Origin: Chloroflexota bacterium
GTDB taxonomy: Bacteria > Chloroflexota > Dormibacteria > Dormibacterales > Dormibacteraceae
Length of the DNA: 39,847 nucleotides
Direction: 5' to 3'
NCBI GenBank assembly: GCA_005887685.1
Contig: VBHJ01000012.1
Coordinates: 1-39,847, forward strand
Shown here: positions 1 to 39,847 of the stretch, in pieces
How positions within the stretch are numbered: position 1 is the first letter of the stretch
How the letters are laid out: every line of letters starts with the position of its first letter
The notes under the pieces: model-generated
The model's database searches: none
Told to the model about the DNA's origin: nothing
The model's input: the letters and a program-made list of their open reading frames with translations, nothing else
Translations under genes and position numbers: made by a program

Positions 1-313
1 CTTCACCCTGACCAGCCAGCCCTGCACCTCGGTCAACGACTCCCCGGCCCCGGCCCCGCCCCAGCCTTCCGGGACCAGCGTCACCTTCACCGCCAGCTCG
101 ACCGGCTGTCCCCACCCGCTCTACGAGTTCTGGATCAAGACGCCCGGCGGGAGCTGGCAGGTCGCCAGGTCCTATTCGAGCAGCAACACCTTCACCTGGA
201 GCACCAACGGGCTGCCCCCGGGCAGCTACCTCTACACGGCCTGGGTGCGTGACGCGAGCAGCAACGCCCCGTACGACGCCTACCTCGTGGCCCAGTCCTA
301 CAGCCTGACCTGA
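1..313 (+). CDS. C-terminal end of a repeat-bearing secreted protein (partial, 5' end outside window)
   Basis: The frame is open from base 2 to a TGA at 311-313 and encodes the last copy of the Cys-containing repeat found four times in each of four other genes here. The copy runs from about 17 to 310. It keeps the PLYEFW core, the W-Q-V strand and the YLYTAW strand, but lacks the SCGSLGCE loop, so two of the four usual cysteines are missing. It ends a few residues after DAYLVAQ, as the other arrays end after DAYFPG. Its catalytic head, if any, lies to the left. It is followed at 321-346 by a phased repeat and at 394 by the next gene of the same kind. Function unknown; membership of the repeat family is clear. 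Confidence 0.85.
   Translation, partial: FTLTSQPCTSVNDSPAPAPPQPSGTSVTFTASSTGCPHPLYEFWIKTPGGSWQVARSYSSSNTFTWSTNGLPPGSYLYTAWVRDASSNAPYDAYLVAQSYSLT
17..310 (+). repeat. stalk repeat, single divergent copy
   Basis: One unit of 98 codons, about 8 codons shorter than the usual 105-107 because the loop with two cysteines between the WVRD and DAY strands is absent. This is a coding repeat, not an intergenic one. Confidence 0.8.
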
Positions 314-320
314 GCGTTCG

Positions 321-346
321 TTAGCCGCACTTAACCACTGTTAACC
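321..346 (+). promoter_or_regulatory. three helically phased TTARCC direct repeats (candidate activator site)
   Basis: TTAGCC at 321, TTAACC at 331 and TTAACC at 341 are spaced exactly 10 bp apart. The last two also form an inverted repeat, TTAAC-CACT-GTTAA at 331-344. They lie about 30 bp upstream of a -10-like element at 375-383 that has no recognisable -35 box. Direct half-sites one helical turn apart are the usual layout for OmpR/PhoB-family response regulators. That a regulator binds here is inference. Confidence 0.4.
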
Positions 347-374
347 CGGTTGCCTCCGGGCCGTCGGGGCCGGC

Positions 375-383
375 TGGTAACAA
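375..383 (+). promoter_or_regulatory. extended -10-like element before the phosphoesterase gene
   Basis: TGG followed by TAACAA (or AACAAT one base on) ends ten bases before the proposed CTG start at 394. No -35 box is seen at the normal spacing and no Shine-Dalgarno site precedes 394, so a leaderless or nearly leaderless transcript is likely. Similar elements precede the genes at 7524, 20337 and 33530. Confidence 0.4.
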
Positions 384-393
384 TCCCCGCGTT

Positions 394-2556
394 CTGCAAA
401 GCCGAAGCCGACTGATTTCCCTTTTCGCCGCCCTTTGCGCCGCGGCGGCGACATCGGTCCCTGCAGCAACGCCGGCGCACGCAACAAGCGTGCCGGCGTA
501 CGACCACGTCTTCGTGATCGTGATGGAGAACCGGGCCTACAACGAGATCATTGGCAGCTCGTCGGCGCCGTACATCAACAGCCTTCTGCCATCGGGCGCC
601 CTTGCGACGAACTACTTCGACGTCAGCCACCCCAGCCTGCCGAACTATCTCGGCCTCGTGGGTGGCAGCACATACGGAATCACCAGCGACTGCACCACCT
701 GCTGGATCTCCGCGGCGAACGTCGCGGACAACCTCGAATCCTCCGGCAGCACCTGGAAGGGCTACATGGAAGGCATGCCTTCCGCGTGCTATGTCGGCGA
801 CAGCTATCCATACGCCCAGAAACACGATCCGTTCGTGTACTTCAACGACATCCGGACGAACACAAGCCGGTGCAACTCCCATGTCGTGCCATACACGCAG
901 CTCTCGAGCGACCTCGGATCGACGTCGACCACACCGAACTACGCATTCATCACACCCGACATGTGCCATGACATGCATGACTGCGCCACGTCGACCGGCG
1001 ACTCGTGGCTGCAGTCGAACGTCCCCCAGATCCTCAACTCGACCGCTTTCAAGACGCAGCGGTCCCTGCTCGTCCTGACCTGGGACGAATCCGAGACGGG
1101 CGACCAGGTGGCCACCATCCTGCTCGGCAGCGGCGTGAGCGCGGGTCGGCGAAGTACCGCCGCATACAACCACTACTCGCTGCTGCATACCATCGAAGCC
1201 GCGCGCGGCCTCTCGACGTTGACCTCGAGCGATGCCGGCGCGGCGACCATGTCCGACCTGTTTGCCACGGTCTCCTCGAGCACGCCGTGCACGGGAGTCG
1301 GCCTCACAGCGTCGCCGTCCAACTCCGCCGCCCCGGGCACCCAGGTTGTCTTCAACGCGACCGCCACCGGATGCCCCAATCCCCTGTACCAGTTCTGGAT
1401 CCTGCCTCCGGGTTCGGCCGGCTGGCAGATCGCCCGGCCTTACTCCACAGGCTCCACGTTCAGCTGGAGCACCAGCGGCCTGGCTGCCGGCACATACCTC
1501 TACACCGTCTGGGCCCGCGACTCGAGCAGTGCGGGGACCGGCTGCGGCAGCCTCGGATGCAGCGACGCCTACTTTCCCGCCGCGGCGTATGCGCTCGGCA
1601 CCGATCCATGCAGCTCCGTGAGCGAGCTCGCTGTTGGGGCTTCACCGCAAGCGGCCGGGAGCACCATCATGTTCACCGCCAGCGCCGTCGGTTGCTCACG
1701 TCCGCTCTACCAGTTCTGGACGCTGGCGCCCGGCCACAGCTGGCAGATCGCCCAGGCCTACTCCGCCGGCGCCACCTTCAGCTGGAACACGACCGGCCTG
1801 GCCCCCGGCAGCTACCTCTACACGGTCTGGGCCCGCGATTCGAGCGGCCCGGGAACCTCCTGCGGCAGCCTGGGTTGCCAGGACGCCTACTTCCCGGGCA
1901 CCGGCTACACCCTGACAGGCCAGCGCTGCAGCTCGGTCACCGAGTCGGCCAGTCCTGGCTCACCGCAGGCATCGGGCACCTCGGTGACCTTCACCGCCGG
2001 CGCCTCCGGCTGCCCCCACCCGCTCTACCAGTTCTGGATCCTGCGCCCCGGTTCCCAATGGCAGGTCGTCCAGGCCTACTCCAGCAGCGCCACCTTCATC
2101 TGGAGCACGACTGGCCTGGCCCCGGGCAGCTACCTCTACACGGTCTGGGCCCGCGATTCGAGCAGCCCGGGTGTCTCCTGCGGCAGCCTGGGTTGCGAAG
2201 ACGCCTACTTCCCGGCCGCCTCCTACAGCCTGACCAGCCAGCCCTGCAGCTCGGTCACCGAGTCGGCCAGCCCCGGCTCACCGCAGGCATCCGGCACCCC
2301 GGTGACCTTCACCGCCAGCGCCTCCGGCTGCCCGCGCCCGCTCTACCAGTTCTGGATCCTCCGCCCCGGTTCCCCATGGCAGGTCGTCCAGGCCTACTCC
2401 AGCAGCGCCACCTTCAGCTGGAACACGACCGGCCTGGCCCCGGGCAGCTACCTCTACACGATCTGGGCCCGGGACGCCAGCAGCACCGGTACCTCGTGCG
2501 GCAGCCTCGGTTGCGAGGACGCCTACTTCCCGGGCACCGCATACACCCTGCGCTGA
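394..2556 (+). CDS. secreted phosphoesterase-family protein with four C-terminal stalk repeats
   Basis: Probably a secreted phosphatase or phospholipase-C-like hydrolase of the phosphoesterase/AcpA type (family assignment by motif recognition). The head, about residues 33-290, has VMENRAYNEIIG, HPSLPNYLGLVGG, PDMCHDMHDC and LTWDESE. These match the family's metal- and phosphate-binding blocks. Residues 297-720 are four repeats. The first ordinary start codon in frame is GTG 490, but that removes a good signal peptide: the codons from 394 read a basic SRSR start, a hydrophobic LISLFAALCAAAA stretch and an ATPAHA cleavage site. Between the stop at 322 and 490 there is no ATG, GTG or TTG in frame, so CTG 394 is my choice (720 residues; 688 from 490). 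Substrate unknown. Phosphate scavenging or action on teichoic or lipid phosphate are both possible. Confidence 0.8.
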   Translation: MQSRSRLISLFAALCAAAATSVPAATPAHATSVPAYDHVFVIVMENRAYNEIIGSSSAPYINSLLPSGALATNYFDVSHPSLPNYLGLVGGSTYGITSDCTTCWISAANVADNLESSGSTWKGYMEGMPSACYVGDSYPYAQKHDPFVYFNDIRTNTSRCNSHVVPYTQLSSDLGSTSTTPNYAFITPDMCHDMHDCATSTGDSWLQSNVPQILNSTAFKTQRSLLVLTWDESETGDQVATILLGSGVSAGRRSTAAYNHYSLLHTIEAARGLSTLTSSDAGAATMSDLFATVSSSTPCTGVGLTASPSNSAAPGTQVVFNATATGCPNPLYQFWILPPGSAGWQIARPYSTGSTFSWSTSGLAAGTYLYTVWARDSSSAGTGCGSLGCSDAYFPAAAYALGTDPCSSVSELAVGASPQAAGSTIMFTASAVGCSRPLYQFWTLAPGHSWQIAQAYSAGATFSWNTTGLAPGSYLYTVWARDSSGPGTSCGSLGCQDAYFPGTGYTLTGQRCSSVTESASPGSPQASGTSVTFTAGASGCPHPLYQFWILRPGSQWQVVQAYSSSATFIWSTTGLAPGSYLYTVWARDSSSPGVSCGSLGCEDAYFPAASYSLTSQPCSSVTESASPGSPQASGTPVTFTASASGCPRPLYQFWILRPGSPWQVVQAYSSSATFSWNTTGLAPGSYLYTIWARDASSTGTSCGSLGCEDAYFPGTAYTLR
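1282..2553 (+). repeat. four tandem stalk repeats in the phosphoesterase
   Basis: Units start at 1282, 1603, 1921 and 2239 (321, 318, 318 and 315 bases). Each codes for PC-x-SVTE-like start, SGCP-PLYQFWIL, WQ-V-AYS, FSW-TTGL, YLYTVWARD, SCGSLGCEDAYFPG and a YTL end. Four cysteines per unit are conserved. Units 3 and 4 are nearly identical at the base level to units 3 and 4 of the amidase gene at 6824-7456. Confidence 0.95.
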
Positions 2557-2629
2557 GCCGGACGGGCAAGATTGCGGCGCCCCCGATCGTTGTTCACGAG
2601 GTGTTCAAGCGCGGCCTTCCTGCGCGGGC

Positions 2630-2635
2630 AGGTGG
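2630..2635 (+). promoter_or_regulatory. Shine-Dalgarno-like site before TTG 2640
   Basis: AGGTGG lies four bases before TTG 2640. It favours this start over GTG 2601, which has no purine-rich site at normal distance. Spacing is on the short side. Confidence 0.35.
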
Positions 2636-2639
2636 TGCC

Positions 2640-4778
2640 TTGAGGTCCTCGGCCGGACGGCGGGTAGCGCTCTCCATCTGCGGCGCCGCGTGCCTGCTCG
2701 CAGTCGGGCCGGCCACCTCCGGGCCGGCAGGGGCTCCGATCAGCGTGCAGTCCGTCCCCACGGCGAGCGGGCCCTGGCTGGACCGCCTGAACCAGTGGCG
2801 AATCAGCACCGGCCTGCCGACGCTGACGGAGAACTCGACCTGGAGCGCCGGCGACTACAACCACGCGCAGTACATGGTCAAGAACGACCTCGTCACCCAC
2901 TACGAGACGCCGGGGGTTCCGTACTACACGGCCGCTGGCGACACCGCCGCCAGAAACGGCAACATCCAGGTCAGCTCCACGACCAGCACCACCGACTCCG
3001 ACGCGATCGACTGGTGGATGGCAGCGCCTTTTCACGCCATGGCCATGATGGATCCCCGACTGACGCAGACGGGGTTCGGCTCCTACAGGGAGGCGAAGTC
3101 GGGCTGGGACGAGGGCGCGGCACTTGACACCATTCGCGGTAATTCGTTCACGGGCGGCAGCTACCCGGTGTACTTCCCGGGCAACGGCACCACCGAACCG
3201 CTGACCACGTACAGCGGCGGAGAGTTTCCCAATCCGCTCCAGGGGTGCCCCTTCTACACCGCGCCAACCGGGTTACCCCTTTTCATCGAGGTCGGCGGAA
3301 ACGTGAACACAACGGCCGGCTCGAACTACCAGCTCGCCGGCAACGGGGTACCGCTCTATTCCTGCGTCATCGACTCTTCCAATGCCGCGCTTGGCAGCTA
3401 CCTCTACACGCGGGGCGCCGTGATCGTGATTCCGCAGCTGCCCCTCCAGTCCGGCGTCAGGTACACGATGTCCCTGACGGTCAACGGAACGCCATACGCC
3501 TGGTCATTCACGGTGGGCAACTTCAGCGCCTGCACATCCGTGACCGAAACCGCAGCGCCGCCGGCTCCCTCAGCGCCAGGGACCACGGTGACGTTCACCG
3601 CGAGCGCCTCGGGCTGCGCACACCCGCTCTACCAGTTCTGGAACCTGGCGCCGGGTCGCTCGTGGCAGATCATGCAGGCTTACTCGACCAGTGCAACGTT
3701 CGCCTGGAGCACGGCGGGACTTCCGATCGGTAACTACCTCTACACAGTCTGGGCGCGCGACTCGAGCAGCCCAGGAGGCTGCGGCAGCCTGGGGTGCGAG
3801 GACGCGTACTTCCCCGCTTCCACCTACACGCTCGGTTCCCCACCGTGCTCGTCGGTCACCGAGTCCGCCGCGCCGGCCTCGCCGCAACAAGCAGGCGCGA
3901 CGGTCACGTTGACCGCCATCGCCTCGGGATGCTCCCGCCCGCTGTACCAGTTCTGGATCCTCCGCCCCGGTTCCCAATGGCAGATCGTCCAGGCCTACTC
4001 CAGCAGCGCCACCTTCATCTGGAGCACTACCGGCCTGGCCCCGGGCAGCTACCTCTACACGGTCTGGGCCCGCGACGCCGGCAGCCCCGGTACCTCGTGC
4101 GGCAGCCTGGGCTGCGAAGACGCCTACTTCCCCGCCTCTCAGTACAGACTGGGATCGACGCCGTGCTCTTCGGTGACGGAGTCCGCCGGCCCTGCGTCGC
4201 CGCAAGCGGCGGGGGCGACCATCACCTTGACCGCCGGCGCCTCCGGCTGCCCCCGCCCCCTCTACCAGTTCTGGATCCTCTGGCAGGTCGTCCAGGCCTA
4301 CTCCAGCAGCACCACCTTCAGCTGGAACACGACCGGCCTGGCCCCGGGCAGCTACCTGTACACGGTCTGGGCTAGGGACACCAGCAGCACGGGAACCTCC
4401 TGCGGCAGCCTGGGTTGCGAAGACGCCTACTTCCCGGGCACCGGCTACACCCTGACCAATCCGCCGTGCAGCTCGGTCACCGAATCGGCCAGCCCCGGCT
4501 CACCGCAGACATCGGGTACCTCGGTGACCTTCACCGCCGGCGCCTCCGGCTGCCCCCGCCCGCTCTACCAGTTCTGGATCCTGGCTCCCGGCCACAGCTG
4601 GCAGGTCGTGCAGGCCTACTCCAGCAGCGCCACCTTCATCTGGAGCACCGCCGGCCTGGCCCCGGGCAGCTACCTCTACACGGTCTGGGCCCGCGATTCG
4701 AGCAGCCCGGGCACCTCCTGCGGCAGCCTGGGTTGCGAAGACGCCTACTTCCCGGGCACCGCGTACACCCTGAGGTAA
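2640..4778 (+). CDS. secreted CAP/SCP-domain protein with four C-terminal stalk repeats
   Basis: An extracellular protein with a CAP-superfamily head (cysteine-rich secretory/PR-1-like; family assignment by motif recognition). From TTG 2640 it starts with arginines and a hydrophobic stretch (RRVALSICGAACLLAVG), a signal peptide. Residues about 45-180 have LNQWRISTGLPTL, DYNHAQYMVKN, HYETPG and PFHAMAMMDPRL-TGFG, the usual CAP layout. Residues about 185-295 form a second beta-rich domain that I do not recognise. Residues 296-712 are four repeats. GTG 2601 would give 725 residues instead of 712. The frame stays open upstream to 1005, but that part is a shadow of the phosphoesterase repeats. Bacterial CAP proteins have no single known reaction, so the role is unknown. 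It lies 84 bases after the phosphoesterase and just before the amidase, a likely co-expressed set. Confidence 0.82.
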   Translation: MRSSAGRRVALSICGAACLLAVGPATSGPAGAPISVQSVPTASGPWLDRLNQWRISTGLPTLTENSTWSAGDYNHAQYMVKNDLVTHYETPGVPYYTAAGDTAARNGNIQVSSTTSTTDSDAIDWWMAAPFHAMAMMDPRLTQTGFGSYREAKSGWDEGAALDTIRGNSFTGGSYPVYFPGNGTTEPLTTYSGGEFPNPLQGCPFYTAPTGLPLFIEVGGNVNTTAGSNYQLAGNGVPLYSCVIDSSNAALGSYLYTRGAVIVIPQLPLQSGVRYTMSLTVNGTPYAWSFTVGNFSACTSVTETAAPPAPSAPGTTVTFTASASGCAHPLYQFWNLAPGRSWQIMQAYSTSATFAWSTAGLPIGNYLYTVWARDSSSPGGCGSLGCEDAYFPASTYTLGSPPCSSVTESAAPASPQQAGATVTLTAIASGCSRPLYQFWILRPGSQWQIVQAYSSSATFIWSTTGLAPGSYLYTVWARDAGSPGTSCGSLGCEDAYFPASQYRLGSTPCSSVTESAGPASPQAAGATITLTAGASGCPRPLYQFWILWQVVQAYSSSTTFSWNTTGLAPGSYLYTVWARDTSSTGTSCGSLGCEDAYFPGTGYTLTNPPCSSVTESASPGSPQTSGTSVTFTAGASGCPRPLYQFWILAPGHSWQVVQAYSSSATFIWSTAGLAPGSYLYTVWARDSSSPGTSCGSLGCEDAYFPGTAYTLR
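3525..4775 (+). repeat. four tandem stalk repeats in the CAP protein, unit 3 with a 15-base deletion
   Basis: Units start at 3525, 3840, 4158 and 4461 (315, 318, 303 and 315 bases). Unit 3 is 15 bases shorter because FWIL runs directly into WQVV at 4280/4281; other copies have RPGSQ or RPGSP between them. The reading frame is kept. Confidence 0.95.
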
Positions 4779-4791
4779 AGCACTCGCGACC

Positions 4792-4811
4792 GACCCAGCG
4801 TTAGCCGGGTC
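4792..4811 (+). terminator. small hairpin between CAP gene and amidase gene
   Basis: GACCC-A-GC, loop GTTA, GC-C-GGGTC gives seven pairs with one mismatch. It starts 14 bases after the CAP stop and ends three bases before ATG 4814. There is no T-tract, so termination is doubtful. It could instead affect translation start of the amidase. A TTAGCC like those at 321-346 lies in it. Confidence 0.3.
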
Positions 4812-4813
4812 AG

Positions 4814-7459
4814 ATGGCATTCGGACTGCGGTACCGTGGGTGTGTGCGCAGGCAGCTTGGGTGGCTGTGCTTCTTGCCTGCTCTGGCCTCACTCACCCAG
4901 TTTCAAACGGTCTCCGCGGGCGTGACGTTCACCTCCGCGATGCAGTCCGCCTCACAGGGGCGGAACGTGCCGCTTCCTCTCCTCGAGGCAACGGCGTACG
5001 TGAACAGTCGATGGGAATGGATACCGACGCCTGCGCGGGATGGCGGGGTCGGTCCGATGCATGTCATGCCCTCGCAGATGGCGTCGGCAGCCGCTTTGAG
5101 TGGGCACAGTCAATCGCAGATCGCCGGCGATCTCAGCGCCAACATCGATGCCGGCGCCGCGCTGCTCGCGCACGCGCATACGACCGGCACCGACCTGGCC
5201 TCGTGGCAACCTGCCGTCTCCGCTGTCCAGGGACCTGAGGTCGCCACTCAGATATTCGATGCGCTGCGATCGGGTGTGACCGGAACCGCCAGCACCGGCG
5301 AGCAGATCGTGCTGGCGCCACAAGCGTCATCGAGCCGTCCCAGCACAGGGGCCGTTCCTTCCGGCGGCGCAACCAACGGAGGCGGGGCGGCGACCAGCGG
5401 CGTGCCCGACTATGGCGGCGCGACGTGGGTTCCGGCCAACCCCGCCAACTACTCGGTGGCCAACCGGCCGCACGACTACCCGGTGCAGATGATCATCATC
5501 CACGACACCGAGGGCAGCTACGGCTCGGCGATCCAGCTGTTCCAGGATCCATCGACCCAGGCTTCTGCGCACTACGTCGTCGCAGACGCGGGTCAGATCA
5601 CGCAGATGGTGGCCGAGAAAGACATCGCGTGGCACGCGGGCAACTGGGACTACAACACGCGGGCCATCGGCATCGAGCACGAGGGCTATGCGTATGCGCA
5701 GCCCACGTGGTACACGGCCGCCATGTACCAGGCGAGCGCGCACCTCATCGCGTCCATCTGCTCACGGTGGGGAGTGCCGATGGATCGCACGCACGTCATC
5801 GGCCACAGCGAGGTCCCCGATCCGAACAACCCCGGCCTCTATGGCGGTTCTGACCACCACACGGACCCCGGTCCCTACTGGGACTGGACCTACTACATGG
5901 GGCTTGCGCAAAATTACGCCGCCGCACTGCCGAGTCCGCCGCACATGATGCCCGACCCCGTGGCCCAGATGAGCGGTACGAGCGCGACCATCAACTGGCA
6001 GCCCGCTCAGACCTGCCACTCGCCAATCACCGGCTACACCGTCACCGGGCAACCGGGCAACCTCGTCATGAGCATGCCGGCGAACGCGCGGTCGGCCACG
6101 TTCAACGGTCTCCAGCGCGGCGTTGACTACACCTTCACCGTGACCGCAACCGACGCGGATGGGCAAGACACGTTGACCGCCCAGTGGCGCTGCGCGGCGG
6201 TCACGGAGTCCGCCAACCCGGGCACGCCTCAGGCGTCGGGCACCACGGTCAACTTCACCGCGAGCGCGACCGGCTGTCCCCACCCCCTCTATCAGTTCTG
6301 GATCCTGCCGCCTGGCTCTCAGACGTGGCGGAACGTGCAGCCCTATTCGGCCGGTGCGACCTACGCCTGGAACACCAGCGGCCTGGCCGCCGGCAGCTAC
6401 CTCTACACGGTCTGGGCCCGCGACGCCACCAGCGCTGGCGCCTCCTGCAGCAGCCTGGGCTGCGAAGACGCCTTCCTTCCAGCCCCGACCTTCACGCTGA
6501 CGAGGCAGCCATGCACCTCGGTCAGCGAATCCGCGGCGCCCGCCTCCCAGGCGACGACTGGCACCACGATCACCTTCACCGCCAGCGCTTCTGGCTGTCC
6601 CCACCCTCTCTACCAGTTCTGGATGCTGGCTCCCGGCCGCAGCTGGCAGATCGCCCAGGCCTACTCCGCCGGCGCCACCTTCAGCTGGAACACGACCGGC
6701 CTGGCCCCGGGCAGCTACCTCTACACGGTCTGGGCCCGCGATTCGAGCAGCCCGGGAACCTCCTGCGGCAGCCTGGGTTGCGATGACGCCTACTTCCCGG
6801 CCGCCTCCTACAGGCTGACGGGCCAGCGCTGCAGCTCGGTCACCGAGTCGGCCAGTCCCAGCTCACCGCAGGCATCGGGCACCTCGGTGACCTTCACCGC
6901 CAGCGCCTCCGGCTGCCCCCACCCGCTCTACCAGTTCTGGATCCTGCGCCCCGGTTCCCAATGGCAGGTCGTCCAGGCCTACTCCAGCAGCGCCACCTTC
7001 ATCTGGAGCACGACCGGCCTGGCCCCGGGCAGCTACCTCTACACGGTTTGGGCCCGCGATTCGAGCAGCCCGGGTGTCTCCTGCGGCAGCCTGGGTTGCG
7101 AAGACGCCTACTTCCCGGCCGCCCCCTACAGCCTGACCAGCCAGCCCTGCAGCTCGGTCACCGAGTCGGCCAGTCCCGGCTCACCGCAGGCATCCGGCAC
7201 CCCGGTGACCTTCACCGCCAGCGCCTCCGGCTGCCCCCGCCCGCTCTACCAGTTCTGGATCCTCCGCCCCGGTTCCCCATGGCAGGTCGTCCAGGCCTAC
7301 TCCAGCAGCGCCACCTTCAGCTGGAGCACGACCGGCCTGGCCCCGGGCAGCTACCTCTACACGGTCTGGGCCCGCGATTCGAGCAGCCCCGGTACCTCGT
7401 GCGGCAGCCTGGGTTGCGAGGACGCCTACTTCCCGGGCACCGCCTACAACTTGTCCTGA
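4814..7459 (+). CDS. secreted N-acetylmuramoyl-L-alanine amidase (PGRP/Amidase_2) with SLT-like and FN3 domains and four stalk repeats
   Basis: Likely cleaves the amide bond between muramic acid and the stem peptide. Domains in order: signal peptide (1-35); a small lysozyme/SLT-like domain (about 37-155) with LLEATAYVNSRW and GGVGPMHVMPSQ; a Ser/Gly/Ala linker; the amidase (about 215-355) with IIIHDTEGS, SAHYVV, WHAGNW, IGIEHEG, VIGHSEV and DHHTDPGP; an FN3-like domain (about 375-455); repeats from 458 to the end. Candidate zinc ligands are the His of HDTEGS, a His of DHHTD and the following Asp. In the SLT-like part the usual catalytic ES reads NS, so that domain may bind rather than cut. 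GTG 4844 gives an equally good signal peptide (VRRQLGWLCFLPALASL) and has TACCGT seven bases before it, so the true start is ATG 4814 or GTG 4844. Confidence 0.9.
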   Translation: MAFGLRYRGCVRRQLGWLCFLPALASLTQFQTVSAGVTFTSAMQSASQGRNVPLPLLEATAYVNSRWEWIPTPARDGGVGPMHVMPSQMASAAALSGHSQSQIAGDLSANIDAGAALLAHAHTTGTDLASWQPAVSAVQGPEVATQIFDALRSGVTGTASTGEQIVLAPQASSSRPSTGAVPSGGATNGGGAATSGVPDYGGATWVPANPANYSVANRPHDYPVQMIIIHDTEGSYGSAIQLFQDPSTQASAHYVVADAGQITQMVAEKDIAWHAGNWDYNTRAIGIEHEGYAYAQPTWYTAAMYQASAHLIASICSRWGVPMDRTHVIGHSEVPDPNNPGLYGGSDHHTDPGPYWDWTYYMGLAQNYAAALPSPPHMMPDPVAQMSGTSATINWQPAQTCHSPITGYTVTGQPGNLVMSMPANARSATFNGLQRGVDYTFTVTATDADGQDTLTAQWRCAAVTESANPGTPQASGTTVNFTASATGCPHPLYQFWILPPGSQTWRNVQPYSAGATYAWNTSGLAAGSYLYTVWARDATSAGASCSSLGCEDAFLPAPTFTLTRQPCTSVSESAAPASQATTGTTITFTASASGCPHPLYQFWMLAPGRSWQIAQAYSAGATFSWNTTGLAPGSYLYTVWARDSSSPGTSCGSLGCDDAYFPAASYRLTGQRCSSVTESASPSSPQASGTSVTFTASASGCPHPLYQFWILRPGSQWQVVQAYSSSATFIWSTTGLAPGSYLYTVWARDSSSPGVSCGSLGCEDAYFPAAPYSLTSQPCSSVTESASPGSPQASGTPVTFTASASGCPRPLYQFWILRPGSPWQVVQAYSSSATFSWSTTGLAPGSYLYTVWARDSSSPGTSCGSLGCEDAYFPGTAYNLS
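6185..7456 (+). repeat. four tandem stalk repeats in the amidase
   Basis: Units start at 6185, 6506, 6824 and 7142 (321, 318, 318 and 315 bases), the same unit lengths in the same order as in the phosphoesterase. Unit 3 differs from unit 3 of the phosphoesterase (1921-2238) at about six bases by hand count. Confidence 0.95.
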
Positions 7460-7504
7460 CACCGTCCAACCAGGCGGCGCACAAATTTCGGGCGCAAATG
7501 CGTT

Positions 7505-7513
7505 TGTTATCCT
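7505..7513 (+). promoter_or_regulatory. extended -10 element before the GT2 gene
   Basis: TGT followed by TATCCT ends ten bases before GTG 7524. No -35 box at standard spacing and no Shine-Dalgarno site, so a leaderless or very short leader transcript is likely. Confidence 0.5.
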
Positions 7514-7523
7514 CTGTTCGCTT

Positions 7524-8513
7524 GTGACGTCCCCCCGAACCAGTGTCTCGGCGGTCGTGCCGGCCTACAACAGCGAGCTCTCCCTGCCTGAGCTGGTCCG
7601 CAGGCTGCAGCCAGTGCTCGACGCGGCCGCGACGGACTACGAGCTGATCATCGTCGACGACGGCAGCCGCGACGGCACATGGCGAGTCATCGAGGACCTC
7701 TCGCGCGATCACGGCTGGGTGAGAGGCGTGCACCTGATGCGCAACTACGGCCAGCACAACGCGCTGCTTTGCGGCATCCGCCTTGCGCGCCATGAGCTCA
7801 TCGTCACCATCGACGACGATCTTCAGCATCCCCCGGAGGAGATCCCGAAGCTGCTGGAAAAGCTAACCGCGGACAAGGACGTCGTCTATGGGACGCCGGC
7901 ACAGGAAACGCACGGGCTCTGGCGCGACCTTGCCAGCCAGGTGACGAAGATCGCCCTCCAGTCGGCCATGGGCGCCCCAATCGCTCGCAAGGCGGGGCCT
8001 TTCAAAGTGTTCCGCACCAGGATCCGCGACGCGTTCGCCGCCTACGACGGGCCGTACGTGTCGATTGACGTGCTGTTGACGTGGGGTACCACCCGGTTCG
8101 ATGCCGTAGAGGTCCGCCACGCACCGCGCACCCTGGGCACCTCCAACTACACGTTTCGCAAGCTGGTGGTGCACGCGCTCAACATGATCACCGGTTTCAG
8201 CACATGGCCTCTGCAGCTTTCCAGCCTCATTGGATTTTTGTTCACGGTGATCGGAACCTTCGCCCTGCTGTTCGTTGTCGTTCGTTACCTGATCCAGGGC
8301 GGCACTGTTCCAGGATTCTCGTTCCTCGCCGCGATGGTCGCGATCTTCTCCGGTGCGCAGCTCTTCTCGCTGGGCATCATGGGGGAATACCTGGCGCGCA
8401 TGCATGCTCGGTCGATGCAGCACCCCACGTACTCGGTGCTCGAGATGACGCCGCCCACCCAACGCCACGCACAAGAGCCGCCGGTGGTGGGAGCGTCGCG
8501 CCGCCGCAGCTGA
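7524..8513 (+). CDS. GT2 glycosyltransferase of the polyprenyl-phosphate (DPM1/ArnC/GtrB-like) type
   Basis: Likely transfers a sugar from a nucleotide donor to polyprenyl phosphate at the inner membrane face. The GT-A domain (about 1-220) shows VVPAYNSE, IIVDDGSRDGT, NYGQHNAL and the metal-binding TIDDDLQHPPEEIPKL, all typical of this subfamily. Two hydrophobic segments near 230-255 and 265-290 with a short periplasmic loop form the usual membrane tail. 329 residues is a normal length. The lipid-linked sugar it would make fits as donor for the GT-C type protein at 9283. Its stop is two bases from the stop of the convergent methyltransferase gene. Confidence 0.9.
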   Translation: MTSPRTSVSAVVPAYNSELSLPELVRRLQPVLDAAATDYELIIVDDGSRDGTWRVIEDLSRDHGWVRGVHLMRNYGQHNALLCGIRLARHELIVTIDDDLQHPPEEIPKLLEKLTADKDVVYGTPAQETHGLWRDLASQVTKIALQSAMGAPIARKAGPFKVFRTRIRDAFAAYDGPYVSIDVLLTWGTTRFDAVEVRHAPRTLGTSNYTFRKLVVHALNMITGFSTWPLQLSSLIGFLFTVIGTFALLFVVVRYLIQGGTVPGFSFLAAMVAIFSGAQLFSLGIMGEYLARMHARSMQHPTYSVLEMTPPTQRHAQEPPVVGASRRRS

Positions 8514-8514
8514 G

Positions 8515-9114
8515 CTAAAGAGGGACGCCCACCCCGAAGACGTACCGGTGGTAGTACGCGAAGACCTCCCAATGCGCGATATCGAACCTGGCGGCCATCG
8601 ATTGCCGCAACGTCGCAACCAGACGCGGGTGCGCGCCGCGGTCGAAGCGCCACAGCGCGCGGCTGCGCCAGCGCTCGGGAGCCCGAACCGCGTCGATGAA
8701 CAGCATGCGGCCGCCTGGCTTCAGCACCCGTGCGCTCTCTTGAAACAAGGGCGGGACCTGAGCGTCCCTCAAATGGTGGGTGACGTTCTTGCACACGACC
8801 ACATCCACGCTGCCCGTGCGAACCGGGAGGTGCGTGGCGTCGCCGCGCAGGGCCACGCCTGGGCGGTCCTTGCGCCTGAAGCCGGCGAGCTTGACAGGAT
8901 CGATGTCCATGCACACGTACGTCGCACCGGCCGGCCATAGCGAGGGCGGCAGGCCGGTGCCTCCCCCAACGTCCAGGATGGTAGGACGCGCCGGCGTTTC
9001 GCCCAGGTTCGCCGCCAGGCGACGGTCGAGGTGGGGGCTGACGCCAACCACGAGCTGAACGGTGTCGTAAATGGTGGGATTCGAGACCACACGGTGAAGG
9101 ATGTCGGTCAGCAT
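8515..9114 (-). CDS. class I SAM-dependent methyltransferase (Methyltransf_11 type)
   Basis: A small Rossmann methyltransferase of 199 residues. Motif I is ILDVGGGTGLPP (about 45-56), the acidic strand-2 end is CMDIDPVKL, then GDATHLPVRTGSVDVVVC, and the post-motif ARVLKPGGRMLFIDAV. The C-terminal part has a short aromatic stretch, but the substrate cannot be read from the sequence. ATG 9114 is preceded by a weak AGGGA. It is divergent from the GT-C type gene across 168 bases and convergent with the GT2 gene. Given the neighbourhood a sugar or lipid carrier is possible, but a quinone or small-molecule substrate cannot be excluded. Confidence 0.82.
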   Translation of the reverse strand: MLTDILHRVVSNPTIYDTVQLVVGVSPHLDRRLAANLGETPARPTILDVGGGTGLPPSLWPAGATYVCMDIDPVKLAGFRRKDRPGVALRGDATHLPVRTGSVDVVVCKNVTHHLRDAQVPPLFQESARVLKPGGRMLFIDAVRAPERWRSRALWRFDRGAHPRLVATLRQSMAARFDIAHWEVFAYYHRYVFGVGVPL

Positions 9115-9269
9115 CGGTCCCTGTTCACAAGACCAATCAGCCTCAACTTCTGTGTTCGATTCGTCCTCTGAATCACGATCACGGCAAGCCCCAGCGTAGC
9201 CGCCCTTCTCGCGTCACCTCCTGCACATCCGCCCCGATGGCTCGAAAACCTGGCCCGCAAAGAGTCGGG

Positions 9270-9275
9270 TAAGCT
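9270..9275 (+). promoter_or_regulatory. -10-like element before the GT-C type gene
   Basis: TAAGCT ends seven bases before TTG 9283, a spacing that would put the transcript start at the start codon. No -35 box or Shine-Dalgarno site seen. The 168-base divergent gap 9115-9282 holds nothing else I can support. Confidence 0.35.
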
Positions 9276-9282
9276 CGCCGCA

Positions 9283-10995
9283 TTGACGACGGACCCATCA
9301 AACGTTGGGCGCTGGCCTGGCCTTCGAGTCATCGTCGGATGCTCGTCAATCGCGGCCATTGCGGTCGCCGTCGATACTTACTTCAGCGCCCAGGAGGGCT
9401 ACCTCGCACGGGCTCCCGATTACGAGGGGATCGGGTATCTGCGGTTTGCGCGCACGGCCTACGTATTGCTTCGCCAGCTTCACGTGCGGAGGGCGCTCAC
9501 CGAGATGAACAGCATCGCCCCGCTGTGGACCTATCTGCAAACGCTCCAGTACTTCATCATCGGCGATGGCACGTGGCAGGCGTTCACGGTCAGGTTCTGG
9601 CCGGTCGCCCTTCTCCTGATCCTCGTTTACTGGATTGTTCGCGCCCGCGCAAGTCGCGCGATGGCGATGGCCGCGGTCGCTCTTACCGCGCTTCTACCCA
9701 TGGTGAGCGCCGGTGTTCGATCGAGCTCTTGGGAATTCCTGAGCGGACGGGCGGACTACTTCGAAGATTGGGGCCTGGACGACCTCCGGCCCGATTTTCT
9801 CGCTGCCGTGCTGATTCTGTGGTCGCTTGCATCACTCGCCGAGCACCATCGGACTCGACGCCGGTCGGCCTACCTGGTGTCGGCCGCATTCACCGCCGCC
9901 GCGGTGCTCACCAAACCGTCCACGGCACCTTTCAATCTGACCGCATGGGCGTTGGTGCTCGGCCTCATCTGGTTGTGGCGCCGGGACGCGGCAACTTTGC
10001 GAATGTCGGCGCTCGCCGTAGGTTTTCTGGCCCTATTGCTCGCGCCATGGGCGATCGCGGGCGGCGGAGCCGTGGCGGCGATCACTCGACTCTACGGAGC
10101 CGCCGTGACCTACCGAGGCGCATATTCCGCGGGCGGGGATCTCTTTTACAGGTTCACGTATTACCTGATTCGACTTCCCAGCCAGCTGGGCCAGGTCGAG
10201 TTGGCGCTCGTCATCGTTGGATCGCTGTTACTGATCGTCATGCTCCGCCGACACCTCGATCGGGCCGAATTGATATACGCCGGGCTCGCGGCGTTCTTCT
10301 ACGCAGCTTTCTCCGCACCGGCGAACAAGGACCCGAACATCGGCGAATGGATCTCCCTGTCGCTCTGGATCTTCTTCCTTGCCGGTGCATCGCGCTACCT
10401 GTCAGCCAGGTGGCCAGTGAAGGTCGAACGCGCCTCGCCTGCGTTGCTCGCCGCCGTCGGCCTGTACGCCTTGTTGGCCTATTCGCTCGGTCTGGTCGCG
10501 CTCGCGAACTGGCCGGCCAACGAGTCGAGCACCAACACGCAGCTGCGGACCGTAACCACTCAGCTTGCCCAGGAGTTGGGTCGCCACGTCGGAGTCGACG
10601 GTTGCTTCACTTACACGCCCGGCCCAGGGTGGCCGGCTTCAATTCAATATCTGTTGATGGACTCCAACGGAAAGACCCCTGCAAGCACATCGATCGACGT
10701 TGACCCGACCACAACGAGCGTCGACGACTATTTGCTTGCCGCAAGACAGTGCGCGGCGTTCATCGTCTACAGAGAGGACATCGCTCAGGTGGCGCAGGTG
10801 TTCTTCGCGCCGGCGATTCGGCAGCCATATCTCCGGGCGCTGGCGGAGTGGGTGCGACGTCCCGACAGCGGGTATGTCCTCGATCGAACATGGTCTTTTG
10901 CCGATCTCGCTCCGCGCGGCCCGCATACGCTCGGCCGCTACCAGGGCGTGTCCCTGACCGTGGACCTCTACCTCCGCACCGCCACGGCGGCTTGA
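9283..10995 (+). CDS. multi-pass membrane protein, probable GT-C fold glycosyltransferase (ArnT/PMT-like)
   Basis: A 570-residue integral membrane protein with roughly 9-11 hydrophobic helices and a soluble C-terminal part from about residue 420. The first extracytoplasmic loop carries acidic DYEGIGYL, in the place where GT-C enzymes hold catalytic acids. Further in are DDLRPDFLAAVLILW and AAAVLTKPSTAP, which resemble PMT_2/GT39-type proteins. It would use a polyprenyl-phosphate sugar, such as the product of the upstream GT2, on the outer membrane face. Acceptor unknown: polysaccharide, lipid or a secreted protein are all possible. Start TTG 9283 is supported by the -10-like element just before it. 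Convergent with the FkbM gene, stops one base apart. Confidence 0.7.
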   Translation: MTTDPSNVGRWPGLRVIVGCSSIAAIAVAVDTYFSAQEGYLARAPDYEGIGYLRFARTAYVLLRQLHVRRALTEMNSIAPLWTYLQTLQYFIIGDGTWQAFTVRFWPVALLLILVYWIVRARASRAMAMAAVALTALLPMVSAGVRSSSWEFLSGRADYFEDWGLDDLRPDFLAAVLILWSLASLAEHHRTRRRSAYLVSAAFTAAAVLTKPSTAPFNLTAWALVLGLIWLWRRDAATLRMSALAVGFLALLLAPWAIAGGGAVAAITRLYGAAVTYRGAYSAGGDLFYRFTYYLIRLPSQLGQVELALVIVGSLLLIVMLRRHLDRAELIYAGLAAFFYAAFSAPANKDPNIGEWISLSLWIFFLAGASRYLSARWPVKVERASPALLAAVGLYALLAYSLGLVALANWPANESSTNTQLRTVTTQLAQELGRHVGVDGCFTYTPGPGWPASIQYLLMDSNGKTPASTSIDVDPTTTSVDDYLLAARQCAAFIVYREDIAQVAQVFFAPAIRQPYLRALAEWVRRPDSGYVLDRTWSFADLAPRGPHTLGRYQGVSLTVDLYLRTATAA

Positions 10996-10996
10996 C

Positions 10997-11671
10997 TCAG
11001 CTTCGCAAGAACGTAAGATTCGCCTCCTGGCCGTGGGACTGGCTCTCTTCCCGCCCCAGGCGGAAGCCCTTAGACTCCATGAAATCCACGATCACGGACT
11101 TCCCTGGTGCACCCTCATATTGCCTGTACGGAGCCGTCGTCGCCTCGAGCTGCACCCTGGCGATGTCATTGAGCCGGTCGCCGGCGGAGCGGACCACCTC
11201 GAGATCGAGACCCTGCGCGTCGACTTTCAAAAAGTCCACGTTCTCGAGGCCCAACGCGGTCATGAACGTGTCCAGCCGCATCGTCGGCACCAAGACCGAG
11301 CCGATGACCTCGAAATGCGCCTCCGTGACCCAGCTCTTCACTCCATCCGCGTCAGCCGGGAGCAGCGAGCTGGACTGCTCGTACGCGTTCAGGTTCAGCT
11401 CGGCGCTCCCATCGCGCTCCGCGACCGCGATCGGCAGGACCACGTAGTTGCGCAGCTTGCCCATTACTCGGGCCGCTGCGCGAAGATTGGGCTCAAATGC
11501 GTAGACGAGCAGGCTCGGATCAGCAGCGGCGTAGGGAAATGTTGATTCACCTTCATGGGCGCCGACGTCGATCCACACACGTCGGTAGTTGCGTTTGCGG
11601 GCTGCTCTCCCGAACGTTTCAGCGAGGGCACGACGGCGAAGCTTGCGAACGAATGTAGAAGCCTCGGACAA
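10997..11671 (-). CDS. FkbM-family SAM methyltransferase
   Basis: Likely a sugar O-methyltransferase. Visible motifs are WIDVGAHEGEST (SAM motif I), VYAFEPNLRA, PIAVAERDGSAEL, VPTMRLDTFM and DFLKVDAQGLDLEVV, all typical of FkbM (recognised family). The frame remains open to ATG 11803, but that extension would lie antisense over the well-formed N-terminus of the gene starting at 11688. I therefore chose TTG 11671, which has AGGA four bases before it and gives 224 residues, a normal size for the domain. The two divergent starts would then be only 16 bases apart. Confidence 0.78.
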   Translation of the reverse strand: MSEASTFVRKLRRRALAETFGRAARKRNYRRVWIDVGAHEGESTFPYAAADPSLLVYAFEPNLRAAARVMGKLRNYVVLPIAVAERDGSAELNLNAYEQSSSLLPADADGVKSWVTEAHFEVIGSVLVPTMRLDTFMTALGLENVDFLKVDAQGLDLEVVRSAGDRLNDIARVQLEATTAPYRQYEGAPGKSVIVDFMESKGFRLGREESQSHGQEANLTFLRS

Positions 11672-11687
11672 GAGTCCTGACGAGGTT

Positions 11688-12572
11688 GTGTCACCAGTCC
11701 TCACGATTTTCTCCGCACCCAAGGCCTTTCGCGGCCACGTGGGCATTATCCAAGACAATGCCATCCGGAGCTGGTCGCGGCTGCGACCCGCGCCGAAGAT
11801 CATCCTGTTCGGCGCCGAGTCGGAGACGGGCGACGTTGCTCAACGCGTGCAGGTCGACCTGGTGCCGGACGTCGCGCAGAACACCCACGGCACACCGCTG
11901 TTGTCGGACATGTTCAGCCGCGCGAACAGCATGGCCGCCGGCGATGTGCTCGCCTTTGTGAGCGCCGACATCATCCTTGGCCAGAGCTTGATCGAAGCCA
12001 CGCGCATCGTCGCGTCGTGGTCGAACAACTTCCTGCTCGTCGCGCAGCGTCGAGACGTGGACGTGCGCGAATCGCTCGACTTCGACGCGGGCCCGGACAC
12101 CGCCCTCGGCGGGATCTCCGCCAGGGGACGACTCCATTCCCCGGGCGCGATCGACCTCTTCGTCTACCGGCGCGGCCAGTACGCGGGAATGCCGCCATTC
12201 GCGATCGGCCGGACGGCGTACGACAACTGGCTCCTGTGGAACACGATGGATTCAGGCATTCCGCTGGTCGACGCGACCGACTATGTGACGCTGCTGCACC
12301 AGAATCACGACTACCTGCACGCGCCCACGGTCGACGTCTGGAACGGCAAAGAGGCGCGCGAGAACAGGCAATGGATCAAGCACTGGACCAACTACTACAC
12401 GATCGTGAATGCGAACTGGAAGCTCACCGCTGACGGCCGCGTGGTGCCGGCGACCGCGTGGAAATACAGGACTGCCCGGCCGCGGCAGGCGCTGAGCCAT
12501 GCCCTTCGCTCCACGCGCCGCCTCCGCACCCGCCTCAAGACCTGGCGGTCCGCGCTCCGGTACGGGTCCTGA
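11688..12572 (+). CDS. glycosyltransferase-like protein (GT-A fold suspected)
   Basis: A soluble protein of 294 residues starting LTIFSAPKAFRGHVG, then IIQDNAIRSW and IILFGAE, a pattern I associate with GT-A-like proteins in polysaccharide clusters. VLAFVSADIIL near residue 90 sits where a GT-A metal motif would be. TAYDNWLLW and LHQNHDYLH follow in the second half. GTG 11688 is chosen because the recognisable N-terminus begins right there; the open frame upstream to 11589 is antisense to the FkbM gene. It heads a + strand run of four genes (this one, GT-like A, flippase, GT-like B). Donor and acceptor unknown. Confidence 0.7.
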   Translation: MSPVLTIFSAPKAFRGHVGIIQDNAIRSWSRLRPAPKIILFGAESETGDVAQRVQVDLVPDVAQNTHGTPLLSDMFSRANSMAAGDVLAFVSADIILGQSLIEATRIVASWSNNFLLVAQRRDVDVRESLDFDAGPDTALGGISARGRLHSPGAIDLFVYRRGQYAGMPPFAIGRTAYDNWLLWNTMDSGIPLVDATDYVTLLHQNHDYLHAPTVDVWNGKEARENRQWIKHWTNYYTIVNANWKLTADGRVVPATAWKYRTARPRQALSHALRSTRRLRTRLKTWRSALRYGS

Positions 12573-12574
12573 GC

Positions 12575-13666
12575 ATGCTCACGGTGGTGGCCGCGTCGCG
12601 CAATGACGGTCACGGCCTGAACCTCGTGCCTCGCATGCAGACGTTCGTCGACGGCCTCGCCGACCAGGTGGAGCGCCTCGGCGGCGAGGTCGAGCTCATC
12701 CTCGTCGATTGGAACCCGCCGGCCGACCGGCCGCCGCTGTCAGAGGTGCTGACCGCACGAGAAGTCGACGGCTTCATCGCACGGGCGGTGACGGTGCCAC
12801 GCGAGGTCCACGCCAGGCTCTCGGGCGCGGGCAAGCTCAGCTTCTTCCAGATGATCGCCAAGAACGTCGGGATCAGGCGCGCCGACGGTGACGCGGTGCT
12901 CGCGACCAACATCGACATCCTGCTCTCCGACGACCTGTACCGCGCGAGCACACGACCGCTGCAGGATCGCGCCGTGTATCGAGCCGATCGCTACGACATC
13001 CCCTTCGATCCGGATGTCACCACCGATCCCGAGGCGCTGCGCCGCAGCGAACCGATAAGGGTCAACAAGAAGACGGGGATCTACTACACCCACGCGGGCG
13101 ATGCGCAGCGCTATGTCCGGGGCGGCGCGGCGCTGTCAAAGCTCGCGCTCGCGAATCCAATCACGTTCCTCGAGCGCATGCTCCGCCCCGCTCCGAAGGG
13201 CACTTCGCAACTCACACGGTACCGGAGGGCCTTCATCTCGATCTTCCTCTTGCCCCGCCTCCATCTCAACGCTTGCGGCGATTTCACCTTGATGACGCGG
13301 CGCGCCTGGGACGAGCTGAAGGGATATCCCGAGTGGGAGATGTTCAGCTGGAACCTCGACAGCGTCCTGCTCTATCAGGCCGCCGCCGCTGGATACGCGT
13401 TCAACGAGCTCTCCGACCCGGCGTACCACCTCGAGCACTCGTCGGGTTTCTCCCTCGAGTCGCAGCAGGCGCTGTTCGACCGCTTGAGCCATGAAGGCAT
13501 ACCCGTCCTCACGGACCCGGCCGCGCTGGAGGTCAACCACATGATCTGGAAAGGTCGCCGGCGCGGCGAGTGGCGGCTCAACCTCGACGGGTGGGGCATG
13601 CCGGAGCGCACCCTTCCCGAAGCGAGGCTGGGCGCCTCGCGGCGGTCCGCGTACCGCGGCGCCTAG
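12575..13666 (+). CDS. glycosyltransferase-like protein A, paralog of the gene at 15164
   Basis: A 363-residue protein with VVAASRNDGHG at the N-terminus, ILVDWNPP, MIAKNVGIRRA, ATNIDILLSD, YRADRYD, CGDFTLMTRRAWDEL and GYPEWEMFSWN. The layout looks like a GT-A fold with NID in place of the usual DxD. Donor and acceptor are unknown. The gene at 15164 shares nearly every one of these blocks, so the two are paralogs with the flippase between them. ATG 12575 lies two bases after the previous stop. CTG 12569 in the same frame overlaps that stop as CTGA and could be an alternative start giving two more residues. Confidence 0.75.
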   Translation: MLTVVAASRNDGHGLNLVPRMQTFVDGLADQVERLGGEVELILVDWNPPADRPPLSEVLTAREVDGFIARAVTVPREVHARLSGAGKLSFFQMIAKNVGIRRADGDAVLATNIDILLSDDLYRASTRPLQDRAVYRADRYDIPFDPDVTTDPEALRRSEPIRVNKKTGIYYTHAGDAQRYVRGGAALSKLALANPITFLERMLRPAPKGTSQLTRYRRAFISIFLLPRLHLNACGDFTLMTRRAWDELKGYPEWEMFSWNLDSVLLYQAAAAGYAFNELSDPAYHLEHSSGFSLESQQALFDRLSHEGIPVLTDPAALEVNHMIWKGRRRGEWRLNLDGWGMPERTLPEARLGASRRSAYRGA

Positions 13667-13676
13667 GCCGCACCGA

Positions 13677-15167
13677 ATGCAGGAACCGATCGCGGTCGCC
13701 GACGGTCCACTGTGGCGCGTCGCGCGCCACCTGGGCGTGTACAGCGTCGGATCGGCAATCTCGCTGGTCTGCTCGTTTTCCCTTCTGCCGGTCTACGCCA
13801 CGCAGTTCTCGCCTCGGCAGTTCGGCGTCGCCGCAACCGGACAGGTGATCGCCCTCGCCGCCACGGTCGTGGCGCGCCTGGGGCTCAACAGCGGGATGTT
13901 CCGTTTTCTCGCCGAGTACAACGCGGCGGGCGAGGCGGACTCTGCCGACAGAGCCGTGACGACGTCGATGACGACCGCGTTCGTGAGCTCCCTGTTCGTG
14001 ACCGTCGTCATGCTGGCCGGCTGGGCCGTCTTCGGGCGCGGGACGTCGACCGACATCCAGCTCAGCGGGACGCTCATCGCTCTCAACGTCGTCCTGTCCG
14101 CACCGCGCGAGATGGCCGAGTTCGCGGTGCGAGCCAAGCAGCAGTCTCGCTCATATGTGATCTTCACCTCGACCACGACGGTCCTCACCACTGCGCTCAC
14201 CGCCGGACTCGCGATCTTCTTTCACGCCGGCGCCGTGGCGGTTTTCGCCAGCGCGGTCATCGCGAACGCATTGATGAGCGCCGTTGGGATCTGGCTTGTG
14301 AGGCAGCATCTCAAGCTCGATGCCTTCTCCAGGACTGAGCTCCGCCAGGCCCTGAGATTCGGCATCCCCGGCGTGCCCGCGCTTCTGGCCGACTGGATCA
14401 TGCAGTTCTCGGACCGGCTGTTCATCACCAGGTTCGCGAGCCTCGCCCAGGCGGGCGTCTACAGCCTCGGCTATCGCATCGGGCTGATCGAGCAGCAGGT
14501 CCTGGGCACGGCGACGTCGGCCGCGTGGGACCCGTTCGTTCTGAGCGAGTACCGCAACCCGGACGGAACCAGGACCATCGGCAGGGTCGCCACGTATTTC
14601 GCCATGATCGGGATGGCCCTTGTCGTTTTCATCTCGGCGTCCGCGCCAGTCTTGCTGACGATCATCCATGCCCGCCAGGAGTATTTCGCCGCAACTTCAG
14701 TGGTCTTCCTGATCGCCTTCGCCAACTTCTTCGCCACGCTGCAGCACATGCTCAGTGCGCCGACAGCGATCCGGCTTCGCCCGGAGCTCGGCACCATGTA
14801 CCGAGGGGTGGGGGCCGCGGTGAACATCGCCCTGAACTTCGCGCTGATCCCAACCTTCGGCATGCTCGGCGCGGCCTGGTCGACGGTCGCGACCTACGTG
14901 ATCACGGCGCTGATCACGCTGGTGGTGTCGCGCAGGGTGATGCGGATCGAGTACGAGTACCGCAAGCTGCTCCTCATCGTCGCCGGCGGAATCGGCGTCC
15001 AGCTCGTCATCACCCTTGCGCAGCGCTCCGGAATGTCGCCACTCACGGTGCTGAGCCCGCTCTGGTCGCTGGGGCTCCTCGGCGCGTGGCTCGTCGCGAC
15101 GAATACGTTCTCGGTGGGAGAGGCCCGTTCGCTCGCCCGCCGCCTGCGCCAGGTGGTGGCGACGTGA
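13677..15167 (+). CDS. Wzx-type flippase (MOP/MATE superfamily polysaccharide transporter)
   Basis: A 496-residue membrane protein with about 14 hydrophobic segments, expected to flip the undecaprenyl-linked repeat unit across the membrane. Family signs: GVYSVGSAISLVCSF at the first helix, SPRQFGVAATGQ, LRFGIPGVPALLADWIMQFSDR in the middle (the conserved cytoplasmic helix pair), and a GAAWSTVATYVITALI helix near the end. Length is normal for Wzx. It starts at ATG 13677, ten bases after GT-like A, and its stop overlaps GTG 15164 as GTGA, so translation of the three genes is coupled. Confidence 0.88.
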   Translation: MQEPIAVADGPLWRVARHLGVYSVGSAISLVCSFSLLPVYATQFSPRQFGVAATGQVIALAATVVARLGLNSGMFRFLAEYNAAGEADSADRAVTTSMTTAFVSSLFVTVVMLAGWAVFGRGTSTDIQLSGTLIALNVVLSAPREMAEFAVRAKQQSRSYVIFTSTTTVLTTALTAGLAIFFHAGAVAVFASAVIANALMSAVGIWLVRQHLKLDAFSRTELRQALRFGIPGVPALLADWIMQFSDRLFITRFASLAQAGVYSLGYRIGLIEQQVLGTATSAAWDPFVLSEYRNPDGTRTIGRVATYFAMIGMALVVFISASAPVLLTIIHARQEYFAATSVVFLIAFANFFATLQHMLSAPTAIRLRPELGTMYRGVGAAVNIALNFALIPTFGMLGAAWSTVATYVITALITLVVSRRVMRIEYEYRKLLLIVAGGIGVQLVITLAQRSGMSPLTVLSPLWSLGLLGAWLVATNTFSVGEARSLARRLRQVVAT

Positions 15168-16195
15168 CGGCGCCGCTCCTGAGCGTCGTCGCGACCTCGC
15201 GCAACGACGACCACGGAGGAAACCTGCTGGCCCGCATGCAGCTCTTCATCGACGGGCTGGCGGAACAGGCGGAACGGTTCGCGGTGCCGATCGAGCTGAT
15301 CGTCGTCGAGTGGAACCCGCCGGACGACCGACCGTCGCTTCATGATGCGCTGCGCTGGAACGAGTCGCCACATTTCCAGCCTCGGGTGATCACCGTCCCT
15401 CACAGCGTCCACGTGACAATGCCCAACGCCGACCGGCTGCCGATCTACCAGATGATCGCCAAGAACGTCGGCATCCGCCGGGCACTGGCGCCCTACGTGC
15501 TGGCGACGAACATCGACATCCTGCTGACGGACGCGCTATTCGTGTTCCTGCAGCACGGCCTTAAGCCGAACGCGATGTACCGCGCCGACCGCTACGACGT
15601 GGTCGCCCGACTCGATGGCCCAACGATTCCAACGCCGGCCGAGTGCCGGCTCCTGCCGCCGATTCGGGAACACCGGCTCGACGGCCTCCACTATCGCAAC
15701 GGCGCGTCAAACCAGGTTTCGAGAAGGCGCATCGCACCAGCGGACCTCTCGCGGCTGGCGATGGGCGCCTGGTACCGGATGGTGCTGCCCCGGCTGCACA
15801 CGAGCGGGTGCGGCGATTTCACCCTGACGAGCCGCGAAGCCTGGTCGGCGATCCGCGGCTACCCGGAGTGGCCCATCTTCTCGTGGCACATCGACGGCAT
15901 CGTGCTGTACCAGGCCTACGCGCTCGGCGTCGAGATGGTCAACCTCCAGCCGCCGATGGCCGCCATCCACCTGGAGCACGGAACCGGGTCCGGGTGGACG
16001 CCTGAGGGAGCGCGGGCTCTCTTCACCCGCCTCGATGAGCAGGGCGTGCCCTACATGAGCACGAACGGCTATCGGCGCTGGGCCGCCAGGATCGTCCGGG
16101 CCGGGCGGAAGACGCAGCCGGTCAACGGGCCGGACTGGGGACTCGCTTCCGCCGACCTCCCGGTCTCAGGCTTCGAGCACCGCCAGGTCGGCTGA
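15164..16195 (+). CDS. glycosyltransferase-like protein B, paralog of the gene at 12575
   Basis: A 343-residue protein sharing with GT-like A the blocks VVATSRNDDHG, VVEWNPPDDRPSL, MIAKNVGIRRA, LATNIDILLTD, YRADRYDVV, LPRLHTSGCGDFTL and GYPEWPIFSW. GTG 15164 starts inside the flippase stop; the frame upstream to 14525 is only a shadow of the flippase. Same GT-A-like inference as for A. Probably acts on a related sugar or acceptor. Convergent with the methyltransferase at 16212, 16 bases between stops. Confidence 0.75.
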   Translation: MTAPLLSVVATSRNDDHGGNLLARMQLFIDGLAEQAERFAVPIELIVVEWNPPDDRPSLHDALRWNESPHFQPRVITVPHSVHVTMPNADRLPIYQMIAKNVGIRRALAPYVLATNIDILLTDALFVFLQHGLKPNAMYRADRYDVVARLDGPTIPTPAECRLLPPIREHRLDGLHYRNGASNQVSRRRIAPADLSRLAMGAWYRMVLPRLHTSGCGDFTLTSREAWSAIRGYPEWPIFSWHIDGIVLYQAYALGVEMVNLQPPMAAIHLEHGTGSGWTPEGARALFTRLDEQGVPYMSTNGYRRWAARIVRAGRKTQPVNGPDWGLASADLPVSGFEHRQVG

Positions 16196-16211
16196 CACGC
16201 CGGCGCCCTGG

Positions 16212-17060
16212 TCAGGCTCCGGCAACACCCCCGCGCGGCCGGGCCCAGATCAGGGTGTGCCAGCCGAGCCTGTGCTCGAACCACCTGAACAACGGCATCG
16301 GCATCCAGTGGAAGTACCACACCCACTCGTACTCGTATTTGACGTACCTGTCGATCTGGTACGGAAAGATGTGATCCTTGGCGAGCTTCACGACGTCATA
16401 GTCGTGCATCAGACGCCGAACCCCTTCGAACGAGTAGTAGTAGGTGACGGGGCTTCCGGTCTGCGCTTCCGAGTAGGTGCGCACCAGCTCGTCAGCCTTC
16501 CAGAACTGGCCCCTGCCGTACCCCAGGATGATCCAGAAGACCTTCCACGACCACTTCGAGTACAGCATGATCCGCAGCTCGGTGTCCGGCTTGCAGAATT
16601 GCTTGATCTGATCGAAGACCCGGTCGGGATGCGGCGTGTGATGAATCACTCCAAACGAGTAGATGAGGTCGTACTTCTCGACCGGCACGAACTCGCTGAG
16701 GTGCTCGGCATCACCGTGGAAGAACTTGGCCTTGAGCCCGAAGGTGTCGAACCGCTTCTTGCACAGGGCGATGCTCTCCTCGGAAAGGTCGACGACCGTG
16801 ATATCGGCGCCTGCCCGCGCAAAGTTGATCGAGTCGGTCCCGATGCCGCATCCGATCTCGAGCACCTTCTTGCCGCGCCACCGTTCGAAATCGGCGAACG
16901 CCGGGATGTGCGGCTCGACGAAGTATTTGCGCTCCTCGACCTCGTCGAAGTACTCACGTGTGCCGACAGGTTTGGTCGAGTGGCGGATGTTGCACGGGCG
17001 GCGATTCCAGTACGCGCGAACCTGGTCGATGACCGAGGCGTTTTCCACGGCTGCAGACAT
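16212..17060 (-). CDS. class I SAM-dependent methyltransferase
   Basis: A 282-residue methyltransferase. It has YWNRRPCNIRHS near the N-terminus, motif I VLEIGCGIGTDSINFARAGA (about 65-85), VVDLSEESIALCKKRF, FHGDAEHLSEF, YDLIYSFGVIHHTP, and a large Tyr/Trp-rich C-terminal half. The N-terminal RPCNIRHS pattern is shared by methyltransferases in polysaccharide loci as far as I recall. ATG 17060 is four bases after the dehydrogenase stop and is preferred over 17144, which lies inside that gene. Third gene of the minus operon epimerase, dehydrogenase, methyltransferase. Substrate probably the uronic acid sugar made by those two, or the chain bearing it (inference). Confidence 0.82.
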   Translation of the reverse strand: MSAAVENASVIDQVRAYWNRRPCNIRHSTKPVGTREYFDEVEERKYFVEPHIPAFADFERWRGKKVLEIGCGIGTDSINFARAGADITVVDLSEESIALCKKRFDTFGLKAKFFHGDAEHLSEFVPVEKYDLIYSFGVIHHTPHPDRVFDQIKQFCKPDTELRIMLYSKWSWKVFWIILGYGRGQFWKADELVRTYSEAQTGSPVTYYYSFEGVRRLMHDYDVVKLAKDHIFPYQIDRYVKYEYEWVWYFHWMPMPLFRWFEHRLGWHTLIWARPRGGVAGA

Positions 17061-17064
17061 CGCT

Positions 17065-18441
17065 TCAGGCCCTGGCGCGGGCCGGGTCCGACCACATGCC
17101 CGCCAACACCTTCGCCAGGCGCTGGTTGTCGTCGCCCAATCCAAGTCCGACGTAGTTGGGCCGGTCGCCCGCCTTCTTGCGGAGGATGCGCCAGGCGTCG
17201 ATCACGAGAGTGGACTGCGGAATCGTGGCCATGTCGAGGTCGGCGTAGGCACGGTCGGGATTCATGATCACGATCACGTCCTTCTCCTTGATCGCCTCAT
17301 CGACATTCGACGCGTAGATCACCTGGTCACCGAGCACCCCGCGCGCCGAATCCATCGCCATCGGGTCGTGGACCGTGACGCTGGCACCCGATCCGACCAG
17401 GCTCTTCGCCAGCAGAAAGCCGGCGCTCTCCTCGATCACGTTGCTGTCGGGCTTGTAGGACAGGCCCAGCACGGCCACGGAGCCCCCGTCAGGAACGTTC
17501 TCCAGCACGCGGGCCGCCAGGCGCTCGTTGGTCGATCCGTTGAACTGGTGGACCGCCTCGGCGAGCGACGCTCTCTGGCCGAGCTGCCGCGCCAGGTAGG
17601 CAAGGGCCTGGTTGTCGCGAGGAAAGCACGGGCCGCCATACGCCACCGCACCCTTGAGGTAGCGCCGTCCGATGCGGGTGTCGAGCCCCAGCGCGGCCGT
17701 GACGGTGTCGACGTCGCCACCTGGCAGCTGCTCGCTCAGGGCCGCGACCATGTTGGCGAACGAGATCCTCATCGTCACGTAGGCGTTGACCGAGATCTTG
17801 GTCAGCTCGGCGTTGACCAGGCTCATTCGCGCGACCGCCGGCTCGTTGTCGCAGACCTCCGTGTAGATGGCGGCCAGCTGGTCGCCGGAGCGCTCGTCGA
17901 ACTCGCCGATCAGGAGAAACTCGGGGTTGAGAAAGTCGCGGATGACCTGGCCGAGCGCGATGAACTCCGGGCTGTAACAGACGCCGAAGTCATCGCCGCA
18001 GCGCTTGCCAGACTCCTGCTCGAGGACGCGGATCATCCCGTACTCGGTCGACCCGGGCAGGACCGTGCTCGTCAGCACGACCAGGTGGTATTCCGACTTC
18101 TTGCGCAATGCGCGGCCTATCGAGCGGGCCGCTTCGAGCACGTAGCTGATCGAAAAGCCGCCCTCGTCCGTGCTCGGAGTCGGAACGACGATGAAGGTCG
18201 CCTCGGACGACTGCACCGCGTCGTTGATGTCCTGCGTCGCCCGTAGCCGTGGGTGCGCCCGGGCCATCATCTCTTCCAGCCCCGGCTCGATGACCGGCGA
18301 CTTGCCTTTGTTGACGACGTCGACCGTGCGCGCCGAAACGTCCGCGCCGACCACGGAGAAGCCTTTGTCGGCGAAGCAGGCCGCGATGACGGCGCCGAGC
18401 TTGCCAAGGCCGATGACCGAGACGGGTCGTTTCTTTGTCAT
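17065..18441 (-). CDS. UDP-glucose/GDP-mannose dehydrogenase family enzyme
   Basis: Oxidises the C6 alcohol of a nucleotide sugar to a uronic acid using two NAD+. The Rossmann motif VIGLGKLGA is at residues 8-16. VVPTPSTDEGG, LTSTVLPGSTE, YSPEFIALG and NAELTKISVNAYVTMRIS follow. The catalytic cysteine is Cys272 in YGGPCFPRDN. The C-terminal domain has LGLSYKPDSNVIEES and VHDPMA. 458 residues is slightly longer than usual. Its ATG overlaps the epimerase stop by four bases (ATGA). The exact substrate (UDP-glucose or another NDP-hexose) cannot be read from the sequence. Confidence 0.9.
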   Translation of the reverse strand: MTKKRPVSVIGLGKLGAVIAACFADKGFSVVGADVSARTVDVVNKGKSPVIEPGLEEMMARAHPRLRATQDINDAVQSSEATFIVVPTPSTDEGGFSISYVLEAARSIGRALRKKSEYHLVVLTSTVLPGSTEYGMIRVLEQESGKRCGDDFGVCYSPEFIALGQVIRDFLNPEFLLIGEFDERSGDQLAAIYTEVCDNEPAVARMSLVNAELTKISVNAYVTMRISFANMVAALSEQLPGGDVDTVTAALGLDTRIGRRYLKGAVAYGGPCFPRDNQALAYLARQLGQRASLAEAVHQFNGSTNERLAARVLENVPDGGSVAVLGLSYKPDSNVIEESAGFLLAKSLVGSGASVTVHDPMAMDSARGVLGDQVIYASNVDEAIKEKDVIVIMNPDRAYADLDMATIPQSTLVIDAWRILRKKAGDRPNYVGLGLGDDNQRLAKVLAGMWSDPARARA

Positions 18442-19550
18442 GACCGCTTACCCGACGCCTTGGCGGCGCCGGCCGGCTCCGGCTTGCTCTCGCCGCGCTC
18501 GGTGAGCATGCGGCCGAAGTAGCCGCGGACGACCTCCGGTTCCTTGGTCGAGAAGTACCAGTCGATCGTGCGGTGCAGCCCGTCGAAGAACTTCATCTGA
18601 GGGCTCCAGCCGATCAGGTCCTTCGCGCGCTGGTTGCTCGCCACCCGGTTCAAGGGGCCGGTCGGCATGTTGGTCAGGAACTTGATGTCCGCCTTCTTGT
18701 TCGTGTAACGCAGCACTTCGTGAACGGCATCGATGACTCGCGTCCGCTCCATCGTGCCGAGGTTGATGGGGGTGCCGTCGACCACGTCGCTCTCGGCCGC
18801 GGCGACCATGCCATCGGCGATGTCGCCGACATAGGTCCAGTTGCGGATCTGCGTCCCGTCGCCCCACACCTCGAACGGGTTCTGGTCGATGAACGCCCTG
18901 GCGATCATCGCGATCACCGCGTGGTTTTCCACACCGCGCTCGCCGTAGACCGTGAACAGCCGGCACGAGACGGACCGCAGCCCGATCTGCCGGTGCCACG
19001 ACTGGAGCGCCAGCTCGCCCATGAGCTTGGCCCAGCCGTACATGTGGTCCGAGTCGTAGGGGGGACCGACCATCTCCTCGGTCAGGTAGAGCTCCTTGGA
19101 GATGTCCTGCTGGATGTAGTTCGGGTAGACGCAGCCCGACGACGCGAACACGAACTTGTCGACGTTCGCGTCGATCGCAGACTTCACCATCAGTCCGTCC
19201 ATGACGAGGTTGCGACCGCATTCGGCGTCGTGCATCTCGACGTAGCCGCGGCCGCCGTGGATCGCGGCGAGGTGGAACACGTAGTCGATGCCGCGGCAGG
19301 CCTCATCCGTTGCGCCCGGCGCCAGGAGGTCGGCGCGCACGAGCTCGACGACGCCGCTGTCGATGTGCCCCTTGATGTTGTCGACGGTGCCGCTCGACAG
19401 GTCGTCCACCACGCGAACGTGCCGCGCGCCGCGCTCGACTAGGCGGTCGACGACGTGCGAGCCAATGAATGAAGCGCCGCCCGTGACCAGCACGCTCTTG
19501 CCGGACCAGTCGAAGGAACGAGTGCCGTGTTGATTCTTGTTTTGAGTCAA
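18438..19550 (-). CDS. extended SDR nucleotide-sugar epimerase/dehydratase
   Basis: A 370-residue extended short-chain dehydrogenase that would change the configuration of an NDP-sugar. VLVTGGASFIGSHVV (about 21-35) binds NAD. ASSGCVYPNY supplies the Ser position, and Tyr171/Lys175 in MYGWAK are the catalytic pair. SCRLFTVYGERG and WGDGTQIRNWTYVGDIA are the usual substrate-side blocks. The SSGCVYP/PPYDSDHMYGWAK pattern reminds me of GDP-mannose 3,5-epimerase, but this is a weak hint. TTG 19550 is the start, with GGAG nine bases before it. First gene of the minus operon. Confidence 0.87.
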   Translation of the reverse strand: MTQNKNQHGTRSFDWSGKSVLVTGGASFIGSHVVDRLVERGARHVRVVDDLSSGTVDNIKGHIDSGVVELVRADLLAPGATDEACRGIDYVFHLAAIHGGRGYVEMHDAECGRNLVMDGLMVKSAIDANVDKFVFASSGCVYPNYIQQDISKELYLTEEMVGPPYDSDHMYGWAKLMGELALQSWHRQIGLRSVSCRLFTVYGERGVENHAVIAMIARAFIDQNPFEVWGDGTQIRNWTYVGDIADGMVAAAESDVVDGTPINLGTMERTRVIDAVHEVLRYTNKKADIKFLTNMPTGPLNRVASNQRAKDLIGWSPQMKFFDGLHRTIDWYFSTKEPEVVRGYFGRMLTERGESKPEPAGAAKASGKRS

Positions 19551-19608
19551 ATGCCTAAGCTCCGGGTTTGGATTTTTGGATGTCCTCGTGTTGCACGCCC
19601 CTCTCCCC

Positions 19609-20226
19609 TCATCCCTCTCCCCTGGGGGGAGAGGGTGCCTTACCTCTATTCATGAACGCAAGAGCGAGACCGGCCGCGGTGGCGAGCTCGCTGATCTCGC
19701 CGTTCCAGAGCGCGCCGGAGGCCTCCTCGGGGGTCAGCAGCTGAACCGTGGCCTCCGCAAGATCGTCCGACGTCGGCTCCGCGACACGTGTGGCGCCCGT
19801 CGCCAGGAAGACATGCTCGGTGCCACAGCGACGGTTGCCGTCCACCACGAAGCTCCCGAGGTCTGACCAGCTCTTCGCAACATAGCCCGTCTCTTCGAGC
19901 AGCTCGCGCTTCGCCGCCTCGCTTGGACTCTCGTCACCTTCGATGAAGCCGGATGGCAGCGACCTCGTGATCCGGCGAGGACCATGGCGATAGTGTCGCA
20001 CCATGATCACGTGGCCGTCTTCTGTGAGCGGCGCGACCACGACGAAATCACGCAGGCGGATCGTGTAGAAATCGTTGACCATCCGGCCGCCCGGCAGCCG
20101 GATGTGCTCCTCGAAGACCTCGAGCCACGGCTCGCGCCTGAGGATGCTCGTGGAGGATTCGACAACCCAGTCGCTCCCGTTCGCCGGGTCACCACTCCCG
20201 ACCAGGGGAGCCGTTGGGCGCTTCAT
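19609..20226 (-). CDS. Nudix hydrolase (ADP-ribose/NDP-sugar pyrophosphatase type)
   Basis: A 205-residue Nudix hydrolase. The box is complete: G, five residues, E, seven residues, RELLEETGY. The upstream FVVVAPLTEDGHVIMVRHYRHG and SLPSGFIEG follow the ADP-ribose pyrophosphatase subgroup. It may hydrolyse ADP-ribose or a nucleotide sugar. The last residues (PSPPRGEG) and the stop are encoded by a GC-rich hairpin repeat at 19613-19635, so the C-terminal tail probably comes from insertion of that repeat. ATG 20226 is preceded by TAACAT (20239-20244 on this strand), 12 bases upstream. Confidence 0.9.
   Translation of the reverse strand: MKRPTAPLVGSGDPANGSDWVVESSTSILRREPWLEVFEEHIRLPGGRMVNDFYTIRLRDFVVVAPLTEDGHVIMVRHYRHGPRRITRSLPSGFIEGDESPSEAAKRELLEETGYVAKSWSDLGSFVVDGNRRCGTEHVFLATGATRVAEPTSDDLAEATVQLLTPEEASGALWNGEISELATAAGLALAFMNRGKAPSPPRGEG
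19613..19635. repeat. GC-rich palindromic intergenic repeat at the Nudix 3' end
   Basis: CCCTCTCC at 19613-19620 pairs with GGAGAGGG at 19628-19635, with a further C/G run between. An extra copy of the left-arm sequence (CCCTCTCCCCTC) lies just before it from about 19598. This form resembles REP-like palindromes common in bacterial genomes. It may stop transcription of the Nudix gene, but has no T-tract. Confidence 0.6.
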
Positions 20227-20238
20227 ACCAAGGGCGTT

Positions 20239-20244
20239 ATGTTA
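20239..20244 (-). promoter_or_regulatory. -10-like element before the Nudix gene
   Basis: TAACAT on the minus strand, 12 bases before ATG 20226. No -35 box; the -35 region would fall in the tandem duplication at 20252-20307. Confidence 0.3.
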
Positions 20245-20251
20245 CTTGGGG

Positions 20252-20307
20252 ACGCCGCCGGGGCGCGCGCAGGGCGCATCACGCCGCCGGGCGCGCGCAG
20301 GGCGCAC
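20252..20307. repeat. tandem duplication of a 27-29 bp GC-rich unit in the divergent promoter region
   Basis: Unit 1 at 20252-20280 and unit 2 at 20281-20307 share ACGCCGCCGGG and GCGCGCAGGGCGCA and differ by a short length change and the last bases. They fill the space between the -10-like elements of the Nudix gene (minus) and the dehydrogenase gene (plus), where the -35 regions of both would lie. Could be a paired operator or a slippage product. Confidence 0.6.
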
Positions 20308-20314
20308 TACGCAC

Positions 20315-20323
20315 TGATACCGT
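20315..20323 (+). promoter_or_regulatory. extended -10 element before the WecC-like gene
   Basis: TGA followed by TACCGT ends 13 bases before TTG 20337. No Shine-Dalgarno site follows. Confidence 0.35.
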
Positions 20324-20336
20324 AGTCACCCAGCAC

Positions 20337-21500
20337 TTGAATACGATCTCCAGGGTCGGAGTCGTCGGCCTCGGCACCATCGGCGCCCAGGAGCTTGCCC
20401 TCTGGCAGCGCGCCGGACTCCAACCGATCGGATACGACATCTCGGAAGCGCGCGCGCGCGTGCCCGGCGGCTCGACGCGGGTCGAAGACCTCGACCCCGC
20501 GGACGCACTGGTTCTCTGCTTGCCGAACCTCGCCCCCTCCGGCGAGAACAGCATGGCCGCATTCGACCATTTCATCGACATGGCCCAGCGGCTCAGCCCG
20601 AGGGAGCGACTGGTGGTGATCGCCAGCACGGTCCCCATCGGTTTCACGCGTCACCTGGCCGAGCGATTGGGCCATCACGGACGGGTCGTTTCGCACGCAC
20701 CGGAGCGCTTCGATCCGGGTAGGGGCACCGAGCTGGGCGAGATCCCGCGCGTCGTCGGAGCGCTGACCGAACAGGCGCTGGACGCTACGCTCGCGCTCTA
20801 CGCCAGGGCGAAGGTTCCGACGCACCGTGTCGAGCCGGTCGAGGTCGCCGAAGCGTCCAAGCTGCTCGAGAACTCCTTCCGCCTGGTCAACATCTCGTTC
20901 ATCAACGAGTTCGCCGAGCTGTGCCGGCGGATGGGCATCGTCGCCGCCGACGTGATCGACGCCGCGGCCACCAAACCCTTCGCGTTCATGGCCCACCAGC
21001 CCGGTGTGGGCGCGGGCGGAACCTGCATCCCGACCATGCCGCGTTACCTGCTTGACGCGGCCAGGCAGAACGGGATCGAGATGCCAATCCTGCGCGATGC
21101 GGTCGACGGCAACGAGCAGGTCGTCAATCGCGTCGCCGAACATGTGCAGCAGATGCTGTCCACTGGCGAAAACCGGCGAGCCCGCGTGCTTGTCGTCGGG
21201 GCGACGTACAAGCCCAACTACCCTGACGCCCGCGCCTCCGCGGCGGTCGCATTCGCGCGCGGCCTTGCCCGCCGGCACGACGTCGTCGTCTACGACCCGA
21301 TCGTGGACCGAGATGGCTTTCCGGACGAGCTCCCGCTCGTGCGCGAGCTGCCGCAGGGCGAGCGGTTCGACGCCGTCGTCATCGCGCTCAAGCACCGGGA
21401 CACCGACATCGCGGCGCTCCGGCAGATGAGCCCGATCCTGATGGACCTCGTGCGTGGCGCCGTCGAGGCGACGGAATCCATCTCGAGCCGAAACCGGTAG
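20337..21500 (+). CDS. WecC-like nucleotide-sugar dehydrogenase
   Basis: A 387-residue enzyme of the UDP-glucose/GDP-mannose dehydrogenase superfamily, closest by motif to UDP-ManNAc/UDP-GlcNAc dehydrogenases. VGVVGLGTIGAQE is the NAD site, STVPIGFTRHL and SHAPERFDPGRG follow, EASKLLENSFRLVNISFINE is the middle helix, and Cys230 in GAGGTCIPTMP is the catalytic cysteine (family form GGHCIP). VVGATYKPNYPDARAS starts the C-terminal domain. It is somewhat shorter than most relatives. The frame is open back to 20214, but the Rossmann strand begins directly after TTG 20337, so I use that start. Product likely an N-acetyl-hexosaminuronate donor. Confidence 0.87.
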   Translation: MNTISRVGVVGLGTIGAQELALWQRAGLQPIGYDISEARARVPGGSTRVEDLDPADALVLCLPNLAPSGENSMAAFDHFIDMAQRLSPRERLVVIASTVPIGFTRHLAERLGHHGRVVSHAPERFDPGRGTELGEIPRVVGALTEQALDATLALYARAKVPTHRVEPVEVAEASKLLENSFRLVNISFINEFAELCRRMGIVAADVIDAAATKPFAFMAHQPGVGAGGTCIPTMPRYLLDAARQNGIEMPILRDAVDGNEQVVNRVAEHVQQMLSTGENRRARVLVVGATYKPNYPDARASAAVAFARGLARRHDVVVYDPIVDRDGFPDELPLVRELPQGERFDAVVIALKHRDTDIAALRQMSPILMDLVRGAVEATESISSRNR

Positions 21501-21513
21501 GAGAGTCCGCGCC

Positions 21514-22734
21514 ATGCGGATCTGGATCGTCAACCACTACGCCGACCCGCCGGACGGCCTCGCCACGCGAAGCTTCGACATCGCGAGGCGGATGGTCGAG
21601 AAGGGCCATCCCACCACCATCTTCGTGTGCGCCTTCAGCCACTACCACCTGAGCCCACTGCGCAGGCTCGGATGGCGCCTCTGGCGAAGAGAAGACATCG
21701 ACGGCGTCCTTTTCATATGGATCGCCGGCAACGCCTACCGGGGCAACGACTGGCGGCGGATGCTGAACATGGTGCTCTTCAGCTGGCTCGCCTTCTTCGC
21801 TGGCTTGATGCGCCGCGAGCGTCCCGACATCGTGGTCGGCGTCTCGGTGCATCCACTGGCCGCTCTGACCGGGTACTTCCTGGCGAGGATCAAGAAAGCC
21901 CGCTTCTTCTTCGAGGTGACGGATCTGTGGCCCCAGACCTTGATCGACTTCGGAAGGCTGCGGCCTGACGGACGTGCGGCGCGCGCCATGCGAACGCTCG
22001 AGCGATACCTGTTCAAAAGGGCCGAGCGAATCGTGATGCTGTGGCGCCACACCGACTCCTACGTCGAATCCCAGGGAGTGTCGCCGTCCAAGATCCTGTG
22101 GATTCCGCATGGGGTCGAGCTCGAGCGCTACGAGGAGCTCGCACCCTACGAAGGCGCGCCCGACCGTCCGTTCCGAATCATGTTTCTCGGCGGGTTCGTG
22201 GCCGCCAACTCGATCGACAGCATCCTCGACGTCGCGGCCGTTCTGCAGCGGCGCGGGCGCCATGACATCAAGTTCCTCATGGTGGGCGCGGGCCAGGAAC
22301 GCGACGCGCTGATCGCCCGCGCGACCTCGATGAACCTGACCGACATGGAGTTTCGGCCCGCGGTGCCCAAGCGCGAGGTTGGCAGGACAATGGGAGAAGC
22401 CGATGCCTTCATCTACGGCCTGCGTGATCTCCCCCTCTACAGGTTCGGGATCAGCCTCAACAAGCTCACGGATTACCTCGCGTCGGGAAGGCCGATCATC
22501 TTCTTCGGCCGCTCCACCTACGATCCCGTCCAGGAGGCGAAGGCGGGCGTCAGCGTCCCACCCGGCGACCCGGAGATCCTGGCCGATGCGATCGAGCGCC
22601 TGGTCGCTTTGAGTCCAGGCGAGCGGATGGAGATGGGCGAACGCGGGCGCCGATACCTGCTCGAGCACCACGACATCCCCGGACTTGCGGTCCGGCTGCT
22701 GGAGGTCTTCGAGAAGGAACCGGTGCCGGCGTGA
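21514..22734 (+). CDS. GT4-family glycosyltransferase (WbuB/WcaI-like)
   Basis: A 406-residue GT-B enzyme. The N-terminus MRIWIVNHYADPP and the phrase FFEVTDLWPQTLIDFG match the GT4 group of WbuB-like transferases that act on lipid-linked acceptors. The C-terminal half has IPHGVELERY, IMFLGGFVAANSID, KFLMVGAGQERDAL and KLTDYLASGRPIIF with the usual Gly-rich loop. ATG 21514 follows GGAG (21500-21503) at about ten bases. It overlaps the next gene by four bases (GTGA at 22731). Likely an inner-face sugar transferase for the repeat unit. Confidence 0.88.
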   Translation: MRIWIVNHYADPPDGLATRSFDIARRMVEKGHPTTIFVCAFSHYHLSPLRRLGWRLWRREDIDGVLFIWIAGNAYRGNDWRRMLNMVLFSWLAFFAGLMRRERPDIVVGVSVHPLAALTGYFLARIKKARFFFEVTDLWPQTLIDFGRLRPDGRAARAMRTLERYLFKRAERIVMLWRHTDSYVESQGVSPSKILWIPHGVELERYEELAPYEGAPDRPFRIMFLGGFVAANSIDSILDVAAVLQRRGRHDIKFLMVGAGQERDALIARATSMNLTDMEFRPAVPKREVGRTMGEADAFIYGLRDLPLYRFGISLNKLTDYLASGRPIIFFGRSTYDPVQEAKAGVSVPPGDPEILADAIERLVALSPGERMEMGERGRRYLLEHHDIPGLAVRLLEVFEKEPVPA

Positions 22735-25229
22735 AAAGGCGCAACTACATCACGACGTTCGCGGCCGAGGCGGTCGTGATCGCCAGCTACCTTCTTGCCT
22801 TCCGGCTGGTGGCGGCCTTCGACGGCACCCAGGGCTTCGGCGAATACTCGCTCTCCCGCCGAACGCTCTCGCTCCTGATGCCGCTTGCCGTGCTGGGGGT
22901 CGACCTGGGGATCGCGCGCTACGTCGCTTACGCCGAGGCCGAGAAGTCCGGAAAGTCGCCCAGCTTCGCCGCCGCCTCCGTGATCGTGCTCGCCGCCGGG
23001 GTCGGTGTGGTCAGCGGCGTGCTGGTGGCGGCGTCAGGTTTCTGGAGCCAGGTCTTCTTCGGATCGCCGGCCTATTCGAGCCTCGTGCTTGCGCTTCCCC
23101 CACTTCTTGCCGGCGCGGGCCTGCACACGCTTGCCTTCGGGTACCTGCGAGGGCTCGATCGCATCCAGGAAGCCAACGTCCTGATGGCGATCAACATGGG
23201 CCTGCTTCCGCTGGCTGCGATCGTCGCGTTCCACGGCTCGGTTCTGGCCATCCTCGACGCGATGGGGATTGGCATGACGCTGGTCGCGGGCGCTGTCCTC
23301 GTTCGCCTTCCCCTCCGCTTCGCCGACCTCAAGGACAGGCTGCGCGTGCTGCTGCGTTTCGGCATCCCGCGCATGCCCGGCGACTTTTTCTCGCTGCTGC
23401 TGTTCGCGATGCCCGGCATCCTGGTCGCGCACTCCGCGGACATCCGCGTCGCCGGCATCGTCGCTTTCGGGGTTGCGGCCGTGAGCATGATCGGCTCGAG
23501 TCTCACGCCGGTCAGCTTCGTGCTGCTGCCGGTGGCCGCTCGACTGCTGGCCGCCGGCAAGGTGAGGCAGCTGCGCTCGGAGGTGGTCGACGTCGTGGGG
23601 ATCACGCTCGCCGGCTCGCTGGTGCTTGTCGTGCTGCTGGAAGTGTTCGCCGGTCCGATCGTCGCCATCTACCTCGGCCCGAGCTTCAGCAGCGGCGTCG
23701 ACGTCTTGAGATTGACCCTCATCGGGGCGCTGCCGTGGGCGGCTTACATCACGCTCCGAAGCGTGATCGACGCGCGCCACGTGACGCCGATCAACGCGCG
23801 CAACCTGGCCATCTCTTTCGTGTTCGCCGTGGCGCTGGCGTTCGGCCTGCAGCGCGTCGCGGATTCCACGACCGCCGCCGTGCTGTCGTTCGTGCTCGCG
23901 CTCTGGCTCCTCGCGGCACTGACCATGCTCGAGGCGAACCGGGTGGCCAACATCCTGGGCTACCCGATCGACACCAGCGTTCGAGGCCTGGTGCGTCTGG
24001 GCATGCTCGCGGCTTTGCCTGTGGTGATCGTGGTCAGCTCACCGCAACGTCCCGCACTCGCGCTGGTGATCTCGTTCGGCTACGTGGTCCTCGCATTGAC
24101 GCAGCTGCGTTTCAGCCGGACCAACAAGCTGATGCTGGCCTACGTCGGCGCTGTCGCGCTGTGGATGACCATCTCGTGGCTGCGGACGAAATATCTCCTC
24201 CACCTCGACGACGCACAGCTGAGCTACGGAACCTCGAAGTACACCTACTTCGTCTTCATAGTTCTCCCGCTCGCCGCGGCGGTGGCGATGGTCGTCGACC
24301 GCGCGGAGGATGCATGGCCCATCGCCGCGGCTCAGCTTGCGATCGGCGCCGTGATCGGACTGATCACCGTCGCCCTGCTGGGCGACAAGATCCTCGGAGC
24401 AGATCGCTACTCCTGGCAGGGTGACCTCATCGCGCTCGCCACGTTGATCGCCGTGCAGCCCTGGCTGGTGAAAAACGTCTGGGCCTCCGGTGCGATCGGC
24501 GTGCTCGGGGTCGGCGGGATCATGTTCGCGGGAGCGCGCCAGTCGTTGGTTGCGTTTGGCCTGGCCCTGGTGCTTTCGGCCGCGTACTGGGCGTTGTCGA
24601 GGTACGTACGGGAAACGCGGGGCAAGCCGAGTGCCCTGCGCATCGCGGTTGCCAACCGGTACGTCGCGCTGCCCCTGGTCCTGCTCGTCCTGACCGGCGG
24701 CGCGATCGCGGTCACCTATCACTGGACTCCGACCAGCTACTGCTACTGCATCACCGATCGCCTGATCAGCCTCGAGGGCAATGCCGGCGACCGCGACAAG
24801 ATGCTGTACCGGGCTGTCGGCCTGCTCGGGGAGGATCCGGTCCTTGGCAGCGGGCTCGGATCGTTCGCGGGCTCCGTGCCGATGTCCTTGAGCAAAGGCA
24901 ACTTCTATCAGTACCCCCACAACGTGCCCCTCGAGGTGGCGTCCGAGACGGGATTGATCGGTTTCTTGCTTGTCTTCGGACCGCTGGTGTGGGGCTGGCT
25001 GTCCCTCTTGTGGGCGGGCATCCAGCGGGCATCGCCGGCGATCGCCGGCGTGATGATGATCGTGACCGTGTTCTTCACGGTCTCGAACCTGAGCGGCGAC
25101 ATTCCGAGCGATCGCGGGCTGTGGGTCTTCGGCGTCCTCGCCTTGAAGCTGGGCATCGACGCCATGGGGCTGCGCGTGACCGCGCCGAACAAGTCCCCCA
25201 CCGGGATCGAGGTGGCGCCCGCATCCTGA
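22731..25229 (+). CDS. Wzx-like flippase fused to O-antigen ligase/Wzy-like polymerase
   Basis: An 832-residue membrane protein in one uninterrupted frame. The first part (about 1-410) is a MOP-superfamily flippase: GFGEYSLSRRTLSLLMPLAVLG, LRFGIPRMPGDFFSL and YLGPSFSSGVDVLRL are typical. The second part (about 420-820) has the O-antigen ligase/polymerase pattern: SWLRTKYLLHL, YSWQGDLIALATL, GSGLGSFAGSVP, YPHNVPLEVASETGLIGFLL and LSGDIPSDRGLW. Flipping and polymerisation or ligation are normally done by two proteins, so a fusion is unusual. The next gene is a free-standing paralog of the second part. GTG 22731 overlaps the GT4 stop. No frameshift or stop is visible at the junction. Confidence 0.87.
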   Translation: MKRRNYITTFAAEAVVIASYLLAFRLVAAFDGTQGFGEYSLSRRTLSLLMPLAVLGVDLGIARYVAYAEAEKSGKSPSFAAASVIVLAAGVGVVSGVLVAASGFWSQVFFGSPAYSSLVLALPPLLAGAGLHTLAFGYLRGLDRIQEANVLMAINMGLLPLAAIVAFHGSVLAILDAMGIGMTLVAGAVLVRLPLRFADLKDRLRVLLRFGIPRMPGDFFSLLLFAMPGILVAHSADIRVAGIVAFGVAAVSMIGSSLTPVSFVLLPVAARLLAAGKVRQLRSEVVDVVGITLAGSLVLVVLLEVFAGPIVAIYLGPSFSSGVDVLRLTLIGALPWAAYITLRSVIDARHVTPINARNLAISFVFAVALAFGLQRVADSTTAAVLSFVLALWLLAALTMLEANRVANILGYPIDTSVRGLVRLGMLAALPVVIVVSSPQRPALALVISFGYVVLALTQLRFSRTNKLMLAYVGAVALWMTISWLRTKYLLHLDDAQLSYGTSKYTYFVFIVLPLAAAVAMVVDRAEDAWPIAAAQLAIGAVIGLITVALLGDKILGADRYSWQGDLIALATLIAVQPWLVKNVWASGAIGVLGVGGIMFAGARQSLVAFGLALVLSAAYWALSRYVRETRGKPSALRIAVANRYVALPLVLLVLTGGAIAVTYHWTPTSYCYCITDRLISLEGNAGDRDKMLYRAVGLLGEDPVLGSGLGSFAGSVPMSLSKGNFYQYPHNVPLEVASETGLIGFLLVFGPLVWGWLSLLWAGIQRASPAIAGVMMIVTVFFTVSNLSGDIPSDRGLWVFGVLALKLGIDAMGLRVTAPNKSPTGIEVAPAS

Positions 25230-25257
25230 GGCGTTTTACCAATGGGCTCTTGAGCAA

Positions 25258-26583
25258 TTGAGCTCGTTTTCAAGGCGCCGGCTGCGATTCGACCTGGCGG
25301 GACGCTGGCCTCACACATGGCCAATGCACCCGGTTCGCGTCGTCATGCTTGCCGCCCTGCCGCTTGCGGTCCTGGCGGGCTCGCCGCAACGGGTGGGCCT
25401 CTCGGCGGTGATCGCGGCCACGTATATGGTCGCGGCGGTCATCACCAGCCGAGGCCGGCGCATCGACCGCGTGCTTGTCGCGTACGCCGGCCTGGTCGCG
25501 GCGTGGATGGCGCTTTCGTGGCTGCGCACGACATTCCTCCTGGACCTGCGGCCTGACCAGCTCAGTTATGCGAATTCGAAGACCGCCTACTTCGTCCTCA
25601 TCGTGCTGCCGATGGCCGCGGCGGTGGCCCTGATGGTCGAGCGAGCAGAGGCCATATGGCCGGCGGCCATCATGCAGATCGCGATCGGCGCGGGCGTCGC
25701 CGCCCTGACGGTGGTCCTGATGGGCGAGCGATTTCTGGGTGCGCAGCGATATTCCTGGCAGGGAGACCTGGTTGCGCTCGGGACCGTGCTGGCGATCCAG
25801 CCATGGCCCATCCAGCGATTAAAAGCCTCCGCCATCCTCGGAGTGCTCGGCGTTTTCGGCATCGGGCTCGCAGGTTCCAGGCAAGCGGTCGCCGCGGCGA
25901 TCGCGGCGATGCTCGTGTCAGCGGCTTTCTGGGGCGCGTCCCGATTTCACAGCGCTGCGCGGCATCGCTTGCGATTCGCATTGGCCGGTCGCTACGTGCT
26001 GCTGCCGCTGGCGCTTGTGGTGCTGCTCGTGGGCTACATCGCCATCACGTATGCGGGCGACCTCGGATTCCACCTGACCTGGGCCGGCATCGCGCGCGGC
26101 GGCGGCTCCACGAGCTGCAACTGCGTGTCGGACCGGCTGATCAGTCTCGAGGCCAGCCCCGGCGACCGCGACAAGTTGCTCCTGCGCGGCGTGCAGCTCT
26201 TCGCGTCGCACCCGATCCTCGGTGCCGGACTCGGTTCGTTCGCCGGAGTGATACCCGACTCGCTGCAACCCGGGCACTTCTATGAATACCCGCACAACGT
26301 GCTGCTCGAGGTCGCGTCGGAGACGGGCATCGTCGGCCTGCTGCTGGTCATGGGACCTCTCGCGATGGGTTGGGCGGCGCTGTTCTGGAAAGGCATACAG
26401 ACTGCATCAGCATCGATCGCCGGCATCCTGATGTTCGTGGCCGTCTTCTTCACCGTGGCCAACCTGAGCGGCGACATCCCGAGCGAGCGCGGGCTCTGGA
26501 TCTTCGGCATCGTGGCGTTCAAGCTCGGCGTTGACGCCGTCCGCGTCGGTAGGGAGCAGGAGGTCGTGCCCAAGGCGGCTTGA
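25258..26583 (+). CDS. O-antigen ligase/Wzy-like polymerase, paralog of the C-terminal half of the preceding fusion
   Basis: A membrane protein of up to 441 residues that aligns by eye with residues about 410-815 of the preceding fusion: MLAALPLAVLA, SWLRTTFLLDL, YSWQGDLVALGTVLAIQPW, SDRLISLEASPGDRDKL, GAGLGSFAGVIP, YPHNVLLEVASETGIVGLLL and LSGDIPSERGLWIFG. The loop His of PHN and the Arg residues shared with the Wzy/WaaL group are present. TTG 25258 is the longest start; ATG 25324 (419 residues) fits the beginning of the alignment better. It lies 28 bases after the fusion gene. Polymerase and ligase cannot be told apart by sequence. Confidence 0.85.
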   Translation: MSSFSRRRLRFDLAGRWPHTWPMHPVRVVMLAALPLAVLAGSPQRVGLSAVIAATYMVAAVITSRGRRIDRVLVAYAGLVAAWMALSWLRTTFLLDLRPDQLSYANSKTAYFVLIVLPMAAAVALMVERAEAIWPAAIMQIAIGAGVAALTVVLMGERFLGAQRYSWQGDLVALGTVLAIQPWPIQRLKASAILGVLGVFGIGLAGSRQAVAAAIAAMLVSAAFWGASRFHSAARHRLRFALAGRYVLLPLALVVLLVGYIAITYAGDLGFHLTWAGIARGGGSTSCNCVSDRLISLEASPGDRDKLLLRGVQLFASHPILGAGLGSFAGVIPDSLQPGHFYEYPHNVLLEVASETGIVGLLLVMGPLAMGWAALFWKGIQTASASIAGILMFVAVFFTVANLSGDIPSERGLWIFGIVAFKLGVDAVRVGREQEVVPKAA

Positions 26584-26594
26584 ACCGAGGGCGG

Positions 26595-26622
26595 TTGGAT
26601 CGAGGGGCCGATTTGCGACACT
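26595..26622 (+). promoter_or_regulatory. possible promoter of the 26630-33506 operon
   Basis: TTGGAT at 26595-26600 and GACACT at 26617-26622, spacer 16, end seven bases before ATG 26630. This would again give a nearly leaderless transcript. The -10 is weak. Confidence 0.3.
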
Positions 26623-26629
26623 CTTACTG

Positions 26630-28519
26630 ATGAGCTGGCTGGCCCGCAGGGCCCGCGCCTTCCTTCGCTACGGACCCGGCTTCGCGATCGAGGTCGCGAT
26701 CTTCTGGGTCATGCTCGAGGCATTCCAGCAGCTGAACTACGGCGGCCGCATCATCACCGGCCCCCAGTCGCGCAGGATCCTCCTCCTCTCCGTGATCTTC
26801 GTCGTGCTCGCTCTCGGCGCCGCGGAGGCGCGGTTCGGCCTCTATCGCCGGATCTGGAAGGTGGCCGGAATTCACGATGCGATCGCGACCGGATTCGCGG
26901 TGATCGAAGCCTCGCTGCTGATCACTCTCGCCAACTGGGCACTGCCCGGCGACTACAGGGTCTTCCGCCTGGCTGTCCCGCTCCTCGCTGCGCCCGCGGC
27001 CCTGATGGGGATCGGGATCTTCCGCCTGCTGCCGCGATTGCTCTCCCGCTCGCGGGCCGAGGGGAGCCGGCTCCTGATCGTCGCCTCGTCCGCCTCTCAC
27101 CCTGCCGTGAAGGAGCTGGTCCAGTCGCCGGGGCCGGAGTGGCAGGCGGTGGCCATCGTGAGCCTGGACCCACGGCAGCAGAACCACACCGTGCTCGGGG
27201 TGCCGGTGATCGGCCACTCCGACAACCTGGCCCACCTCCTGAAGGCGAGCGAGGCCGCCGGCGTGGCGTTCGTGCTCGACCGAGACTCGGAGCCGCGGGA
27301 CAAGGAGATGTTCAACGTGAGCCTGCAGGCGGGGCTCCCGCTCTTCATCGTGCCCGGCGCCGACCACTGGTTCCGGCGCCACGGCGGCGCCCGGCTGCGC
27401 CAGCTGTCGGCGGACGACCTGGTCGGGCGGACGCATCGGGAGCTCGAGGTCGAGCAGGCGCGCGAGCAGGTGGCCGGCAAGACGGTGCTGGTGACCGGCG
27501 CCGCCGGCTCGATCGGTTCCGAGCTGAGCCGCCTCCTGTCCGGCCTCGCGCCGCAAAGGCTGGTGCTCCTCGACAACAACGAGAGCGGGCTGTTCGACAT
27601 CGCCGAAGAGCTGCGCATGCGCATGTCGATCGAGGTCCGCGAGGCGCTGATCTCGATCACCGACCGCGAGCCCCTCCTGCAGCTGATGGCGGAGGAGCGG
27701 CCAGACGTCGTTTTCCACGCCGCCGCCTACAAGCACGTTCCGATGCTGGAGGCGTACCCGGCCCAGGCCGTGCTGACGAACGTGATCGGCACCTACAACA
27801 CCATCCGGTGCGCCGAAGCAGCCGGGGTCAAGACCTTCGTATTGATCTCCACTGACAAGGCCGTTGCGCGTTATTCCGTTATGGGCTGCACCAAGCGCCT
27901 GTGCGAACAGATGATCCTGGGCCGCGAGGGCAGCATGGACTGCTGGGCGGTCAGGTTCGGCAACGTGGTCGGAAGCCGCGGCAGCGTCGTGCCCCTGTTC
28001 GAGCGGCAGATCGAGATGGGCGGCCCGGTGACGATCACGCACCAGGAGATGACGCGCTACATGATGACCATTCGCGAGGCGGTGTCTCTCGTCATCAAGA
28101 CGCTGAACGTCGCCAAGCCCGGGCATGTCTACATGCTCGACATGGGCGAGCCGATGAAGATCGTCAGCCTCGCCGAGGCGCTGGTCCGGGCACGTGGCTT
28201 GCGCCCGGGCGAGGACATCGAGATCGTCTACACCGGCCTGCGACCTGGGGAGCGGCTGCACGAGGAGCTGCTGGGGCCGGACGAGGGATCGCGGCCCACC
28301 GACCACCCCGCGATCATGGAGGTGGTTTCGCCGAACACATTCAGCCCTGAAGACCTCGATTGGACAGTCACGCGGCTCGAGGAGCTCGCCACAGAGGGCC
28401 GCACCGACGACCTGGTCCGCGCGCTGAAGACTGCGGCCAGCGACCACCCGCCCCGACGGCCGGAAGAGCCACGCATCGAGCGGAGGCGGGAGGGAGGACG
28501 GATCGCCGATGTCCCGTAG
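26630..28519 (+). CDS. membrane-bound NDP-sugar 4,6-dehydratase (FlaA1/CapD/WbpM type)
   Basis: A 629-residue enzyme with about four N-terminal membrane helices (to about residue 130), a small CoA-binding-like Rossmann domain, and a C-terminal SDR domain from about 285. VLVTGAAGSIGSELSR binds NAD(P). STDKAV at 407-412 and Met418/Lys422 in VMGCTK replace the usual Tyr-x3-Lys, as in UDP-GlcNAc 4,6-dehydratases. YKHVPMLEA and FGNVVGSRGSVVPLFERQI are family blocks. It makes a 4-keto-6-deoxy NDP-sugar, the natural substrate for the aminotransferase encoded at 31028. ATG 26630 is chosen because the first helix starts there. Its end overlaps the next gene by 11 bases. Confidence 0.92.
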   Translation: MSWLARRARAFLRYGPGFAIEVAIFWVMLEAFQQLNYGGRIITGPQSRRILLLSVIFVVLALGAAEARFGLYRRIWKVAGIHDAIATGFAVIEASLLITLANWALPGDYRVFRLAVPLLAAPAALMGIGIFRLLPRLLSRSRAEGSRLLIVASSASHPAVKELVQSPGPEWQAVAIVSLDPRQQNHTVLGVPVIGHSDNLAHLLKASEAAGVAFVLDRDSEPRDKEMFNVSLQAGLPLFIVPGADHWFRRHGGARLRQLSADDLVGRTHRELEVEQAREQVAGKTVLVTGAAGSIGSELSRLLSGLAPQRLVLLDNNESGLFDIAEELRMRMSIEVREALISITDREPLLQLMAEERPDVVFHAAAYKHVPMLEAYPAQAVLTNVIGTYNTIRCAEAAGVKTFVLISTDKAVARYSVMGCTKRLCEQMILGREGSMDCWAVRFGNVVGSRGSVVPLFERQIEMGGPVTITHQEMTRYMMTIREAVSLVIKTLNVAKPGHVYMLDMGEPMKIVSLAEALVRARGLRPGEDIEIVYTGLRPGERLHEELLGPDEGSRPTDHPAIMEVVSPNTFSPEDLDWTVTRLEELATEGRTDDLVRALKTAASDHPPRRPEEPRIERRREGGRIADVP

Positions 28520-29270
28520 CCACGCCCACGCCCACGCGAAGTCCTTTCGCTCCCCGCAGGAGCGCATGGTGGGAAAAGAGATCGAGAAGGTCTTCGATGG
28601 GTCCTCGGATTCCATCGAGGTGCGCCTCGAGAACTTCCCGAAGTACGTGCGCCGTCAACACCTCACCCGCCTGATCGCGCTGTACGAGCTGTTCAAGAAG
28701 GTCATCCCCGTCAAGGGCTCGATCGTCGAGTGCGGCGTGAATCGTGGCTTTGGATTGATGACCTGGGCCAAGCTGAGCGCGGTCCTCGAGCCGAACAACC
28801 TCACGCGCCGCATCTATGGCTTCGACACCTTCGACGGATTCCCCGCGATCTCGCTCCACGACCGAGCCGGACATGGCTGGGCCGAGCGAGGCGAGCTTCG
28901 CGCCGACTCCTACGAGGAGCTGGAGCGTCTGATCGAGCTTTACGACAAGGACCGTTTTCTGGGCCACATCCCCAAGGTCGAGCTGGTCCGCGGTGACGCG
29001 ACCGAGACGATTCCCGACTTCATGGAGGACCACCCTCACCTCGTGGTCAGCCTGCTGTTCCTGGACTTCGACCTATACGAGCCGACCAAGGCGGCGATCG
29101 ATGCGTTCGTCCCGCGCATGACGAGAGGCGCGATACTCGCGTTCGACGAGCTCGACAACCCGGTGTGGCCCGGCGAGACGCTGGCGCTGCTCGACACGCT
29201 CGGTATCGACAAGCTGCGGCTGGAGCGGCTCGAATTCGACCCCTACATCGCTTTTGTTAGCATTCCGTAG
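28509..29270 (+). CDS. TylF/MycF-family O-methyltransferase
   Basis: A 253-residue protein of the macrocin-O-methyltransferase (TylF) family, whose members methylate sugar hydroxyls and need a metal ion. Visible: SIVECGVNRGFGLMTWA (SAM site), IYGFDTFDGFP, RGDATETIPDF, SLLFLDFDLYEPTKAAI (the metal-binding Asp pair) and GAILAFDELDNPVWPGE. ATG 28509 follows GGAGG at 28493-28497 and overlaps the dehydratase by 11 bases. The stop is two bases before the transketolase start. Probable role: O-methylation of a deoxy- or aminosugar of the polysaccharide. Confidence 0.88.
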   Translation: MSRSHAHAHAKSFRSPQERMVGKEIEKVFDGSSDSIEVRLENFPKYVRRQHLTRLIALYELFKKVIPVKGSIVECGVNRGFGLMTWAKLSAVLEPNNLTRRIYGFDTFDGFPAISLHDRAGHGWAERGELRADSYEELERLIELYDKDRFLGHIPKVELVRGDATETIPDFMEDHPHLVVSLLFLDFDLYEPTKAAIDAFVPRMTRGAILAFDELDNPVWPGETLALLDTLGIDKLRLERLEFDPYIAFVSIP

Positions 29271-29272
29271 GC

Positions 29273-30100
29273 TTGAACAGCCGCGCCACAGAGGACGAGC
29301 TGCGCAGCGTCGCCCGCAAGCTGCGCTCCCACTCGCTGAGGATGATCAGCCAGGCCAAGACCTCTCACATCGGGTCGTGTCTTTCGGTCGCTGACATCCT
29401 GGCGGTGATGTATGGGCGCATCCTCCGCGTCGACCCGCGCCGCCCCGACTGGCCCGACCGCGACCGGCTGATCATGTCCAAGGGCCACGCCGCAGCCATC
29501 ACCTACGCCGCCGTCGCCGAGGCCGGGTTCATGCCGGCTGAGCGACTGGAGGGCTACGCGCGAAACGGCAGCCAGCTGTACGGCCACGTCACCCATGTCG
29601 GCGTGCCAGGGATCGAGTTCTCGAGCGGATCGCTGGGCCACGGGCTGCCGGTGGGGACCGGCATGGCGCTGGCCGGCAAGCGCGCCGGCGCGAAGTGGCG
29701 GGTATTCGTGGTCATGAGCGACGGCGAGCTCGATGAGGGCTCCAACTGGGAGGCAATCCTTTTCGCCGGCCACCACCAGCTCGACAACCTGACGATCGTC
29801 ATCGACTACAACAAGATCCAGAGCCTCGACGCGGTCGACAAGACGCTGCGCCTCGAACCGCTCGCGGACAAGTTCCGCGCGTTCGGCTGGTCCCCCCGCG
29901 AGGTCGACGGTCACGACGTGGCGGCGTTGAGCACTGCGCTCGAAGCCGTGCCGCTCGAGAAGGGCCGGCCGAGCGCGATCATCGCGCACACGATCAAGGG
30001 CAAGGGCGTGAGCTGGATGGAAGGCAAAGTCTTATGGCACTACCGCGCGCCGACCCCCGATGAGCTGGTCACCGCGCTGGCCGAGGTGGCGGCCTCATGA
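29273..30100 (+). CDS. transketolase-like N-terminal (TPP-binding) subunit
   Basis: A 275-residue split transketolase subunit. SKGHAAAITYA, SGSLGHGLPVGTGMA and the TPP/Mg site SDGELDEGSNWEA (149-161, Asn158 as metal ligand) are present; the first Gly of the usual GDG is Ser here. HTIKGKGVSWMEGK is the last conserved block. TTG 29273 starts two bases after the TylF stop, and the end overlaps the second subunit by four bases (ATGA). Because the pair sits between a 4,6-dehydratase and a DegT aminotransferase rather than with pentose phosphate genes, it probably serves sugar synthesis by transferring a two-carbon unit (inference). Confidence 0.9.
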   Translation: MNSRATEDELRSVARKLRSHSLRMISQAKTSHIGSCLSVADILAVMYGRILRVDPRRPDWPDRDRLIMSKGHAAAITYAAVAEAGFMPAERLEGYARNGSQLYGHVTHVGVPGIEFSSGSLGHGLPVGTGMALAGKRAGAKWRVFVVMSDGELDEGSNWEAILFAGHHQLDNLTIVIDYNKIQSLDAVDKTLRLEPLADKFRAFGWSPREVDGHDVAALSTALEAVPLEKGRPSAIIAHTIKGKGVSWMEGKVLWHYRAPTPDELVTALAEVAAS

Positions 30101-31038
30101 GGACGGCGTTCATCCAGACGCTCAACGAGCTCGCCGACAGAGACCCACGTGTCTGTCTTGTGGTGGGTGACCTTGGCTTCTCGGTGATCGAGGAGTTCGC
30201 GCAGAAGCACCCCGACCAGTTCGTCAACGCCGGGGTGTCGGAGCAGAACATGATCGGCCTGGCCGCCGGCATGGCGCTCACCGGCAAGATCGTCTTCACG
30301 TATTCGATTGGCAACTTCGCCACCCTGCGTTGCCTCGAACAGATTCGCAATGACGTTTGCTATCACCGCGCCAACGTGAAGGTGGTGGCGGTCGGCGGGG
30401 GCCTCGCCTACGGAAACCTGGGCGTCACGCACCACGCCTCCGAGGACGTCGCGATCATGCGCGCGCTGCCGAACATGGTGGTGGTCGCGCCCGGAGATCC
30501 TGTCGAGGCGCGACTGGCCACTCGAGCAGTGGTTGCGCTCGACGGTCCCGCTTACCTGCGGCTCGGCAAAGCCGGCGAGCCTCTCGTCCACGAGAACGAA
30601 CCGCCCTTCGAGCTGGGTCGTGCGATCACGCTGCGCGACGGCACCGACCTGACGCTGATTGCCTCGGGCGGAATGCTCGCCACCGCGGACAAGGTCGCGC
30701 GGACGCTGGCTGCCCAGAACCTGGGCGTTCGCCTCGTCAGCATGCACACGGTGAAGCCGATCGACAGGGAGGTCGTTGCCCGAGCGGCGGTAGAGACCGC
30801 CCACGTCTTCACCCTTGAAGAGCACAGCATCGAAGGCGGCCTGGGCGGCGCCGTGGCCGAGGTGATGGCCGAGCTCGACCCTGGACACGCACCGCTGAAG
30901 CGGATCGGCCTCCGGCCGGAATTCAACAAGACCGTCGGCGATCAGAATTACCTGAAGTCACTGCACGGGCTCGACGAGGAGTCAGTCTTGAAAACCATCC
31001 AGCAGATCATCGCAAGGAGCTACGGACGTGTCGGTTAG
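30097..31038 (+). CDS. transketolase-like C-terminal (pyrimidine-binding) subunit
   Basis: A 313-residue partner of the preceding subunit. It has FVNAGVSEQNMIGLAAGMA, with the Glu expected to activate TPP, then YSIGNFATLRCLEQIRND, GGGLAYGNLGVTHHASED and VVVAPGDPVEARLA. The C-terminal domain has LIASGGMLATADKVA and VFTLEEHSIEGGLGGAVAE. Lengths of both subunits match other split transketolases. It overlaps the aminotransferase gene by 11 bases. Confidence 0.9.
   Translation: MRTAFIQTLNELADRDPRVCLVVGDLGFSVIEEFAQKHPDQFVNAGVSEQNMIGLAAGMALTGKIVFTYSIGNFATLRCLEQIRNDVCYHRANVKVVAVGGGLAYGNLGVTHHASEDVAIMRALPNMVVVAPGDPVEARLATRAVVALDGPAYLRLGKAGEPLVHENEPPFELGRAITLRDGTDLTLIASGGMLATADKVARTLAAQNLGVRLVSMHTVKPIDREVVARAAVETAHVFTLEEHSIEGGLGGAVAEVMAELDPGHAPLKRIGLRPEFNKTVGDQNYLKSLHGLDEESVLKTIQQIIARSYGRVG
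31014..31019 (+). promoter_or_regulatory. strong Shine-Dalgarno site for the aminotransferase GTG start
   Basis: AAGGAG, eight bases before GTG 31028 and inside the transketolase gene. It confirms the GTG start, and shows that Shine-Dalgarno initiation is used inside operons while operon-leading genes lack it. Confidence 0.7.
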
Positions 31039-32125
31039 ATTCTGGGAACCGGGCAAAGAGTTTCAGCGCATCGAAACCGAGGTCATGGAGGCGATGCGGG
31101 ACGTGCTTTCGAAAGGCGACCTCATCATGCGCCACCAGATGCTTGACTTCGAGCGCAACCTGGCTGCGTTCGTCGGCACCGCCGACGCGGTCGGAGTGAG
31201 CAACTGCACCGATGGCATGCGACTTCTCCTGGAGGCCGTTGGCATCGGGCCCGGCGACGAGGTGATCACGGTCTCGCACACCTTCATGGCGACCATGGCG
31301 GTGATCCACCAGGTCGGCGCGACCCCGGTGCTGGTCGACGTCGGCGCCGACCACAACATGAATGTCGACCTCGTCGAGGCGGCGATCACGCCCCGGACCA
31401 AGGCCATCTTGCCTGTCTATCTGAACGGCCGGCTTGTGCAGATGGACCGCTTGATGGAGATCGCGCGCTCGCACAACCTGCTCGTGATCGAGGACACCGC
31501 GCAGGCGCTCGGCGCCGCATACATGGGCGTGCGCGGAGGGGCCTGGGGCGTCGCGGGCGCTTTCAGCTTCTACCCCGCCAAGCTGCTCGGCGCGTATGGG
31601 GACGCGGGCGCGATCGTGACCAGCGACGCAGGTCTCGCCGCCAGGGTGCGCGAGCTTCGCGACCACGGTCGTGTCTCCAAAACCGGCTTCTCGGGCTGGG
31701 GCTGGAACTGCCGGCTCGACAACCTGCAGGCGGCCGTGCTCGACCTCAAGCTGCGCAAGGTCCCGCAGTGGATCAACGAACGCAGGCGGCTCGCCGCGCT
31801 CTACGACGAAGAGCTGGCGGACGTCGAAGGCGTGAAGCGCCCGCCCGGGCCCGACGGAGGCCCCTTCTTCGACATCTACCAGAACTACGTGATCGAGGCG
31901 GACCGGCGCGACGCCCTCGCCGAGAGCCTGGGCAAGAAGGGCATCGAGACGCTCGTCTCGCCGGGACCCGTCCCCAACCACAAGCAGCCGGTCGGGCTCG
32001 ACCATTTCAAGCTGCCCAGGACCGAGTCGCTGTGTGATCACGTGCTCTCGCTTCCCCTGAACAACGAGCTCGACGAGGCGCAGGTCCTCGAGGTCGCCGG
32101 CGCGATCAAGGACTTCTACAGCTGA
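31028..32125 (+). CDS. DegT/DnrJ/EryC1/StrS-family PLP sugar aminotransferase
   Basis: A 365-residue PLP enzyme that would convert a ketosugar to an aminosugar. SNCTDGMRLLL, PGDEVITVSHTFMATMAVI, VIEDTAQALGA and FSFYPAKLLGAYGDAG are family blocks; Lys185 of YPAK is the Schiff-base lysine. FSGWGWNCRLDNLQAAVL and IYQNYVIEA follow. The 4-keto product of the dehydratase encoded at 26630, or a two-carbon-extended ketosugar from the transketolase, would be its substrate (inference). It ends with a CTGA overlap with the next gene. Confidence 0.92.
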   Translation: MSVRFWEPGKEFQRIETEVMEAMRDVLSKGDLIMRHQMLDFERNLAAFVGTADAVGVSNCTDGMRLLLEAVGIGPGDEVITVSHTFMATMAVIHQVGATPVLVDVGADHNMNVDLVEAAITPRTKAILPVYLNGRLVQMDRLMEIARSHNLLVIEDTAQALGAAYMGVRGGAWGVAGAFSFYPAKLLGAYGDAGAIVTSDAGLAARVRELRDHGRVSKTGFSGWGWNCRLDNLQAAVLDLKLRKVPQWINERRRLAALYDEELADVEGVKRPPGPDGGPFFDIYQNYVIEADRRDALAESLGKKGIETLVSPGPVPNHKQPVGLDHFKLPRTESLCDHVLSLPLNNELDEAQVLEVAGAIKDFYS

Positions 32126-32733
32126 CGCGATCGAGGGCAGCCAAGCGCGCGTTCGACGTCGCGCTGGCATCGGTCGGGCTGGTCGTCGCATCGCCGGTCA
32201 TGCTGGCGGTCTGGGCCCGGGTGCGGCTGGTCGATCGAGACGGTCCGGTGCTCTATGGAGGGCGTCGAGTCGGCGCGGGCGGGCGCGAGTTCCGGATGTA
32301 CAAGTTCCGCAGCATGGTCATGAACGCGGACAAGATCGGCGGTGCCGACACGCCGGACGACGATCCTCGCCTCACCAAGACCGGACGTTTCTTGAGGCGC
32401 TACAAGCTCGACGAGCTGCCGCAGCTGATCAACGTCTTGAAAGGTGACATGAGCATGGTCGGCCCGCGGCCCCAGGTTCCACAGGAGGTCGCCACCTACA
32501 CCGCCGAGGAGCGTGAGATCTTGAACGTGAGGCCGGGCATCACCGACTGGTCCTCGCTGCGATTTCACAACGAGGGCGAGATCCTGGCCGGCCACGCCGA
32601 CCCGAACAAGGCGTACAACGAGCTGATCCGGCCCGAGAAGATGCGGCTGGGCCTCGAGTACGCACGGCGCGCCACTCTCCGCGACGACCTGTCGATCCTG
32701 GTGAAGACCTTCCTCGTCCCGTTTCGCAGGTGA
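32122..32733 (+). CDS. initiating sugar-phosphate transferase (PglC/WcaJ/WbaP catalytic type), CTG start
   Basis: Transfers a sugar phosphate from an NDP-sugar to undecaprenyl phosphate, the priming step of repeat-unit synthesis. 203 residues, the short PglC-like form. The N-terminal reentrant helix KRAFDVALASVGLVVASP lies upstream of the first ordinary start (ATG 32200). No ATG, GTG or TTG is in frame between the stop at 32035 and 32200. CTG 32122 is therefore the likely start; it overlaps the previous stop as CTGA and has AAGGA (32108-32112) nine bases before it. YKFRSMV, Asp97-Glu98 in YKLDELPQL and MSMVGPRPQ are the catalytic blocks. GTG 32730 of the next gene overlaps its stop. Confidence 0.88.
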   Translation: MTRSRAAKRAFDVALASVGLVVASPVMLAVWARVRLVDRDGPVLYGGRRVGAGGREFRMYKFRSMVMNADKIGGADTPDDDPRLTKTGRFLRRYKLDELPQLINVLKGDMSMVGPRPQVPQEVATYTAEEREILNVRPGITDWSSLRFHNEGEILAGHADPNKAYNELIRPEKMRLGLEYARRATLRDDLSILVKTFLVPFRR

Positions 32734-33506
32734 CCACGGATTTCTCGACCGTAACCGAGAGCTGGGGCCTCGGCGCGTCTCCCGAGCAGCTGACGATGCA
32801 GTACTTCCGATACCGGATGGCCGCCGAGGTCGGGCAGGGCGGCGCGGTGCTGGAGATCGGATGCGGAAGTGGCATGGGCCTTCCTTATCTATCTGCTCAC
32901 GCGCAGATGGTCGTGGGCGGCGACTACACGATGGCGCTGCTGCGGGAAGCGCGCAAGCATCTGCCGGATGCCAACCTCGTGCGCATGGACGCGCATCACC
33001 TGCCGTTTCGTGACCGCAGCTTTGACGCGGTGCTGATGCTGGAGATGATCTACTACGTCGCCGACCAGGCTGCAGCCTTCGCGGAATGCAGGCGGGTGCT
33101 CAAGCCAGGAGGCAAGCTCATGGTCTGCCTTCCCAATCGCGACCGCCCGGACTTCAATCCGAGTCCGTACAGCACCCGCTATCCGAACCTCGGCGAGGTC
33201 GCGGCCCTTTTCAAAGACACAGGCTTCGACTGGCGTGTCTACGGAAATTTCGCCGTCGAGGCAGCATCCTCGCGTGACCGGTGGCTGGACGGGATCCGGC
33301 ACGTCGCCGTCCGCTACCGGCTGATCCCGGGATCGATGCGGGCGAAATCCATGATCAAGCGGATGCTGTACGGCAAGCTGCCCACCCTCGGCGCGGTTCA
33401 CGACGGCATGGCGGACTACACCGAACCTGTCGAGCTGGATCGTTCGGCCGCATCCGACAATCGGTATAAGAATCTTTACGCCGTGGGTGTCGCAACGTCG
33501 CGGTAA
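32730..33506 (+). CDS. class I SAM-dependent methyltransferase
   Basis: A 258-residue methyltransferase: VLEIGCGSGMGLPYL (motif I, near 31-45), VVGGDYTMALLREA, VRMDAHHLPFRDRSFDAVLMLEMIYYV and RVLKPGGKLMVCLPNRDRP. It starts at GTG 32730, overlapping the transferase stop (GTGA), and is the last coupled gene of the operon begun at 26630. The C-terminal third is basic and probably membrane-near. Likely a sugar or lipid-linked saccharide substrate (inference from context). Confidence 0.85.
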   Translation: MTTDFSTVTESWGLGASPEQLTMQYFRYRMAAEVGQGGAVLEIGCGSGMGLPYLSAHAQMVVGGDYTMALLREARKHLPDANLVRMDAHHLPFRDRSFDAVLMLEMIYYVADQAAAFAECRRVLKPGGKLMVCLPNRDRPDFNPSPYSTRYPNLGEVAALFKDTGFDWRVYGNFAVEAASSRDRWLDGIRHVAVRYRLIPGSMRAKSMIKRMLYGKLPTLGAVHDGMADYTEPVELDRSAASDNRYKNLYAVGVATSR

Positions 33507-33511
33507 GCGAC

Positions 33512-33520
33512 TGTTAAGAT
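33512..33520 (+). promoter_or_regulatory. extended -10 element before the GT2 gene
   Basis: TGT followed by TAAGAT, the best -10 match in the window, ends nine bases before GTG 33530. No Shine-Dalgarno site is between them, so the mRNA is probably leaderless. No -35 box at normal spacing. Confidence 0.55.
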
Positions 33521-33529
33521 GCCTCGTCA

Positions 33530-34420
33530 GTGTCCTTGCTAGAGCAAAGGTCCGAAGCCGCCGCCGTACCGGCGGTGGAAACGGCCCGGGACGACCTCCT
33601 CCTCATCTGCGTCAACTACCGCAAGCCGGTTGAAACCGCTCGTTTCGTATCGAGCGCACGCGAGCAGACTCTCAACTCGGCGCTGCACGTGATCGTGGTC
33701 GACAACAGCCCCCCTGATGGCGAGGGCGGAGTGCCGGAAGCGGTCAGGGACGACCCGCATGTCACTACGATCGCGCCGGGTAAGAACCTCGGCTATTTCG
33801 GCGGGGCCGCGGTCGCGCTCAGCGGGTACCTGAAGTCCAACGCGCTGCCGGACTGGGTGATCGTCTCGAATCCCGACGTTTACTTCCCCGACCACGACGT
33901 GTTGCATCGCCTGTGTGACATCCACCGGGGAAGCGAGCCCGCGGTCCTTGCGCCGTCGATCCGCACCCTGAACTCTGGGGTGGATCAGAACCCGTACATG
34001 CGGGTTCGGCCGGACGCCTGGCGTATACGGCTCAACAGCCGGATCTTCAGCATCTATCCCGTCGATGCCGTGTACCAGGGGCTCAGCTGGATCAAGCACC
34101 GCAGCCTGGACGGCGTCGCGAAAGAACGCCCGGCCACGACCGCGGGCTTTGCGACAAAGATCTATGCGCCCCACGGCTCGTTCATCGCACTTCATCGCAC
34201 CTATTTCGAAAAGGGCGGCACCCTCGACTACGGCGCTTTTCTCTTTGGTGAGGAGATCTTCGTCGCCGAGACCGCGAGCAGGCTCGGCCTGACCGTGCTC
34301 TACGAGCCGGGCGTCGTGATCGAGCACACGGAACGGAGTACCGCGAAGGGCTTGTGGAATCGCGACATCTCTCGCTACCGGAGACAGGCGTCGCGTTACC
34401 TCGCCCGCAAGTTTTTCTAA
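33530..34420 (+). CDS. GT2-family glycosyltransferase (rhamnosyltransferase-like)
   Basis: A 296-residue soluble GT-A enzyme. LLLICVNYRKPVET, VIVVDNSPPDGEGG, GKNLGYFGGAAVAL and VIVSNPDVYFPD (NPD in the DxD position) are typical of the rhamnosyltransferase-like GT2 group. APHGSFIALHRTYFE, GEEIFVAETASRLG and EHTERSTAKGLW follow the acceptor side of that group. GTG 33530 is supported by the extended -10 just upstream. Adds a sugar to the repeat unit; donor not known. Confidence 0.88.
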   Translation: MSLLEQRSEAAAVPAVETARDDLLLICVNYRKPVETARFVSSAREQTLNSALHVIVVDNSPPDGEGGVPEAVRDDPHVTTIAPGKNLGYFGGAAVALSGYLKSNALPDWVIVSNPDVYFPDHDVLHRLCDIHRGSEPAVLAPSIRTLNSGVDQNPYMRVRPDAWRIRLNSRIFSIYPVDAVYQGLSWIKHRSLDGVAKERPATTAGFATKIYAPHGSFIALHRTYFEKGGTLDYGAFLFGEEIFVAETASRLGLTVLYEPGVVIEHTERSTAKGLWNRDISRYRRQASRYLARKFF

Positions 34421-34440
34421 TGCCCGGGCTCTTCCATCGG

Positions 34441-34486
34441 TCCCTCCGTCGGCTTTGCCGGCACCTCCCCATGAACGGGGCGGAGG
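34441..34486. repeat. intergenic repeat with two hairpins that supplies the Shine-Dalgarno site of the polymerase gene
   Basis: Hairpin 1: GTCGGC at 34448-34453, loop TTT, GCCGGC at 34457-34462. Hairpin 2: CCCC 34467-34470 and GGGG 34477-34480, or in an alternative fold CCTCC 34464-34468 with GGAGG 34482-34486. Such double hairpins resemble REP-like intergenic elements. Here the right arm is the GGAGG that lies seven bases before CTG 34494, so folding could mask it. Confidence 0.5.
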
Positions 34487-34493
34487 CGATGCG

Positions 34494-35801
34494 CTGAACT
34501 GGCTGACCGCAGCCATCTTTCTTTTGATCCCGGCGGTGGCATGGGTCGCTCGTAGATCAGGTGGAAGCTGGTACGCGCCGGCGGCGTTTTTCGCGCTCTT
34601 CTGGTGTTTCTTCGGTGGGCTGCCCCTGGTCGCGAGCCCGGTGAGCATCGCGCCGGTGGGCATGCTGTTTGTCGCCGCGGCCTGCGGATCGGTGCTGCTC
34701 GGCGGCTGGATGGCGCGGCGATGGTCTCCTTCAACCCCCACTTCCAGCGCCACCTTGGTCGAGCCGCCTTTCCTGGGCTGGGCCATCGCGGCCTGCACGG
34801 TCCTGGGCCTGATCGTGGTCGCGATCATCCTGTACAGCGTCGAGTCGAGCAGCAGCGCAGCTCGCCTGCTTTCGTTCGACGCGATAGTGCAAACGATCCA
34901 CAAGCTCGCTGTCGCAAGGAACGGCGGCACGTGGGAAGAGCCGGCACCGGCCCGAGTGCTGACGACCGCCATGTATCTCGGGCCGATGCTGAGCGGGCTG
35001 ATGATCGGCCTGCGCAAGACCGGATCGTCGCGCTGGCTCTCGCTGGTCGTGCTCTTGCCGTCGGTGCTGATCACCGCCATCCTGACGACGAAGTCGTCGC
35101 TGCTGCTTCCGCTTGCACTCGGCGCAAGCGCCTACATCGCGACCTCGATTGCAGCCGGCAATCCGCCGGCTCTCACCTGGAGGCGGGCGGCATGGCTCGC
35201 CGGCCTGGTCGTGGTCGTGGCGGGCGGCTTCGTCCTGGTCCAGATGGCGCGCTACGCCGGGTGGACGAGCGGCCGGCCCGCCGCCGTGGTGCAGTCCCTA
35301 TGGCTGAGCGTGTTCCCGTATCTCGGAGTTTTTTCCGCGTGGCTGCAGGCCAATGGGGTCTCCGCGAGCTTTCATCCCACGCTCGGCCAGTACACGTTCG
35401 CGGGAGTGTTCGATCTCCTGCACATCCACACGCGCGTAGCAGGTCTGTACACCGAGCAGTTCGTGATCGATGGAACGCAGTACAACATCTACACCGCGTT
35501 TCGCGGCGTGGTCCAGGACTTCACAATTCCCGGCGCGCTCGTCTTTCTCGGCCTGGTCGGTTTCGGAGCCGAGGTGGCTTACCGCCGCGCCGGGTCAGGC
35601 CGGCTCCTCTACGTCGGGATCCTGGCAGCGTTCTACGCGGCCACGCTGTGGAGCTTCGTCGTCGACGTTTTCATCTACAACACGATCGTGCTGGCCTTTG
35701 CCATCCTGATCGGGTACCTGGCCATCGTCGCCAGGTATTCGAGAAGGAACGTCGCCGCCGCCCTACCCGAACGCCCTCGCAGCGTGCCTCGAGCGGTCTG
35801 A
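34494..35801 (+). CDS. O-antigen/oligosaccharide repeat-unit polymerase-like membrane protein
   Basis: A membrane protein of 435 residues with about 10-12 helices and a large loop, in the style of Wzy/oligosaccharide repeat-unit polymerases. Visible blocks: WYAPAAFFALFWCFFGGLP near the start, LTTKSSLLLPLALGASAYI, SVFPYLGVFSAWLQ, RVAGLYTEQFVIDG, NIYTAFRGVVQDF and a late FGAEVAYRRAGSG loop. The NIYTAFRG-type motif is what I associate with such polymerases. The start is either CTG 34494, with GGAGG at an ideal seven bases, or TTG 34455, which lies in a hairpin loop without a site; I use CTG. Not detectably similar to the other two polymerase-like modules here. Convergent with the GH18 gene, two bases between stops. 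Confidence 0.72.
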   Translation: MNWLTAAIFLLIPAVAWVARRSGGSWYAPAAFFALFWCFFGGLPLVASPVSIAPVGMLFVAAACGSVLLGGWMARRWSPSTPTSSATLVEPPFLGWAIAACTVLGLIVVAIILYSVESSSSAARLLSFDAIVQTIHKLAVARNGGTWEEPAPARVLTTAMYLGPMLSGLMIGLRKTGSSRWLSLVVLLPSVLITAILTTKSSLLLPLALGASAYIATSIAAGNPPALTWRRAAWLAGLVVVVAGGFVLVQMARYAGWTSGRPAAVVQSLWLSVFPYLGVFSAWLQANGVSASFHPTLGQYTFAGVFDLLHIHTRVAGLYTEQFVIDGTQYNIYTAFRGVVQDFTIPGALVFLGLVGFGAEVAYRRAGSGRLLYVGILAAFYAATLWSFVVDVFIYNTIVLAFAILIGYLAIVARYSRRNVAAALPERPRSVPRAV

Positions 35802-35803
35802 AC

Positions 35804-38278
35804 TCAGGTCAGGGTGTAGGCCGTTCCCGGAAAGTAAGCGTCCTCGCAGCCCAGGCTGCCGCACGAGCTGCCAGGGCTGCTGGCGTCGCGGGCCCAAACG
35901 GTGTACAGGTACGTGCCCGGGCCAAGGCCGGTGGTCTTCCAGGCGAAGGTCGCGCTGCTCGAGTACGACTGCGCGACCTGCCACGTGTGGGAGCCAGGTG
36001 CGAGGATCCAGAATTCGTACAGCGGTTTGGGGCAGCCTGACGCGACTGCGGTGAAGGTGACAGTCGTACCGGACGAGGATCTCGTGGCGGGCGCGGCGGT
36101 CTCGGTCACCGACCCGCACGGCGAGATCAGGGTATAGGCGGCCGCCGAGAAGTAAGCATCTTCGCAGCCGAGGCTGCCACATGATGTGCCCGGGCTGTTG
36201 GCATCGCGAGCCCAGACGGTGTAAAGGTATGGACCGCCTGGCAGGCCGGTTGTCTTCCAGGTGGCGGTGGGGCTCGTGGAGTAGGCCTGCAAGACCTGCC
36301 ATGCACTGCCCGGAGCGAGGACCCAGAACTCATACAGCGGGTGCGGGCACCCGGCCGCGGTCGCACTGAAAGCCACAGTCACGCCCGATGCCTGTGGCGC
36401 GGCCGGGGCCGCCGCCTCCTTCACTGACGTGCAGGGTGTGCTCAGCGCAAATGCTGTGCCAGGAAAGTAGGCGTCTTGGCAACCGGCGGCGCCGCAAGAC
36501 GTGCCGGAGCTGCTTGAGTCGCGCGCCCAGACCGTGTACAGGTAGCTGCCCGCGGCCAGGCCGGTGGTGCTCCACCGGAAAGTCGCGGAGCTGGAGTAGG
36601 CCTGCACGACCTGCCACGTGCGTCCCGGAGCGAGGATCCAGAACTGGTAGAGGGGGTGCGGGCAGGCTGAGGCCGTGGCGTTGAAGACCACCGTGGTGCC
36701 CGAGAGCTGCGGCGGGGCGGGGGCGGCGGATTCCGTAACGGAGGCACAGGGCGTGGCGAGCGTGAATGCGGTGCCTGGGGAGTAGGCGTCTTCGCAGCCC
36801 AGGCTGCCGCAGGACGATCCACTGCTCCCGGCGTCGCGGGCCCACACCGTATAGAGGTAAGTGCCGCCCGGGAGTCCGCTCGTCTTCCAGCCGAACGTGG
36901 AAGTCGTCGAGTACGGCTGCACAACCTGCCAGGTCGAGCCGGGGGCCAGGATCCAGAACTGGTAGAGCGGGTGCGGGCAGCCGGATGCGGCGGCGCTGAG
37001 GTTGACCACCGCCCCGGAGACCTGAGGCGACGCCGGGCTCGCAGTCATCGTCACGCTCGCGCATGTGGCGAAATGGCTCGCCAGCGCAGACCAGAGCTCC
37101 GGCGCCCCGCCGCCGTAGTTGAGGTTCCAGATGCCGGCCCCGCGCAACTTGTTGGCGTTGACGAGGTCGTACTTCTTGCCGAGCGACGTCGCGTCGTCCC
37201 AATAAAGCTCGCGAGTGCAGCCGAGCGAGGTGTTGTACCAGGTGTCCCAACGTTCCGATCCCGACGAGTAGGCATCCCGATGCGACGTGTAGCTCCCCGC
37301 CTGAACGGCGGGATCGGCAGCCTCGGTCGAGGCATCGAGATAGCTGTCCGCGATCACGCTCGAGGTCGGAAACGCATTGGCGACCGCGGCGCCGACGCAC
37401 GCTTTGCGCCCGTAGTAGGGCACACCGAGGATCACCTTGCCCGCCCCGACTGCCGTCACATATTGCGACGCGACCGCCGCGTCGTTGTAGTAGTACGCGC
37501 TGAGCGGTGAGGTCGGCCCGAGGCAGAATTGCGGACAGCTCGAAGGCGGCCGCGCGTAGTTCGAGTATTCGAGGTCGTAGGCCATGACGAAAAACGAATC
37601 GACACTTGACGCGAGGTTCGGCACGTCAAAGAAGCCATAGCCGTCGGTGGCGGACGACGCGTAGGTGTCGACGGAAAGGTAGTAGGACGAGCCGAGGCCG
37701 GCGCGCATCTTTTGTGCGAAGACCGTGAATGAGTGCTGTGCCCAGTACGGGTCGCTCGTGCCGCAACTTCCGTCGAGGCCTTCGTAATCGATGTTGACGC
37801 CGTCGACCCCCTTGGCTTTGACCTCCTGCACGGTCTGGGCGACGGTCGCATCGGCGTGCTGGAGTCCGTCGCACATGTGGGGTGTGTTCGGGCTGAAGTC
37901 CTGAAGAATCACAGTCAGCACGACCTTGGTGCCGTGCTGATGCGCCAGGGATACAAGGTTGGTCAGAGCTGAGGAGTTCCACGTCGTCCACCCCGCGTCG
38001 CCCGCGAGCGAACCGGAGCTGCCCACGTGTACGCCGAAAATCGCGACAGTCGAAAGCAGGTCGAAGTTCCAGCTGGGATAGCCCACCGTTGGATCGGCGA
38101 GGCTGCTCGCGAGCGCGAACCCGAAGATCTCACGCTGGGGGTGCGCGGTCGCAGTCGTGACATGGGGCGAACCCGTGGCGGCTTGGGTAGAGGCAGACGC
38201 CGGCGCGGCGCCGGGAGCAGCCACGACCAAAACGATCGCGACGGCCAGTGCTAATGCGAAGTGGCGGGACCCTTGCAT
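35804..38278 (-). CDS. secreted GH18-family (chitinase/ENGase-like) protein with four C-terminal stalk repeats
   Basis: An 824-residue secreted protein. Signal peptide 1-30 (HFALALAVAIVLVVAA, then ASAS). GH18 barrel about 50-400: VVLTVILQDF on strand 3, DGVNIDYE with catalytic Glu166 and Asp164 on strand 4 (the first Asp of the DxDxE motif is Asn162), FFVMAYDLEY on strand 6 and GAGIWNLNYGG on strand 8. Residues 405-824 are four repeats. Family members cleave beta-1,4-GlcNAc linkages, so chitin, peptidoglycan or an aminosugar polymer are all possible. It faces the polymerase gene and has its own promoter at 38306-38335. It belongs to the same protein set as the genes at 1-7459, 28 kb away. Confidence 0.9.
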   Translation of the reverse strand: MQGSRHFALALAVAIVLVVAAPGAAPASASTQAATGSPHVTTATAHPQREIFGFALASSLADPTVGYPSWNFDLLSTVAIFGVHVGSSGSLAGDAGWTTWNSSALTNLVSLAHQHGTKVVLTVILQDFSPNTPHMCDGLQHADATVAQTVQEVKAKGVDGVNIDYEGLDGSCGTSDPYWAQHSFTVFAQKMRAGLGSSYYLSVDTYASSATDGYGFFDVPNLASSVDSFFVMAYDLEYSNYARPPSSCPQFCLGPTSPLSAYYYNDAAVASQYVTAVGAGKVILGVPYYGRKACVGAAVANAFPTSSVIADSYLDASTEAADPAVQAGSYTSHRDAYSSGSERWDTWYNTSLGCTRELYWDDATSLGKKYDLVNANKLRGAGIWNLNYGGGAPELWSALASHFATCASVTMTASPASPQVSGAVVNLSAAASGCPHPLYQFWILAPGSTWQVVQPYSTTSTFGWKTSGLPGGTYLYTVWARDAGSSGSSCGSLGCEDAYSPGTAFTLATPCASVTESAAPAPPQLSGTTVVFNATASACPHPLYQFWILAPGRTWQVVQAYSSSATFRWSTTGLAAGSYLYTVWARDSSSSGTSCGAAGCQDAYFPGTAFALSTPCTSVKEAAAPAAPQASGVTVAFSATAAGCPHPLYEFWVLAPGSAWQVLQAYSTSPTATWKTTGLPGGPYLYTVWARDANSPGTSCGSLGCEDAYFSAAAYTLISPCGSVTETAAPATRSSSGTTVTFTAVASGCPKPLYEFWILAPGSHTWQVAQSYSSSATFAWKTTGLGPGTYLYTVWARDASSPGSSCGSLGCEDAYFPGTAYTLT
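35807..37066 (-). repeat. four tandem stalk repeats in the GH18 protein
   Basis: Reading on the minus strand, units begin at 37066, 36754, 36439 and 36124 (312, 315, 315 and 318 bases). The protein pattern is that of the other arrays (PLYQFWIL or PLYEFWIL, YLYTVWARD, SCGSLGCEDAY). Base-level identity to the left-hand arrays is visibly lower than among those arrays. Confidence 0.95.
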
Positions 38279-38305
38279 CGACTTTTGGCCTGGTTGGAGG
38301 CGATC

Positions 38306-38335
38306 ACTCTAGGGATCGGTCACCGTCGGAGTCAA
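38306..38335 (-). promoter_or_regulatory. sigma-70-like promoter of the GH18 gene
   Basis: On the minus strand TTGACT (38335-38330), spacer 18, TAGAGT (38311-38306). The transcript would start near 38299, giving a leader of about 20 bases with no clear Shine-Dalgarno site. This is the only good -35/-10 pair I see in the window. Confidence 0.6.
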
Positions 38336-38360
38336 GCCGAAACCGCCTGTGCTTATTGCC

Positions 38361-39128
38361 TCACGCTTGGTGCTTGCGCCATTGCACCATGGCGAAGCAC
38401 GATGTGCGCTTGCCCTGGATGCGCTCCACGTGACGCTCCAGCCATAACAGCGGCCGCGCGTACCGCCGTTTCCACGCGAGCGGCACCCGAAACACCATCG
38501 AGTTGAACACCAGCAGGTAGGCCGGTCCTCCCGAATACCGTGTGGTCACGAAGTCGAACCGCGCCGCGTTGCGACGCATTAGGTCCTCGAAATCGACAGC
38601 CGCCTCGTTCGCTTCGAAAAGGTTGTCGTGCCGGTACCAGAACCGGCGCGCCGAGTCGGCAACAGAGCCGGCATGCGGTTCGTAGAAGCAAAGCCACCCA
38701 CCTGGCTTCAGAATGCGGTGGATCTCACTCACCGCCTCGGGCACTTTCGGATGCACGTGGTGCAGCCCGCCGGTGATGAACACCGCATCGAACGATTCGT
38801 CGTCAAACCCAGAGTTCAGGATCGAGCCCTGCACGCCGACGGCGCCCGGGAGCTTCGCACGAAACTGCTCGATGACGTGCGCCGAGATGTCGAGTCCGTA
38901 CGCGCGCGCTCCCTGTGACAACAGGTATTCGGCGGTCTGGCCACTGCCGCACATGGCGTCGAGCACCTTCTTGCCGCGCACGTCGATGCCCTTGAGGAGC
39001 GGCTCGTAAAGAAATCGGCGGCGATACAGGGTGCTCCATTCGTCCGAATAGTGGGCCTCATATGCCTCGCCTATCTCGTCGTAATGTGCCTGCTGCCTGG
39101 CCTCGTCGCCCTCCAGGTCTCTAGCCAC
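38361..39128 (-). CDS. class I SAM-dependent methyltransferase
   Basis: A 255-residue methyltransferase: VLDAMCGSGQTAEYL (motif I), YGLDISAHVIEQF, GSILNSGFDDESFDAVFITGGLHHV and HRILKPGGWLCFYEPHAGS. The C-terminal part is basic and aromatic. GTG 39128 overlaps the stop of the upstream cystathionine-type gene by one base (TAGTG), so the two form an operon. Whether it serves sulfur metabolism or the polysaccharide is open. Confidence 0.82.
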   Translation of the reverse strand: MARDLEGDEARQQAHYDEIGEAYEAHYSDEWSTLYRRRFLYEPLLKGIDVRGKKVLDAMCGSGQTAEYLLSQGARAYGLDISAHVIEQFRAKLPGAVGVQGSILNSGFDDESFDAVFITGGLHHVHPKVPEAVSEIHRILKPGGWLCFYEPHAGSVADSARRFWYRHDNLFEANEAAVDFEDLMRRNAARFDFVTTRYSGGPAYLLVFNSMVFRVPLAWKRRYARPLLWLERHVERIQGKRTSCFAMVQWRKHQA

Positions 39129-39847
39129 TATCGGTCGGTCAAGGCGAGCTCGAGATCGGCGATCAGGTCGGCCACGTCCTCCACGCCGACCGAGAGGCGG
39201 ATCAACCCGTTGCCCACTCCGGCACGCTCGCGCTCCGCGGCGGGAATCGAGGCGTGCGTCATGCGCGCCGGATGCTCGGCCAGCGATTCGACCGCGCCCA
39301 GCGACTCGGCGAGGGCGAAGATCCTGAGCCGCTCGAGCGTGCGGAACGCGGCCGGCTCGTCTTCCACCTCAAAGCTCACCATGCCGCCGAACATGCGCAT
39401 CTGGCGCGAGGCCACGGCGCGGTTCGGATGTGACTCGAGACCCGGATAGAAGACGCGCTTGACGGCGCGGTTGCCCTGCAAAGCGGTGGCGAGCTCCATC
39501 GCATTCTCGCTCTGGCGCTCCACCCGCAGCGCGAGGGTTTTGACCCCGCGGAGCAGCAGCCAGCAGTCAAACGGCGACGGCACAGCGCCTACAGCGTTCT
39601 GGTGGAACCGCAGCTGCTTCTCCAGCTCCTCGCTGTTGGTCATGATGGCGCCGCCGACCACATCGCTGTGCCCGCCGATGTACTTGGTCGAGCTGTGCAC
39701 CACAACGTCCGCCCCCAGGCGCAGCGGCTGCTGCAGGTAGGGCGTGGCGAAGGTGTTGTCGACGCACACCAGCGCACCATGGCTGTGTGCGACCTCGCTG
39801 ACGGCGTCGATGTCGACCACGCGCAGCAGCGGGTTGGTCGGGGACTC
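39128..39847 (-). CDS. cystathionine gamma-synthase/gamma-lyase-type PLP enzyme (partial, 5' end outside window)
   Basis: The C-terminal 239 residues of a Cys/Met metabolism PLP enzyme. The frame enters from the right edge reading ESPTNPLLRVVDI, then VCVDNTFATPYLQQPL, the PLP lysine in HSSTKYIGGHSD, VGAVPSPFDCWLLLRGVKTL, YPGLESHPN, and at the C-terminus SLGAVESLAEHPARMTH with GLIRLSVGVED. These are diagnostic for the family; synthase and lyase cannot be told apart here. The start lies beyond base 39847. First visible gene of an operon with the methyltransferase. Confidence 0.92.
   Translation of the reverse strand, partial: ESPTNPLLRVVDIDAVSEVAHSHGALVCVDNTFATPYLQQPLRLGADVVVHSSTKYIGGHSDVVGGAIMTNSEELEKQLRFHQNAVGAVPSPFDCWLLLRGVKTLALRVERQSENAMELATALQGNRAVKRVFYPGLESHPNRAVASRQMRMFGGMVSFEVEDEPAAFRTLERLRIFALAESLGAVESLAEHPARMTHASIPAAERERAGVGNGLIRLSVGVEDVADLIADLELALTDR

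Follow-up and report, generated by a model that had tools for sequence, protein, structure and literature searches.

Why should several secreted proteins with unrelated heads, encoded in a single locus, all end in an array of the same repeat? We addressed this question in a stretch of 39,847 nucleotides, here called the window (C220:1-39847, in an assembly of 264 contigs), for which an earlier note had proposed that a fixed number of repeats forms a spacer or anchor of set length.

Repeat arrays in the window

Each of four complete genes in the window has exactly four copies of a repeat of ~105 residues at its C-terminal end. On the plus strand, a phosphoesterase gene (394..2556; PF04185, E 2e-24) carries the array at 1285-2553, a CAP gene (2640..4778; PF00188, E 1.2e-10) carries it at 3528-4775, and a gene with an Amidase_2 domain (4814..7459; PF01510, E 1.8e-35) and an fn3 domain (E 3.7e-13) carries it at 6188-7456. 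On the minus strand, a GH18 gene (35804..38278; PF00704, E 5.9e-20) carries it at 35807-37066. By profile, the four arrays span 422, 415, 422 and 419 residues in this order, with spacings between copies of 107/106/106, 105/106/101, 107/106/106 and 105/105/105 residues. Copy 3 of the CAP gene lacks a short loop (101 residues versus 105-106). A further plus-strand frame, the 3' end of a gene truncated by the contig start (2..313), holds one copy at 20-307. Profile, spacings and Pfam heads thus bear out the description of four such genes with unrelated heads and of a fifth, partial one, while an SLT-like domain that had been read in the third gene is absent from its Pfam listing at E<=1. A search of the genome with a single copy recovered all 17 window copies at E <=1.5e-31, and the 13 other window copies that were aligned share 62-88% identity with the reference copy, so the likeness of the repeats is not due to chance.

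An Ig-like repeat related to Y_Y_Y

The repeat is an Ig-like domain related to the Pfam family Y_Y_Y (PF07495, triple tyrosine motif). Three of the four proteins exceed the gathering cut-off of 26.6 bits (P0001 34.8, P0002 31.0 and P0003 40.3 bits), a relative (L041) reaches 95 bits, and P0004 has no Y_Y_Y match listed at E<=1. The view that the repeat belongs to no named domain was therefore wrong in part, and we reject an unnamed new domain. The predicted fold is all-beta and Ig-like. Among the best 50 of 1,998 Foldseek matches, nearly all are Ig domains of the antibody type, at TM-scores near 0.5-0.6, which we take solely as indicating a probable Ig-like fold. The model of four repeats has a pTM of 0.50, so we claim no geometry between domains. 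Two or four cysteines are present in 227 of 237 repeat copies.

Other searches gave no closer assignment. The repeat has no match below E 0.01 among PDB sequences, and matches to coronavirus peptidase C30 in Pfam and PDB are below cut-off and were taken as chance. A local match of 40-53 bits to NCBIfam PRK14081 (triple tyrosine protein, equivalog) is below its cut-off of 842 bits. SLH, CWB2, LysM and choline-binding domains have no Pfam match at E<=1 in the four window proteins. In sensor proteins, Y_Y_Y usually follows a Reg_prop propeller on its C-terminal side. In contrast, the arrays described here are mostly C-terminal on secreted proteins without such a propeller: Pfam lists no Reg_prop for the window proteins or their relatives, and the heads are enzymes, CAP, other propellers or unknown.

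Copy number varies among carriers

We surveyed 61 genomes, consisting of the window's own and 60 relatives, with a copy-counting profile rebuilt from the carriers themselves. Of 72 carrier frames, 43 were complete in that the array ended <=30 residues from the stop. Four copies are the mode but not the rule: 24 complete carriers have four, six have six, five have five, four have three, and one each has nine, eight, two and one. Within the window's own genome, a GH18 carrier beyond the window edge has six copies, and a further cut frame has four divergent ones. Carriers with widely varying repeat numbers, which the earlier note had named beforehand as speaking against its proposal, were thus found, at 1-9 copies per complete carrier. 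In addition, orthologous heads elsewhere bear unrelated modules, lectin-type ones among them, whose lengths range from about 265 to 610 residues, so that neither length nor sequence is conserved. A fixed-length spacer is therefore an unlikely role for the array, and we reject it.

Unrelated modules on the same heads

The same heads recur across the 61 genomes, and in many of them unrelated C-terminal modules stand in place of the window's repeat. Head searches found 57 GH18, 20 amidase, 16 CAP and >150 phosphoesterase matches. For typing of tails, up to 30 loci were taken per head search, together with stretches chosen by place, some of them for a long frame; most genomes are fragmented MAGs. 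After six phosphoesterase matches of <50% identity and four shadow frames were dropped, 145 rows became 135. Motif typing recognised no module in 35 rows (18 of the 28 phosphoesterase rows and 17 of the remaining 107); hand typing resolved seven of them, so that 28 of 135 have no type. Eleven rows in all were hand-typed from sequence, and the type of G001 rests on one motif copy in cut tails.

One of the alternative modules, type F, is homologous in sequence to a lectin. The CAP tail of G003 matches eight sequences of the Photorhabdus lectin family, the best being the sugar-binding lectin PHL (5mxe, E 7.4e-86), and the type F modules of G003, G017, G020, G029 and G040 group with this tail. At 265-334 residues, their length suggests fewer than seven blades. 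Judged by sequence, lectin homology is seen for no other type: B and E have no PDB sequence match at E<=0.1, D has two weak matches (E 0.068), and C and G match through TIG or fn3 parts only.

Within a genome, the modules are mostly of one type. Different heads of one genome share their type in 63 of 77 typed pairs (63 of 79 with the PKD-type phosphoesterase tails, which are otherwise left out), compared with a mean of 15.6 and a maximum of 34 in 10,000 permutations. A test free of typing, on 87 tails of >=115 residues that included PKD and previously untyped tails, gave the same picture, with a shared tail in 62 of 86 within-genome pairs (permutation mean 16%, maximum 31%; 2,000 permutations). 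Exceptions are G025 and G034 (types C and G), G022 (types B and G), G026 (one odd CAP), G029 (two heads differ) and G040 (two suites), as well as G033, in which a further head, UNKA, has a tail of type G.

Such uniformity would also be expected if the partner were an S-layer protein, a lipoprotein or a secretion or sorting receptor, with module and protein receptor exchanged as a pair. A non-glycan anchor of this kind would likewise account for the C-terminal position, as the array ends <=5 residues from the stop in 42 of 43 complete carriers, and the T9SS C-terminal sorting domain (TIGR04183) does give a match, although its best score of 17.6 bits (E 0.0027) is below the cut-off of 23. However, one module type is a lectin homologue, and in G022, G025 and G034 the module lies N-terminal of the CAP domain, which is impossible for a C-terminal sorting signal. 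We consider this explanation quite improbable.

Modules have been exchanged between relatives

Module type varies among species of a single GTDB genus, and it does not follow descent. On an RpoB tree of 26 of 30 genomes (no match in G021, G034, G035 and G366; the G007 frame is a long branch and probably frame-broken), module type needs 15 changes, compared with a shuffled mean of 15.8 and a value as low in 68 of 200 shuffles. Vertical inheritance of the type is therefore rejected. Exchange is seen in a tandem pair of GH18 genes. Between G014 and G019 the orthologous heads are 71% and 63% identical while the tails are unrelated (E 0.66 and 1.8), whereas within one genome the two paralogues are more alike in their tails than in their heads (43% heads and 71% tails in G014; 47% and 76% in G019; 47% and 87% in G026). 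Matches in six cross-type blastn comparisons fell within suite genes, except for one unplaced match of 138 bases; in a seventh, between two type E genomes, both heads and tails match.

Copies within a genome are also homogenised. Copies 3-4 of the Amidase_2 gene and copies 3-4 of the phosphoesterase gene, which lie near each other, are 96.7% identical in DNA over 633 bases, so these last four repeats have been homogenised recently. Among the 212 of 268 repeats that could be tested (two loci repeating the same gene were left out), 150 are closer to repeats of other heads in the same genome than to those of the same head elsewhere.

These observations could be read as requiring no ligand at all, the repeats being generic extracellular beads subject to neutral gene conversion, and the types differing through movement of whole clusters between species. 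The near-identical stretch fits such a reading, and so does the GH18 tree, in which heads of one type often group (18 changes, 8 groups, versus 31.1 when shuffled), as whole-cluster transfer would predict. Gene conversion is, however, unable to make an unrelated module appear on several heads. G003 and G005 have CAP heads that are sisters in the RpoB tree (96/92) as well as in the CAP tree (SH-aLRT 85), yet these heads bear unrelated modules. Both tandem GH18 paralogues differ in type together between genomes, and suite genes far apart can share a type, as do those of G026 at a distance of 100 kb. We thus regard the ligand-free reading as rather unlikely. As judged from sequence comparison, closely related species have swapped a shared tail for an entirely different one on many enzymes. 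Such an exchange suggests that the tail has to fit some variable feature of the cell, most probably the sugar polymer of its own surface.

Polysaccharide genes surround the suite

The window's suite genes lie in a polysaccharide-biosynthesis locus. Genes between them encode, on the plus strand, a flippase-type protein (Polysacc_synt / Polysacc_synt_3; 13677..15167), a Wzy_C O-antigen ligase family protein (22731..25229), a TylF-type methyltransferase (28509..29270), a split transketolase-like pair (29273..31038; N part 29273-30100, pyrimidine and C parts 30097-31038), a DegT/DnrJ/EryC1 aminotransferase (31028..32125) and, near it, a further methyltransferase (32730..33506), and, on the minus strand, a UDP-glucose/GDP-mannose dehydrogenase (17065..18441) and an NAD-dependent sugar epimerase/dehydratase (18438..19550).

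Some of these genes track the module type. TylF has matches at E<=1e-30 in only five of the 61 genomes, its own included, and DegT is 86-91% identical in four other genomes, with an additional 44% match in G009. The five genomes with both TylF and DegT at >=76% identity are all of the window's stalk type (P 8e-5 to 1.3e-4 for a random draw from 61 genomes, 11 or 12 of them of this type, a calculation that ignores relatedness, which inflates these figures). Neighbouring non-suite genes are common to 22 of 29 same-type versus 15 of 124 different-type genome pairs, figures likewise inflated by relatedness and drawn from a comparison of unequal regions. The type E genomes G019 and G026, and the type C genomes G014 and G025/G034, have no common neighbouring non-suite gene at the threshold used; the coupling to glycan genes is seen for types A and B. 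Around the suites of seven genomes with other module types, 77 pooled neighbouring ORFs include 10 Glycos_transf_1, 6 Wzy_C and 6 Epimerase. All three families are missing from the 25 listed for 93 control ORFs, which caps each at one in the controls, and against that bound the Fisher P is 0.003 for Glycos_transf_1 and 0.047 for Wzy_C.

This setting bears on whether the module is directed at the producer or at others. The enzymes might be released and steered by their shared module towards other microbes or a common substrate such as fungal or bacterial walls, in the manner of umbrella toxins or endolysins, with the module shifting along with the main prey or competitor. Heads of wall- or lipid-active families (Amidase_2, GH18, PF04185) would suit such a role, and Streptomyces umbrella particles are indeed steered to target glycopolymers by diverse C-terminal lectins, according to the part of PMC13274773 available. 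On the other hand, the window's genes lie in the producer's own glycan locus, several suite heads are not hydrolases but propellers or unknown, and umbrella genomes often hold several diversified lectins by that partial account, while the genomes here are mostly uniform. We consider target-directed lectins unlikely.

Discussion

We give about an even chance to the array being an interchangeable glycan-binding retention module, matched to the producer's own surface polysaccharide, rather than a ruler. The idea that it binds a surface polymer is favoured by the polysaccharide-locus setting and by the homology of one module to a Photorhabdus lectin, and from these we infer the binding itself. Likewise, we infer that the window's type binds a glycan, that this glycan is the cell's own, and that a change of polymer drives the exchange.

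Under this retention model, a suite enzyme or propeller protein would leave the cell, and its C-terminal module would bind the surface or matrix polysaccharide non-covalently, the target being made by the locus that houses several suite genes. Repeats or propeller blades would act as several weak binding sites, with four Ig-like copies as the usual dose in the window's type. Because the proposed ligand is a polymer specific to the lineage, suite proteins of one genome would need the same module. Capsule, O-antigen and exopolysaccharide loci switch readily. After a switch, any secreted protein that needs to remain on the cell must hold on to the new polymer, and a suite with a common tail exchanged as a set would be one solution. 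The module would be replaced by an unrelated one on many heads, and recombination between copies would afterwards keep one genome's modules alike. More tentatively, and with the balance somewhat against it, these steps may amount to a polysaccharide-matched 'address system', in which the suite's lectin-like module is replaced in concert at a polysaccharide switch, by an unrelated fold if needed. If true, serotype switching would re-equip many secreted proteins at once and module type would predict polysaccharide type. A tail exchanged as a set would also let its type be read as a marker of surface glycans that are otherwise unknown in uncultured bacteria of the soil. With several unrelated modules occurring naturally on the same heads, there is also a ready panel for comparing what tails bind.

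Gram-positive bacteria hold surface proteins through non-covalent wall anchors (choline-binding, SLH, CWB2, LysM) that are generally constant within a lineage. The arrays resemble these in that one module, in a typical copy number, serves many different surface enzymes, but their type differs between species of a single GTDB genus, and the four window proteins have no Pfam match to such anchors at E<=1. The rbm genes of Vibrio cholerae adjoin the vps polysaccharide genes.

PHL of Photorhabdus is a stand-alone seven-bladed lectin, as described in the available part of PMC5584973, whereas the homologous type F module is fused to enzymes. The UmbA lectins of Streptomyces, in the text available (PMC13274773), are interchangeable C-terminal modules that recognise variable wall glycopolymers and come in many folds, propellers and an Ig-like family among them; they are often diversified per genome and aimed at other species, whereas here many heads share one module. 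A further parallel is with the secreted matrix proteins Bap1/RbmC and RbmA of Vibrio cholerae, in which a beta-propeller module binds the cell's own exopolysaccharide VPS (PMC10102183, in the part available). That text describes few matrix proteins and one polysaccharide, and the available part mentions neither an enzyme suite nor module exchange. In both systems, one module is common to secreted proteins with different functional domains, and, like the rbm genes, the suite genes adjoin polysaccharide genes, both in the window and, pooled against controls, in seven other neighbourhoods.

Four-copy arrays at the ends of the window's proteins

The earlier note held that each of four complete genes in the window closes with four copies, no more and no fewer, of a repeat of about 105 residues, and profile reading of the translations bore this out; one further copy, 101 residues long, belongs to a gene truncated where the contig begins. 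Copies follow one another at a spacing of 105-107 residues, the exception being copy 3 of the CAP protein, where a short loop is missing and the spacing is 101. By Pfam, the four heads (the N-terminal parts) are a PF04185 phosphoesterase, a CAP domain, Amidase_2 with fn3, and GH18. The arrays end, by profile, one residue short of the last residue of the protein, and no C-terminal transmembrane or LPXTG-type sequence was visible by eye in the four translations. Thus, to judge from these termini, any retention of the proteins should be non-covalent. Where the usual GH18 motif has D, both the window's GH18 gene (35804-38278) and locus L028 have N (DGVNIDYE), while the E is kept.

The repeat itself is Ig-like. 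Y_Y_Y (PF07495) scored above the Pfam cut-off in three of the four window proteins, besides other Ig-type matches, and AlphaFold2 gave a confident all-beta model of a single copy (pLDDT 97, pTM 0.87) whose best Foldseek matches were Ig domains. Of 237 copies, 227 contain either two or four cysteines, and the second pair is concentrated in the window's genome (21 of 26 copies) and one relative, G007 (23 of 24), versus 4 of 187 elsewhere (Fisher P 2e-36, the copies not being independent). The highest Y_Y_Y score obtained (95 bits) belongs to a different architecture at locus L041 (MNES01000063.1, 3168-6632), a 1,155-residue frame with six repeats towards its N-terminal side and then 445 residues.

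Carriers and copy number

A repeat search of the window's genome returned 27 matches: the window's genes, on contig C91 a GH18 carrier with six copies, and on contig C42 a truncated frame whose four copies are divergent. Among 61 genomes (the window's own and 60 relatives), 17 had matches at E<=0.001 in a patchy spread, five of them with 31-41 matches. When 400 genomes were drawn evenly from the phylum and at most 12 candidates were scored in each, 17 had a match at E<=1e-6, 15 of these from the same class. Named public records with the repeat are soil MAGs titled Chloroflexi, Candidatus Dormiibacterota and, once, Acidobacteria. Locus L043 (4,762 bases, filed as Acidobacteria gp7) has amidase and phosphoesterase carriers side by side with tails of the window's type, one copy being 85% identical to a copy of locus L046; its filing under another phylum reflects either horizontal transfer or a binning error.

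The number four had been taken as constant. It is the commonest count, found in 24 of 43 complete carriers (uncut, head >150 residues, tail <30; 72 carrier frames in all), but the range is 1-9: six copies in 6, five in 5, three in 4, and 9, 8, 2 and 1 once each. Four is preferred, not fixed. The heads recur as a suite: those of frames found via the repeat clustered as GH18 (16), amidase + fn3 (10), CAP or TIG (8), PQQ-type propeller (7), phosphoesterase (6), YCF48-type propeller (3), four singletons, and two families of 4 each, UNKA (L033, L088, L107) and UNKB (L039, L045, L084, L094), in whose scanned members nothing in Pfam matched at E<=0.001.

Orthologous heads with other tails

We then searched for four of these heads irrespective of tail, and found GH18 in 34, amidase in 18, CAP in 15 and phosphoesterase in 57 of the 61 genomes; tails were read in a subset of the matches. 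Where a genome lacks the repeat, the orthologous heads bear different repetitive modules in the corresponding position. We named the types A (the window's), B (NEW3-like), C, D, E, F (PLL-type) and G. Type C is found in genome G014 on two GH18 heads and on the CAP, phosphoesterase and UNKA heads. In G030 the GH18, amidase and CAP heads all have type B, and in G021 the GH18 and amidase heads have type D. Type F occurs in G003 on the amidase, on CAP and, at 34% identity, on a PQQ-type frame.

Different heads within a genome mostly agreed in type, in 63 of 77 typed pairs (four heads; permutation mean 15.6, maximum 34 in 10,000). Agreement held with one of each sister pair removed (59 of 70) and in genomes without type A (16 of 24; permutation mean 3.0, maximum 10). 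By BLAST coverage without typing, 62 of 86 within-genome pairs were alike (permutation mean 16%, maximum 31% in 2,000), while the same head across genomes had a similar tail in 197 of 1,217 pairs.

A tandem pair of old GH18 paralogues provides the clearest case. When G014 is compared with G019, gene 1 heads are 71% and gene 2 heads 63% identical, with no similarity between the tails; within a genome, heads versus tails are 43% and 71% identical in G014, 47% and 76% in G019, and 47% and 87% in G026. Both genes thus differ in type together. G003 and G005 have CAP heads that are 72% identical, and sisters both on the CAP tree (SH-aLRT 85) and by RpoB (96/92), yet their tails are unrelated; the G003 CAP tail is 49% identical to the G003 amidase tail.

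Tail type does not follow descent: on an RpoB tree of 26 genomes, type needs 15 changes versus 15.8 after label shuffling, and 68 of 200 shuffles gave a number as low. Inside the window's GTDB genus, at RpoB 95-97% identical to the window's, types A (G004, G009, G015), C (G001, G014), E (G011) and F (G003) all occur. The GH18 head tree requires 16 type changes across the typed rows and shows clustering of types, so heads moving along with their tail account for part of the pattern.

Agreement is not complete. Types agree in 10 of 14 genomes with at least two typed GH18 genes (G000, G007, G009, G011, G014, G015, G019, G026, G033, G035) and disagree in G025, G034, G040 and G046. G040 has two parallel suites (L103-L107, L217, L211), of types A and F, with GH18, phosphoesterase and PQQ heads in both; the type F suite is on contig C12, plus one GH18 on C72. 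C and G are mixed in G025 and G034, B and G in G022; the UNKA head of G033 has a G-type tail, the tail of one CAP protein in G026 is unmatched, and the two tails of G029 differ in type. Amidase tails of G022 (L149), G030 (L148) and G033 (L146), typed B by hand, have one Y_Y_Y copy after fn3 and then NEW3-like repeats, and the G031 amidase has a single Y_Y_Y copy; these are possible intermediates of module exchange. In three CAP proteins (L166 of G022, L168 of G034, L169 of G025), the repeat module is N-terminal of the CAP domain.

Likeness within a genome extends to single repeats. For 212 testable of 268 repeats, the nearest repeat was on a different head of the same genome in 150 and on the same head of another genome in 62, a same-genome fraction of 0.71 versus a permutation mean of 0.39 (maximum 0.49, 100 permutations). 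Same-genome likeness was found for 144 of 191 repeats in the last four copies versus 6 of 21 head-proximal extra copies (Fisher P 3e-5), a sequence pattern indicating that homogenisation concerns the former, not the latter. Within the window, DNA identity between copies 3-4 of the phosphoesterase gene and copies 3-4 of the amidase gene is 96.7% across 633 bases.

Glycan genes around the suite

Between the window's suite genes lie a flippase-type polysaccharide gene, a UDP-sugar dehydrogenase, an epimerase, a Wzy_C protein, a TylF methyltransferase, a split transketolase, a DegT aminotransferase and other methyltransferases; of 20 window ORFs scanned, 8 were without a match at E<=1e-5. The transketolase is split in two genes (29273-31038) adjoining DegT, possibly for unusual sugar synthesis. 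A sugar epimerase adjoins the C91 GH18 gene.

In seven genomes of other types, 77 neighbour ORFs included 10 Glycos_transf_1, 6 Wzy_C, 6 Epimerase, 4 Polysacc_synt_2 and 3 DegT, counted as one total for all seven and from greedy longest-ORF selection, in which some ORFs are not genes. For 93 control ORFs from other places in these genomes, none of the five families was among the 25 listed (at most one each).

TylF and DegT were found at >=76% identity in five of the 61 genomes (G000, G004, G007, G015, G035), all type A and of two genera; DegT also had a 44% match in type A G009, and the remaining type A genomes had no match at the thresholds used. Both are present (72% and 84%) in G366, a type A genome of a third genus. 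Non-suite neighbours at >=60% identity were common to 22 of 29 same-type versus 15 of 124 different-type genome pairs. Sister pairs left out, same-type genomes had 69 common neighbour ORFs versus a permutation mean of 18.7 (maximum 65); the signal stems from types A and B, and neither the type E genomes nor the type C genomes, sisters aside, had any non-suite neighbour in common at this identity.

Relation to known systems

One type F tail is homologous to the Photorhabdus PHL/PLL lectins (E 7.4e-86), and PHL binds fucosylated sugars and an O-methylated disaccharide (PMC5584973). Since the window's module swaps with a lectin on the same heads, sits in a glycan locus and is mostly uniform per genome, it is best read as a putative lectin that would bind the cell's own polymer.

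The Ig-like repeat, the lectin propeller and the wall-active enzymes are already known kinds; listings from searches of open-licence PubMed Central papers held no precedent for a suite that exchanges unrelated modules in concert. The closest worked-out case comes from Vibrio cholerae: Bap1 and RbmC have a common beta-propeller, which binds the biofilm polysaccharide VPS (PMC10102183). In contrast, umbrella toxins follow the opposite pattern, often with several lectins per genome, aimed at others (PMC13274773).
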